A stretch of 64,000 nucleotides of DNA, taken from Beroe forskalii (taxonomy: Eukaryota; Ctenophora; Nuda; Beroida; Beroidae). The stretch is taken from NCBI GenBank assembly GCA_011033025.1, contig WFMF01000051.1, positions 702,215 through 766,214 of the forward strand, given 5' to 3'. Both the position numbers and the translations under genes were made by a program. Below, one piece after another: positions 1 through 64,000 of the stretch (positions within the stretch are counted from its first letter, which is position 1; every line of letters begins with the position of its first letter). The notes beneath the pieces are model-generated. The model did not search any database and was not told the DNA's origin. It saw nothing but the letters and a program-made list of their open reading frames with translations.

Positions 1-62
1 ACTTGACACTTCAATTTTGTGAGTAATTAACAGAGCAAACTATCAATGCACTGTGTTTTCAG

Positions 63-1050
63 GAGAGTTCCACCAACTGTACAGAGTGGTCAGCACTGGT
101 TGTACCACAGGACTGCTACCTGCCCGCTTCATAGCACTGTGTTTCAGTCATCTTGTAGCTCTAGTGACTCACCAAACACTCACAGACAGGTAGGTGTCTT
201 CTGACACAGAAAATAATGGAATTACAACAGAGCTATTATAGCCGAATTTTTGATGGCAAGTTTAAGAAATGCAAGTAACGACTCATGTAAAGTAGGGGTC
301 AGCTTATGTGCATTGCATTCACAGTGATTATTGACGTCAAGGTATGGTTTTGTCCAAAAGACAAAATGGAACATAAGATATCTAGGGTACCACTCTACAG
401 TACAACAGTAGTTGATTATAATTAAATTTACCAAAACAACACTACCTCAGGGAAGGATTGGGGCTGTTAACGGTGTCACTACAGCATGGTATTCTGGCAA
501 TGCTGACAGTGGTCCCTGGCATGACAAAGCAACCCATTAGCAATTACCCTTCTACTATTCTACTAGTAGCAGTGATTTACATGTTGCTAGCAACACTTCT
601 CAGATACTTCAGACCTTTCAGCAACATGCTCTATAACCTTACACCCCTCTACACCACAGCTGTCAAGGTACATCATCCCATTTTTTATCTATCTTTCCAG
701 GTATGAAGCATGAAATACGGCAGGTACAGATTAGTTTAAAGTTCATACACCAGCTTGTGTAATGTATCGATGCACGTTAAAGATTATGATTTCCATATAA
801 ATACAGATATCCTGAACACAAGTAACATCCCCAACCTCAGATCTACCAGCTGTACAGTAACCATGTGCAGGGTAGCTGCGGCATGATATCAGAGCTCTCC
901 ACCCTCCACATCCTCCTCCTAAGCGTGTTCTACCTCTCCCGACTACAGAGCAAGGCAACCAAGATACGGACTATCTTAGTGGTGTGTCTGGTAACCAACA
1001 CCCTGCAGCTGGGACAGTGTCTGCACTTTAGGGCGCAGACAGCAAGATCA
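63..1050 (+). CDS. Partial multi-pass membrane protein gene (three exons)
   Basis: Three exons read in one consistent frame: 63-189 (acceptor ttttcag, donor GTAGGT), 451-667 (acceptor acctcag, donor GTACAT) and 841 to about 1050 (acceptor acctcag, possible donor GTGTAC at 1051). Phases agree (2/1, then 0/0). The peptide is rich in hydrophobic stretches: one in the first exon around LLPARFIALCFSHLVAL, two in the second around LLTVSLQHGILAML and ILLVAVIYMLLATLL, and one in the third around LHILLLSVFYL. It is therefore a polytopic membrane protein. Both ends are missing; the start lies left of the window. Spacing of the membrane segments faintly recalls the TRC8 N-terminal domain of RNF139/RNF145 E3 ligases, but I see no RING finger and do not claim identity. 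The open frame runs on to a stop at 1090-1092, but bases from about 1071 belong to a repeat, so the real exon must end earlier. Confidence 0.55.
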
Positions 1051-1070
1051 GTGTACAGACAGTGCGGTAT

Positions 1071-1490
1071 TGAAGGGTTTAGTAACGAGTAAGAATTGCT
1101 AACCGGGATATAACACACGAAGGCCGAAGGCCCGAGTGTGTTATATCGCATTAAGAACCGAGGCCGAAGGCCGAGGTTTTTATTGCAGAGGTTTGCAATT
1201 TTTACGAGTTATTAAACTGAATTATGCACCGTAATTACTCGTAAAAAAGGGGATAATTTCAAACACAAGGAAATGTTTTAATATATGATATGAAGCTACA
1301 ACTGGGTCGACTGTGCGAAATAAATTATTACGCACTGTTCCACTGCACCATAATAAATTATTATGACCTACAGTGCGTAATAAATCCTGGTTTTGGCACT
1401 TCAGTGCGTAATAATTTATTGCGCACGGTACCCTGGTGCCTATAGGGTTTTTGAATACATAGCAAAAACATGCCTGGAAGGTGCATAATA
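1071..1490. repeat. Inverted-repeat family R1, left copy
   Basis: This 420-bp stretch matches the reverse complement of about 4715-5123 at high identity. It contains two short hairpins built on GGCCGAAGGCC (near 1121 and 1160) and runs of TGCGTAATAAATTATTA-like sequence. No ORF or TSD is evident. The two copies face each other and bracket the GKAP1-like gene and the last exon of the rhomboid gene. Confidence 0.8.
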
Positions 1491-1536
1491 TGATGTAGGA
1501 AATACGCTGAAATTTACTGTGATTTTTATTTGAAAA

Positions 1537-1985
1537 GGGATCGTTCACATATTACGTAATCACCTAAGGGGAGGGAGGGAGTTTTCAAATGATTACATTT
1601 GATTGCAGGGAGGGGGGAGGGGGTTTGGTGGTTGATTACGTAATCAAAATTTACACTTTTTTACACAATTTTTGACATTTTTGCCACAAATTCTCGATAT
1701 TTTGAGCAAAATTTTCAGAAAACCAACTCAAAAGCACTATTTTTCAGCACCATTTTTAAAAAACTTACCTCAATATTTTCATAAATTTTTCCAAAGTTGG
1801 AACATAATCAATTTTAAAGTATTTACACTGTCCATTTTCTTCATTTTCTACTCAAAAAGGTGGGGGGGGGTTAAGCCATGATTACGTAATGTTCTCCTCA
1901 AGAGAGGGGGGTTGGCCTTTGATTACGTTTGATTACGAGGGGGGTTGAAAATGGCCAAAAACTTACATAATATGTGAACGATCCC
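1537..1985. mobile_element. MITE-like element with terminal inverted repeats
   Basis: It begins GGGATCGTTCACATATTACG and ends with the near reverse complement (ACATAATATGTGAACGATCCC), giving a 449-bp element with TIRs of about 20 bp. The inside holds G-rich runs and several GATTACGTAAT-like copies, with no transposase. It lies directly downstream of the last visible exon of the GKAP1-like gene. No confident TSD is visible. A diverged reverse-orientation relative lies at about 54400-54740. Confidence 0.75.
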
Positions 1986-1999
1986 AAACTTAAATGTAC

Positions 2000-3549
2000 C
2001 CACATCAATCGGTATCTCCGTGATAGGTATCTCGTCTTCCTTCGATATCCGTTTTATCACATCCTTGATATCATCAATAACGGGAAGAAACAAATCTTCC
2101 TCCTCCTCCTCCTCCTCCTCTTCTTCTACCACAGGTTCTTTCTTATCCTGTCAAGGAGATTAAAATACATGTACATTGTACAGCAGACAGTTTCATCACA
2201 AGTTGTCATTGTTTGTTTTTGGAATTGCTTCGTTTGAGTAATAATATAAAGTTCAATGCAAGTTACAATGTGTTATGGTATTTACATTTTCAGCTTCAGC
2301 AGATGCTTTGTTTTTCTTCTTCTTAGCTGGTTTCTGTGGTGATTCTGAAATTTCAGCTGAAGTAAAGCCACAGTGTAACTTGACAAAAGACTATCTTTAG
2401 ATAAGAAAAATACAACGTTGTAATTTATAATTCTAGAATTGCCAATTTGTTGTGTCAGGACAAAAAGCATTTCACTGAGAAAAATAATCTATTTTGGGTG
2501 CAATTTTACTTCAGTGGCGGGTGAGGGTCAGCCTATTAATTATGCATACACGCAAGTACCTGAGTGTTTCTGTGTTTTGACCATGTCGTCAATAGCCCTC
2601 TGCTCTCTCTGCTCCTCCTCGAGTTTGCTGAGTCTCATGGCGGACTCCAGCTCCTCCTGGAACTGCTCCTCCTCAGTAAGAGCTGGGGCTGGCGGTGCTG
2701 AGGGCTCAGCTTCTTCTTCAGCAGCCCCTGCAGCCTCAGCAGCTGCCTGCGAGGGGTGGTCATGTGAATCCAGCCATTTTCAATGTTGTGTGTACCATAA
2801 TATAATACCTTCATTAACAAACTTCAGGGAAATAAAATTTCGTGCAACAAGTCACAGTCTGCAAATATAATCAGGGATGGCCCGTTCTTTCAGTGGTTCT
2901 AGACTACTTTGTATCAGGAAGTTCGTCTAACCGTATCAGATGCATATTGGTGAAATGTGTCAAAGTCTTGAGGATGTAAACCAAACTTTTAAACTTTAAG
3001 GTTAAATGTTTGGTTCACATACTGGGGTCTGTGTTACACTCACAGTTGTTGGCTACAGCAGCTCACCTGCTTCTTTTTCCTGGCTCGCCGTTTAGCGTTT
3101 TTACTGAGTCCCTGGCCCTGCCCCGGCTGAGTGGTGATGATGTTTTGGGAGGGAGCTGCACTCATCCCTACTACTGAAGTATTGGAGGCTGGGGTTGAGA
3201 GTTTCGAGGGCTTCTTCTTAGAGACTGCTGCAGCTGCTGAAATAACACTGAATGAATGCCGAGTACTTAGCAAAGTTATGCAAAAATTATATTTGAAAAT
3301 TAATAAGCCCAGATAAAAGCAAAACGACAAACAAAGGTATATCTACCAAGCAATGTTTGAGCTTTCGCAAAAAAGGCAAAACCCATCAATTACCGTCACA
3401 GTTAATAGAAAAGACTGACGCTGTTTGGCTGCTTTCTTGGGCTTCTTCCATGCCTTCTCATCGTCTTCACTGTCGCTGATATTCAAGAATCCAAACTTAT
3501 TGGAAACGTTGAAGGCTTTGATGTCATCGTTTGTGATGATGGCTGCCAT
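2000..3549 (-). CDS. GKAP1-like protein, five 5' exons (partial)
   Basis: Exons on the minus strand: 3420-3549 (start codon at 3549), 3067-3236, 2560-2746, 2286-2344 and 2000-2147, all with GT-AG borders and compatible phases. Order of features: an N-terminal segment NKFGFLNISDSEDDE that resembles the SRFALLQVDSGSDSE-type start of G-kinase-anchoring protein 1; Lys-rich blocks ending KNAKRRARKKKQ; an acidic/Ala stretch; the helix FQEELESAMRLSKLEEEQRE, which corresponds to the conserved FEADLEKALLLSKLEYEE region of GKAP1; a second basic block; and a run of about ten Glu followed by LFLPVIDDIKDVI. GKAP1 is a coiled-coil Golgi-associated protein that binds cGMP-dependent kinase. The C-terminal coiled coil is not found here: after the donor at 2000 comes a MITE, and later exons would lie beyond or before position 1. 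The first donor (GTCAGT) is the weakest junction. Confidence 0.65.
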
Positions 3550-4206
3550 GGTAATCACTTAATCAGGCTAAACTCAGGATAATATCGTTATATTATTGAT
3601 TATTGGCAGAGTACAACAAGTTAGTCAGAGAGAATAATTATAGAGTTTAACTTTAAGGTTGATACTGAATTCATGACGTTACGAAACATTAAGATTTCTT
3701 GAAGTTCTATAAGGTAGCTGAGGGAAATGAATTCATAGTAAGAAAATTTTGGTGCCTCCTTTGACGAAGAGCACATATAAATCATGATTTATTGAAGTAA
3801 GGATGCAATGAAACATAAATATCAGTCAAAATTAGTGAAAGAATTAAAATAAAGTTATTATTTAATGTGTCCTCATCACTAGGACCATAATTTTAAGTTG
3901 CTGACTTAAACTAGATAATATCAAAATGGCATTAATAGTTTTCAAATTTCTGATAAACTGTTCTTTTTTTCATAGATCATGGTCAATGATTTCTCCAATG
4001 TTCATCCATCACGATAATAGAGCAATAGCAGTAAAAAAATATTTACAAATTCAATTTAATCAAAAGCAATTGACCGAATAGAATTGTTTCCTCGTGGCTT
4101 ATTAACTCAGGGATGATCATCATATTAGGTTTCATGATTCATATAGTGCTGAGGTAGGTATCAGACTACAGTATGAACACAGAAATCACCTCTGGAGAGG
4201 ACAGTG
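3550..4206. other. Intergenic stretch between GKAP1-like 5' end and RHBDD1 3' end
   Basis: AT-rich DNA with no convincing exon, repeat or hairpin. It must contain the promoter of the GKAP1-like gene and the 3' UTR and polyadenylation site of the rhomboid gene, both on the minus strand, but I could not pin either to a clear motif. Confidence 0.4.
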
Positions 4207-4504
4207 CTACTGAAAGTGCATCACCCTCCTTCTCCTGATCTCATCGGCGTCTAGTGGAAGGTTGGGCGGCTGAAATCCTGACAAATCTTCATCGTGTGTT
4301 GGTTCTGGAGGGGGAGCAGAGGGTTCAGCTCTAGGCAGGTCAGGGTACAGTCTGTTGGAGCTAGGGGCATACCCTCTGGGCCCCGCGGTATAGTCCGTAG
4401 GGCGTGCAGTGTACCCAGTAGGGCCTGCATTGTACCCAGTAGGGCCTCTATTATCATCTTGAAGACTCCGTCTGATGGCTTCTTGAACCTCTGCATCTTC
4501 TGGG
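4207..4504 (-). CDS. RHBDD1: RHBDD1 last coding exon: UIM, YxAGPTG repeats, p97-binding tail
   Basis: Acceptor ccctggcag; stop TAG at 4207-4209. It encodes the ubiquitin-interacting helix PEDAEVQEAIRRSLQDD, about four tandem eight-residue repeats of the GPTGYNA / GPTGYTA type, a Pro-rich stretch and the basic C-terminus DEIRRRRVMHFQ. The octapeptide repeats are not a feature of the vertebrate protein that I know of and look like a local expansion. Confidence 0.88.
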
Positions 4505-7500
4505 CTGCCAGGGTGCAATAAAGGAATTAAAAGAAAACTTTCAAAAAAGAAAATATTGACAGAAAAGTTCATAACTGAAATTTTGGATAGTAAAAAAAGG
4601 GCATTTTAACAGCAACAAGAATTGCGCCTGCAGGCTCGGTTCTTATTTTCCACCATTCCCGTATGCAGGCGCTTAGTTTCCCTCCCCGTCATAAGAAAAG
4701 AAGAATTATGCACCTTCCAGGCATGTTTTTGCTATGTATTCAAAAACCCTATAGGCACCAGGGTACCGTGTGCAATCAATTATTACGCACTGAAGTGCCA
4801 AAATCAGATTTTATTACGCACTTTAGATAATAATAATTTATTATGGTGCAGTGGAACAGTGCATGATAATTTATTTCGCACGGTCGACCCAGTTGTAGCT
4901 TCATATCATAGATTAAAACATTTCCTTGTGTTTGAAATAATCCCCTTTTTTACGAGTAATTACGGTGCATATTTCAGTTTAATAACTCGTCAAAATTGCA
5001 AACCTCAGCAATAAGAACCTCGGCCTTCGGCCTCGGTTCTTAATGCGATATAACACACTTGGGCCTTCGGCCCTCGTGTGTTATATCCCGGTTAGCAATT
5101 TCTACTCGTTACTAAACCCTTCATTTATCCCTCGAGGATAAATTTAAGTTCCTGGCAAGGTACGCGTACGCGCATAACTTTGTGGAGGTTTCACGTGTGA
5201 TCATCAGTTTAATTACGCCGCGCATGTTTCGTAGGTTCGTTGTTGTTTTAGATTTCGTGTGAAGATCTTATTTCATTTTAATATGTAAGTTTTGTTACGT
5301 TAGGAGCCAGACGACTCCTCGTACACGTTTTCCTACTTCGCTACTTATGATTACGCTGCCTCTTTGATCTTCTGATATGATAAATGGTAAAAAAACGGTT
5401 TTTACTCCGAGATGATCACTGATTATAATATTGCATTTTGTTCAACATATTTCTTTGATTTATTTCAGTTGCTAGTTGACGATTCATTTCAGTTGCTAGT
5501 CCCATAACTCTGTCAAATTGCATCAATTGCTTTAGCTCTTTAATGTCGTAGCAATTGGATTATCATTTCCCGAAAAGCTGAAATAGTTGTTGCCTACTTT
5601 TTTGTTCGAAATGCCAGTAATAAAGACGTTAGAAATGAGTTTGTAAGTAAATCATAATTAAGTCTACTCCTCGGCCTGATGTTCTATTCATCTACAGGGC
5701 ACAGGAGTGAATTACTGATATTCTGATAATCGCCTTTCAGGCAGCTGATTACTCTGGGCTAAATCAGTCGATCAGTGTCGAGTACCTGTCAGCGCGAAAG
5801 TTTAAGAATCATGAATTATGAAAATTGGTGAGGACGGACATCGGCCATCATGCGCGCGCGCACGTGCAACACGAATACTGCCTCCTGATTGGTTGTTAGC
5901 ATGGTTACCACAGTATAGGTAGTATGTACAAATTTTCCGGGCATTTTCAGAATCCAGAATTTATCCATTGCCAACCCTCCTCATTGCCTTTTTGTATTCA
6001 CAAAAAGGCCAATGGGGAGGGAAAAAATAGTAAAATTTAGTTTAGAAAATTTTGTATCTTTGGACAGTACAGCCAAACTTAAATTAGGGTCTAAGCCATA
6101 ATTATGTTTTAAGGAATGAACATATTATCACCATGAGCATGAATAACAATTTTTTTCAATAATCGTTTTTAAAGAACACATATTGCTGAATGCATGCTGA
6201 AGACGCCAAGAAAGACAGGGAACGTTAATAAAATGTTTCTCATTTTTTATCTGGTGACATGTTCCCTTAACTTGATCTAACAAAGGCTCTCCACAACTCC
6301 CAAAGTCTCCGTGTCAACTTCTTGTAAATCTCGCTGTAAAACACTGGATTCAGCAGACTATTGAGAGGGATGAATATCAAGGCAAACAACTCAAACACCA
6401 AAGGAGGAGGCTCCCTGTCCAGGCATTCAAATAATAGTATTGTAAAAATAAATGGTATCCAGCAAAGAAGCTCAGATCCAATCATGAGAATTATTTTCCA
6501 CTTCAATGAAGATATTCTTTGAACTCTTTTTCCCATTTTCGCGTTTCCATTGCCAGGTGCCAAAGCCAAACTTTTCTTTGTTTTGTTTTGTTCGATTAGA
6601 ATACTTGTATAAGTCGCGATAACAGAACCTAATATCAGAGTTAAAGATGCACAGAAAGATAGTTTGTAGATTTTATAGGAACCTCGAGTCTTAAAGATGT
6701 TGTGTATGCACAGGCCAGTGTTTCCATAGTATCCGATTTCTTCAATATCAAAGATGTCTGATTGATTGATTGAAAGCCCCCGTGGGGGATTGCCGCTTTT
6801 ACGGGCGAAAAAACAAATCATATAATTAAACTTTATTGAATTGAAAAATAACACACATAATACAAATTAAAAATTCCCCCGCTGGTCATAGTCGTGGTTA
6901 ATGTAGGAGTGTAGGTACCTACAACCTGCAAAACTTTCATTTATGAATATTCCGGCTGGATTTCCTAAGGCCGGCTATGTTATAAAGGGGAAAATTACAA
7001 CTTTGCCATTCAGTTGGTTCGCCTTCATTCTGAATTTTTAACAGATTACCTTTAACATGATTTTTGTAAGACTTAGTGGTCAGGAAACTAACAGGGGGTA
7101 GAGAGTCTTCAATATCACAACTTAGGAAAAGAAGAGGACCTTTGAAAAAAAGAGACCTTCTATAAAAATGGTTATCATAGGATTTTAACCAATTTTCGCA
7201 AGAGACGTGTGTTGAACCTGGAATGGGGCTATCTTTTGAGAGAGTAGAGGCAACTGATTTGGGAATTTCAGAAGGAAAGTGTCGGACTTTGCGCAGAAAT
7301 AGGAATGCATTGAGTGCTACGATTCCATGAATTGTCAAAATTCCGAAGTCAGCGAAATGGGGTTTGGTATGGCCGGGGATTTCTCCATCCCTGTATCTAT
7401 AGTTTATAAAACCGGGAACAACAGCTCGTAGTCCTTTCTTTTGTTTCCTAAAGAGAGTATCGATATTTGATTTGGCCGAAAAGCCCCATACCAGAGAGCA

Positions 7501-10500
7501 AAAGTTTAGATGAGACTGGACAAAGCTATGATATATTTGTAGCCTAGCTGTAAGGGGTAGGTATTTTTTAATTTTATACATGACTCCCACATAACGGGAC
7601 ATTTTGCTAGCAATAGTTTGTACATGCTTTGACCAATTTAACGACTCGTCAATAACTACACCGAGAAAGCGGGCTTCTTTTACAAATTTAATGGGTGTTT
7701 TAGAAATTATTAGCGGCGAAGGTAGTTGTAAATTTTTGGATCTGGAGAAGATCATATACTTTGTTTTCTTAAGATTTAATACAAGTCCATTAGACTCTAC
7801 CCACTGAACAAGGCTCGAGACAAGCCTGTTTAGCTGATCATTAATCGATTCTATTGTATCTGCAGTAAGTATAATGTTGGCATCGTCAGCATATAGTATA
7901 AACCTGGCAAAGTCTGCAACCTCGGGTATATCATTTATATATACTATAAATAGGAGAGGTCCTAGAATGCTTCCTTGTGGTACTCCGTATCTAACATCCC
8001 TTAAATCAGAATTTCCACCGTTGACAGAGACAAATTGTTTTCTGCCGCTGAGATATGACTCAATCCACTTGAGAGGGGTTCCACGGACGCCATAATGGGA
8101 TAATTTATCAAGTAGTTTGGAGTGCTCCACTAGATCAAATGCTTTGGAAAAGTCTATGAGCAGTAGGAGAGATTTGGCGTTTAGAGAGCGATTCAAGTAT
8201 TATGTTTTGGGCACTTAGAAGGGCATGTTCACAGGATCGACCTGGGCGAAATCCATATTGCATCTCGTTTAGTGAGCAGTTTGAATCTAAGAAATTAAGC
8301 AAACGGTTATGCATAAGTTTTTCAAAATTTTGGAGAAAGAGGAAAGCAAGGAAATTGGCCTGTAATTAGATACACTAGATTTTGAGCCCTCTTTGTGGAT
8401 TGGAATCACTCTCGCGGTTTTCATTTGCTCAGGAAAAACACCTTCCTGGAAAGATTTGTTAACAATCAAAGCAAGTACATCTGTAAATTTATGTGAATTA
8501 TTCGCAATTTTCAATGCATCTATCTTTAAGTCTCTGGTAGCCTTGTTCTTGAAACCGTTTATTGTTTTATGTATATCGGCTGCGCGAACTGATTCAAGAT
8601 ACATAGAACGACTGACAGAACCCTTGAGAAATTGCTGATGATTAAGCGCTGTATTATTCATGTTGCTCTTCAGATCAGATGCTATGTTAGAAAAATAGTC
8701 ATTGAAAGAGTTGGCCATATCATTAGGTATGTTAATCGTGTCGCCCTTTTTGTTGATAAGCTTGTTGATATGCGTTGTTTTATTATTACGGTTTAAAAGA
8801 CTGTTGATCATTTGCCATTGCTTTCTGGAGTTATCCCTATGCTTATCGAAAAAATCCTTGCAATATTTGATTTTAGCTAGTTCGATATGCTTGTCGCAGA
8901 AGACTTTCAATCTATCGTATGTTCTCTTATTAATGGAAGATGGCCTCTTAACAAAATCGTGGTAAGCGTTCTGTCTGCGCGCGCAGGCATCTTCAAGCCA
9001 TGGCAAAATCCATGGTTTAGGGTTCTGCCTTTCGTTAGTACGTCGCACTCGCTTAGATTTAATGGGGTAAGCAGAATTATAGTGTTGAGTGTATATGGCT
9101 TCGAATTTGTTGTATGCCGTTTGGGTGTCCATGTCAGATGTTATTGCCTCCCACTTTTCGTTACTAATTAACTTATCAAATGCCTCGTTATTGGCTTCGT
9201 TGAATAATCGAGAGTCAGAATTCTTGTCTGAACAAGAAGTCAGACTCTTGATTCTACCTATAGCCGTGCTAGTTCCGAGCGAGCATGTGGTGTGTGTGGC
9301 GAGATGATCGGATAGATCAGTGGTAAATATATTACAGCTCAGTGTCCTATCAATATTGCTCGTATAAACATGGTCAATGAGGGTGGCAGAATGGTCAGTT
9401 ATTCTGGTTGGGCGCGATACAATCTGAGCGAAACCATGATTATGGGCTGTATCAACCAAGTTTTGGCAGTTAACGTCGTCATCATGTTTAATTAGATCTT
9501 GATTAAAATCTCCAGCAATGAACTTGATTTTGTTAGCAAATCGTGTAGCATTCAAAGACTTAAGAATATTATCGTACAACTTATTGAAATTATCAGCATT
9601 TTTGGAAGGTGATCGGTAGACATTACCTAGTATGACAGTTCTGGGTTGGCCTTTACATTCAAGAATTTTAACGAACTGAAATTCGCCACTCCCACTATAA
9701 TCGCTTTCTGATGTATCATACGGTGTAAAAAGGTTTAATATTTTCTTCGTCACATATTCTTGTGTTAACGTAAATAGCTAGTCCTCCTCCTTTCCCTGAC
9801 TTACGAATAGGATCTTGGATAACTGGTAAGTGAAAACCTGGAATTTTCAAATCATTAAGTCCGTTAGGAAGCGCAGTTGTAACACAGTTGGTTTCGTTCA
9901 AAAGGAGCACGTCAAACTTTTCGAAAAAAGTGATTTCTTCGCGCATTCTCTCAACCTTATTTGACAAGGAGCGGATGTTAAGTGAAAAAATACTTAGTTC
10001 GGTATCCCTACTGAGTGATACTACGGACGGTTGTTTGTAACTACATTTGACAAGCAGTTCTGCCACCTCGTTGAAGGCCTGGTTAATGTTTTGCTCGTCG
10101 TCTAAAACATTTCCTATTCTCTGTGTAAGATGAGAGCTACAATAAGGGTTGTAGATTTTGTTATTGTTCAAATTCGGATCTCCTAGCAGTTCATAAGTAC
10201 AGGCATGGAACCCTGGAATGATTTCCTCGCAGCATCTAGTGCACCCTAGTCTGTTATTCCAGCATTTAGCATGTACCTGGTTGAGACAGAAGTCACATGT
10301 GCGGACATTCCTTATTGAATACGAGTAACCTGTACAAGCAAAACATTTAACCTTGAATTTTTCAATAGCATTACCTGTCTGTCTTTTTGATCGCTTAGGT
10401 GCCGAGCAACCATTTACTGGCAAAATTTTAGCAATACATTCCCCACACGTCCATGGGATCCTAAGGTAAGTGATATGAATAGCATCTGCTTTGGTGAGTT

Positions 10501-13500
10501 TTTCACACGATAGGTGCATTAATCTGTCACACACCGTACATGTAAGCCTTGGTTGTGTTTTGGGGATTTTAATTGTACATTTTTCGCATTTCGGTCGTCT
10601 TATGGTAGAATTTACCATAAAAAATTTATGGGTGTAATAAAGCGATATTAAAATATTAATCAAACGGTTGAATGCACTCACAAATCAGCACTGCGTCAAG
10701 AACTATTAAGTCCTGCGTGACACTCAGTCGCTGATCAGGAATACTCTTTAATCAGATTAGTAATCGAGCGTAAATCTAGTTCAGAGAAATAGTGTAACTT
10801 TATTTATATTAACGTGTGTCGAACCGATATCAATATTCACAGCCACCGAGTGACACAAATTAGAGCACTCATATTAACATACTGTAGATAATATGTCGTG
10901 ACATATCGCGTACTATGGTAAAGATTTCATTTGTCTAGCTGTGTACTTAATTATTTCATTATATACTAGCTCATAAGTTACTAAAATAGACGCTGAACAA
11001 AGTATGAATATTAGCCTGTCATTACGCTTGTAATCTTACCTACTACCAACACAAAGAAAATTCATGTAATTATAGATTAAGCTGTTAATGCTGAGGGATA
11101 ATCAGTATGTGGGAAAGTGGCAGTGAAAACTAAGATATCAATAATTATCCTACGCGTGTGGGTGTAGACACAAGACGGGTTATTCCAAGCTCAGATCAAT
11201 ATTTGCAATTCGTTGTGTGATTCGCAGCACTCCATGCATTGTGAGGCAAGCGGGTCGCATAACTTTCGAAGTTAAATTTGACCTTAATTATTAACCTGCT
11301 GTTTCACTGCGTACCTGTTTGTTGTGAGTAAGGGGAAGAGGGCGGAAAATAGACGGGTATGCCGACGAGCAGCTGGGGAATCAGTAACTTGTTTAAAAAT
11401 GCTTAAACTGCGTAAAGAATCTATCAAACTCATAAACATGTGCTCAACATGCTTATCATGCTTATCTGTGATCAAAAACGATTAAGAGTGCTTGTAATGC
11501 TTTGAAAATTGTTAACAATGCTAAAAGATTTTTTAAATGCTAAGAAAGATGCTTAAAAATGCTTTCAGGTGCTTCAAATGCATATAAAATGCTTGAATGC
11601 ATAATAGCCATGCTTCTCAACAGTAAAGTGTAGATATTATAGGTGCTTAAAAATTGCTTAGGGGGACTTCAAGTGTTTTAAAGTGCTTAATACATTACAC
11701 TTAAATTTATAGTCATGCTTTTGGGTGCACACATTTTTTCCCTCCCCATTGGCCTTTTTGTAAAACAAAAAGGCAAATGAGAGGGTTGGCAGAGATCGCG
11801 GTTTGGGAAGGTGAGAAATAGGATATGTGTACCTATATGAGGTCCAGGTTTGCAATACAACTACTGTAATTTCTGGAAAGTGCCCGGATTGCTCCTTTAT
11901 AATATCAGTCGCGAAAATGTCCCATGTCCGTCCGGTGTCCCACCCCCCCGAAATCACGAAATTCTTAATTTTGAAGGCTTGAAGCTGTCGATTGTCGAAA
12001 ATGTATATTATGGTCTGAATAGGCCCATCCGTGCCACGTGCTCAAACTCTCCTAAATTACGACTCATTCTAAATTAAAGGGCTGATGAAGATTTTGTGTG
12101 TCTTAAAATCTTAGGAGCGACTCGGGCTATGGGTTGGTTCTGTACTTAGTTTAGTGCCAAACTTCATAACTATTCGACTCTATACTAAATTCAACTAAGT
12201 TCGAGAAATACTATGGTCGATGTGAAAGACGAATATTGCTTTTCGGAACAAGCGACAGCATTGAAACAGAAAACGAAAGCATGAAATTTGAAAGTGGGAA
12301 ATTTCAAATCAGCCAATAACTAATTGACTAGAAAATTTCCCAGATGGCAAAGTGCAAAGGTGATTTGAGGCTTAATGAAGCTGCTTCGTATAAAAATTCA
12401 GGAAAATACAGCGCGTAAATGACCAGTGACACAATCTGATGCGAAACGTAAACCAATAGAACAAAATGGCGCGAAATCTACAACGAACTGAGTACAACAA
12501 CTTGGTAGGTACGAACGCGCGCGCAAGAATTTTAGAAAAAATGGCACGTGCCAATGCATGTTCTCGGTGGTCGCGCGCAGCAGTGGAGCAACATTTATAC
12601 TCTGACTGCGAACGACTGCGTGTTGTATCATGATGCAAAGGTGACATCAAGCACCGTGGGGGAGGGAAATTAAGCGCCTGCATACGGGAACAATGGTCTA
12701 ACAAGAATTGTGCCGGCAGGCGCAATTCTTGTTACATTGGATATAAAATTTCCGTTGTTGGTAAATTTCATGATGACAGACAATATTCAAACATTATGTA
12801 GACATTTATATTTTAGACTTCATCGCACGTTCCAATCAATAAAACGTTGTCTCAGGGGCCATTTAAAGTCTCTCAAACGACCAGTAGGCCGTCTTCCATT
12901 AGTCAAACAAGAAGTGTACTCCACAGCCAATACCAGATGATCAGTAACTAACTTTCTCGCTTGCCACGTAATGTGGATACCTCTGCGGTCTTCTTTATCA
13001 ATTACTCCCTCCAGACGCTCACTGATTCTATCGTTCAGTAGAATGGAATGTGAGTCAAAGAAAGCTAGGTTACGTATGCTCTGAGCTAGTTCGTACATGT
13101 AAGCGTTAAACTCATTGATTTCATGGTTCAACCAATCATACTTGGTATGTGCGTGTAGAACGCTATTAAACATGAATTTTGTTCTGGGGTATTTTGCGCA
13201 GGTGCGACGTAGCCGTTCACAAACCATATCCGCGAGGGTTCTAGCTGTAAAACCATAGCACGACAAGTCGTTGATGCCTGCTGAGATTATGACAGTGTTG
13301 CAGATTTCGAATTCAGGCTCAAAATTAAAGATGTCAACAAGGCGTTTATTTGATTTTTTGATGCATCGTAGGTTGGTTACTTTGTTAAAGATCGAGGTTG
13401 GGGCTGCAGACAGGATTGAGTCTGTTAGCAGCAAACAGCGCTCATGCGTACCCGCGGGGATGGAGTTAGGGGACTTGTACTCTTCAGGGCGTGTGATTGG

Positions 13501-16500
13501 AGGTGCGGGGGTGCGCTTAGGTACAACTGCCCTGAGCTTGCGGAACCCTAAAGAAATGCATGTTGCTACAGTCCTGGGGCAGCATGCCGTGTTTCAAGTG
13601 CTCTGTGAGTCTCTCGACATGCTGTAGACACTGCCATGTTTGATGTTCACAACCGTCTCATTGAGAAGGCCTACCTGGTTTTGTAGCGTGAGGTACCTGT
13701 CATTTCCTACTGAGATCGTATAGATTGTACTGCCTTCGACAATTTGCTCTTCGTCATCATTATGAAGCGGTATTTGAGATTGACCATCCGGGTAATAGGT
13801 AACTAGACAGGTATAGTCGTCGTACGAAAAATCGGGTTCAACGCTTTTCATACGATTAAGGATGAGTTCAAACAATTCGTTATCAGGGTATGGAGCTGGC
13901 TCGTGTTTCACACGACCATATGAATATCCAATAGATCCGAAATAGGCAGTTTTTCGGCTATAGGATTCTGATGTATTGAAATCAACGGCAGCGTAGATGT
14001 CCTCAGGTACTAAATCAGTAAACAAATCTTCAAACACACGACATACCGTTTCATCCACTTGTGGGGGCTCACTCACTGCTACTGGAGGGGCAATGTCGTG
14101 GTTGTCTTCCTCCTCTGGTGCTGTGACTGGGGGACGTTCTTTCAGCTTCGTCAGGGTCTCTACTGCAGCTTCGGCTCGTTTCACCAGGTATGAAAAGGAC
14201 GAAATGGTTTCAGTAACATTGTCAATAGTTTCACATAGATCATGACCGACACGTTCATTCAATACGGCTTTGATAGCGTTAAAATAACCCTTTTTGTGCT
14301 AGCAGTGGTCGTTATGTTCATATATTTTATTTCAAATTCAAGCTGATCTTCAGACAATAGGGGTAAAATGTCCAAACAAGTCTTTGGAGAAAATGTAAAG
14401 TGTGGAATGTCCAACTCACCGCCAATAGAGGCCACCCCTCCGCGGGGAGGCAGAGTGGGGGGTGTAGTGCTGATCTGGCTCGCAGGTGTGACACTGCTCC
14501 CCAGATCGGACGACCCACCCCCTGAGTCAGAAATAATGCCCTCATTTAAAGTATCAAGCGACGGTTTATGCGACAACAAGCGATCAGGTGGGCAAGAATG
14601 CCTCCGTCCCCCAGTCACAGCAGCTGCAGAATGGCCAGCGTTTCTACTAGAACTAGGTGGTGGGTTTTTAGCGCCTGTTGCTTTGGGTGGCGGTTGCGAA
14701 GATCTAGAAGCCTTAGGTTTCGTCATAATACGTAAATGTATAGCTCGTCACAAAGCAAATCAGTAAGATTTGAATACACGATGTGTGCACACGGTTGGCT
14801 GATAAGCTAATTGTTAGCAGTTGAGCTGCACGACATAATATGAAAAGATAAAATCACACTGAATATGAAAAGATAAAATCACACTGAATATGAAAAGATA
14901 AAATCACACTGAATATGAAAAGATAAAATCACACTGAGGTCACATCTTTCATCTTATCGATAATTTCATAAACATCAGAGGTTGTGTGATTGAACATACC
15001 TTCATAAACTGAGAGCAGGCGAGTCCTGTTTATAGGACTTTCGTTGAAGAATGGATTTTGCTTCAAATTCTTGAAAAAAATGTCGGTGCCAAAAAAATCT
15101 TTCAACATTGGTACGGGTAACAAAGGTAAAAAAGAATGGGATTAGTTGATCAGGTTAAGCAATGTGACCATGGCAAAAACATACTTCTTTTTGATGTGTG
15201 CCCCGATCCGAGAACAGACTACCCACCTCGTGTGGCTGATGAGAGCTATAGTAAGCAATGAACCGTGAGCAGAGGAACTAAAGACAGCTCCAAAGAGGTA
15301 GCAAACCCAACTGGATCTCCAAACACTTTCCAACATGCAATACCTCCCTTTTAATCTGATGATAAGGCCGACACTAACAATTCCTAACAGATAAAGCCCC
15401 ATTACCAAGTCATGGAAAAAGAGATTTATGAGGTATATCCGATCAGTAGCTTTGGCATTTGTAGAGCATCGCATGTTCCAGGTTTGAAAAATCTGAATGC
15501 TGTTCATGGTTATGATCAAGATAGCAATCATCCCCGTGGAGCTGGCAACTATTCTTGATTGAATAAGGAACTCAGATGATGAAAAGCCGTCTATTTGACA
15601 AGTTCCACATTCATCTGCCCCGTTGGTGCAATCCTTGGAATGATCACAGACCTTTTCCGGTGCAACCCAATCAGTTGTATTAGCACCGCAGTAAAAACGA
15701 CCTGGACAACCAATCTCATCCGCACCGGATTTACAGTCCACAACTCGATCACACAGACCATCTAAAATTGTCACATCTTCCGAGTAATAATTAGGGGAAC
15801 TAGTCGGTTCCCGTCCTACGGACGGCGAATGATGGCAGCCGCATGAGCTAACGGCCACATGTCTCTTTGACAGTGATTTGACCGTGCAAGTTTGGAGGGG
15901 AAATTCGAAACTTTAATTTCTGCGAAAAAAAGCTTCCCACGCCCCCAACGGTAACCCAATATTGCCGACAATATTCTCAAAACCTTTACTCATCATAAGC
16001 AACTCCATATAAGCGAAGGAATTTTGAAAAAATTCGAAAATCTATTTTTTTGCGAAAAAAGGGCGTGGCCTCCCACGCCCCTTAGGGTGACCCAATAATT
16101 CGGACAAAATTCTCAAAACTTGTATTCATCATAAGCAACTCAATAGCGAAGGAATTTTGAAACAATTTGAAAGTTTAATTTTTGCGAAAAAAAGGGCGTG
16201 GCCTCCCACGCTCCTCAGAGTTACCCAATAATTCGGACAAAATTCTCAAAATTTTTATTCATCATAAGCAACTCAATGGCGAAGGAATTTTGAAAAAATT
16301 CGAAAGTTTAATTTTTGCGAAAAAAAGGGCGTGGCCCCCCACGTCCCTCAGGGTGACCCAATAATTCGGACAAAATTCTCAAAATTTTTATTCATCATGA
16401 GCAACTCGATGGCGAAGGAATTTTGAAAAAATTCGGAAGTTTAATTTTTGCGCTAAAAAGGGCGTGGCCCCCCACGCCCCTCAGGGTGGCCGCAAAAAAA

Positions 16501-19500
16501 ATTCTTTATTTTTCAGATTTATTATAACTTTCTTGCAACGCGATTAAAAAATAATTTCGATGCTATCTCGAAAATGAATCGCCACATATAAATAAATAAA
16601 TATATATATATACATTAACAACACGCATTATATATAGTAAGATAAGATAAGATTACCACACAGAATATCATAATTGTGGGGATGGCCTTTCGCGACTCTA
16701 CCACAGAAATGCGTCCAGTTGCCATCCACAAACCCAGGCACATGTGAACAGTTTGTCTTGCAGAACAAAGAAATGCTGAGAGGGTTGTCCAAGAAAGTAC
16801 CTCGGATATCTTTGTCGGCATATGCAGCCAACATACAGGTATGGAGGGGATTCTGCTTGTGATGCTTGAACTTTTTACAATTCGCCCATATTTCTTTGAA
16901 AATGTGGTGACGGATCAATCCCCTGAATACCCTGCTCCCTACAGCACAGAGTTTACTCTTGGAGATGCATATTTTCCAATTTTCTCAGTTTGCAGTACAA
17001 AATGCCCCGGACAGAAGCATTCGTCTGATCCGTCCAAACAGTCCTGGATGTTGTCACAGAGCCTGCTAAAGGTAATGCACCCAGAACCATCTCTGCAATA
17101 GAAAACATCAACCGACGAACACTTGCATTCATCTACCAAACACAGAGAGGTCCCGTCACAAAGCAAACTCTCATCTTCAAACTTACACCACCAATCAGAT
17201 GACAGGAATTTTCTGTGAAACGACATATCAATCATTTGGTAAGAGAACGCATCAAAATTAAACTTGCAGTAAAAGTGATCAGCTTCCTCTGTTATGTTTG
17301 TCGTGCTACGAATGAGGAGTTCGGCAACAGTGTGCTGAGTGATAACTCCCCGAAAGCACGATTCAAAACCATCCCTGTCATCAATCAAACGATACGCTGA
17401 ATAAATGTCATCGTAATCAAAGACAATGTTGCCTGATGAAACAAGCTTCAGGAGGAAAATAATCCCGAATCTATTGATCATTGCCTCTTCTCAATGTGGT
17501 CGACAAAACGGAACACAGCCCAACTGAAGTGGAACTGCCCTAGAAGAATAGAATCGTAAATAAAATATACTGCATTTTGTACCACTCCACGTCCGATCGT
17601 GGAAATAAATATGACGTGTTATTATTTTATTAGTGCTGTAAGTTGGCTGCTGGGCAAGAACCCATGCAGCACAAGTCAGCATCAACTGCCGAGTACACTT
17701 GTCCGAGGGCTGAGGGTCGCCAAACAGGAGAGCAATCCTGCCCCTTCGATTCAGGTAAGATTAACTTATTGAGGGAATTGCTATTAAGAATCCTTGGTAT
17801 ATGATGCATACAAAATAGGACAGAGTTTTGTATGACATTACCTATATTTTTTATAGGCACGCGCTCCTTTGACACTACTTATTTCAATAATTCATGAGAG
17901 ACAGAACTTTTAAAAGCGAGAGCGGAGAGCCTTTCATTCATATCAAAAATCAAGAAGTCGTATGTTAGTATGTTATTTCTTTGTTTTATTTTTCTATACT
18001 TTTCATGCGGTATATTTATTTGTCGGAACTTTTCAGTTTTCACGCTCTCAAGAGAAGCCGCACGGTATATTCTGTATAATCTTTATAGTGGGAAAGATTT
18101 TCACACAACATTTAAATGTGCCCATAAATTGTTGGAACTTTACGACAGCAATTACTCGAAACCAAAAGGGATTAGTTGGTCGGTGGTGGTGGTGAGTTGG
18201 CTATTCAAGGATCGTTTACTGCAAAACCCGCCAGTTTCGCAGTAGATGAATTGTGAGTATTAACGACACCACGGACCCAAACAAGTCACAAACAAATCTA
18301 ATTCATAATTATTTTGAAAAAAACAATCAACTTCGATATCTGCGTTCATTGAAGTATCACCCTGTTGAAAGGAAGTAAATTATCGCGCAAATTGGCAAAA
18401 AGGCTAAAAATTGAGCTCAAAATTAGGCTTATCAAAAATTCGAAAAATCGCTCGTTACCCATATTAATTCGGTACTTCTAACGACAAAACATCCGAAGTT
18501 GAAGTCCTGAATTGGCCCCGTTCTCTCGCAAGGCTGCCAAGCAAAGCCACGAAACTCGGACTAGGGTCCTTCGGAGCATCGTAGGCTCCTCTATCGGTAG
18601 GATCTTACGAACCATTGAAGGGACTAGTCGGCCCTCTGATTAAAAGATTAAATAACTTTCTTCACCGCATTATCATAAACTAAGGGGCGTCAACTCATTT
18701 GAAAAATGTCAATTTCGACAATCAACAACATTGCTATATTCAGCTTATGTGAGAGAAGAACTTTAATTTCGAAAGGGAGGCATTATAATCAGAGATTTTC
18801 GCATATTTATAAAAGCACCACAATATTATGGTATGTTGGACAATGAATGAATATTGATCACGTGACCTAAAAAGGTACTCATGAAAAGAATAACTGACTC
18901 GATTTTAGCTACGCCTTGGCTCGAGCAGCATAAAAGTCTCGAAGATTATTGGAGAAGAATAATGATAAATACCACAACTAATATTATAATATTAACGATA
19001 ATATTACAACATTAATCGTAAATCATCTCACCTATTTACTCGCTTATTCTAATATTCTCACCTTTCCATTTACTTACCTGACTTTCTGATTTTAAGTTTT
19101 GCTGATATCTCAAAACTGTAGTTTAATTGAAATTTGATGAGTTTAAATTGAGAAATTGAATTTCATCTATCAAATTTTATCAATTTGATAATTACCCGGG
19201 GCCTGGGCCTGGGACTGGGCCTTCTAGGCCAATGGGTCTAGGTGATTCAAATTGGGACTTCATGAATCATAGATTCCTGAAAAGCACAGGTCTAGGTAAT
19301 TTAACGTAGGCCATGCAAGCCAACAGGTCTAGGTGATTAAATTCAAATCATTATGCTATGATGGGCCATGAGAACATATGAGCCAACACGTATGTAGAAG
19401 GAAGATTGTACATTACCTAACTCTGTCCCAATTTGGACAACCTCAAAGTCAATCTCAAAGTCAGAGATAGTTGACTAAATAAGCAATGAATTACTTGTCA

Positions 19501-22500
19501 AACAACGACAGAAGGACAGACGACGACCAAATTCGGTCGCACGCAGCAACTATTTTAGGATTTTCGGCGCATGTAAAGACATACGCACAATCCCCATAAA
19601 TAGTGTTCTGCGAGTTCCCTCACCTGTTCTGCGAGTTATTCTCTGAGCGTCGAAATGAAGTGCCGTTACGATAACCCCTCGCTGTGTCGTAATGATCCCT
19701 TGAACTGCTGTCACGACCCGATACTCCACTGCCCCAAGATGTATATCTCTGTCGGCCGAAGGATGGAAAGGACGGCATATTACCAGTCAGCACAAAGTTC
19801 AGGGGTCCGTTAGAGATAAGCAATCCAGTGATAATACCTGGAAATGTTAGGTTGGAACTTGAAGTGTGCTCCATTGTTGGTACCATCGATAGAAAAGAAG
19901 AAAGAAAAAACTGTGTAACACGATTGTGTGAGTGATAACTGAAATAACTGCATATGGACAATCTATTAAAGCATGAAGGGTCGTTTTTTTAGTCTACCTG
20001 CAAGGTGCCCCACAAACGAGGCATTGGGTGATATGATGGAGATCCAGATGAGTTCTGACCAGTAAGCCATGTGGATGGGGATGCCAAAGAGTCGGTGGGA
20101 GGGAGCTGAATCGTACTGGAGGAGTACGTGATTTGATGCCGAGCCAAATATTGCTACAGAATGATGTGTCCAGAAATCTCAGAGTTTCTGAAACTTCGAG
20201 CCAAGTATGGTGGCCGAGGTGGCTAATGGCATTTTTAAGCAATTTTTATTGTAATCAAAGTAAAATCAACCTAAAATCAAAATAAAATAAAAATAAAACC
20301 AAAATGAAATGAAAATAGAATGAAAATGAAGTAAAAATGAAATGAAAATTTAAAAAAATCAAAATCAAAATCAAAATAAAATACAATCAAAGTAAAACCA
20401 AAATTAAATCAAAATAAAATCAAAATAAAACCAAAGTAAAATAGAAATAAAACCATTTTAAAATGAAAACGAAATGAAAACGAAATGAAAATGAAAGTAA
20501 AATCAAAATAAAACAAAATAAAAGTAAAACCAAAATTAAATCAAAATAAAACTAAAGTAAAATAAAAAATAAAACCATTTAAAAATTTTTAGTTTAAAAA
20601 AAGTAAATTTAAGAAAAAAAAAAAAAATGAAAAATGAAAAAAATTTTGAAAAAAAAATCGCTCATGGCCGAGGTGGCTAATCTAGAATCTACAGCGCGCG
20701 CAGTATGAAAATTCGTGCGCAACAAAAGTTATGTTAAAGGAGTCTGCGCTCACTGACCCATATCTCAAGATCCACAAATAGTAGTAGAGACATGATCGAG
20801 GCGATGTTTTGTTCATCTAAGACAAGAGTAGGTAATTGGCTATAAGAGAAGTTCTGATGACGTCATTATGATATCATTATGACGTCATCAACTTAGCGAA
20901 ATTTTCTTGCTTGTTTAGCGAAAATAGGTCATCTTTGTGCGCATTTTTGACCAAGAAGGAATGGAGATAGCTCAGAAATGTTGAAAAATCGTTAGTTGGA
21001 AATTTAAAGAGCTTTCAGAAAATCATACGGATCATTGGGCTATCTCGATTTTTCATCGAGATGTACGCGATTTTCTAAGGCACGGTGAAAAATCGATTTT
21101 GAAGTTTTAGAAGAAAACTTAAACGAGTGACATGTCAAAACTTACGACTTATCATGAGCTGAGACCGGCCAAAGTTTTCTCAGAGAGTTTTCATTGTATT
21201 ATGTTTTACTTCAATACATTGCTTGTAGACCTCGAGATTTAGCTATAAAACGAGTTCCGTGGTGAACGGCCGAAAAATGTTGCCATGGGAAGCCTCCAAA
21301 GATTGACCGCTAAATTATTGAGATTACATCTATGACGAAAATTTGCACTGTAGCCAGCTATTCTGTGATACGATGGTGAACTAATGTCTAATAATGGTTT
21401 CATATTTCTCGCAGTGATTTGGGAGGGAAATATAAGATGAAATTATGAAGGACGTGAATTCTCGTGGACATTTTGTAGAAATTACGGTATTTAAGGAAAC
21501 TGGTATTTACACGTGAATTTCGACTTGATTATATTGAAACAAGTTCAAATACGATAAAGGTATGTGAAATTGAAGCCAGTTGCTGTTTTTCAGCACGTGA
21601 GTTCACGTCAATGAGTTGTAGAAATAAAGAATTATGTCAATTTTTATAATTTCAAGTAAGAATAACGTTGTTTCGGACTGCACGAGGCTTAGTAATGTTC
21701 GTCCGAACAGAAAAATCGATGTGACAAAATGGACTGGCCACACCTAATTAAGCATTTTAGCAGGGGGTTACCACGAAAACCGTCCAAAATGTCGGTTATG
21801 GAGGTCCTATATACATATCCCCGGAACGAAACTTGAAAAAGAGATAGAAAACGATGAAAGGAAATGGGTTGAAATAAGCGAATTTACGGGCATAGATCCG
21901 TTTGCCACTTTGTCCAAGCGCCAGTCTAATGCAGGTCCAGCGCCGGTTTAATGCAGGTCTAACGCCAGTCTAGTGCAGGTCTAATGCAGGTTTGGCGCCG
22001 ATTTTGTGCAGGTTTAGCGCAGGGCCAGCGCCAGTGTAATGCAGGTCCTGTGCCACTCTAATGCAGGTCTAGCGCCGGTTTGGTGCTGGTCCAGTGCCGG
22101 TTGAGCGCGGGTACAGCGCTGGTGCAATGCAGGTCTAGCGCCGGTTTAATGCAGGCCTTGTGCCAGTCTAGTGCCACTCTAATGCAGGCCTAGCGCCGGT
22201 TTGGTGCAGGTCCAGCGCTGGTTTAGCGCGGGTGCAGCGCTGGTCCAATGCACCTCGGATGCTATCTCAATATTACTTTATGCATTTCATACAGATTTGG
22301 CGCCGATTAAATTATGCAGGTTTGACGTCTTTTCATGAATGTTTGGCGCTGTTTTAATGCAGGTGCAACGCCATTCCAATGCGGGTTTGGCGCCGGTTTC
22401 ATGCAGGTTTAGCATGTTCAATTCTATGCCCCATGACTCTTCATAATAATAATAAATAATGGTTACCGGTGGTAACTAACGTACTTCATCATTGTTACCG

Positions 22501-25500
22501 GTGGTAACTAACATACGTTACCTTGGTTACCGATGGTAACTTACGTACATTACCCTGGTTATCTGTGGTAACTGACGAACGTTACCATGGTTACCGGTGG
22601 TTACTAACGTACGTTACCATGGTTACCGACCTGGTAACTAACGTGGGTTACCATGGTTACCGATGGTAGCTAACGTACGTTACCATGGTTACCGGTGGTA
22701 ACTTAGGTGGGTTACCATGGTTACCGATGGTAACTAACGTGGGTTATCATGGTAAACGGTGGTCACTGGTCACTAACGTAGTAACGTATGTTACTATGGT
22801 TACCGATGGGAGCTAACGGACGTTACCATGGTTACCGGTGGTCCCTAACGGACGTTACCATGGCTAACGGTGGTAACTAACCTGCATTGGAATGGCGTTG
22901 CACCTGCATTGAAACAGCGCCAAACATGCATGAAACGACGTCAAACCTGTATAATTTAATCAGCGCCAAATCTGTATGAAATGCAATAAGTAATATTGAG
23001 ATAGCATCCGAGGTGCATTGGACCAGCGCTGCACCCGCGCTAAACCAGCGCTGCACCTGCACCAAACCGGCCCTAGACCTGCATTAGAGTGGCACTAGAC
23101 TGGCACAAGGCCTGCATTAAACCGGCGTTAGACCTGCATTGCACCAGCGCTGTACCCGCGCTCAACCGGCGCTGGACCTGTACCAAACCGGCGCTAGACC
23201 TGCATTAGAGTGGCACAGGACCTGCATTAGACTGGCGCTGGCCCCGCGCTAAACCGGCGCTAAACCTGCACAAAACCGGCGCCAAACCTGCATTAGACCT
23301 GCACTAGGCTGGCGTTAGACCTGCATTAAACCGGCGCTAGACCTGCATTAGACTGGCGCCTGGACAAAGTGGCAAACGGATCTATGCCCGAATTTACATT
23401 TGGTGAAACTCTGTTTGCACCATAGTTATAATAGGCGGTTGAGAACGACGTTATTACTATGGTTGAATATGGTAAGTCAATGAAATAAGCGTCTAAAATT
23501 TCCCATGGGACCGTTTACAAAATTGACGTATTTCTTAATTTCTCCAACTCATTGACGTGAACTCACGTGCTGAAAACAGCAACTGGCTTCAATTTCACAT
23601 AAATTTATCGTATTTGAAGTTGTTTCAATGTAATCAAGTCGAAAATCACGTGTAAATACCAGTTTCTTTAAATCCCGTAATTTCTACAAAAGTACAAAAC
23701 GTCCACGAGAATTCACGTGCTTCAAATAACGATTTGACACTTTTTTGACAGGATTAAAACAGACCCATACTTCTCTCATGAGTCGGATACTTAATATATG
23801 ACTAAGATTTATGTAGTGATGTACGGTATTGCATATGAATTGATTGTGTCGAGAAAAATAAAAATAAAAATTTTAGTTTGATTCATAATTTCATCTTATA
23901 TTTCCCTCCCAAATCACTGCGAGAAATATGAAAACCATTATTAGACATTAGTTCACCATCGTATCACAGAATAGCTGGCTACAGTGCAAATTTTCGTCAT
24001 AGATGTGATCTCAATAATTTAGCGGTCAATCTTTGGAGGCTTCCCATGGCAACATTTTTCGGCCGTTCACCACGGAACTCGTTTTATAGCTAAATCTCGA
24101 GGTCTACAAGCAATGTATTGAAGTAAAACATAATACAATGAAAACTCTCTGAGAAAGAGATGTTCAAAGTAGCGCAAAATAACAATCTATCGCAAAATAC
24201 GTTGTTTTACGCGATTTTGATGACGTCATCACAGCACCAAAATTGGCTCAAATCGATTTCCCACATAGCCTACTATACAATTTCGCCTTAGCCCAACATA
24301 CTTTGGCCGGTCTCAGCTCATGATAAGTCGTAAGTTTTGACATGTCACTCGTTCAAGTTTTCTTCTAAAACTTCAAAATCGATTTTTCACCGTGCCTTAG
24401 AAAATCGCGTATATCTCGATGAAAAATCGAGATAGCCCAATGATCCGTATGATTTTCTGAAAGCTCTTTAAATTTCCAACCAACGATTTTTCAACATTTC
24501 TGAGCTATCTCCATTCCTTCTTGGTCAAAAATGCGCACAAAGATGACCTATTTTCGCTAAACAAGCAAGAAAATTTCGCTAAGTTGATGACGTCATAATG
24601 ACATCATAATGACGTCATCAGAACTTCTCTTATAGCCAATTACCTACTCTTGTCTTAGATGAACAAAACATGACCTCGATCATGTCTCTACTATTTGTGG
24701 ATCTTGAGATATGGGTCAGTGAGCGCAGACTCCTTTAACATAACTTTTGTTGCGCACGAATTTTCATACTGCGCGCGCTGTAGATTCTAGATTAGCCACC
24801 TCGGCCATGAGCGATTTTTTTTTCAAAATTTTTTCGAAATTTTTTTCGAAATTTTTTTCGAAATTTTTTTCATTTTTTTTTTTTTGAATTTACTTTTTTT
24901 TTTTTTTAACTAAAAATTTTTAAATGGTTTTATTTTTTTATTTTACTTTAGTTTTATTTTGATTTTATTTTGATTTAATTTTGGTTTTACTTTTATTTTG
25001 TTTTATTTTGATTTTACTTTCATTCTCATTTCGTTTTTATTTTATTTTCATTTTATTTTCATTTTAAAATGGTTTTATTTTACTTTGGTTTTACTTTGGT
25101 TTTATTCTGGTTTTATTTTGATTTTACTTTTATTTTGATTTTACTTTCATTTTCATTTCGTTTTCATTTCGTTTTCATTTTATTTTCATTTTAAAATGGT
25201 TTTATTTCTATTTTACTTTGGTTTTATTTTGATTTTATTTTGATTTAATTTTGGTTTTACTTTGATTGTATTTTATTTTGATTTTGATTTTGATTTTTTT
25301 AAATTTTCATTTCATTTTTACTTCATTTTCATTCTATTTTCATTTCATTTTGGTTTTATTTTTATTTTATTTTTATTTTAGGTTGATTTTACTTTGATTA
25401 CAATAAAAATTGCTTAAAAAATGCCATTAGCCACCTCGGCCACCATAGCCAAGTGATATTGTACAAATAAAAGTAATTGGGCTGTACGATAACGGTCACT

Positions 25501-28500
25501 CAAGTATGGAATGCAACACCACATGGCAGGCATATAACTCACCTGGAGGAGTACTTTGAGCCCGAACAAGACAGCGGAGAATCCTGCAGCACAGGTGTGA
25601 AGATGGGCAGGACCGAAGAGCTGCGCTGCACAGTACTGAATAGCACAGTACACCGCGCTGGATCCAACAAGGAGCGTCCCTAGCAGAGCCGCAAACTTAC
25701 CGCTACCCACTCTGGGTTCTAACTGAGGGCAGTGGAAGGTGCGTGGGTGGAGGAGTAAGTGAGTGAAGGAGTGGCTGGGTGAAGAAGTGGCTGGGTGAAG
25801 AAGTGGCTGGGTGAAGAAGTGGCTGGGTGAAGAAGTGAGTGGAGAAGAAATGAGTGGGTGAAGAAGTTAGTGGGTGAAGAAGTGACTGGGTGAAGAAGTG
25901 ACTGTGTGAAGAAGTGAGTTGGGGTGTGTGAACAGGTTAGCACACCGTTGAGAAAATGACAGTAGAAATTGGACCAATTGAGGAATGTGCATGAAATGGA
26001 TAGACGATGAGACGTGAAACTGAATAAGGCAGGTGTCGCCACCTCGAAAAATGAGAATTCTTCTGAAATTTCCGATCGCGCGGCGCCAGAGTTCATGAAT
26101 CCGCCGAATTACCGGCAAATTACCGGCATGTAACAAAAACGTGACAAAAACGTGACAAAGCAAAATGACGAGTTTCTGTCTACTTTGACTCACTTTAGTG
26201 ATAAGATATCATAGTAGGAGGTCCTTAGACACTGTCTGAGCCGTTTTAGAGTCAATGATGACAGAGTGATGACATGATGACATCATGGTGACACAAAGAA
26301 TAAATTTTCAAAAATTTTCCAAATTTGTTAGGAATCACTTTTAAACCGTCCAGAATGTCAAAGTAAGTCATAAAAACATGATTCTGATCCAAAATTTTCG
26401 ATTTTGTCAGGTAATATTGCGATATTGACATAACCTGAAAATACAGTAAAAAAACGAAAAATCGGTCATCACGGACGAAAAATCGACTTTTTTGTTAAGA
26501 TGTCGATTTATTTCTTCTAGTAAACATTCAACTGACGTGCCTGCAAATTTGGTGTGGTTATCTAATCCAGAACTCGAGATATGACACTTGTCACCATTTT
26601 CATGACCTGAGAGTATCCGCCAAATTACCGGCACTTGTAACAAAATGTGACAAAATTGAAATGCGTGTTTCTGGGTGTTTCAACATGTTCTGGTGATTTT
26701 ATGTGATCAAATATGATTGCTGATGGCCATTAGATACTGCTTCAACCATCTTGAGGCCTCTATTCCTGAAAATGGTGATGCGGTGACACCAAGATGACAC
26801 CCTGACACCCATTTCAAAAATTCTCCAAATTTGGTTGAAGCAGTATCTAATGGCCATCAGCAATCATATTTGATCACATAAAATCACCAGAACATGTTGA
26901 AACACCCAGAAACACGCATTTCAATTTTGTCACATTTTGTTACAAGTGCCGGTAATTTGGCGGATACTCTCAGGTCATGAAAATGGTGACAAGTGCCATA
27001 TCTCGACTTCTGCAATAGATAGCCACACCAAATTTTGCAGGCATGTCAATTTCATGGTAACTAAAAGATATAAATCAGCAGCCATTCAAAAATTACATTT
27101 TCAGGTCTTTTATGGCCCTTTTTTGATTTTCAGCTGATGTGACACTGTATTTTCAGGCTGAGTCAAGATCGAAAATTTGGTAAACAAAACCGATTATTTC
27201 TTTATTTCCATTCAAAATCATGTTTTTGTGACTTAGTTTGACTTTCTGAACGGATTTAAAGTGATTCCGAACAAATTTGGAGAATTTTTGAAATGGGTGT
27301 CATTTTGGTGTCACCGCGTCACCGTTTTCAGGAATAGAGTATAGAGGCCTCAAGATGGTTGGAGCAGTATCTAATGGCCATCAGCAATCATATTTGATCA
27401 CATAAAATCACCAGAACATGTTGAAACACCCAGAAACACGCATTTCAATTTTGTCACATTTTGTTACAAGTGCCGGTAATTTGGCGGATACTCTCAGGTC
27501 ATGAAAATGGTGACAAGTGCCATATCTCGACTTCTGCAATAGATAGCCACACCAAATTTTGCAGGCATGTCAATTTCGTGGTAACTAAAAGATATAAATC
27601 AGCAGCCTTTCAAAAATTACATTTTCAGGTCTTTTATGGCCCTTTTTTGATTTTCAGCTGATGTGACACTGTATTTTCAGGCTAAGGCAAGATCGAAAAT
27701 TTGGTAAACAAAACCGATTATTTTCATTCAAAATCATGTTTTTGTGACTTACTTTGACATTCTGAACGGGTTTAAAGTTATTCCGAACAAATTTGGAGAA
27801 TTTTTGAAATGGGTGTCAGGGTGTCATCTTGGTGTCACCGCGTCACCATTTTCAGGAATAGTGGCCTCAAGATGGTTGAAGCAGTATCTAATGGCCATCA
27901 GCAATCATATTTGATGACATAAAATCACCAGAACATGTTGAAACACCCAGAAACACGCATTTTAATTTTGTCACATTTTGTTACAAGTGCCGGTAATTTG
28001 GCGGATACTCTCAGGTCATGAAAATGGTGACAAGTGCCATATCTCGACTTCTGCAATAGATAGTCACATCAAATTTTGCAGGCATGTCAATTTCATAGTA
28101 ACTAGAAGATATAAATCGCCAGCTTCACAAAATAGTCGTTTTTTCGTCTAAAATGGCCGATTTTTTTTTGTTTTAAGCTGGTTTTCCGTCTATGTCAATA
28201 TCACAATATTACCTGACAAAATCGAAAATTATGAGACAAAATCAAGTTTTTATGACTTTTTGTGACCAACTAAACGGTTTTCAAGTCATTTCGAACAAAT
28301 TTGGAACTTTTTGAAAATTTATTTTTTTGAGTCATCATGATGTCATTATGTCATCACTGTGTCATCACCGATTCTAAAATGATTCAGACAGTGTCAAATG
28401 AAATCCTACTATCTAATCTGGTTGTTTGGAACCAACAAAACAGGTTAAATGACCCAAAAACACAACTTTCTATTTTGTCACAAGTGCCGGTAATTCGGGG

Positions 28501-30529
28501 GATTCATCTACTGCGGCGCCATGTACGTAGGTGAATATACTGTTAAATCAGTATCACACGCGTACAAATTGTGGTTTTGTGGAAATTTCAGACACCGGTC
28601 TCAGAGGTGGCGACACCTCAGTCACGCAGCCAATTGCTTGATGCCATATCTTTCAGGCGTAACGTGCTTGGTAAGCAAGCACTTAATTAGGAAACTACCT
28701 GTGTTCCTTTGTAGATGAAGGATGCCATGTTGTAATACAGATGCATGTCACTGAGATGATAAAATCCTGAAATAGGTCTTAAGTAATCACATATACACCA
28801 ATATAGATTCCATCGTTGCTGAAATAAGCATGATATTACATTTAAACTGACGCAGTTATTATCATCAGAAGTGAATTAGATTAGTAGATTGCCCACACGT
28901 ACCCACACGTACCCACACGTAGGCATTGACCTGCAGCGCAAGATTTTACCTCGACCGGTAACTCACATGCTGATGTAAACTACAGCACGATTTTAGGATC
29001 CTGTAAATCAGCTCATAACATCACATATGTCTTACCAGACAAGACGAGTCTGGAGTATTCCCTCCACACGACTACTCCCTTATAACTGATACAAATGTCC
29101 TGGACATTGGGCAGGGAGACATCAAACAGCTCGGGAACATGGAGGTAGACACCTGGAGATAGACATGGGGGTAGCACTCAGGGGTTATGTCTGTAAATGG
29201 TATTGAATGGAGAAAACCTCTTTGAAGTATTTAATCCTTGTGTTACCTATGTATGTTCCCATTTCAAGATTATTATTCAAGTTTCAGATTATGTAATCAA
29301 CAGCATAAATCGAAAACATCATTTCCATTAAAATCACTAAGATTTTTGTATCTTCTGTTGTTAGTTATTAATGAAGACAAAGTCATTATTAGGGGTTTTG
29401 AGCGATTCGTCACCCAAAAAGAATACAAAATTTCAGGGCACATCGGTCAACCCTGCGTATGCAGTAGATTGGCCAATGGGCAGCCTGCCGAGCATTTTTC
29501 CTTTGACTGGCTGACTGCAGCTAGCTAGCAGCCAAACGAACGTAATTTAACGATCGATCGAGCTAGAACGTACGAAATATATTATTTAAAAAGGGTTGCC
29601 GCGCATAAAATCTACATTGCGCGAAAAAAGAAAAAGCGTGAAACGAAAAGTTATCGCAAAAACGTCATCGCTGCCCACGCAAAATTTTACAATAATAAAA
29701 TTGGAAAATTTTTGTCACATCGAGTGGCCACAACATTTTTGGGAGCTTACATACAAAATTTTAGATTTGGAGTTGTAAGTTACAGTTGCAATAACCTCTA
29801 AGCTTTCAGCTCTATCTGGAAAACGACAAGGGCCGTGAGACCCGAGTAGGAGTGAATTATGGTGCTTGATCGGGGCGGATTCCGGTTCCATGATCTCAGC
29901 AGTGATTATATACCATCGAATGTGAACTTGGTAACACTCTTCCATAATTTTATTAGTCATTATTCAATGGGGCTGGCAAGTGAGGGAGCCCGTGTATCGG
30001 AGTTATACAGCCCAAGGTTTGGTGGAGCCTGGCATGGTGAAGCCCGGCAATGAGGTGAGTCTGGTATGGGCGAGGTTGAGTATAGAGGTGAGCCCAAAAA
30101 AATTGGGTAAGCCCTAGATCCAGGGGAGCGGTGTAAAAGGGAACCTGAGATTAGAAGTGATCCCTTGTGAAGGGGAAGCCTCTGTACGGGTGTCGCTGTT
30201 AAACGTGATCCCGGGAATAGGGGGAGCATTAATGCCACCCCCTATTCCCGGGCTCCAATACCCCCATCTCAGCTTCTCGTCAACCATGTAAATTATAGTA
30301 TACGGTCACCACTCCGCAATGTAACTTAATTCAATATTCCATTCAGGTGTATGAAACGGTGATTAATAATCAAGGAGTTACCGATGTTAGTGAGAAGGGT
30401 GATGAGGGTAACAAGAGGGATTCTGTCGATTCCGAACTGGAATATCTGCAGGGCGAGCAAGAGCACTCCGAGGTTTTGTCTTGACCCTCCTCTGTGGTGC
30501 CTGCCTCGTCCTCTAAAGCCATGGAACAT
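4207..30529 (-). CDS. RHBDD1: RHBDD1/RHBDL4-type rhomboid protease, complete gene (seven coding exons)
   Basis: Joined exons, in order: 30382-30529, 29036-29152, 28699-28766, 25543-25722, 19998-20115, 19624-19837, 4207-4504. Every junction is GT-AG and every phase matches. The product is an ER membrane rhomboid intramembrane serine protease. Visible hallmarks are the N-terminal helix NLGVLLLALQIFQFGIDRIP, the loop segment MHLYYNMASFIYKG, the catalytic serine in GFSAVLFGLK, the catalytic histidine in FVGHLAG, a ubiquitin-interacting motif EVQEAIRRSLQDD, and a basic C-terminal EIRRRRVMHFQ like the p97/VCP-binding tail of RHBDD1. In vertebrates this family clips ubiquitinated membrane clients for ER-associated degradation; UIM and p97 motif support the same role here. 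The introns hold a 5.2 kb palindrome, a 2.6 kb inverted-repeat element and, in the last one, a whole GPCR gene. No stop or frameshift was seen in the joined frame. Confidence 0.92.
4613..4705. repeat. Hairpin repeat R2, copy 1
   Basis: It contains AAGAATTGCGCCTGCAGGC and, inverted, GTATGCAGGCGC, ending in a CCCTCCCC run. The same arrangement in reverse orientation occurs at about 12655-12735. It directly adjoins the right copy of repeat R1, so R1 and R2 may be parts of one element. Confidence 0.6.
4715..5123. repeat. Inverted-repeat family R1, right copy
   Basis: Reverse-complement partner of 1071-1490 with the same GGCCTTCGGCC hairpins and the same ends. It lies in the last intron of the rhomboid gene. 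Confidence 0.8.
5124..6260. other. Gene-free intronic stretch with one shared hairpin block
   Basis: No exon recognised. At about 5958-6020 there is a block with CCAACCCTCCTCATTGCC and CAAAAAGGCCAATGGGGAGG whose inverted copy sits at about 11730-11795. The two copies flank most of LINE-A. The rest is unremarkable AT-rich DNA with a CG-dinucleotide patch near 5850 (gcgcgcgcgc). Confidence 0.5.
6267..6757 (-). pseudogene. GPCR last exon: end of ECL2, TM5-TM7
   Basis: Acceptor aatcaatcag at 6758, stop TAA at 6267-6269. GYYGNTGLCIHN corresponds to the conserved F-Y-G-x-x-G-x-C of relaxin-receptor-like ECL2; then TM5 (LTLILGSVIATYTSIL), TM6 (ILMIGSELLCWIPFIFTILL, with the CWxP signature) and TM7 (ALIFIPLNSLLNPVFYS, the NPxxY motif as NPVFY). 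The exon itself is undamaged. The LINE-A tail ends at the acceptor. Confidence 0.8.
6937..10681 (-). pseudogene. LINE-A ORF2: PHD-like zinc finger, EEP endonuclease, reverse transcriptase (frameshifted)
   Basis: Three overlapping frames (9716-10681, 8287-9753, 6937-8196). The first has two Cys/His clusters (CEKC..CTVC..HLSC..CGEC and CFAC..CDFC..HAKC..CTRC) of PHD type, then the endonuclease start SIFSLNIRSLSNKV, LLNETN and GKGGGLAIYVN. The second has VYRSPS, AGDFNQD, LIDHVYTSN, LSDHLATHT and the RT start NYRPISLL. The third has LLLIDFSKAFDLVEH, GVPQGSILGPLLFIVYINDI and LYADDANIIL. Frameshifts lie near 9740, 8320 and 8200. RT motifs place it in the CR1/L2-like non-LTR group; no RNase H is seen. 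Confidence 0.88.
10690..12810. other. Non-coding spacer inside LINE-A with inserted repeats
   Basis: No coding signal. It contains a degenerate short-period repeat around AATGCTTAAAAATGC (about 11395-11690), an inverted copy of the hairpin block at 5958-6020 (about 11730-11795), and an inverted copy of repeat R2 (about 12655-12735). Functional LINEs of this type have ORF1 and ORF2 close together (215 bp in LINE-B), so most of this stretch is probably later insertion. Confidence 0.5.
12820..13434 (-). pseudogene. LINE-A ORF1 C-terminal part: SGNH hydrolase
   Basis: Begins LLLTDSIL (block I, with T in place of the G of GDS), then IISAGINDLSCYG (block III, G-x-N-D) and KEDRRGIHITWQAR (block V region; the D-x-x-H is degraded or shifted). 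The SGNH/GDSL fold is an esterase family known in ORF1 of CR1-type LINEs. It is separated from the AlkB part by frameshifts between 13434 and 13600. Confidence 0.75.
13594..14726 (-). pseudogene. LINE-A ORF1 N-terminal part: disordered region plus AlkB-like dioxygenase
   Basis: Two frames (14259-14726 and 13594-14262) meet near 14260. The first is Pro/Ser/Gly-rich. The second has a short helix, then the AlkB core: TAYFGSIGYSYGRVKHEPAP (substrate-lid region), IPLHNDDEEQI (metal-binding H-x-D), YTISVGNDRYLTL and HGSVYSMSRDSQST. The distal histidine and arginine are recognisable only in shifted frames (KHGMLPQD and SLGFRKL), so the enzyme is dead. The order matches ORF1 of LINE-B. Confidence 0.8.
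14838..14938. repeat. Four direct 25-bp repeats
   Basis: Four near-identical tandem copies of a 25-base unit containing AATATGAAAAGATAAAATCA, without spacers. They lie in the GPCR intron, about 60 bp inside the donor at 14999 and next to the 5' end of LINE-A. They could be part of the LINE 5' UTR or a local expansion. Confidence 0.9.
15000..15815 (-). pseudogene. GPCR exon: LDLa modules, TM1-TM4, with in-frame stop in TM4
   Basis: Acceptor tccgtag, donor GTATGT in phase 1, matching the next exon. Two LDLa-type repeats (CDRVVDCKSGADEIGC and CDHSKDCTNGADECGTC) precede TM1 (STGMIAILIITMNSIQIF), TM2 (IYLINLFFHDLVMGLYL), TM3 (GSLLTIALISHTRWV) and TM4. The frame is open from 15815 to 15000 except for TAA at 15142-15144, after VTLLNLIN; the helix continues as SHSFLPLLPV beyond it. 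A CAA-to-TAA change would explain it. No acceptable mini-intron spans the stop. Confidence 0.75.
15903..16495. repeat. 133-bp minisatellite (about 4.5 copies)
   Basis: The unit runs GGGCGTGGCCTCCCACGCCC, a GACCCAATAATTCGGACAAA block, TTCATCATAAGCAACTCAAT and a GCGAAGGAATTTTGAAA segment. GGGCGTGGCC starts recur at about 16060, 16194, 16327 and 16459. It fills a GPCR intron. Confidence 0.88.
16657..16950 (-). pseudogene. GPCR ectodomain segment 2
   Basis: It reads from a CAVGSRVF-type stretch through FLDNPLSISLFCKTNCSHVP to DILCG, where a GTAATC donor (phase 1) follows. It is Cys-rich and extracellular. The left border is uncertain because of the frame change near 16950. The following intron (16656 to 15816) is mostly a 133-bp minisatellite. 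Confidence 0.6.
16957..17481 (-). pseudogene. GPCR exon 1: signal peptide, ectodomain, first LDLa
   Basis: It starts with a hydrophobic leader (FGIIFLLKLVSSGNIVF) typical of a signal peptide and reads 175 codons to a possible GTAAAC donor after SPR. An LDLa module (CRDGSGC...CDNIQDCLDGSDEC) lies at about residues 128-154. Downstream the frame must shift by one base to continue into the next segment. Confidence 0.7.
17490..19620. other. Gene-free part of the last RHBDD1 intron upstream of the GPCR
   Basis: No exon recognised on either strand. It should contain the promoter of the GPCR gene (minus strand, upstream of 17481) but no core motif stands out. Short GGGCCTGGGCCTGGG-like runs occur near 19200 and the phrase AGGTCTAGGTGATT recurs three times between 19230 and 19340. 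Confidence 0.4.
19624..19837 (-). CDS. RHBDD1: RHBDD1 coding exon 6
   Basis: Acceptor atttccag, donor GTGAGG (phase 2). It encodes the last membrane helix IITGLLISNGPLNFVL, then a Ser/Arg/Tyr-rich cytosolic tail (FGRQRYTSWGSG onward). The next coding exon is 15.1 kb away, beyond the nested GPCR gene; the phase-2 donor fits the phase of that exon exactly. Confidence 0.88.
19998..20115 (-). CDS. RHBDD1: RHBDD1 coding exon 5 with catalytic histidine
   Basis: Acceptor ctcctccag, donor GTAGAC, entering in phase 0 and leaving in phase 1. It encodes HRLFGIPIHMAYWSELIWIS and ends in FVGHLAG, the histidine of the Ser-His dyad. The giant palindrome at 20207-25446 lies 91 bp upstream in the intron. Confidence 0.9.
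20199..20206. repeat. Left target-site duplication AGCCAAGT
   Basis: The 8-mer AGCCAAGT directly precedes the left end (ATGGTGGCCGAGG) of the giant palindrome and is repeated at 25447-25454 right after its right end. Confidence 0.85.
20230..20660. repeat. Left AAAATAAAA-type low-complexity zone of the palindrome
   Basis: Purine-rich degenerate repeats of TCAAAATAAAA, GAAAATGAAA and AAAACCA type; the complementary pyrimidine-rich zone is at about 24810-25420. The two zones could form a very long imperfect stem. Confidence 0.8.
21900..22440. repeat. Left arm minisatellite (GCAGGTCTAGCGCC type)
   Basis: Imperfect tandem units of 16-17 bases alternating AATGCAGGT and AGCGCCGGTTT/AGCGCCAGTCT. 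The mirror-image array is at about 22880-23370. Confidence 0.85.
22440..22880. repeat. Central GGTTACC array of the palindrome
   Basis: About ten degenerate units of roughly 40-45 bases around ATGGTTACCGGTGGTAACTA and ACGTACGTTACC. GGTTACC, GTTACCAT and ACGTACGT are themselves short palindromes, so the loop of the giant hairpin is made of smaller hairpins. Confidence 0.85.
22880..23370. repeat. Right arm minisatellite
   Basis: Reverse-complement counterpart of 21900-22440, with AGACCTGCATTAAACCGGCG type units. Confidence 0.85.
25447..25454. repeat. Right target-site duplication AGCCAAGT
   Basis: Exact copy of 20199-20206. Confidence 0.85.
25543..25722 (-). CDS. RHBDD1: RHBDD1 coding exon 4 with catalytic serine
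   Basis: Acceptor gccctcag, donor GTGAGT, phases 0/0. It encodes LEPRVGSGKFAALLGTLLVG, an amphipathic segment, then the active-site motif GFSAVLFGLKVLLQ. The last 12 coding bases (GTACTCCTCCAG) occur again at the far end of the following intron, immediately before exon 5. Confidence 0.9.
25745..25925. repeat. 16-bp minisatellite
   Basis: About ten imperfect copies of GGCTGGGTGAAGAAGT / GAGTGGGTGAAGAAGT, just upstream of RHBDD1 exon 4 in the intron. Confidence 0.85.
26031..28618. mobile_element. Inverted-repeat element with internal 524-bp tandem units
   Basis: Ends are AGGTGTCGCCACCTC on the left and its reverse complement GAGGTGGCGACACCT on the right, with further inner matches (TCTGAAATTTCC, ATGAATCC-CCGAATTACCGG). 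Inside, a block containing AAGTGCCGGTAATTTGGCGG and GCCATATCTCGACTTCTGC occurs forward at about 26945, 27468 and 27990 (period about 524) and once inverted at about 26400-26640. No ORF of interest. It fills most of RHBDD1 intron 3. No confident TSD. Confidence 0.8.
28699..28766 (-). CDS. RHBDD1: RHBDD1 coding exon 3 (short)
   Basis: Acceptor tatttcag, donor GTAGTT; only 68 bp. It encodes FYHLSDMHLYYNMASFIYKG, the conserved HLYFNM loop of the rhomboid fold. It is easy to miss because no ORF of useful size covers it. An 81-bp gap separates it from the inverted-repeat element at 26031-28618. Confidence 0.88.
28888..28922. repeat. Short 10-bp repeat CCCACACGTA x3
   Basis: Three tandem copies of CCCACACGTA within RHBDD1 intron 2. 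The rest of the intron (28767-29035) shows nothing else. Confidence 0.7.
29036..29152 (-). CDS. RHBDD1: RHBDD1 coding exon 2
   Basis: Acceptor atctccag, donor GTAAGA. It encodes the L1-loop region including YKGVVVWREYSRLVLSG, which lines up with the conserved W-x-R-L-L-L-S segment of RHBDD1. It enters and leaves in phase 1. Confidence 0.88.
29153..30381. other. RHBDD1 intron 1
   Basis: No exon or transposon end recognised. Bases about 29985-30260 have a degenerate GAGCC-rich repeat and an inverted pair GGGAATAGGGGGAGC / CCCCCTATTCCCGGG around 30210-30255. Confidence 0.45.
30382..30529 (-). CDS. RHBDD1: RHBDD1 coding exon 1
   Basis: It starts at the ATG at 30529 and ends at a GTAACT donor (phase 1). 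It encodes a short basic leader (RGRGRHHRGGSRQ) followed by the first membrane helix of the rhomboid core. A 1.95 kb inverted-repeat element begins 213 bp upstream of the start codon, so the promoter is squeezed between them or lies within the repeat. Confidence 0.88.
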
Positions 30530-30733
30530 CGCTACCTGTCCAATAATGGCAGTAACGTGGAGAGGCGTTTATAGGTTTATAGTTGCTTTAATAATTTTAA
30601 TATAAATCTTAATATGATGACAGTGGACTATAGTAATGACAGTGTACTTTAGATACAGTTTGATTGCAACGTTATTACATTCCAGATGAAGTCGATATTT
30701 TTAACGTCTTACATTATACCTAATCACAGTATT

Positions 30734-30742
30734 AGGTGTTAG
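30734..30742. repeat. Left 9-bp target-site duplication AGGTGTTAG
   Basis: AGGTGTTAG precedes the left end of the element at 30743 and is repeated at 32693-32701. Confidence 0.8.
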
Positions 30743-31149
30743 GGTTGGGGGACGGAAGTTCGACAACCCGGAAGTTCGACAACCCAGAAGTTAGACACTG
30801 TCGAGCTTTAGGACTGTCGGACTTCAGTCTGTTGACGACCGGAAGTTCGACACCTGATCCCGCTGTCGAACTTCTGGCTGTCGGACTTCAGTCTGTTGAC
30901 GCCCGGAAGTTCGACAAGTTCACCACCTTTTCTTACTCTTCGAAGGGCCCTTTTAATGTTCAAGTGTTCAATAAGGCGACCTCACCAAGTTATATCGGAT
31001 AAAGTACTTGCATGCGCCCATTATTTAATGACTGTTGGTTATGTCATCTTTGATGAAGTTGATTAATCTTTCAGTTCTGTTTTTCATTAGGCTTTTGAGT
31101 TGGCGATTTGAGAACCGGTTAAAGTCTAAGGCTTTAGGCAGTCTGGAGA

Positions 31150-31345
31150 AACACCGACATTCCCTCGGCGAACCTAAGGCGGACTCACCCTAACCCTAAC
31201 CATAGCTCTATTTGTTACCTCAACTAGAACCCAAACACATACCCTAACCCTAATAATCATCCCAATCATTATCCTTCCCCGATTAGGTACTCCATAGGCC
31301 TGATAAAGCGAGTCCGCCTTAGGTCCGCCGAAGTCGGTGTTCCAC
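31150..31345. repeat. Inverted repeat around CCTAACCCTAACC
   Basis: AACACCGACATTCC...CCTAAGGCGGACTC is mirrored by GAGTCCGCCTTAGG...AAGTCGGTGTT about 130 bp later, with telomere-like CCTAACCCTAACC inside. Likely a small nested MITE. Confidence 0.65.
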
Positions 31346-31600
31346 CAGAACGAGTCGGCATGTGACCCTCGATAAGGGGGACAATAGAACTTGATGAGCG
31401 GTAAACGCTCGATGTGATGAGGTTGTTATCACCAGACACCAACCTCATCATGCTATCATGGTTCTGAGCACGAGTCGTGACGTGAACTGTGATAGGGATG
31501 ATTGACTGATTGACTGAACTTGTTAGCTTGTCTAATCGGTGAACTTTTGACTTTGCTTTGAATAGGCTGTCAGTACGATTCTTGAAGCAAAGGATTAGTA

Positions 31601-32060
31601 CAGTCAAATCTGGCAAAAAATAGCCAAAAAAGTGGACCAAGCGATTTTGCGTGGTTTCCATGGTTTTTCGCATGAAAAATCGATCTAGCAACTTTCCACA
31701 CCTCTCCGAGTTGTGGAGAGTGCCAAAAAATCGATTTTTAGCCGAGGCGCAGCCGACTGATATGGAAAAATCTTATCTCGGCTCAGAAAGATCGTAGACT
31801 TCATCTTGGGCGGAAAATGAGCATGTTTATATACAATTGTTAATAGATAATCATAAATGCTCTGAAATACTCAGGAACCGAGTTATAGGCCAAAACCCAT
31901 TTTTTGGGGCACCCGCATGGCCGCATGGCCTAATTTAGGCTATTTCTATATCTCGGCTCAGGAAGGTCATAGAGACTTCATCTTGGGCGGAAAGTGTGCG
32001 TAATGAGCATGTTTATATACAATCGTTAATATACATATTATGCTCTGAAATACTCAGGAA
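31601..32060. mobile_element. One-ended copy of the CAGTCAAATC (pogo/Tc1-like) element
   Basis: Begins TA-CAGTCAAATCTGGC, then CGATCTAGCAACTTTCC and GCGCAGCCGACTGA exactly as at both ends of 42459-45293, followed by two of the 172-bp modules (ATATCTCGGCTCAG). The other end is missing. Confidence 0.75.
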
Positions 32061-32692
32061 CCAGCAACTGTACATTGTTGGGATTGTTTAAGTAGTGCAT
32101 GGATTTGTTATCTTATTATATCAACTTATTATTATATTAACTTATCACATATCCATTATGATAACTTCTTGTCTGATTAGATCTATCGATATAAATCTCG
32201 CCAAAGCCTGTAATTACCTTTAGTATAAAGGGGCACTCAATGCAAAAGGCGAATCCCTTTTTAGTAAAGCTTAGAAAGGGTGTCGAACTTCTGGGTGTCG
32301 AACTTCAGTCTGTTGTCGACCGGAAGTTCGACACCCGATCCTGCTGTCGAGCTTTAGGACTGTCGGCCTTCAGTCTGTTGACGCCCGGAAGCTTAGAAAG
32401 GGTGTCGAACTTCAGTCTGTTGTCGACCGGAAGTTCGACACCCGATCCTGCTGTCGAGCTTTAGGACTGTCGGACTTCAGTCTGTTGACGCCCGGAAGCT
32501 TAGAAAGGGTGTCGAACTTCTGGGTGTCGAACTTCAGTCTGTTGTCGACCGGAAGTTCGACACCCGATCCTGCTGTCGAGCTTTAGGACTGTCGGACTTC
32601 AGTCTGTTGACGCCCGGAAGTTCGACAAGCAGTGAGAGTGTCTAACTTCTGGGTTGTCGAACTTCCGGGTGTCGAACTTCCGTCCCTGACCC

Positions 32693-32701
32693 AGGTGTTA
32701 G
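32693..32701. repeat. Right 9-bp target-site duplication AGGTGTTAG
   Basis: Exact copy of 30734-30742. Confidence 0.8.
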
Positions 32702-33169
32702 TTAGCTTACTAGCTACAACACAATTGTGATAGAGCATAACGAATATCTAATGAAGTATTGATACCTGTAATTATTTTAATATTTTGCAATTAATACTAT
32801 TACTATAGATAATAGAAACACAAGAATAAAATTAAATATTTGTTTTATACAGTTATGGTATTATTAAATCAAACATAACGCAGAAAATTTTGAATCATGT
32901 CAACTATTGCACTATCTTCACGAATATCATAATAAATGTTATTCTTTGAATTTAGAATAATTATATTTTCTGACGTTTATTGCAGGAAGATCAAAATGAT
33001 CTATTAGAAAATAAAATAAAATATGAACAGTGAGATTTTTATTTTCATTATAAAGTTTGATTATGAGGTAAGAAATATGCTGAAAATAATTGATAGAAAT
33101 AAGGTAATTTTGCCTCCGTAATTGTTTAATGCAGATATAAATCAACAACTCCTATTCAATCATCCATCA
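32702..33169. other. AT-rich intergenic stretch 3' of the ALKBH3-like gene
   Basis: No coding or repeat signal. It should contain the 3' UTR of the ALKBH3-like gene on the minus strand; several AATAAA-like hexamers (for example at minus strand near 33010) are possible polyadenylation signals. Confidence 0.4.
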
Positions 33170-34471
33170 TCATCCACTATTTGAATGGATTGTTCTGAAT
33201 GTAAGATTGATTCTAAGACTTTTGTCATGATACTCTTTGGGTACACAATGAAGCCATTTTTCTTGGATATCTCCTTTCATAAGTAACCCTGAACCATGAG
33301 CAAGGCGAAAACCATATACGGGCTTCTTCAATTGATCATCTTTTCGGCAAAGTTCAAACCTCCTTGTTTCACCAAAACTAATTGAAGCAATAGTTGGTTT
33401 ATTGCCAAGAGACGTCTCATCATCAGCATGCCAACCGACGCAATCTTTATTGTCTCTGTATAGGTTCACGAGACATGAATTAAATGTACATTTGTAATGA
33501 TCTTCAACATCAACTTTAATTCTAGACATGATACTATTGGAACTGAATTCATGAGCTTGTAGAGTGACATAAGAATAGGTGTAAGGTGTATCTTTAGGAC
33601 CAAACCAGACACACAATCTAGGTTGTTTAATAATTTCGCCATCTCTTCTCTTGGAATGAGATTCAAAATTTAGGGAGTTCAAAAGCATATGGAGTAACTT
33701 ATCTGCCTTTGCTTTTTCATAAAATTGTTTTTTGTATGACACCATTCCATCACTCAGTGGATCGAGAATATGCTTACCTTCCTCCAAATATTGAACTACC
33801 ATAGGCTGTGGAATTGAAGTCTTATTTACTACATCGGGTTCCTTGTATGAAAAGTTGAAACACCGCTCCCCACCTGATGGTTTATTTAACTTAGCTCTTG
33901 GAATCTCCATTCTTTCCATAGATTTATTCAGTGACATAATGCAATTATTGGAAAATCTTGTTCTCCCTAGATTTCTATTTTTCGGGTTACTACTATGTGA
34001 AACAGCTCCAGTTGGTGAGTGTCTTGTAAGGTCATTTTTTACCACTGGTGAAATTTCTACTGAATCAGACGACCTATGAACCTCGACAAATGAAGATACT
34101 ATCTCCTGCTGATCTTTTTCTGTGTTTGTGTCACAACCTTCTGCATTTGAGAAGCAGAATTCATCAACTGGTTTTACTGTGCCTCCTTTCACTGATAGTT
34201 CATCATTATCCAAAGAATGAGGTTCAGATAGTTTTGTGCACATTTTTGACCTCCCTCTGCCCCTTCCTAACGATTTAAACTGATTTGCTTCCATGACTGC
34301 TGGTTGATTTATGTGTTTTGGAATCAGACTAGAAGTACCATTGGATATTGGTTGGTTGATATGATTAGGTGCACTTTCATTTTGAGAAAGTGTAGCATCT
34401 TTGTTATTAGCATTTCCATCTAAACCTGGTCTTTTGGAAGTCCCTCTGCCATAACCTCTTGCTCTCGACAT
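33170..34471 (-). CDS. ALKBH3-like AlkB-family dioxygenase (433 aa, single ORF)
   Basis: An uninterrupted frame from ATG at 34471. Residues 1-190 are low-complexity and RG-rich (GRGRGRSKM). The catalytic domain, about 205-428, ends with the hallmarks of ALKBH3/ALKBH2-type enzymes: NSCLVNLYRDNKDCVGWHAD (Fe-binding H348 and D350), PTIASISFGETRRFELC, WLHCVPKEYHD (distal H408) and SLRINLTFR (2OG-binding R420, and R426). All Fe(II)/2-oxoglutarate ligands are present. The family removes 1-methyladenine and 3-methylcytosine from single-stranded DNA and RNA. The PKEYH and NLTFRT strings are closer to ALKBH3 than to the LINE AlkB domains nearby. It appears intronless, whereas vertebrate ALKBH3 is multi-exonic; a retrocopy or intron loss is possible, and a non-coding upstream exon cannot be excluded. 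Confidence 0.88.
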   Translation of the reverse strand: MSRARGYGRGTSKRPGLDGNANNKDATLSQNESAPNHINQPISNGTSSLIPKHINQPAVMEANQFKSLGRGRGRSKMCTKLSEPHSLDNDELSVKGGTVKPVDEFCFSNAEGCDTNTEKDQQEIVSSFVEVHRSSDSVEISPVVKNDLTRHSPTGAVSHSSNPKNRNLGRTRFSNNCIMSLNKSMERMEIPRAKLNKPSGGERCFNFSYKEPDVVNKTSIPQPMVVQYLEEGKHILDPLSDGMVSYKKQFYEKAKADKLLHMLLNSLNFESHSKRRDGEIIKQPRLCVWFGPKDTPYTYSYVTLQAHEFSSNSIMSRIKVDVEDHYKCTFNSCLVNLYRDNKDCVGWHADDETSLGNKPTIASISFGETRRFELCRKDDQLKKPVYGFRLAHGSGLLMKGDIQEKWLHCVPKEYHDKSLRINLTFRTIHSNSG

Positions 34472-34976
34472 AATCCTGTTTGGGTTAGATGCCTATAGAA
34501 ATTGATTGTATAGAAGTATAGAGCCAATGATAAGAATGGGGTCAGTAGGGGTTCACAAGAGGGTCAGCCAGGGGTCAGTAGGGGTCGGTAGGGGTCATAG
34601 AGTCATAGGTATACTTTCATACAATGGAAACATGATTAGATATTTGAAATGACAAATTTTGTTTTATGATATTAAACAACCTATATTAAAAATAGTATAC
34701 CTAGACATAGCAATTAGCATTTATCATTTATAACATGTATCTACTATCTAGTATCTACTATCTAGTACTAGTACTAAACATGTAAGTATCATATTTTATC
34801 GCATACATCAGTCTCTTTTATCAAGGGATAAACCCATAAACTATTTCTGAAAAGCCACAGGGAAGATAAGCAGGGCCCCTGACGCCTAAGTAAGGATGAT
34901 TCATCTTTCATGATAAAACAGATTATAACATCTTACCATTAAATAATTCCAGAATGAATTAGTAGCTTTCCATAGA

Positions 34977-35168
34977 CATGACAGGAAACAAAATTTAACT
35001 GAAAATAAATTAAAGAGGTCCAATACTTCAATGTCTCTCATCATAGACAGCAAACAATAGTGAATGTGAATGTGTTAATATTCATTATTGTTTGCTGTCT
35101 ATGATGAGAGACATTGAAGTATTGGACCTCTTTAATTTATTTTCAGTTAAATTTTGTTTCCTGTCATG
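34977..35168. repeat. 192-bp near-perfect palindrome
   Basis: Begins CATGACAGGAAAC and ends GTTTCCTGTCATG with arms of about 88 bases; the loop is GTGAATGTGTTAAT-like. It is absent from the matching place in the right arm (near 39105), so it is an insertion. Half of it (ACTTCAATGTCTCTCATCAT) recurs at about 40190-40250. Confidence 0.88.
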
Positions 35169-36439
35169 TAGTAGCCAGCTGCAGATGTGTATGCATTTCG
35201 TTGCCCAGAATTTTTGACCATTCCAGGTTGTTCTTCAGGCAATTCTGGACCAGAATCATCTTGGTACATAAAATGTATCGCTATTCACATGCCTGTGGGG
35301 CCACGCCCATGCCACGCCCTTATGCGCGTATGAGTAAAATTCATATCTCGGCCCAGGAAGGTCGTAGAGACTTCGTTTTTAGCTCAAACGAACCGCAATG
35401 GCCATGCTTATATTCGACTTGTTAATAAACATATGCCCTAAAATGCTCAGGAAAAAAGTTATGGGCGAAAAACTGATTTTTGGACCATACGCGAGCCATG
35501 CATTTGACGATTTTTCGTATCTCGGCCCAGGATGGTCGTAGAGACTTTGTTTTAAGCTCAATAGAACCACAATGGCCGCGTTTATAAACAATTTGGCAAT
35601 CAAACTATGCTCAAAAGTGCCCAGAAGAAGAGTAATGGGCCAAAACTGGTATTTCATCCATGCATGGGGCATGTAAAGAATGATTTTTGTATGGATGAAC
35701 CTACCTAAAATTAGCTAAAAGTATAGGCGAAGACTTTGAATCATGTTTTTCGGCATGCAATCAAAGACCATTCTGCTCACGCTCCACAGTGTAATAATGT
35801 AAATTGTACAATCTTCCTTGATGATTTGTATATTTCATCTATAGATTACAGTACGGAAGTGCTGAAGTATGATCAGCAATCAACCGTGTCTCGAAAGTAA
35901 GTAGGAAAACAGTAGGTAAAATGCAAAAAAGAATGAACTAAGAGACAAATATTATCATGCTTATATATTAATGAAGGAACAAATGAAAATAATTTAAAAA
36001 AAACATGACCACTTAGTGCTCTTGGCTAACAATGAGTCATCATTTCATCAGTTGAGCAAGGGTGATTATGGGGTACATAGTGTATCACGCACTGTTTTTC
36101 GGCTCTCTAGCACAAGAAACCATAATATGGATACATACATACTTGGTTATGGAAGATCATGCTTATAATGGGCATTACCTATCATAAATTTCGGATGATT
36201 TATTTCAAATCTTCTAACTTTCTAACTTACTTTCAATATTTCACTGAATTCAGTTCCTTGCGTCTTTCCCTTCAGTCATTCGCTATTTATTAACCACTTA
36301 TATTGTAGGATACCTGACAAGCTGCATCTTTATCCCTTGTCCTGTGACATTACTACATGCAACATACAGTCACAGCCAATAGGGTTTAATTTCTCACAGC
36401 ATCTTGTTTCCAACTACCTATTATTTTATGATTAATAAC

Positions 36440-36535
36440 CTAGATCATGCACGTATTATGGCATTTCATAACCTGACCCTAACCTTTATAACCCTTACAC
36501 TAACCCTGACGCTAACCCTTAACTTAACCCAGACC
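36440..36535. repeat. Degenerate CTAACCCT-like run
   Basis: Repeats of the type AACCCTAACC / ACCCTTACACTAACCCTGA. It resembles interstitial telomere-type sequence but is too degenerate and short to call a telomere. Confidence 0.5.
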
Positions 36536-36649
36536 TTTACTCTGGAATTGAAATATTATGAGTTGAAATACTATTATGAGACTTGTCGCGAGAATAAATG
36601 ACCATTCCCCGCATATCTACTGGATTACAAGGAAACACGAAATTATTTA

Positions 36650-37140
36650 CCTTAGGAGGTCTATTTATGTGGGTTGAAATTGCGGTGTTTGAAATTTTGG
36701 TCGGTTGAAAATATGGGGATTTTTTTCAAAAATCCCCAAATTTCACCCACCAAATAAAATTGGGTGATTTTTCTAACTTTTTGCTAACAAATGAAAGATT
36801 TTTTGCGGAAGACAATGGAAAAATAGATTAATTCTAATAGTTCAAGTTAAATTCTTGATCGTCTTCCTGAGCCTCTGCTTCATTAATAACTGTTCTAAAT
36901 TTTTGAATTTCAATTGTTTTTAAACATTTGACTTTGACTGAATTATCTGTTACTATCTGAAAACTCATCTCTGATTCGAAATTGTACTGTTTTAGTACAG
37001 ATAGTTCAAGAAATTTCGAAAGCGGGTTGAATTAAATCGGGGAGTAAAATTGTGGCGGGCAAAATTTTGGTAGGTTGAAATTATGGGGATTTTTTCGAAA
37101 AATCCCCAAATTACAACCTTTATAAATAGACCTCCTAAGG
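36650..37140. mobile_element. Tc1/mariner-type MITE, 491 bp, TA target duplication
   Basis: Ends CCTTAGGAGGTCTATTTATG and its near reverse complement, flanked by TA on both sides (36648-36649 and 37141-37142). Inside each end is a short hairpin ATGGGGATTTTT...AAAATCCCC. Confidence 0.85.
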
Positions 37141-37949
37141 TATGAAATATCATCTCAGTGTGTTGCATCAAGAACTGGAGGAATAAAATCTTGAATTCGT
37201 TCATCTAATTCAAATTTCAGAATAGATAGGTAGGCTAATGGCTATACAAGTATACTGTCTCTTTTTATTTACATAAAGTACCATAAACATCAAACATAGG
37301 TAAATGAGATTGCCCAGGAGCTTAATCAACCATAGATGAGCCGAACTCACTGCCAAAACTCACAGGCCACAGCAAGTGGCGAGTAAGTTTGTAAAGGATT
37401 AGACTAAATTTTCACCAAATTTATCATATTCTGAATAAAATTATCTTCGAGTCGTCAGATAACTGTAAAATAAGATAATTGATGAAATCAGTGACCCATT
37501 TCAGTAGCTAATATCGACACCAGAAACTGGCTGTAATAAAAAAAAAAGCCAATTTTACTGATATTAAGCACTACTTACATAACATGCCACAATGTGATTA
37601 CCTGCATGAGCTGGAACTTGACACTGGCAATAAAGTAAAGAATATGCTCAAGATCAGTACAAATGGATTTTCATCATAGATTTAGTCAATTTTGCTGATT
37701 TGTGGCACTACAATATGCATTCAGTATCACAAACTGTTTACATTAAAAGACCAAAAGTGTTAGGCCAATAATTAATTGGTAAATAAGACCTTAAACAGTA
37801 TTTAGTGCTATCAAGTTGCTTCGAAAAGATAGCTGGGTACTAGATTTTCTGAGGCTTTCTAAATTAACAAAAGCTCCAAATGATAGTTATCTAATGCTCC
37901 AAAGGTATTCGGTCATTTGGCCTAACGCTGGTTAGGGTCAGGGGAAACA

Positions 37950-38017
37950 GATAAATTCAAAATTGTGTGAGTTTTAGGCGTTCTAACGCCTAAAACTCAC
38001 ACAATTTTGAATTTATC
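37950..38017. repeat. Perfect 33-bp hairpin with 2-nt loop
   Basis: The arm starting GATAAATTCAAAATTGTGTG is followed after CT by its exact reverse complement. No mismatches. Confidence 0.95.
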
Positions 38018-38212
38018 TTCTAAGTGACAGAGAATCGAGCTAATAGTCAGGTCACTGCTCAATAAACCAAATTTTGTGATATCACGAAATACTCCAAAGT
38101 TTGGGATAATTCAGTTGTCACTTATAATTGAACTTAAAGAATGGGCTAAAACGATGTATGTTTTGCCAGCATTCAGCAAGATTGAAACTTTTTGGAGCAG
38201 GTTCTAGGCCTA

Positions 38213-38246
38213 ACTGGACATTTGGCCTAAAGGCCAAATGTCCAGT
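38213..38246. repeat. Perfect 16-bp hairpin with 2-nt loop
   Basis: ACTGGACATTTGGCCT, loop AA, then the exact reverse complement. Confidence 0.95.
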
Positions 38247-39266
38247 GGGTCAGTCTATGTTGGTATTTGCAACTCTTGTGAGTCAAGAACAACCAATAAA
38301 ACTGATAAGTGATAACGTATCAAAATGTGTAACTCAATTTGTCACCAAGTGTACTGGTGAATTGCTGATTATGGATCTATGTAGTAATTTAGCTCTTCTG
38401 AACTTTTGAAGTAAGTAGTAACAAAGTTTGTAGTAACAAAGTAGTTGAATTATTTCACTATAAGCATAATTAGTTCTACAGATTGCAGATGAAAAATAAA
38501 TTGCAGTCCCAAATTGTTTCTAGCACAAAGACAGGTCAAACCCAACCTAAAAACGTGTCCCTGTGGCAATTTAAATTCGATATATCCTTTGATACATGTC
38601 CCACGTATGGTTGAAATACCAGTTTTTGGCCCATTACTCTACTTCTGGGCACTTTTGAGCATATTTTGATTGACAAATTGTTTATAAACGCGGCCATTGT
38701 GGTTCTATTGAGCTAAAAACAAAGTCTCTACGACCATCCTGGGTCGAGATACGAAAAATCGTCAAATACATGGCTCGCGTATGGTCCAAAAATCAGTTTT
38801 TCGCCCATAACTTTTTTCCTGAGCATTTTAGGGCATATGTTTATTAACAAGTCGAATATAAACATGGCCATTGCGGTTCGTTTGAGCTAAAAACGAAGTC
38901 TCTACGACCTTCCTGGGCCGAGATATGAATTTTACTCATACGCGCATAAGGGCGTGGCATGGGCGTGGCCCCACAGGCATGTGAATAGCGATACATTTTA
39001 TGTACCAAGATGATTCTGGTCCAGAATTGCCTAAAGAACAACCTGGAATGGTCAAAAATTCTGGGCAACGAAATGCATACACATCTGCAGCTGGCTTCTC
39101 TAGTATATGGAAAGCTACTAATTCATTCTGGAATTATTTAATGGTAAGATGTTATAATCTGTTTTATCATGAAAGATGAATCATCCTTACTTAGGCGTCA
39201 GGGGCCCTGCTTATCTTCCCTGTGGCTTTTCAGAAATAGTTTATGGGTTTATCCCTTGATAAAAGA

Positions 39267-39274
39267 GACTGATG
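39267..39274. repeat. Left 8-bp target-site duplication GACTGATG
   Basis: Directly precedes the hAT MITE and is repeated at 40128-40135. Confidence 0.9.
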
Positions 39275-40127
39275 CAGGGGCGTAGCCAGGATTTTCAGAA
39301 GGGGGAGGCGGCTGCTGGCGCGGGCGCCAATGAAATTCTTGACAGTGCCGGCGAGCTGAAATAGGGGGGCGCAGCCCCCATCAAGGGCCAGGGGCCCCGG
39401 GGGGGCAGGGCGGAGCCCCATTTCCCAGAAAAAAAAGGTGTTTTAGAGCATTTCTAGCAAAATAGGCAGCAAAATAAAGGATTTGATTGTTAAGTTATAC
39501 ACAGAATTGGTAGTCAAAATTATGTTTTGGTAGATAATAGCTTGTGAATGTTTAAAAATTTTTCCAATTCATAATATTAAACCAACTGATAACCGAATAA
39601 ATAGCTGAAAAAAGCATCTTAAACTGATTAGACTGCGAATGAGATATTATATGGGTGATGGGCATTTCACCGGATTAAGTCGCAAATTTACCATCTATGT
39701 TTACTAATAATCCCAGCTAATGAATTGTGATGTTTCAATCTTTAAATGGAATCAAATCATTGATAGATCGTCATAATATTATTATGATTTAGCTTAACAA
39801 CAGAACAAGTTACACCTCAACCTCTTTTAAGTTGGAACCGAAATATTTATCCTACGGGCAGTGATATGATTTTACAATACTAGTTTCGCCCCAGAGAAAC
39901 AGAACTGTTTTGCACTGATGCTCTCACGTATTTAAACAAACTTCACTCATCATTGGACGAACTAAATTGAAAACCTAGTAGTTAAAAAGTTAATTAAATT
40001 TAAATGAAATATATTTTCTGCGTTGAAAAGTAGATTTATAAAATTGGGCAAAATTAGTTATTTTTTCTACTCATCTGAAAAGGGGGAGGCGACCGCCTGT
40101 GTCGCCTCCCCCCTGGCTACGCCCCTG
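39275..40127. mobile_element. hAT-type MITE, 853 bp
   Basis: Ends CAGGGGCGTAGCCAGG and CCTGGCTACGCCCCTG, flanked by an exact 8-bp TSD (GACTGATG), as expected of hAT elements. Subterminal GGGGGAGGCG repeats, an AT-rich interior and no transposase. It sits inside the right arm of the older element 34751-40187. Confidence 0.93.
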
Positions 40128-40135
40128 GACTGATG
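40128..40135. repeat. Right 8-bp target-site duplication GACTGATG
   Basis: Exact copy of 39267-39274. Confidence 0.9.
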
Positions 40136-40253
40136 TATGCGATAAAATATGATACTCACATGTTCAGTACTAGTACTAGATAGTAGATACTTCAATGTCT
40201 CTCATCATAGACAGCAAACAATAATGAATATTAACACATTCACATTCACAACA

Positions 40254-40753
40254 AAATGAGTGTTTTACTGTTTTAGATTAGTAATTGAACATATCAATAT
40301 CTATCATTTTCAAATATTATATATAAACATCTTAGCAAATGCAAATATTTTAAGATGTTCTGAAACCATGAAATAGGTAGGTAGTGATGTTTGATAACTT
40401 GTTAGTCCTGACCAGTGTAATGGTCTAAAACAATATATATAAGATGGATGATTCATCCATTGGATGAAGAACCAGACCATCTTATCGCAAATCTTTACCA
40501 CTCATTTTATCATTATATCATATAATATTTACAGTTGAAAATGATAAAATAACTGGGATGAGTGAAGTATGTTGATTATTGAACATTCATTTTTATTTGG
40601 AAGATTAAGTTGCTTCTTTAAGATCTTTAACAGTTAGACAGGATGAGTGGGCCTTAATGAACATTGTTTGCACGAATCACGCCCAATAAGAAATTAATGA
40701 TATTTAAAGTAAAAAGAAATTTAATTTACATTGGTTAAATTCATAATTTAATA
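40254..40753. other. Gene-free AT-rich stretch
   Basis: No exon, repeat or hairpin recognised; it probably contains the 3' UTR of the gene ending at 40754. Confidence 0.4.
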
Positions 40754-41092
40754 TTATTCTGCCTCTTCATTTTCATATTTTGAATAATCCACATTACCCC
40801 CTAAAATGAATGCTTTACCTTCTTTACCATAAGTTAAGTCCTTGCATTCTTTTCGAAAATCAAGTCGTTTCTCATAATCCATTAAATGTTGTTTTTTGAC
40901 TTCTATTTCCATGAGAAGTGCATCACGCTTTGCAATCTGTGATTGATTGAACTTTTCTGGGTCATTTGAAAGTTGCTTGCATTCTTTTTCCTTTAACAAT
41001 ATACATTCTTTCATAGCATTAATTCTCCTTTTAGCCATAGCTTTAAATTCATCTTCTTGTGCTAGACAATAGAACTTGGACATCTTTGCAGT
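40754..41092 (-). CDS. Last exon of an unrecognised coiled-coil protein gene
   Basis: Acceptor attttgcag before ACTGCAAAG; the frame runs to a stop at 40754 and gives about 112 residues. It is charged and helical (EDEFKAMAKRRINAMKE, KKQHLMDYEKRLDFRKEC), looks like a coiled coil, and ends in an acidic tail. It enters in phase 0, matching the phase-0 donor of the exon at 54949-55124, so the two are probably consecutive exons across a 13.9 kb intron. I do not recognise the family; a BAR- or golgin-like helical protein is a guess only. It could also be a small separate gene starting at the internal ATG at 41107 or MSKFYC. Confidence 0.6.
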   Translation of the reverse strand, partial: TAKMSKFYCLAQEDEFKAMAKRRINAMKECILLKEKECKQLSNDPEKFNQSQIAKRDALLMEIEVKKQHLMDYEKRLDFRKECKDLTYGKEGKAFILGGNVDYSKYENEEAE

Positions 41093-42083
41093 CTGCAAAA
41101 TAGCCATTCAAATTTCAAATAATAAGAAATGGGTATAGAGGACATCAATAAATATCTAACACAAGACAAAATGCTGTCCTAGGTTGGGAGGGGAGGTGGT
41201 TTATGAACTTTTTTCATGGAACATATGATCAAAAGTACTCAAAGGATAGTGTGGTTACTGGTTATTTTGGGCAAATTTTAAAAAGTACCCATGGCACTTT
41301 TTTATACAAAATTTGGGTGTTAGGTGTCTGGAGCTAATTCTGAAAATTACCTGGGTATGTTTTTATCTAAAATAGACGAAAAAGTGGCAAAAATACTCAA
41401 TAGGTATGTTAGAAATAATATACCTACTTACTTGTTTCAAAATTGCTCCTATTAGTACTTTAGTAGTAGAAGTCGTATCAAAAAGGCCAGTTTAGTCAAC
41501 CAGGCTGGTGTCAGCCATGCCAAGCATAGATTCTTCCCTGTACACATAGGCTAAGGATGTGAACTGCTGAATGGATATTTCCACTCGACTGCAAGGAATA
41601 TCCTGGGCTGAGAGCAGAACACCAATCCTGGACCACAGAGGTATGGCAGTCCATCAACACCCGTGACTTCAATCAGACTGCGAAGCAAGTCAATGCTTGT
41701 AAGCAAATCAAGTCGTCAGTGCTCATTACATATAATGTTATTTCATGATTAAACGATTAATTCACTCAAAACTTGTGATTTTAACCACGATTTTTAATGA
41801 GTCCATGTTATGCGGAAGTGATTTCTGTACTCTAACTCAGTAACTATGGCCTGAGTGCGCAGGATACTGGTTCACAAAATGAAAAATCATGCCTTGAAAA
41901 AGACTGAATAATCATTGCCTGGCATAAAGGTAAGTGGGTCCTGGGTATCATTATAAGTTCCTGGGAAGTGTCACTGTCCCAATAGTATAGAAATAGGAAA
42001 TATATGATTTTTAAACACCAGGTTTGTGCCATCCTATGGTCTGATTTTCATAAAACTTGATAATATCGTGCACTTTAACGACC
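41093..42083. other. Intronic stretch without recognised content
   Basis: AT-rich DNA between the exon at 40754-41092 and the element at 42093. Several short ORFs but none with protein-like composition or repeats. Confidence 0.4.
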
Positions 42084-42092
42084 ATAAGTGAA
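42084..42092. repeat. Left 9-bp target-site duplication ATAAGTGAA
   Basis: Repeated exactly at 47103-47111. Confidence 0.85.
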
Positions 42093-42458
42093 TAGGGCGT
42101 TTAATAATTTCCCAACTAGAGAACTGGACATAAAAAATTGACAGAAAAAAGTTTCAGACGAAAAAAATAATTTTAAGCACGTGCACAGACCACAGCCATT
42201 TTTACCTGTAAAAATCATGATTTTCGGTAAAAAGTTACCCATCTCTTTTTCTGCTTGAGTGACATACTTCTAAGCCCTCCATCGTGTTCCTCGGCCCGGA
42301 AAATGGGGGTATAGGTCCCCATCGCCAATAACCGCAGCAGACCGGCAGATATCTGCGTGGAAATTTGGGAAAAAAGAGGAAATTTCATAATTTCGGTGGA
42401 AATTTTAATTAAGCAAACACAGAAAATTATTATAGAAATTGATTACAGTACTTTAGTA

Positions 42459-45293
42459 CAGTCAAATCCTAATTTTTTCAGGAACAAATTCTACACCAAG
42501 CGATTTTGACTGTTTTCTATAGTTTTTTGCCCAAAAAATCGATCTAGCAACTTTCCAAGACTTTCCAGGGTGGGGAAAGTGCCGAAAAATCGATTTTTAG
42601 TTGAGGCGCAGCCGACTGACCTGTGAAAAATCATAACTTGGCCCAGGAAGGTCGTAGAGACTTCGTTTTAGGCTTAAAAGAAGCGCAATGGCCATGTTTA
42701 TATACGACTTGTTAATAAACATATGCGCTTAAATGCTCAGGAACAGAGTTATGGGCGAAAAACTGTTTTTTGGGCACCCACGAGACATTGTGGAAGCGAT
42801 TTTTGTATCTCGGTCCAGGAAGGTCGTAAAGACTTCGATTTGGGCTTAAAAGAAGCGCAATGACCATGTTTATATACAACTTGTTCATAAACATATGCCC
42901 TAAAATGCTGAGGAACCGAGTTATGGACGAAAAACTGATTTTTTCGGCACCCGCGAGACATTGTGGAAGCGATTTTTGTATCTCGGCCCAGGAAGGTCGT
43001 AAAGACTTCGATTTGGGCTTAAAAGAAGCGCAATGACCATGTTTATATACGACTTGTTAATGAACATATGCTCTAAAATGCTGAGGAACCGGGTTATGGG
43101 CGAAAAACTGATTTTTTGGGCACCCGCGAGACATTGTGGAGCGATTTTTGTATCTCGGCCTAGGAAGGTCGTAGAGACTTCGTTTAGGGTTTAAAAGAAG
43201 CGCAATGGCAATGTTTATATAGAACTTGTTAATAAAAATGTGCCCTAAAATGCTCAGGAACAGAGTTATGAGCGAAAAACTGTTTTTGGCCACATGTAAG
43301 ACATTGTAGAAGCGATTTTTGTATCTCAATTCTCAGCCCATGAAAGACGTAGAGACTTCGCTTTGGGCTTAAAAGAAGCGCAATGTCATTGTTTATATAC
43401 GCCCTAGACATATGCCCTAGAAAGATGAGGAACCGGGTTATGGGCGAAAAACTGAATTTTTGGGCACCTGTGAGACATTGCTGAAGCGATTTAGGTATCT
43501 CGGCCCAAGAGTCTTGAGTAGAGATTTCATTGTGGGCTGTAAATACGTGCAATGGGCATGTGTAATATATACTACTTGTTATCAAAGGTATGTACTAAAA
43601 TGCTCTAGAACAAATTCATGTAATTTTAGTTTTCTTCTGAGTTGAGGCAATTTTCCTGGGCTCAGCCTAGGAAGGTCATTGAAACTTATCAAAATAATAC
43701 AAAAGCCATGTTTATAAACAGACTTGTATAGATTTGATAAACTGATATGGGGCTCCCTACTAAGGCAAGCACAATTTTCTAATCACAGCTTTGCCCCAAG
43801 AAGGGCTTAAAACTTAAAAAGAACGGCAACTGTGTAGACTATTAGGGCTAATGTAATGATGATTGATGATTCATCGATGACACCTAGCTCTACGACCTGT
43901 ATGTGTGGCAATGCCTAAAACTTAGTCCATACTGCTTTAGCTGAACTAGGATATAAAATTGCTTCAGCCATGTCTATTGTCTGATGAGTCATGGCCGATA
44001 TTGACCAAACATCAGGTTTTTGCTAATAATCTGAGGTCTACAATGAAATCTACAAGCCTCTTGGGCAGAGATGCAGAAATAGCATTGGCCTTGTCTTATA
44101 ATGCCCAAAACATCAGTTTTTCGCCCATAACTTTGTTCTGGAGCATTTGAGAACATATGTTTATAAACATATGTCCTCAAATGCTCCAGAACAAAGTTAT
44201 GGGCGAAAAACTGATGTTTTGAGCATAAATTCACATGTCGTACAAATCCAAAATCAAGCTTCAATGACCTTCCTGGGCCAAGATTGCTTCCACAATGCCT
44301 TGGAGGTGCCTAAAACACAGTTTTTCGCCCATAACTCGGTTCCTCAGCATTTTAGGGCATATTTTTGTGAACAAGTCGTCTATAAACATGGTCATTGCGC
44401 TTCTTTTAAGCCCTAAACGAAGTCTCTTCGTCTTTCATGGACTGAGAATTGAGATACAAAAATCGCTTCTACAATGTCTTACATGTGCCCAAAAACAGTT
44501 TTTCGCTGATCATAACTCTGTTCCTGAGCATTTTAGGGCACATTTTTATTAACAAGTTCTAAATAAAAATTGCCATTGCGCTTCTTTTAAACCCTAAAAA
44601 TCGCTCCACAATGTCTCGCGGGTGCCCAAAAAATCAGTTTTTCGCCCATAACCCGGTTCCTCAGAATTTTAGAGCATATGTTCATTAACAAGTCGTATAT
44701 AAACATGGTCATTGCGCTTCTTTTAAGCCCAAATCGAAGTCTTTACGACCTTCCTGGGCCGAGATACAAAATCGCTTCCACAATGTCTCGTGGGTGCCGA
44801 AAAATCAGTTTTCGCCCATAACTCAGTTCCTCAGCATTTTAGGGCATATGTTTATGAACAAGTCGTATATAAACATGGTCATTGCGCTTCTTTTAAGCCC
44901 AAATCGAAGTCTTTACGACCTTCCTGGGCCGAGACACAAAAATCGCTTCCACAATGTCTCACAGGTGCCCAAAAAACAGTTTTTCGCCCATAACTCTGTT
45001 CCTGAGCATTTAAGGGCATATGTTTATTAACAAGTCGTATATAAACATGGCCATTGCGCTTCTTTTAAGCCTTAAACGAAGTCTCTACGACCTTCCTGGG
45101 CCAAGTTATGATTTTTCACAGGTCAGTCGGCTGCGCCTCAACTAAAAATCGATTTTTCGGCACTTTCCCCACCCTGGAAAGTCTTGGAAAGTTGCTAGAT
45201 CGATTTTTTGGGCAAAAAACTATAGAAAACAGTCAAAATCGCTTGGTGTATAATTTGTTCCGATTTTGGGCTATTTTCGGCCAGATTTGACTG
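42459..45293. mobile_element. Palindromic CAGTCAAATC element built of 172-bp modules
   Basis: Starts CAGTCAAATC and ends GATTTGACTG with TA on both sides (42457-42458 and 45294-45295), as in the Tc1/mariner/pogo superfamily. The left half has seven tandem modules (GCCCAGGAAGGTCG starts at 42641, 42813, 42986, 43158, and diverged at 43336, 43502, 43665; spacing about 172), and the right half mirrors them. Within a module the phrases GAGTTATGGGCGAAAAACTG and ATATACGACTTGTTAATAAA are best conserved. ORFs here are repetitive translations, not proteins. Confidence 0.85.
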
Positions 45294-45295
45294 TA

Positions 45296-46070
45296 CTACT
45301 TTGAATTATGATTACAAAAAATTCATTAATCAGTAAAATTAATCAGGAAATTATAATTACAGACAGGAAAAACTCTATTATTGTCTGACTAGTTCTCAAA
45401 ATTTATTTACCCCTTATGCTGAGGGCGATTAATTGAAGTACAAACTGATGATAACTGATAAGATTCGTGTTATTGAATGAACTTATGAAATTTATCCAGT
45501 GTTCACACCTTCTATCAGATACTGTGCGTCCAATGATCAACTTATTTTCAGGGTGTTTCATAAATAGTGTGACTATTTTGAAACTGTACTGGAAATTCAA
45601 TGAAAGATTTAGCAATGATTTACAATCTTCTTGTTACGTCAATAGGTTTTGAATTCATGCCCAAAAAGTTTCCAGATGTTTGCAATGACATCTTTTTCAC
45701 AAATTGAACTTCTTGCCCTGGCATGGTTTCAGAAACTGAAAATTTCCAAATTTGATGCATGCCAAGACATTAGCTGTTTTGCATACCTTTTAGACACTCT
45801 ACTCAATTTTGTTGGTCCAACTGAGGCTTGCGAATATTAGTGTTATTTGATTTATGGATATTTTGAAAATGTAATCACTTACCTACAAAATAAATCAAAA
45901 ATTTCACTGTTTGTCATATTTGCTAGATTTTGAGAGCCATTTGAAATTTGGACACATGTATTGAAACACCCTGTAAATGTGGATCAATTGCAATCATTGA
46001 CCTTGAAAAGGGCTGAAATCAGGCTTCTAGGTTTCTTGTAATTTCGGCTAAAATTACGGTTCAAGAATCA
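45296..46070. other. Complex spacer within the MULE-like element
   Basis: Low similarity to other parts of the window. Two short plus-strand ORFs (45467-45652, 45649-45840) have Met/Phe/Leu-rich content but no recognisable domain; I do not call them genes. This is the most likely place for a remnant of captured or transposase sequence. Confidence 0.35.
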
Positions 46071-46079
46071 TTATGAGGC

Positions 46080-46560
46080 GCCAATTTCATCTATTTAGAA
46101 CGCCTGGCTTCTGAGGGCTGCCGCCCCCAGACCCCTGCTTATCATTCGAAATTCATTTCGTTTAAGGCTTCTTGTGTCAGGCACCTTGTGCTGAAATAAG
46201 GTAAGAATCACTATACGATGAAAATTTAATCTACTCAGAACGTCTGGCTTCTGGGGGCTGCCGCCCCCAGACCCCTGCTTGTCATTCGAAATTTATTTCG
46301 TTTAAGTTTATTGTGTCAGAAACCTTGAAATTTCGGCTAAAATTAGGGTAAGAATCACTTTAAGATGAAAATTTCATTTACTCAGAACGTCTGGATTCTG
46401 GGGGCTGCCGCCCCTAGACCCCTGCTTAGTGCTTGTCAATCGAAATCCATTTCGTTTTAGATTTCACACGTCAGGCACCTTGAAATTCGGGTAAATTTAG
46501 GATTAAAATCATTATCAGGCGACAATTTCATTTTCACAAAACGTCTTACTCGGCTTCTGC
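46080..46560. repeat. Four copies of a 140-148 bp tandem repeat
   Basis: Each unit has CTGGGGGCTGCCGCCCCCAG (a hairpin), ACCCCTGCTT, TCGAAATTCATTTCGTTT and GTCAGGCACCTTG. Starts at about 46101, 46241, 46388 and 46536; the last is degraded. Confidence 0.88.
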
Positions 46561-46674
46561 AGTGGTATATTAGCACTTTAGCAAAAAATGTAGCCAACCT
46601 TTGCGAGCGAAGCGAGCGGGCCTCAGAAAGTGTAAAAATTGGTCTGTGTGGAAATTTTAAATTTTTTGGATATG

Positions 46675-46855
46675 GGTATAGGTCCAAAAAATTTTGACCT
46701 ACGACCTTCAGAAGCTGAGTTATCACCGATTTTCATATGCCCATATATGGGCATACGCTAGCAAAAACAGGCGCATGCCCATATATGGGCGTATGAAAAT
46801 CGGTGATAACTCAGCTTCTGAAGGTCGTAGGTCAAAAAATTTTGGACCTATACCC
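46675..46855. repeat. 180-bp palindrome with TATGCCCATATATGGGCATA core
   Basis: GGTATAGGTCCAAAAAATTT ... TGAGTTATCACCGATTTTCA is mirrored after a short loop. CCCATATATGGG occurs in both arms. The same TATGCCCATATATGGGCATA occurs in the TTAA element arms at about 47868 and 53970. Confidence 0.9.
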
Positions 46856-47102
46856 CCCTTTTTTGGGCCGAGGAACACGATGAGAAGGCTTAGAAATATG
46901 TCACTCAAGCAGAAAAAGAGATGGGTAACTTTTTATCGAAAATCATGATTTTTACAGGTAAAAATGGCTGTGGCCTGTGCACGTGCTTAAAATTATTTTT
47001 TCCGTCTGAAACTTGTTCCTGTCAATTTTTTATGTCCTAAAGGATAGCTTTTGACCCCGAACAATATACAGTTCTCTAGTTGGGAAATTATGAAACGCCC
47101 TA

Positions 47103-47111
47103 ATAAGTGAA
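47103..47111. repeat. Right 9-bp target-site duplication ATAAGTGAA
   Basis: Exact copy of 42084-42092. Confidence 0.85.
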
Positions 47112-47576
47112 TTGCCAAAAAGTTTATCATAAGTTCATTTTCATCTCCATTTTATGGGCAGTTTTTTATCATTCAAAACAATTTCTGCCTGAAATTTATA
47201 TTCATACTATTTTAAGCTCATATTTTGGTTATTATGTTTGCAACTGTTTTTTATCTCAAAATCTATGATAGGAAAAAGACAATAGCAGTTGCAATGCAGC
47301 AACTGTCGCTATGTCACTACACTGCAACTTTTGAGATTTGTTTAAAGCATGAAGTAACATGCTAACATTGAACTGTCATGTTCTTTCTCATCCTATATTT
47401 TCTCTCTCAATTCTCATCCTACTATTGGGACAGTGGACCCCCTCCCCTTTAAGGCCATTGAATCATAAGCATTATGCAATGCTTGTGATGCTAAATTATT
47501 CACATTAATTATAAGTAGACAGTTATAGCCACATTCATGACAAATTAACTCTCAACAACAGCTATATCACTTGATG
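47112..47576. other. Intronic stretch between two large elements
   Basis: No feature recognised; AT-rich. Confidence 0.4.
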
Positions 47577-47980
47577 TTAAGGGGGGGGGTTCAAGCCAAA
47601 TTTTTGGGAAAACACGTTTCTGAGATAACGGATGACCCAAAAGGTATACCCCGTGGGCCAACTTTTTGGCCAGGTTTAGTACCCCCAGACCCACTGGCGC
47701 CGCCGTGGCGCCGTGCCCAAATATGGGCACAAATGGGCATATTTTTCAAAAAAGCAACTTGGGCGAGATCTGAAGTGTGCAATCAATAGATAATGGTCCC
47801 TTGAGTTACCATAAAAAATTTGAAGTCGATATCTCAAAAAATGGCTGAGTTATGGCCGAAAAACGTATGCCCATATATGGGCATACGCGCGTCGCGCAAG
47901 CCAATTCTGGCCCATAACTTGGCCAAATATCAATATTTTTGAATGAAACCAACTTTATTCAATTCAATTCAATTCAATTA

Positions 47981-48481
47981 TAAGATTTTACAGCACAATT
48001 ATTGAAATATACTCTCTCTCCCTTTCTATTGGATTTATATATAGTAAGAGGCTGCTGGGTCGTGCTGAGGGCAGGCACCAAGCCAAATTAAAAATCTGTT
48101 AATAGGGCCACCCATTAAGGACTAAATATAATCGTATATATAATCACATTGTTTGGTTATGCTGCAAATATGTAAATAAATAGGGTGAAAACATAAAGTT
48201 ATACCTTCAAAACTGGTACATACTGTAAAAAAATAATTTATACTGCAAAAATAATTTATAATAATTTAATTAAAAACGTATTTACATGAGTAAGGCTGCA
48301 GTTTTATGACTTGCCGAGGTCAGGCCGCATCTGTAACATGTACACTTGCCCGAAGTCAATAAAAATTAAAATTGGGGTTAAAATTGGAGTTTAAAAATTG
48401 ACTATACCTTAAAAACAAAAAAAAACACTGCAACTTCCTGGGGAGGTTATTTTGACTAAATACTTATATAACCAGGAATTT
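47981..48481 (-). other. LINE-B 3' untranslated region
   Basis: Between the ORF2 stop and the TTGAA tail, 500 bp of AT-rich sequence with no ORF. In this retrotransposon group the 3' UTR and tail are recognised by the encoded RT; that role is inferred. Confidence 0.6.
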
Positions 48482-51436
48482 TCAAGTTCGTAGTTTGTAA
48501 ATGTAGTCAAATGAGTTATTCACTACATATCTAGTATCATTTATAGCAGAGTCTAGTAATTTAGTTTTGTAAATTTTGCCAAATACCTTTGGGTCACTGG
48601 CATTTCTTAGTTCAGATGGTACAGTGTTCCATGCTTTAGCACCTAGATAATAAAAGTTTTTAAGATTTTTTGATCTTGGAGTATAAAGATTGCAACTTTC
48701 TCCATCTCTACTGCCTCCAGAGATATAGCTAAACTTATTTATAAAATTAGAAGGGCTTTGATTGTTCAAGATCTTAAACATGTAAGATGTTAAATGTACT
48801 TGACGTCTAAGATGGAGGGGTAACCATTTCATATCGCTATAAACTTTGATACTGCTTTCTGTTTTTTCTACTCCTAATGCAATTTTAGCTACTTTTTTAT
48901 AAAGAATATCGAGTTCGTGAAGTTTAGTTTTGGATGCTCTTCCATATATAGTATCAAGATAGTCAAAGTGTGGGAGTACTAGAGAATTAGCAAACATTTT
49001 TCTAAATTTAATTGGCAGGAGGCTACTTCCCCGGTACATTGCTCCTATTCTCTTTTGTATTTTCTTTTTTATATAATCTACATGGATATCAAATCTAAGA
49101 CGATTGTCCACCATCAGCCCAAGATACTTGTAAACCTTACATTCTTTTATAGCATAATTTTCACTCAGTTTCATCTTAACAGAAAACTGGGCATTATCAA
49201 ATACTAGCAATTTAGTCTTATCTATGTTTAAAGATAATTTGTTAACACTTAACCATTTAATTATAGTTAGCATTTCTATTTTGATACTTAAATATGTCTT
49301 TCGACAGATATTTTCAAATAAGAGTGCTCCATCATCAGCAAATAAGTAAGGGCTGGAAAGGTTGCAAGCATTAACAATGTCATTGATGTATATACTAAAT
49401 AAAAGTGGTCCTAAGAGACTACCTTGTGGAACACCGAACCTAACTAGAAGATATATACTTTTTTGATTTAGGAACTTAGTAGCTTGCTTCCTACCTGAGA
49501 GATAGTTTTTGACCCATAGGATAACAGTTCCATCAACACCATAAAATTTTAGCTTGTCAATCAGAATATCATGGTCTACTGTGTCAAAGGCTTTCTTTAT
49601 GTCTAGAAATATTAGTGCAGGTGTATTACCATTACATTTACTGTCAAATATTTTATCAAACATATCTAGAGTAAGATAGGTTGTTGAGTGGTTTTTCCTA
49701 AACCCATATTGATGAGTACTCAAAATATTGTTACTTTCAAAATAACTAGTCAGTTGTTCATTAGCATGATATTCTATACACTTTGATATAAGTGGTAGAA
49801 TTGAAATAGGCCGGTAGTCATTAAGATCATTGGGGTCACCACCTTTGAATATGGGGGATACTAAGGCTACCTTACATTTTTCTGGGAACTGGCCTGTTGT
49901 AAGACTGAGATTTACTATATAAGTTAAACTAGGAAGTATAATCGGTAATATGCATTTAAGTACTTTAAGTGGTAGCTGATCAGTAATTGCTTTATTAGAT
50001 GGTAATGATAAGATATATGACTTGATTGCATCACTTGTTACCTCATTAAAAGAGTCTATATTACAATTGGTTTTCCTAGATGGCAAAAAGTCATTGTAGC
50101 TTATGTTATTGAAGATGGGGACTTGGGCATTAAGCTTAGGGCCTATTTCACAGAAGTGTTTGTTTAGGTTTTCAGCATTAACATTACTCACATCTACCTT
50201 AGGTTGGGTATTACTTGTGGACGATGAGTTAGTTGCTAGTTTTATAGATTTCCATATACCCTTAAGGTCATTCCTAGCACTTTTAGATTTAAGATCATTA
50301 ACAAGATTCTCCCGCTTATTGGCCTTTGTGATAATATTAGTAAGGTTTCGTTGTTTCCTGTACTCATCCCATGCTAGATGTGTACTAATGCACCTATGAC
50401 AGATATTACATTTGTTGCAATTGGATTCTTCTACCTTTTTAAGTTTCCTTTTGAACTTTCTATGTAGCCTATTTTTGATTTTAATAGCATCTAAACTCTC
50501 TTTAGAGGGCTTGAAGATAAATTTTTCATGATGTTTTATGGTTTTGAGAGGAAAGAAATGATCATGATATCTATTAAGGTTTGTTTCAAGGATTGAAACA
50601 GCATTGTCCACTTGGCTACTCTGAAATAAGGGGGTAAAGTCTAAGTTAGCTAAATAAGTTTGGAAGGCCTTAATATTGTTAGAGTTATAGTCATGAATGA
50701 CTTTTTTTTCAAATTTAGGAGGTTTTTCAACTTTGAATTGAAGTTCAAATTTAATGCTAAAATGATCACCTATTTGTTCCTGAAGCACTGTTGAACTGCA
50801 GAAGTCTGAATAACAGTTTGTTAGAATTACATCAATAGTGCTTTGAGTGAACTTGTTTCCTCTTTTAGCGACCCTTGTATAATTTTGGATAGTTTGAACC
50901 ATGTTGAAGGACTTAAGTGCAGAATCTAACTTCCTATAATCTAGATCAGTTATTTTGTTTTGGTCTACATTTATATCACCTATCCAAATAACTTTTTTGC
51001 CTTTAAGTTTGTTCATACATTCTGTAAAATAATCTAAGAAATCATCTAGTTTACAAAAACCTGAGGAGCGGTAGAATCCACATATGAAATAGTTACTGCT
51101 TTTTATTTTTATCCAAAGTGCTTCTATATGTGATGGGGTGTTAGGTACTTTTACTTTGTCATCATAGGCTACCTTCTTGCTAATCAACAATCCACACCCA
51201 CCTCTTGAACCAGTACCTCTATCTTTGCGTAAGAATGTATAGTTTATAGGGATATTGAGAGTATCACTAGATATAGAGTCATTGAGATTAGTTTCATTTA
51301 AAGATAAAATATCCATATCATACTTTTTAATCATATCAGAAATTTGTGTTGATTTTGAAATTCCTATTAAACCTCCCTGGATGTTGCAGTGACCAACAGT
51401 CAAATTGTGTGGGTTTGTCATTAAACTATCTAACAA
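48482..51436 (-). CDS. LINE-B ORF2: EEP endonuclease + reverse transcriptase (984 aa)
   Basis: Residues about 12-230 are an APE-type endonuclease: HCNIQGG (N18), LSLNETNLN (E48), GGCGLLISKK, WIGDINVD (D154, N156), QSTIDVILTN and IGDHFSIKF (D224, H225). A linker holds four evenly spaced cysteines, CNKCNICHRC at 340-349, a possible zinc site. The RT, about 490-770, has NDYRPISILPLISKCIE, YGFRKNHSTT, ALIFLDIKKAFDTVDHDIL (D612), RFGVPQGSLLGPLLFSIYIN and YLFADDGALLF (D701, D702), so all three catalytic aspartates are present. The C-terminal part has LHLRRQVHLTSYMFKILNN and AWNTVPSELRNA, usual in CR1/L2-like RTs. No RNase H. Together with ORF1 it would carry out target-primed reverse transcription. 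Confidence 0.95.
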   Translation of the reverse strand: MLDSLMTNPHNLTVGHCNIQGGLIGISKSTQISDMIKKYDMDILSLNETNLNDSISSDTLNIPINYTFLRKDRGTGSRGGCGLLISKKVAYDDKVKVPNTPSHIEALWIKIKSSNYFICGFYRSSGFCKLDDFLDYFTECMNKLKGKKVIWIGDINVDQNKITDLDYRKLDSALKSFNMVQTIQNYTRVAKRGNKFTQSTIDVILTNCYSDFCSSTVLQEQIGDHFSIKFELQFKVEKPPKFEKKVIHDYNSNNIKAFQTYLANLDFTPLFQSSQVDNAVSILETNLNRYHDHFFPLKTIKHHEKFIFKPSKESLDAIKIKNRLHRKFKRKLKKVEESNCNKCNICHRCISTHLAWDEYRKQRNLTNIITKANKRENLVNDLKSKSARNDLKGIWKSIKLATNSSSTSNTQPKVDVSNVNAENLNKHFCEIGPKLNAQVPIFNNISYNDFLPSRKTNCNIDSFNEVTSDAIKSYILSLPSNKAITDQLPLKVLKCILPIILPSLTYIVNLSLTTGQFPEKCKVALVSPIFKGGDPNDLNDYRPISILPLISKCIEYHANEQLTSYFESNNILSTHQYGFRKNHSTTYLTLDMFDKIFDSKCNGNTPALIFLDIKKAFDTVDHDILIDKLKFYGVDGTVILWVKNYLSGRKQATKFLNQKSIYLLVRFGVPQGSLLGPLLFSIYINDIVNACNLSSPYLFADDGALLFENICRKTYLSIKIEMLTIIKWLSVNKLSLNIDKTKLLVFDNAQFSVKMKLSENYAIKECKVYKYLGLMVDNRLRFDIHVDYIKKKIQKRIGAMYRGSSLLPIKFRKMFANSLVLPHFDYLDTIYGRASKTKLHELDILYKKVAKIALGVEKTESSIKVYSDMKWLPLHLRRQVHLTSYMFKILNNQSPSNFINKFSYISGGSRDGESCNLYTPRSKNLKNFYYLGAKAWNTVPSELRNASDPKVFGKIYKTKLLDSAINDTRYVVNNSFDYIYKLRT

Positions 51437-51651
51437 TAAAAAAGAAATGAAATAGGAATGTTGTATTTTCCAGTTGGTGTTAGGAGAGCAAAAGTCCTAC
51501 CAACGATATACCAGTATCAGTACAATGCCATCTCTTGAATGAGTTGTGAAACAGAATACTTGATAAAACTCAAGAATTATTGGTGAGAAAGTTACTTATG
51601 CTCACCACTTACTTTAATCTGGTTTTAGTTTGAAAATAAATAAGGAATTAT

Positions 51652-53328
51652 TCAAGCTTGACAATGGGCAGTGTATTTCAAATGCTTAGCTAGTCTAGTG
51701 ACACCTTGTTCATTTAGGTGAACATTATCCATACCATTACTAGAGAAAAAATTGTCCTTTCTATGTCCAGATTTAAAAGTAAAGAGGTTACGGTCAGACT
51801 CAGTTGACAACATACTGAGCTGAGGGCAGATACTGCTTAAATGTTGAACATGATTGTTCATCCAGTTGATTACTGTATTTCTTGCATAGCTGACTCGTGG
51901 CAAGATATTGATAAAGTTAACACTTGCTGATTTTGCCCATGTGTGTATGAAATGGATTAGTTCTGTAAGATCAGATTGTGATTTCTGTAGGGCTGAGTGA
52001 GACAGGCTATCTAACTTACTTGGATCAACAAAATTGGAGTTCTGAGGAAAAGGTATATTCAAAATTTTGTCTATGTCATTAGCCCCACAAAACAAAAATA
52101 CCTTTCCCACGTTGGTGGGGTCAATGCTACTGAAAGCTGGGTCTGCTTTCAGCTTGTTCAGAACACCTGAAGCTGTGGCACCTGGATATGAAAAAACCAA
52201 TGCCTCTTGTGTACTTGAGGACATTTTGTTTGGCTTTACATGCTTGAGCATACTGTCTCCAATGTACAAAGTTAGCTTCTTAGTAGTGGTTGTATTTTCA
52301 ACTGACTGAGGTGCTGGTGCTTCCATATCCATAGAAGCTGGCCTGGTTGTATTGAGGGTAGTTTGATGAGTTTGCCTGGCTGGTATTGGGGGAGCGGGAG
52401 GTTGATAGGATTGATCTTGGGTAGTAGAGGGATTAAGCAGTCTCAGTGTTATACTAATCCTGGGCAATGATGAACTGTCTGGTACTACAGAATGCTGAAA
52501 GAAATCTTGTGAGTCCCTACTCATGACAAAGATGTCTCCATGTTGTACCTCTAGTGATTGTTCTGGATAATTGTCATGTGAGAATTTGCTCTTAAATTTC
52601 AACATGCGCCTTTCTCCAAATGAGATAGTTACAATGTCTGATTCTTCAACAATATTGTGTTCATCATCTGAGTGGTAACCTAAATGATCTGTGCCATTAG
52701 TGTACTTTGTTATCAGGATACTATTATACTTAACATCTGGCAGGATGTGATGTAGGTGTTCTAGTATTTTATGAAGGTGGGCACTACTTGCTGGTATGGC
52801 CTTTGCTTTGTGTCTTACATTGTTGTAAGCGTAGTCAACTTCACCATAGTATGAAAGGGATCTGTTTTTTAACCTTGTTTCAAAACCAGTTTCCTCGTTC
52901 AATTTAGCAAGATCAAACTGAGAAAATGGTTGATCAGGGATGTGAACAAAAGGTAGTTTGACAAGAGGTACAGCATAGGTCTGTGATTGGTTCTTGCCTG
53001 AGTTCATGAATAGATTTAACAAAACATCATCCTGCCCATTAGATGATAAAACTGATGACTCCAGAGCTCTGTCAATAACATTTGTTGGGATGCTTTCAGT
53101 TTGAGTCTGGGATGTGTTATTGGGGACAGTATTGTAATCTGAACATTCTTCTGTTTGAGTTGACTGAGGTGTAACTGTTGGTGAAGATTGGCATTCAAAG
53201 TCTACTTTGTCATATGATAGGGAGTCTAATAAGTGTTCTAGTTTCCTGTTTAGTCTTCTGACTTCCTCTTTGAGCTCAAGACATTGTTCTGTGAGAGATG
53301 CACATCTCGTACAATGTGACTCACTCAT
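51652..53328 (-). CDS. LINE-B ORF1: coiled coil + AlkB dioxygenase + SGNH hydrolase (558 aa)
   Basis: Residues about 13-40 (LKEEVRRLNRKLEHLLDSL) are a coiled coil, with a CTRC pair just before. A Ser/Thr/Gln-rich linker follows. The AlkB-type domain is about 120-300: RSLSYYGEVDYAYNNVRHKA, LGYHSDDEHNI (Fe ligands H219, D221), TISFGERRMLKFKSK, HGDIFVMSRDSQDFFQHSVV (distal H279) and LPRISITLRLL (R290, R296). A Pro-rich linker leads to an SGNH hydrolase, about 351-555: YIGDSM (block I, S359), SYPGATASG (block II), FCGANDID (block III) and MDNVHLNEQG (block V, D534/H537). All catalytic residues of both enzymes are present. SGNH domains are known in CR1-type ORF1; the AlkB domain in front of it is unusual. 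Function in the element is inferred. Confidence 0.93.
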   Translation of the reverse strand: MSESHCTRCASLTEQCLELKEEVRRLNRKLEHLLDSLSYDKVDFECQSSPTVTPQSTQTEECSDYNTVPNNTSQTQTESIPTNVIDRALESSVLSSNGQDDVLLNLFMNSGKNQSQTYAVPLVKLPFVHIPDQPFSQFDLAKLNEETGFETRLKNRSLSYYGEVDYAYNNVRHKAKAIPASSAHLHKILEHLHHILPDVKYNSILITKYTNGTDHLGYHSDDEHNIVEESDIVTISFGERRMLKFKSKFSHDNYPEQSLEVQHGDIFVMSRDSQDFFQHSVVPDSSSLPRISITLRLLNPSTTQDQSYQPPAPPIPARQTHQTTLNTTRPASMDMEAPAPQSVENTTTTKKLTLYIGDSMLKHVKPNKMSSSTQEALVFSYPGATASGVLNKLKADPAFSSIDPTNVGKVFLFCGANDIDKILNIPFPQNSNFVDPSKLDSLSHSALQKSQSDLTELIHFIHTWAKSASVNFINILPRVSYARNTVINWMNNHVQHLSSICPQLSMLSTESDRNLFTFKSGHRKDNFFSSNGMDNVHLNEQGVTRLAKHLKYTAHCQA

Positions 53329-53547
53329 AAGATGTTTGGGAACACAAGTCTGATTTGTAAAATAAATATAAAAACAAACTGATTGGAGAAACGAGTTCTG
53401 TTTGAAGTAGGTGATGATGGCAAAGTTAGGTCCTCTCCTTTAACTGGTTACAACATTCCATATTTCATGACTCCCCTTAGGGGGCATTCTTGTTCTCCAT
53501 CTACCTGCTCAGTTAGTTAATTTAATATGTGTTGTGTTGTAAGTTTA

Positions 53548-53897
53548 AAATAGCGTTGAGTTACGTATTCTCTTCAAAAATTTTTGGCGCCAAAAGCGCC
53601 AAATTTTTGCCAAAAATTCGGCGCTTTTGGCGCCAAAAATTTTTGAAGGCCTAACTCAAAAATCCGAGTCCATTTGTATCTGAGGAATTTAGTCTAGTTT
53701 CACGTAAAAAAAGAATTATGCAAAAATATCAATCGTAGCGGAAGTTATAAGCGTTTGAGTAAAGAGCACTTTGGAAAAAACGCGAACTGAGAAAATGGCG
53801 ATTTTGTGGTTTTTCAGAGGTTTTTTGGACCTCAAATCGCCATTTTAGCAGCAATCAACCCCAAACTTGCAAAGAATACGTAACTCAACGCTATTTA
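53548..53897. mobile_element. MITE with AAATAGCGTTGAGTTACGTA ends
   Basis: Ends AAATAGCGTTGAGTTACGTA and its reverse complement. Inside: TTTTTGGCGCCAAAAGCGCC hairpin copies (53580-53645) and ATGGCGATTTTG / CAAATCGCCAT (53795-53845). It lies between the 5' side of LINE-B and the right arm of the TTAA element. Confidence 0.8.
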
Positions 53898-54399
53898 TCG
53901 AATAAAGTTGGTTTCATTCAAAAATATTGGCCAAGTTATGGGCCAGAATTGGCTTGCGCAACGCGCGTATGCCCATATATGGGCATACGTTTTTCGGCCA
54001 TAACTCAGCCATTTTTTGAGATATCGACTTCAAATTTTTTATGGTAACTCAGGGGACCATTATCTATCGATTGCACACCTTAGATCTCGCCCAAGTTGCT
54101 TTTGAAAAAATATGCCCATTTTGTGCCCATATTTGGGCATGGCGCCACGGCGGCGCCAGTGGGTCTGGGGGTACCAAACCTGGCCAAAAAGTTGGTCCAC
54201 GGGGTATACCTTTTGGGTCATCCGTTATCTCAGAAACGTGTTTTCCCAAAAATTTGGCTTGAACCCCCCCCCCCCCTTAAATCACAATATATGTCACAAT
54301 TGTCAGTTAAGTCACTAAAGTAAGTTTTCATATAGATGGTAGAATCTTACTGCAATACCTATTCACTCTTTGTGCAATAAAAAACATGAACATTAAGGG

Positions 54400-54740
54400 T
54401 AGGTAGTCATTTTTGAAAATTTGTTCAAGTACCATGGATGCTTTTCCAACAAAAAAGGGGTAGTAGGGTTTTTTTGGCAAACATAAAAAGATACCCTGGT
54501 AAATTTTCTGATTGCCACTATGAAAAGGTTGGGTTTGAAAAATTTTGGACTCAGAAAATGATGCTTTTTAGTCAGTTTTCTGAAAATTTTGCCAGAAATA
54601 CCACGAATTTGTGGCAAAAATTTTTAAAAAAGTGTCAAAAATTGGATATTTTGATTCTGTATTTCTGTAATCAACCACTAAAACCCCAACCCTGCAATCA
54701 AAGGTAATCATTTGAAAACACCTCCTCCTAGATGATTACA
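54400..54740. repeat. Diverged inverted relative of the 1537-1985 element
   Basis: Shares, in reverse orientation, AATTTTGCCAGAAA, GTCAAAAATTG and TAATCAACCAC-type blocks with about 1620-1870. Ends are not clear. Confidence 0.5.
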
Positions 54741-54883
54741 GGGGCGTGTCGAACTCATGTGTGCACGGCTTTTCCATGTGTGGCATAATCGTGCGCGGCT
54801 CGCTGCCTGTTAATTACAGGCAGCAAGCCGTGCACTATTATGCTGCACATTGAAAAGCCGCGCATATATGAGTTCAACACCCC
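54741..54883. repeat. 143-bp palindrome
   Basis: GGGGCGTGTCGAACTCAT at the left is mirrored by ATGAGTTCAACACCCC at the right; the centre is GCTGCCTGTTAATTACAGGC. Probably a small MITE. Confidence 0.85.
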
Positions 54884-54948
54884 ACCGTTACATAATATAA
54901 TCATTAAGAAGTTGAAATAATGCTGCATCCAAAACAAACACTACTTAC

Positions 54949-55124
54949 TGGTTGAAGATTAGTTGGTTCCCAATTTAGCTTAGAGAAGGGCTGGAAAATA
55001 GCTTTAGCATACTCAAAAGCATTTTCTTGTCTGAAATTCCATTCTGTCAATGATTGTCTAAATTCTTCAAGAGATCCACATTTAATGGACTCATAACCTT
55101 TCAGGTTGAATGTCATGTCTATAC
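54949..55124 (-). CDS. Internal exon of the same unrecognised gene as 40754-41092
   Basis: Acceptor tttgtaacag and a canonical GTAAGT donor bound a 176-bp open exon, entering with two bases of a codon and ending in phase 0. It encodes GIDMTFNLKGYESIKCGSLE, then a helical stretch and FQPFSKLNWEPTNLQP. The sharp splice signals and phase match with 41092 make it credible. Upstream exons are not found in 55125-64000, which LINE-C and satellite DNA occupy, so they probably lie outside the window. Confidence 0.6.
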
Positions 55125-55290
55125 CTGTTACAAAACTGTATAAATTATGAAGACATTCGAATATCAAGACATATAAAATAATAAATAATCAAATTTATCA
55201 GTGCATCATTGCCCTCTCTTTACAAATATATCAAAGTATGAATATCAACAAAATATCTGTATGACATTTCTCTTAAATGTTTATTAGCAT

Positions 55291-56629
55291 GGATATAACA
55301 GACCAGATTAGGCTAAGTGGGACTGATTGGCTGAACCAGATGCATGACATGGTATTATAATGTGATTCTTAATGAAATCAAAGCACTTCAAGTTGAATCC
55401 TCAACAAACTCTGAGAAGTTTGACTCCAGTATCAATGAAATCAGAAACTACCTGAATAATATTGCTAGTCCTATTGCTATCCCTCCCACAACTGGAATAC
55501 AAAATGCTCCAAGTCAAATCATTCCTGAAACACCACTACCAAAATGTGAACCATATGTAAACCTTCGCAATGACTTTCTTGATGAATCTGGATTGAATGA
55601 CCTAAATAACTATCTCTACAATGTGAAAGGTTTTCAGACTATAAAATCTAAGAATTCTAGTGGGAACGAGATGTACTATATGTTGGAGAATTCAAATACC
55701 GGTACGGGCAATAACCCATGATGCACAGGAAATTCCAAATGTCATTAAACCAATTATAGAAAAGGTCTCTGAACTGTTCCCTCATTTACACCCTGTCAAC
55801 TCCTGCCTCATCACACGTTACAAAGATGGCCAAAACATGTGTCCCTCACATAGTGATGATGAGCCATTTATTGCCCCAAAATCAAACATATTCACACTGT
55901 CAGTAGGTGGTACAAGAACAATGGAATTCACATCTGCTGATGGTTCTTTGTCTGAAAGTTGAACTTCCCAATAATAGTCTCCTCACATTTTACGTTTTCT
56001 TCTCAAGATTCCTATGAAACATGCAATCCCACCATCTGACTCATCTTCAACACGATACAACCTTACATTTAGATTGCTTGCCCCCTACTTTAAATTCAAC
56101 ATTGATTGTGGGGGACTCTAATACTGAGCATATAAACTTTGGCAGTGGAAGAAACAAATTAGGTGTTTGGCTCCCTGGTGAGAGGGTAAAGGCTGGTAGA
56201 ATCTGTAACATTCCAAAGCCAGGAGACCTCAAATATCCATATCGTCATATGGTTATTCATACTGGCATTAATGATTTACGAGCTTCTAATCACTTGCCTA
56301 TTCAGTGATAGCAAAACATCTTGATGACAAGTGTAATGCCTTGTTGAAATCATATCCTAAAATGAAAATCCACATAAGCTCTATTCTACCAACTAAAGAT
56401 TTCAGTCTGAATGCAATGGCTAACAGGCTGAATCAGTACATCATTGAAATTTCCAAACACTCAGAGAATATCTCAGTTATCTCCCATGAAAATATGGTTG
56501 ATCACACAGGTAAACTCAACAATAACCTTGGCAGGCATAACCTGATGGAACAACCGTCAAACAGGACACTGTTCACTTAGGTTCTAAAGGCATTGCACTT
56601 CTATGCATGAACCTTAAGAGGCTATTGTG
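55291..56629 (+). pseudogene. LINE-C ORF1: AlkB + SGNH (frameshifted)
   Basis: Frames 55291-55360, 55344-55721, 55660-55962, 56021-56308 and 56305-56629 are read in turn. AlkB: NSCLITRYKDGQNMCPSHSD (H-x-D kept), IFTLSVGGTRTMEF, and, in another frame, KHAIPP (distal His) and TRYNLTFRLL (Arg). SGNH: LIVGDSNTEH (block I), IHTGINDLRAS (block III) and DTVHLGSKGI (block V, near 56563). All key residues are still visible although the frame is destroyed, so inactivation by small indels is fairly recent. Confidence 0.82.
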
Positions 56630-56880
56630 AAAGATGAAATCATCAGTTGGAAGCATTGCTGAAAATAGGGGCTTTGATCAGCGAAAATAGCCATGGACCT
56701 AAATATCCATACTGGTTCCCCAATAGCCAATATCGTCCACACACTTGGCCCATCACCCAAGCATAACCCATGGACTGGAGATCACAGCTGGAACTTCAGT
56801 GATGAGGATGCCAAATCTTTAACCAACAGTGCTTGCTTTTAAAATGGTTATTAATCTTATAAATAGAGAGTTTGTGCTGA

Positions 56881-58270
56881 ATGTCAGAAGCAAATATATC
56901 TTCACCAGAGATTTTAACATGTCATTCCTGTAATGAAATAAAACATTACAAATGTGGTAAAACTTTATTAAATTTGACCATGTTAGTGATCAATGGTCAT
57001 GTATAAGTTGTAATACAGATGTAACCAATAGGTATGCACCCTTTGAGTCCATATGCCATAGTAAGTACATAGTTGATGGGCCAAGTGCATTTGAAGAATT
57101 GATAAGATAAAAACATTCTGAAAAACTGCAAAATTTTCTCAAAAAGACCTTAGTAAGAAATTTTTGGGTTTACAAAAGAACCCATTCAATCTGCTATAAC
57201 AATATTGATGGTATGTCACAAAACTTTGACTCTCTTTATTCACAGCTTTCCACTATCAATAATTCTTTTGACCTGATATCCATTGCTGAAACAAATATAG
57301 AAGAAGAGCATAAAAATCTATATCAAATTCCAAAATACCAATCTATTTGCTCCTCAAAAATAAAGGGTAAACATAAAAGGAAGTGGCCTGACTATTTATG
57401 CTAAAGAACATTTAAACTGCTCTGATAGAATAAAACACTAAGCATGACATGCAAAGATATTGAGACTCTATTCATAAAAATTTCCAACACTCAAAAGCCC
57501 ATATTATTAGGTGTTGTGTATAGGCCACCTAGTGGAAACTCTAAAACTTTTTACCAACAGTTTGAAAAAGTTCTCAACAGTATATCCTCATCATTTAATG
57601 ATTGTCATATAATAATTACTGGAGATTTCAACATCAACCTGTTCAAGAACGATTCTAATAAGTCTAAACTGGAGAACATTTTCTTTGGTAATTGTTATTC
57701 TCCTCATTTCGGTAGCTACTCATGAAAAACCTAGCTGTGAATCATCATGTATAGATAATGTGCTCATCTCAATTGATAGTGTGTTAAGCTCTGGGTATCA
57801 CATGAACTTAAGGTATCTCACCACTTCCCTATAGTTTGCTTTTGATCTTTCTGTTGACACACAGTGATGAGAAAAATGAAAAGGAATTCACTTATGACTT
57901 CTGTGAAAGTAATATCATTGAATTTGATAGAAAAATGAACTTTATCCTAGAAGGAAATCAGTATACAGCTGACGAAAAAGGTTTTAATGAATTCACTAAT
58001 CATATTAATGCAACTTTAGATGAATGCTTTAGAACTGACCCAGCTAATAAATTGAAAACAAAGCGAAACCGACTGGAAAATCCTTGGGTCACTAATGGTC
58101 TGATGAAGTCTATAAACTATAAAAACTTTTTATACAAGAAATGGAAAAGCAGCAAAAATTCAAAACTGAAATCTGGTGATCAAACTCTGTTTGAAAAATA
58201 GAAAATACAGAAAAAGTTGACCACTCTTATACGTGCTGCTAAAAGAAATTCTTTTCTAAAAATTTGATAA
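56881..58270 (+). pseudogene. LINE-C ORF2: PHD-like finger and EEP endonuclease (frameshifted)
   Basis: Begins MSEANISSPEILTCHSC; Cys/His spacing CHSC..HYKC..WSCISC is PHD-like, as in LINE-A. The endonuclease follows: CYNNIDGMSQNFDSL, SIAETNIEE, GVVYRPPSGN and ITGDFNINLF. The linker DPANKLKTKRNRLENPWVTN continues to about 58200. RT is missing here. Confidence 0.75.
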
Positions 58271-58389
58271 CTGTCATGGAGACAGTAAACAGACATGGCA
58301 ACTTATCAATGAGCTCAGGGCAAATGTAAAAGCAAGGTGAAAAACTTTTTGTGATAAATGGGTATTAGTTATGGGAAGGAGAGTAATTG

Positions 58390-60095
58390 CTGATTCATTA
58401 TTGTCTTATCAACAGTTATAGGTTTACAGATCATTGATTTAGTAGCATCTCATCAAATTTATAATTCAAAAGCACTGAATTTCTGGCCATCATAGTTTTC
58501 CTGATCCCTGATCTCTGTAGACTGAAACCACAGGGATTTAAAATTAATTAAACGAAAATTATCCCTGGAAAGCAGAAACCTTGCAATTAAATTTGCAGTA
58601 TAGCACATCAAAATTCATCAATATTTTGTTATATATATGGACTTTCAATTCTGGAACAATGTTTTATTTGCTCAACACTGTTTTCTAATTCACAAAACAT
58701 CAATTTATTGTCTTATCAACAGTTATTGGTTTACAGATCATTGATTTAGTAGCATCTCATCAAATTTATAATTCAAAAGCACTGAATTTCTGGCCATCAT
58801 AGTTTTCCTGATCCCTGATCTCTGTAGACTGAAACCACAGGGATTTAAAATTAATTAAACGAAAATTATCCCAAAGAAGAGAACTGAATTAAATTTGCCA
58901 TTATAGCACATCAAAATTCATCAATATTTTGTTATATGTATGGACTTTCAATTCTGGAACAATGTTTTATTTGTTCAACACTGTTTTCTAATTCACAAAA
59001 CATCAATTTATTGTCTTATCAACAGTTATAGGTTTACAGATCATTGATTTTTAGTAGCATCTTCAAAAATTTATAATATAAAAGCACCATTTCTGGACCA
59101 TCATAGTTTTCCTGATCCCTGATCTCTGTAGACTGAAACCACAGGGATTTAAAATTAATTAAACGAAAATTATCCCTGGTAGTGCTGACTTTGAAATGTT
59201 TTGCAATTAAAAAAATGCAATGAAATAGCTGCAAAGAAAAGAACAAAATTCTATAAATCAATTTTTGTATTCTTACTTTAAATTCTGAAACAATGTTTAG
59301 TTTTGTCAATACTGTTTTTAATCAAACAAAACATCAATTTATTGTCTAATCAACAGTTGAAAAGGTTTACAGATCATTGATTTAGTAGACTGAAAATTGA
59401 AAAAATTTATAATTCAAAAGTCACTGAATTTCTGGACCATCATAGTTTGCCTGATCCCTGATCAATTCTGTACTTTGAAACCACATTGATTTAAAATTAA
59501 TTCATAGAAAATTATCCAAATTCAAGAAATCATCCAACGATGTCTTTGCCATTAAATTTTCAGTACAATCATGAGGAAATTCATCAATATTTTGATATAT
59601 TCAACAGCTTTCAATTCTGGAACAATAGTTTTTTATTTGTCTCAACACTGTCCACTTATTCAAAAAATCAATTAATTGTCTTACAGTTCCTGTCTGAAAA
59701 ACTATTAGGCCCATATCAAATCTATTAGTAAAATTCATCAAATTTCAAAATTGATTGAAAGGATCATAGTTAAGAGACTGAACAAGTTTTCACTTAATGA
59801 TCTCTGTAATCTGAAATGAAGGGATTTAAAATTTGGAAAAATATCAAATTTATCAAACCTGAATTCACAAAACATCAATGATTATCTTATCAACAGTTAT
59901 AAAACAAATCAAATTCATCATTTTTTAGTTATATCTCTGCAAATTTTCAATTCTGGAACAAACCACCCCAAGTTCAACAAAGTTTTCTAGAACAACAAAT
60001 AGGTATCATTGTCACTGCATCAAAAATGGTTAAAAAAAAATCATCTGATTTAGTAGCCAGAGAGTCAAATTAAATGAGTATGAGTCTGAAAAATT
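58390..60095. repeat. 306-318 bp satellite, left block
   Basis: Tandem monomers with TTATCAACAGTTATAGGTTT, CTGATCCCTGATCTCTGTAG, CTGAAACCACAGGGATTTAA and TTAAACGAAAATTATCCC. Anchors are at about 58417, 58723 and 59029 (period 306), then progressively degenerate towards 60095. Confidence 0.9.
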
Positions 60096-60097
60096 AT

Positions 60098-60420
60098 CAT
60101 CAAGTTTGGAGTCCCTCAAGGTTCAGTGTTAGGCCCTGTTCTCTTTAACATCTACATCAGGTCCATATACCTTACTGTTAAGAATCAGTCCTTCCTTGTT
60201 CATGGTTTTGCTGATGATCATCAGGTATATAAATCATTCTTTAAGGAACAAGAACATAAAAATCTCAACTGAATTTCAGAGAGTTTTCCTTCATGCTTTG
60301 CAGCCATTGACAAATGGATTCATGGTCATTTTCTTCAACTTAATCCAGGAAAACAGAAAAATCATTTATTTGGCAACTCAAAACTGTTTCTGGTCACAAA
60401 AATCAATTGGAACATTATCA
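60098..60420 (+). pseudogene. LINE reverse-transcriptase fragment inside the satellite
   Basis: Reads IKFGVPQGSVLGPVLFNIYI, then HGFADDHQVYKS and, after a shift, AIDKWIHGHFLQLNPGKQKN: the RT B and C motifs and the following W-x-x-x-N-x-L-x-L-N-P-x-K region. It could be the missing RT of LINE-C (same strand, 1.7 kb downstream). Both sides are satellite monomers. Confidence 0.8.
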
Positions 60421-60424
60421 ACAG

Positions 60425-62150
60425 TTTTATAGGTTTACAAAAGATCATTGATTGTTTATCATCTCAAAAAGTTTAGGAATTCATTAGATACTCAATTTTT
60501 AATTTCAAAACTGGACATCATAGTTTTCCTGATTGATCTCTGTTGACTGAAACTACAGGAATTTAAGCTTTATTAAACGAAAATTATTAAAGAAGAGAAC
60601 TGAATCAGAAACCTTGCATTAAATTTCTTGTTTTTCACATCAAAATTCATCAATTTTTTGTTATGGAATGGACTTTCAATTCTGGAACAATGTTTTATTT
60701 GTTCAACACTGTTTTTTCTTTTCACAAAACATCAATTTATTGTCTTATCAACAGTTATAGGTTTACAGATCATTGATTTGTTGAAGTCTCAAAATTTATA
60801 ATTCAATCTTAACATTCAAATGCTTGAATGGCCTTAGTTTTCCTTCATATTTCTCTGATGAAACCACAGGGATTTAAAATTAATTGAACGAAAATTATCC
60901 CAAAGCAGAAACTTCTTTCAGAAATCCACCGATAAATGATCGTATAGCACATCAAAATTCATCAATATTTTGTTATGGAATAACTTTCAATTCTGGAAAC
61001 AATGTTTTATTGATGTTCAACACTGTTTTCTAATAGACAAAACAACAATTTTTGTCTTATCAACAGTTATAGGTTTACAGATCATTGATTGAGTAGCCTC
61101 ATCAAATTTATAATTCAAATGTACTGATTTTTTTGACCATCATAGTTTTTCTGATCCCTGATCTCTGTAGACTTTAATAACCACAGGGATTTAAAATTGA
61201 TTAAACGAAAATTATCCCAAAAGCCCAAAGCAGAAAACTGAATCAGAAATCTTGCCATCGAATTTGCACATCAAAATTCTTCAATATTTTGTTATGTATA
61301 TGAAGTTTCAATTTGGAAACAATGTTTTATTTGTTCAACACTGTTTTCTAATTCACAAACCATGAATTTATTGTCTTATCAACAGTTATAGGTTTACAGA
61401 TCATTGATTTAGTAGCCTCTCATCAAATTTATAATTCAAATCCACTGATTTTCTGGACCATCATAGTTTTCCTGATCCCTGATCTCTGTAGACTGAAACC
61501 ACAGGGATTTAAAATTAATTAAACAAAGATTATCCCAAAGCAGAGAACTGAATCAGAAACCTTGCCATTAAATTTGCAGTATAGCACATCAAAATTCATC
61601 AATATTTTGTTATATATATGGAATTCAATTCTGGAACAATGTTTTATTTGCTCAACACTGTTTTCTAATTCACAAAACATCAATTTATTGTCTTATCAAC
61701 AGTTATAGGTTTACAGATCACTGATTTAGTAGCCTCTCATCAAATTTATAATTCAAATCCACTGATTTTCTGGACCATCATAGTTTTCCTGATCCCTGAT
61801 CTCTGTAGACTGAAACCACAGGGATTTAAAATTTATTAAACGAAAATTATCCCAAAGCAGAGAACTGAATCAGAAACCTTGCCATTAAATTTGCAGTATA
61901 GCACATCAAAATTCATCAATATTTTGTTATATATATGAACTTTCAATTCTGGAACAATGTTTTATTTGTTCAACACTGTTTTCTAATTCACAAAACATCA
62001 ATTTATTGTCTTATCAACAGTTATAGGTCACAGATCACTGATTTAGTAGCCTCTCATCAAATTTATAATTCAAATCCACTGATTTTCTGGACCATCATAG
62101 TTTTCCTGATCCCTGATCTCTGTAGACTGAAACCACAGGGATTTAATGAG
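60425..62150. repeat. 306-318 bp satellite, right block
   Basis: Same monomer as the left block, more regular towards the right: anchors near 61067, 61385, 61702 and 62020 (period about 318). Confidence 0.9.
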
Positions 62151-62998
62151 TAATATCATCAATTTTTTGGTCATGACACAAAATCTTTAATGAGTAATAT
62201 CATCAATTTTTTGGCCATAACACAAAATCTTGCAAAATTCAACTATTCCTAAAATCAAAATCATCAAATTTTTTCACCTGATTTATTTTCGCATTTCTGC
62301 TAATTTTTTTGTGTGGATCATCAAAAAATTTCAAATATCTAATTTCTTATTTTTGAATCATCAAATATTTTCCCTATCACCTAATTCTGCTCACAAGAAA
62401 TGATTTTTATATGAAAATCATCAAGTTTGTGGTTTGGTCAACGATTTGTTAGAACAGCACTGAAGTTTAAATTGAAATCATCAATATATTTGTAGCAGCA
62501 TCAATTTTTTTGCAAAACATCAAGTTTCTGAAATTGTTGGCCCAAGATCAACAGATTTAGAAAATGAAATCATCAATTTGTTGCACAATAATTATTTTTT
62601 GCATTGCACTAATTTATTTTCAGAACATATTTGTTTTATGAGTAATATCATCAATTTTTTGCCAGAATTTATTTCTTGCCATAACACAAAATCTTGCAGA
62701 ATTCAACAATTCCTAAAATCAAAATCATCAAATTTTTTCACCTCATTTATTTTCGCATTTCTGCTAATTTTTTGTGTGGATCATCAAAAATTTCAAATAT
62801 CTAATTTTTTATTTTTGAATCATCAAATATTTTCCCTATCACCTAATTCTGCTCGCAAGAAATGATTTTTATATGAAAATCATCAAGTTTGTGGTTTGGT
62901 CAACGATTTGTTAGAACAGCATTGAAGTTTAAATTGAAATCATCAATATATTTGTAGCAGCATCAATTTTTTTGCAAAACATCAAGTTTCTAAGCGGA
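62147..62998. repeat. Two copies of a 450-460 bp TCATCAA-rich repeat
   Basis: TGAGTAATATCATCAATTTT starts at 62191 and 62639, and AGAACAGCACTGAAGTTT-type blocks at 62453 and 62913. The motif ATCATCAAATTTTT recurs every 30-60 bases within each copy. Confidence 0.85.
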
Positions 62999-63422
62999 GC
63001 TTACAATCCTCGAAAAAAAGTAACAAGTTGGGTTGCTCTGGTTGCGCTAGCATCGAATACAGGATATATGCTGGATATTATGAGGGAAGTAGATAGACTA
63101 CGCATATCTCTTCAGCTGTAGTAACTATTAAGGCGACAAGGTATGATATCATAATATGAATGATACCAACGTAGTAGGTACATTATTCACTGTTTCTAAA
63201 TTCTGACCGGGGCAAAGAATAAAATGGGGATTTTATGCATTGCATACTGATAGTGATATAATGAGTAGCGAACAATAATTATTGCACGTTTCACTCAGCA
63301 TTAACTGTAAATTATTAATTCGCAACTAATTTTAAGTTGTTAAATTCTGAAATTTTATGGTTGCTTTATCAAATAATGTTGCCCAGTTAGGATTGCCAGG
63401 ATTGCAGGATATTCCAACCGGG
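62999..63422. other. Gene-free stretch between repeats
   Basis: No coding or repetitive signal noticed. Confidence 0.4.
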
Positions 63423-64000
63423 CTCTTAAAAATCCCGTTTTTGGCCTAAAATGAACTTCTTTGTCTATAATTGTCCACAAGGACCAAAAATAAGGCTGAA
63501 AACTGCTTTTTCCCATGTGACTGCCTTCCAGAGAGTGTACTAGATCCAAATAATGATGCATTTATACACAGAGTTTTCCCCAAGTCCAATTGTGTCACAG
63601 TATTTTCTGAATTTTGATCAGTATCTCGGGGGGGGTCCTCCTAGTAAACTTACTAGTTAACTCATGAAATTTTGCAGGTCAGTACAGTTTGATCCAACTA
63701 AGAAAATGCTGGTTTCAGAATTTTGAATTTGGACCATTTTCACGATTTACAGCCTCTTAAAAATCCCGTTTTTGGCCTAAAATGAACTTCTTTGTCTATA
63801 ATTGTCCACAAGGACCAAAAATAAGGCTGAAAACTGCTTTTTCCCATGTGACTGCCTTCCAGAGAGTGTACTAGAACCAAATAATGATGCATTTATACAC
63901 AGAGTTTTCCCAAAGTCCAATTGTGTCACAGTATTATTGGTTTCGAATTTTGAATTTGACCCTTTCGATTTAAGCCTCTTAAAATCTGTTTTTGGCCTAA
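63423..64000. repeat. Tandem repeat CTCTTAAAAATCCCGTTTTTGG, cut by the window end
   Basis: CTCTTAAAAATCCCGTTTTT begins at 63423 and 63753, and a shortened copy begins near 63975. The first two copies share CTGCTTTTTCCCATGTGACT and GATGCATTTATACACAGAG at very high identity; spacing is 330 then about 222. Confidence 0.9.

Follow-up and report, generated by a model that had tools for sequence, protein, structure and literature searches.

In a 64,000-nucleotide stretch of the Beroe forskalii genome (the window), an initial annotation had proposed a LINE whose ORF1 protein (ORF1p) joins a coiled coil, an AlkB-type dioxygenase and an SGNH hydrolase, raising the questions of whether such an element is real and what an AlkB domain would do in it. 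The 558-codon open frame was confirmed: it starts from an ATG and lies on the minus strand, from 53328 down to 51652 (Table 1), and the plus strand of this interval was full of stops. It could not be a chance frame, because the protein database held 68 relatives (33–60% identity, many over 99% of its length; one with an organism name, Mnemiopsis leidyi) and an open endonuclease–reverse transcriptase frame came after it. Pfam matches to an endonuclease and a reverse transcriptase in this ORF2 identified the element as a LINE. The proposed architecture was thus borne out by the Pfam match of AlkB, the predicted fold, the relatives and the downstream ORF2.

Table 1. Features of the LINE and its insertion site (positions in the window)
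Feature	Position	Strand	Basis
Whole LINE, ~5.58 kb	47966..53547	-	Flanks compared with unoccupied arm of host inverted repeat
Copy of host spliced-leader exon (SLa), LINE 5' end	53508..53547	-	38/38 nt identical to tandem-array exon that precedes GTAAGA
Rest of 5' UTR, starting CAGGTAGATGG	53329..53507	-	In relatives, one or the other of two leaders precedes this start
ORF1, 558 aa: coiled coil, disordered linker, AlkB, linker, SGNH	51652..53328	-	Frame, Pfam, predicted structure
Long helix, residues 7-38, taken as coiled coil; C6 and C9 conserved	53215..53310	-	Predicted helix
Part of linker holding two TQT motifs (residues 57-59, 75-77)	53098..53160	-	Motif counts
AlkB 2OG-Fe(II) dioxygenase domain, residues 123-300	52429..52962	-	Pfam and predicted fold
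SGNH hydrolase domain, residues 348-556; S359, G383, N417, D534/H537	51661..52287	-	Predicted fold, residues
ORF2: APE-type endonuclease and reverse transcriptase, frame intact, first ATG 51421	48482..51436	-	Exo_endo_phos 1.9e-10, RVT_1 8.7e-30
ATTGA-type repeat (plus strand: ATTCA), LINE 3' junction	47957..47979	-	Tandem repeat, 4.6 copies, 100% match
Host inverted-repeat arm hit by LINE	47581..47963	.	364/384 positions match other arm
Second piece of occupied arm, LINE 5' side	53548-53577	.	28/30 match other arm; arm ends there
Unoccupied arm of same inverted repeat (empty site)	53867..54272	.	Arm-to-arm comparison

All residues named for the two catalytic cores were present (H219, D221, H279, R290 and R296 for AlkB; S359, N417, D534 and H537 for SGNH), and G383 was the glycine of the ORF1 SGNH set. 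The AlkB domain matched Pfam 2OG-FeII_Oxy_2 (PF13532) at E = 2.5e-19, with 70.7 bits against a cut-off of 31.2, and its structural model had the ALKBH2/3 fold, an AlkB double-stranded beta helix with lid. Residues and alignment revealed both the HxD...H metal ligands and the RxxxxxR motif; by analogy, H219, D221 and H279 would be the Fe ligands and R290 would bind 2OG. The claim of a complete SGNH core was upheld by the residues and the predicted SGNH fold but not by Pfam, where Lipase_GDSL stayed below the cut-off (E = 0.02, 15.5 bits vs 23.6). Ser, Gly, Asn and His blocks on a predicted SGNH fold make this domain an SGNH hydrolase, and a coiled coil with a C-terminal SGNH domain in the predicted structure makes the protein an esterase-type (Type IV) ORF1p, to which AlkB is an addition. 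The complete model had a pTM of 0.47, so it does not define how the domains are arranged with respect to one another.

A family alignment was built from the window protein and 57 of the 68 relatives (the 11 omitted were mostly short). R156, H219, D221, E223, H279, R290, S292, S359, G383 and N417 were invariant in it, and R296, D534, H537, C6 and C9 were conserved in at least 90% of members; P0068, one of the omitted relatives, had A instead of E223. At E ≤ 0.05, PF13532 matched 58/58 members and Lipase_GDSL_2 23/58. AlkB preceded SGNH in 69/69 proteins (the 68 relatives and the window protein), a count that is partly circular, as the HMMs were built from most of them and the SGNH HMM from the family alignment itself. 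When a more diverse alignment served as the query, 49 further proteins were obtained, with AlkB in 49/49 and Pfam Lipase_GDSL_2 in 25/49; our own SGNH HMM matched 0/49. Those named by organism came from Mnemiopsis and two Planctomycetes bins. The latter (P0194 and P0214) are probably eukaryotic contamination of metagenome bins, not proteins of bacterial origin. An ORF1-like protein, P0202, was named "alkylated DNA repair dioxygenase AlkB", likely after one of its domains. A host gene or a chimeric frame was excluded by the neighbouring ORF2, a visible empty site and the architecture kept in relatives. A viral origin of ORF1 was also rejected: an IMG/VR scan with the family alignment gave 134 pattern matches and 0 confirmed relatives, and four phage records matched the AlkB part only (27–28% identity).

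The proposed genome-wide search for other copies was run on the window's genome (216 Mb, 1134 contigs) and gave at least 83 matches to ORF1, at least 150 to PF13532 and at least 52 to ORF2. The 150 AlkB matches were those scored of 189 candidates, and at least four of them were of ALKBH2/3 type. ORF1 and ORF2 were both open in the window and in L049, L050 and L053, the ORF2 frame of L050 ending ~57 residues short of the window's. Among 36 of the 83 ORF1 matches, hand-picked as long or as reaching the C-terminal part, 21 had an ORF2 match within 4 kb downstream. Around the 150 listed AlkB matches, reverse transcriptase or ORF2 matches within 5 kb (from the best 150 of 2862 RT candidates and the 52 ORF2 matches) lay downstream on the same strand in 45 cases, upstream in 2 and on the opposite strand in 1. 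Six further AlkB frames of 615–810 aa were found in this genome (L018, L028, L029, L036, L037 and L038); five of the six had a GDSL match, all below cut-off, L029 had a weak PHD match, and L029 and L037 had a reverse transcriptase downstream by coordinates.

AlkB–SGNH pairs were also seen in other settings. A 2026-aa frame at L024/L054 (G000:C847:364911-371800) contained SGNH, AlkB, a long proline-rich stretch, DUF6570 and Helitron_like_N; by its domain content it is a Helitron carrying the pair in reverse order. The N-terminal part of L015 (C225) was the same as that of this frame. Of 20 Helitron_like_N matches, one had an AlkB match, among those listed, in the 9 kb upstream of it, and two others had SGNH only. 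In the window, the minus strand of 6937-14726 held an N-terminal frame, AlkB (13594-14262), SGNH (12820-13434) and then weak PHD/C1, endonuclease and reverse transcriptase matches, the pieces probably of another AlkB-type LINE. A degraded AlkB–SGNH LINE (55344-58201, plus strand; AlkB 55660-55962, SGNH piece 56290-56577) lay near the intact one in opposite orientation. On the minus strand of 15142-17481, inspection by eye showed frames that are perhaps a receptor gene, with hydrophobic segments and Cys-rich stretches resembling LDL-receptor A.

The selection acting on ORF1 was estimated from pairs of copies. In L002–L004, a pair of moderate synonymous divergence, dN/dS was 0.10 in AlkB and 0.10 in SGNH vs 0.43 and 0.46 in the linkers. 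Other pairs with finite dN/dS mostly went in the same direction, with dS near or at saturation. The young pair L007–L032 had relaxed ratios (AlkB 0.38, SGNH 0.52, on few changes), as expected after insertion, and lends the selection claim no support. To judge from these comparisons, AlkB is under purifying selection, with the active-site residues of both domains conserved. The fast-evolving linker in front of AlkB bore TQT motifs, which resemble anchors of the dynein light chain LC8. TQT was found in 53/106 linkers, vs TTQ in 7 and QTT in 5; the linkers were from 106 of 118 proteins (12 were too short), and the counts are not independent, the sequences being related. In two sets, 34/61 and 19/45 linkers had TQT, vs 3.3 and 2.6 expected from shuffles. 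Among ORF1 frames of the window's own genome other than the window's, it was present in only 5 of the 17 listed.

The ends of the LINE could be fixed because the host inverted repeat into which it had inserted has a second arm that was unoccupied. In the empty arm CGCTATTT was directly followed by ATCGAATAAAGTTGG, and the LINE lay between these two in the occupied arm; ATCGAATAAAG likewise came directly after CGCTATTT in the empty arm. The 5' end may lie a few nucleotides further out (to 53551), because a T run is common to target and leader, and the 3' end is ambiguous because the junction falls within the ATTGA repeat run. No target-site duplication was detected on comparing the occupied with the empty arm; some LINE clades insert without one. 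Repeats of palindromic and inverted type, with CGTATGCCCATATATGGGCATACG at their core, lay at 46674-46855 and 47581-54272 of the window. A DNA search for partial copies, in which 40 of 408 candidates were scored, revealed two (C414:69517-70709 and C1024:467368-467806, 95% identity) that started inside the 2035-base query and reached its 3' end. Starting in the 3' third of the LINE and sharing its 3' end, they appear to behave as 5'-truncated LINE copies do. On this reading of its ends and frames, the element is a full-length insertion of an autonomous LINE, with ORF1 and ORF2 both intact.

The LINE began with a spliced leader of its host. The SLa 38-mer occurred 204 times in the genome, and a reversed control 0 times. 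Contig C691 had seven SLa copies between 295387 and 298384, at intervals of ~500 bp. Three units of this array (L071) were read, and in each the exon ran directly into the splice donor GTAAGA; these tandem units were taken as the SL RNA genes for SLa. A second leader, SLb, matched the published Hormiphora leader at 36/42 bases, above all of 5000 shuffles; the match of SLa to it was weak and was reached by 2 of 5000. Rfam gave nothing in the SL array and only matches below the gathering score at ten leader loci.

Three groups of LINE bodies carried SLa or SLb (and SLb variants) at one junction. The CAGGTAGATGG body followed SLa in the window, L053, L027, L063 and L064 and SLb in L026; the ATAGGGACG body followed SLa in L007 and L032 and SLb in L021 and L031; and the (G/A)TAGGTGATGG body followed SLa in L006 and SLb in L002, L004 and L050. 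Only the body start was read in L063 and L064, the leaders of L064 and L050 were variants, and that of L007 lay ~1.1 kb upstream of ORF1. A leader scan detected none in L005, L022 and others. The leader was identical at 38/38 positions in the window, L006, L027 and L032, and the ORF1s at the last three places (C358, C1 and C472) were 42–61% identical to the window's. The first 40 bases of the LINE also preceded several different bodies, in a DNA search that scored 40 of 428 candidates. Within L055–L071, the leader stood before several other repeated bodies at different sites, for example one in L055, L056 and L061 and another in L057, L058 and L060.

The LINE thus had the marks of a trans-spliced transcript: a 5' end equal to an SL-gene exon ending at a GT donor, and the same body behind different leaders. 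Capture of a promoter from an SL RNA gene was disfavoured, as the exon alone was common to the copies, not the array's upstream sequence or the GTAAGA intron. Inheritance of the leader by descent was disfavoured as well, since within a group the same junction joined the body to different leaders. Most simply, the LINE mRNA would be trans-spliced anew in each generation, the element thereby borrowing the host's way of capping RNA; copies would begin with a nearly unmutated leader because the element mRNA had been trans-spliced to the host leader before reverse transcription. In dinoflagellates, retroposed trans-spliced mRNAs leave relict spliced leaders, with which genomic copies begin. The copy start would arise there in the same way, by reverse transcription of a trans-spliced mRNA; the present system differs in being a LINE and in the exchange of leaders among copies of the same body. 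Leader copies have been counted in other ctenophore genomes, 718 in Hormiphora and 491 in Mnemiopsis (PMC8527503).

The best explanation of the locus, at a probability of about 0.62, is an autonomous LINE in which the AlkB domain of ORF1p demethylates the template and whose mRNA receives the host leader by trans-splicing, as suggested by the sequences and structural models. ORF1p would multimerise via its coiled coil and coat the element RNA. AlkB would oxidatively strip pairing-blocking methyls (1-methyladenine and 3-methylcytosine) from this RNA or from nascent cDNA, and reverse transcription of the demethylated template would yield full-length copies. The esterase may help RNPs to assemble at membranes, a role already proposed for a different esterase ORF1p, and the element mRNA would be trans-spliced to the host spliced leader and then reverse transcribed. 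We infer the AlkB substrate from resemblance only. The present evidence does not discriminate between repair, the erasure of regulatory marks and an effect on cDNA.

The AlkB profile was far more ALKBH3/ALKBH2-like than ALKBH5-like. HxDxE, which in ALKBH2/3 contacts m1A/m3C-type bases, was present in 16/16 ALKBH2/3 rows; fold, HxDxE and RxxxxxR are common to ALKBH2/ALKBH3 and the mobile-element AlkBs. The two differed at position 234 (T in 48/48 mobile-element AlkBs vs S in 16/16 ALKBH2/3 rows) and at position 292 (S in 47/48, the other row being truncated, vs N in 16/16). A tree of 64 of the 233 extracted domains, unrooted and drawn with a midpoint root, split the 48 mobile-element AlkBs from the 16 ALKBH2/3 rows with support 95/92. 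Lying outside the sampled ALKBH2/3 rows of this unrooted tree, the mobile-element AlkBs did not group as ALKBH2 or ALKBH3 orthologues. Helitron-type rows were on a long branch. N202 was replaced in L018 (I), L036 (V), L037 (W) and L047 (Y) and was N in the others, and R156 was replaced by S in L015 and L024. Because of S292 and T234, together with A223 of P0068 and the deviant N202 and R156 rows, handling of substrate or cofactor may differ from that of ALKBH2/3. The tree and T234/S292 fit one capture of AlkB followed by reshuffling of ORF1, with ALKBH2/3 as the only comparison set. About 17 kb from the LINE lay a host ALKBH3-like gene (33170-34471, minus strand), one 433-aa frame with a long N-terminal extension; its product aligned along 99% of its length with a protein from Mnemiopsis (1.8e-126), and proteins of other named animals, many called ALKBH3, matched at 1.7e-40 or weaker. 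This alignment and the match of SLb to the Hormiphora leader both point to a ctenophore host.

Alternatively, AlkB could erase regulatory marks (m6A or m1A) placed by the host on retroelement RNA, which would be counter-silencing and not repair. The S292 state, unlike ALKBH2/3, would suit such an eraser, and an AlkB protein from an orchid Ty3/Gypsy element is able to bind RNA and to demethylate in vitro (PMC9289625). The closeness of the profile to ALKBH3 and ALKBH2 rather than ALKBH5, and the HxDxE shared with every ALKBH2/3 row, argue against it, and we consider it unlikely. Action on DNA, by repair of methylated bases in single-stranded cDNA or in the target during insertion, agrees with the top fold matches of the AlkB model, which were ALKBH2 with DNA and ALKBH3 with ssDNA. 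ORF1p is, however, generally regarded as the partner of the element RNA, and neither sequence nor model separates RNA from DNA substrates; this role seems quite improbable. That AlkB is a nucleic-acid-binding module with irrelevant catalysis, supplying an RNA-binding part otherwise missing from esterase ORF1ps (Schneider et al. found that the esterase ORF1ps in RepBase all lack an RRM and any other structural domain for RNA binding; PMC3905857), is very improbable given that the metal and 2OG ligands do not vary in the family alignment.

The preferred reading, template demethylation by a LINE-borne AlkB, was compared with known systems. Type IV ORF1ps of CR1, L2, RTE, RTEX and Penelope-like elements (e.g. 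ZfL2-1 and CR1) also have a coiled coil, a poorly conserved linker and SGNH, but AlkB is not in those descriptions: "AlkB" and "oxygenase" are absent from the main text of PMC3905857 and from PMC4120745. Esterase ORF1ps without AlkB suffice in other LINEs, and AlkB is therefore not generally needed (PMC3905857). The nearest precedent is the Phalaenopsis Ty3/Gypsy AlkB (PMC9289625). It is likewise a retroelement-borne AlkB-type demethylase, which has been shown in vitro to bind RNA and to be active, but it is of m6A eraser type and sits in an additional ORF of a plant LTR retrotransposon, whereas the present AlkB is ALKBH2/3-like, fused to SGNH in a LINE ORF1 and spread over many diverged subfamilies. 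Alphaflexi-, betaflexi- and closteroviruses, mentioned in that paper, carry AlkB domains too; they are RNA viruses of plants. Among the papers listed from the open-licence literature, in three cases 20 of 198, 3,904 and 914, none described a LINE ORF1 with AlkB, in keeping with the initial view that the architecture is not a textbook one.

A wider proposal would be that ctenophore LINE mRNAs are trans-spliced every generation and that AlkB clears template methyls, perhaps near the leader cap, so that the reverse transcriptase reaches the 5' end, AlkB–SGNH being a portable module that one Helitron or more would have in common with several LINE groups; we regard it as speculative and rather unlikely as a whole. 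We know of no other LINE group with an AlkB-type domain in its ORF1p. If the present reading is true, this would be the first known one, with an ORF1 AlkB that selection has maintained in many diverged subfamilies of a single genome. Whether base methylations limit retrotransposition would thereby become a testable question. AlkB may also fill the RNA-binding gap noted for RepBase esterase ORF1ps by Schneider et al. (PMC3905857). The 5' leader provides a sequence-level argument for trans-spliced LINE mRNAs, and leaders carried by LINEs may explain some of the many leader copies in ctenophore genomes.
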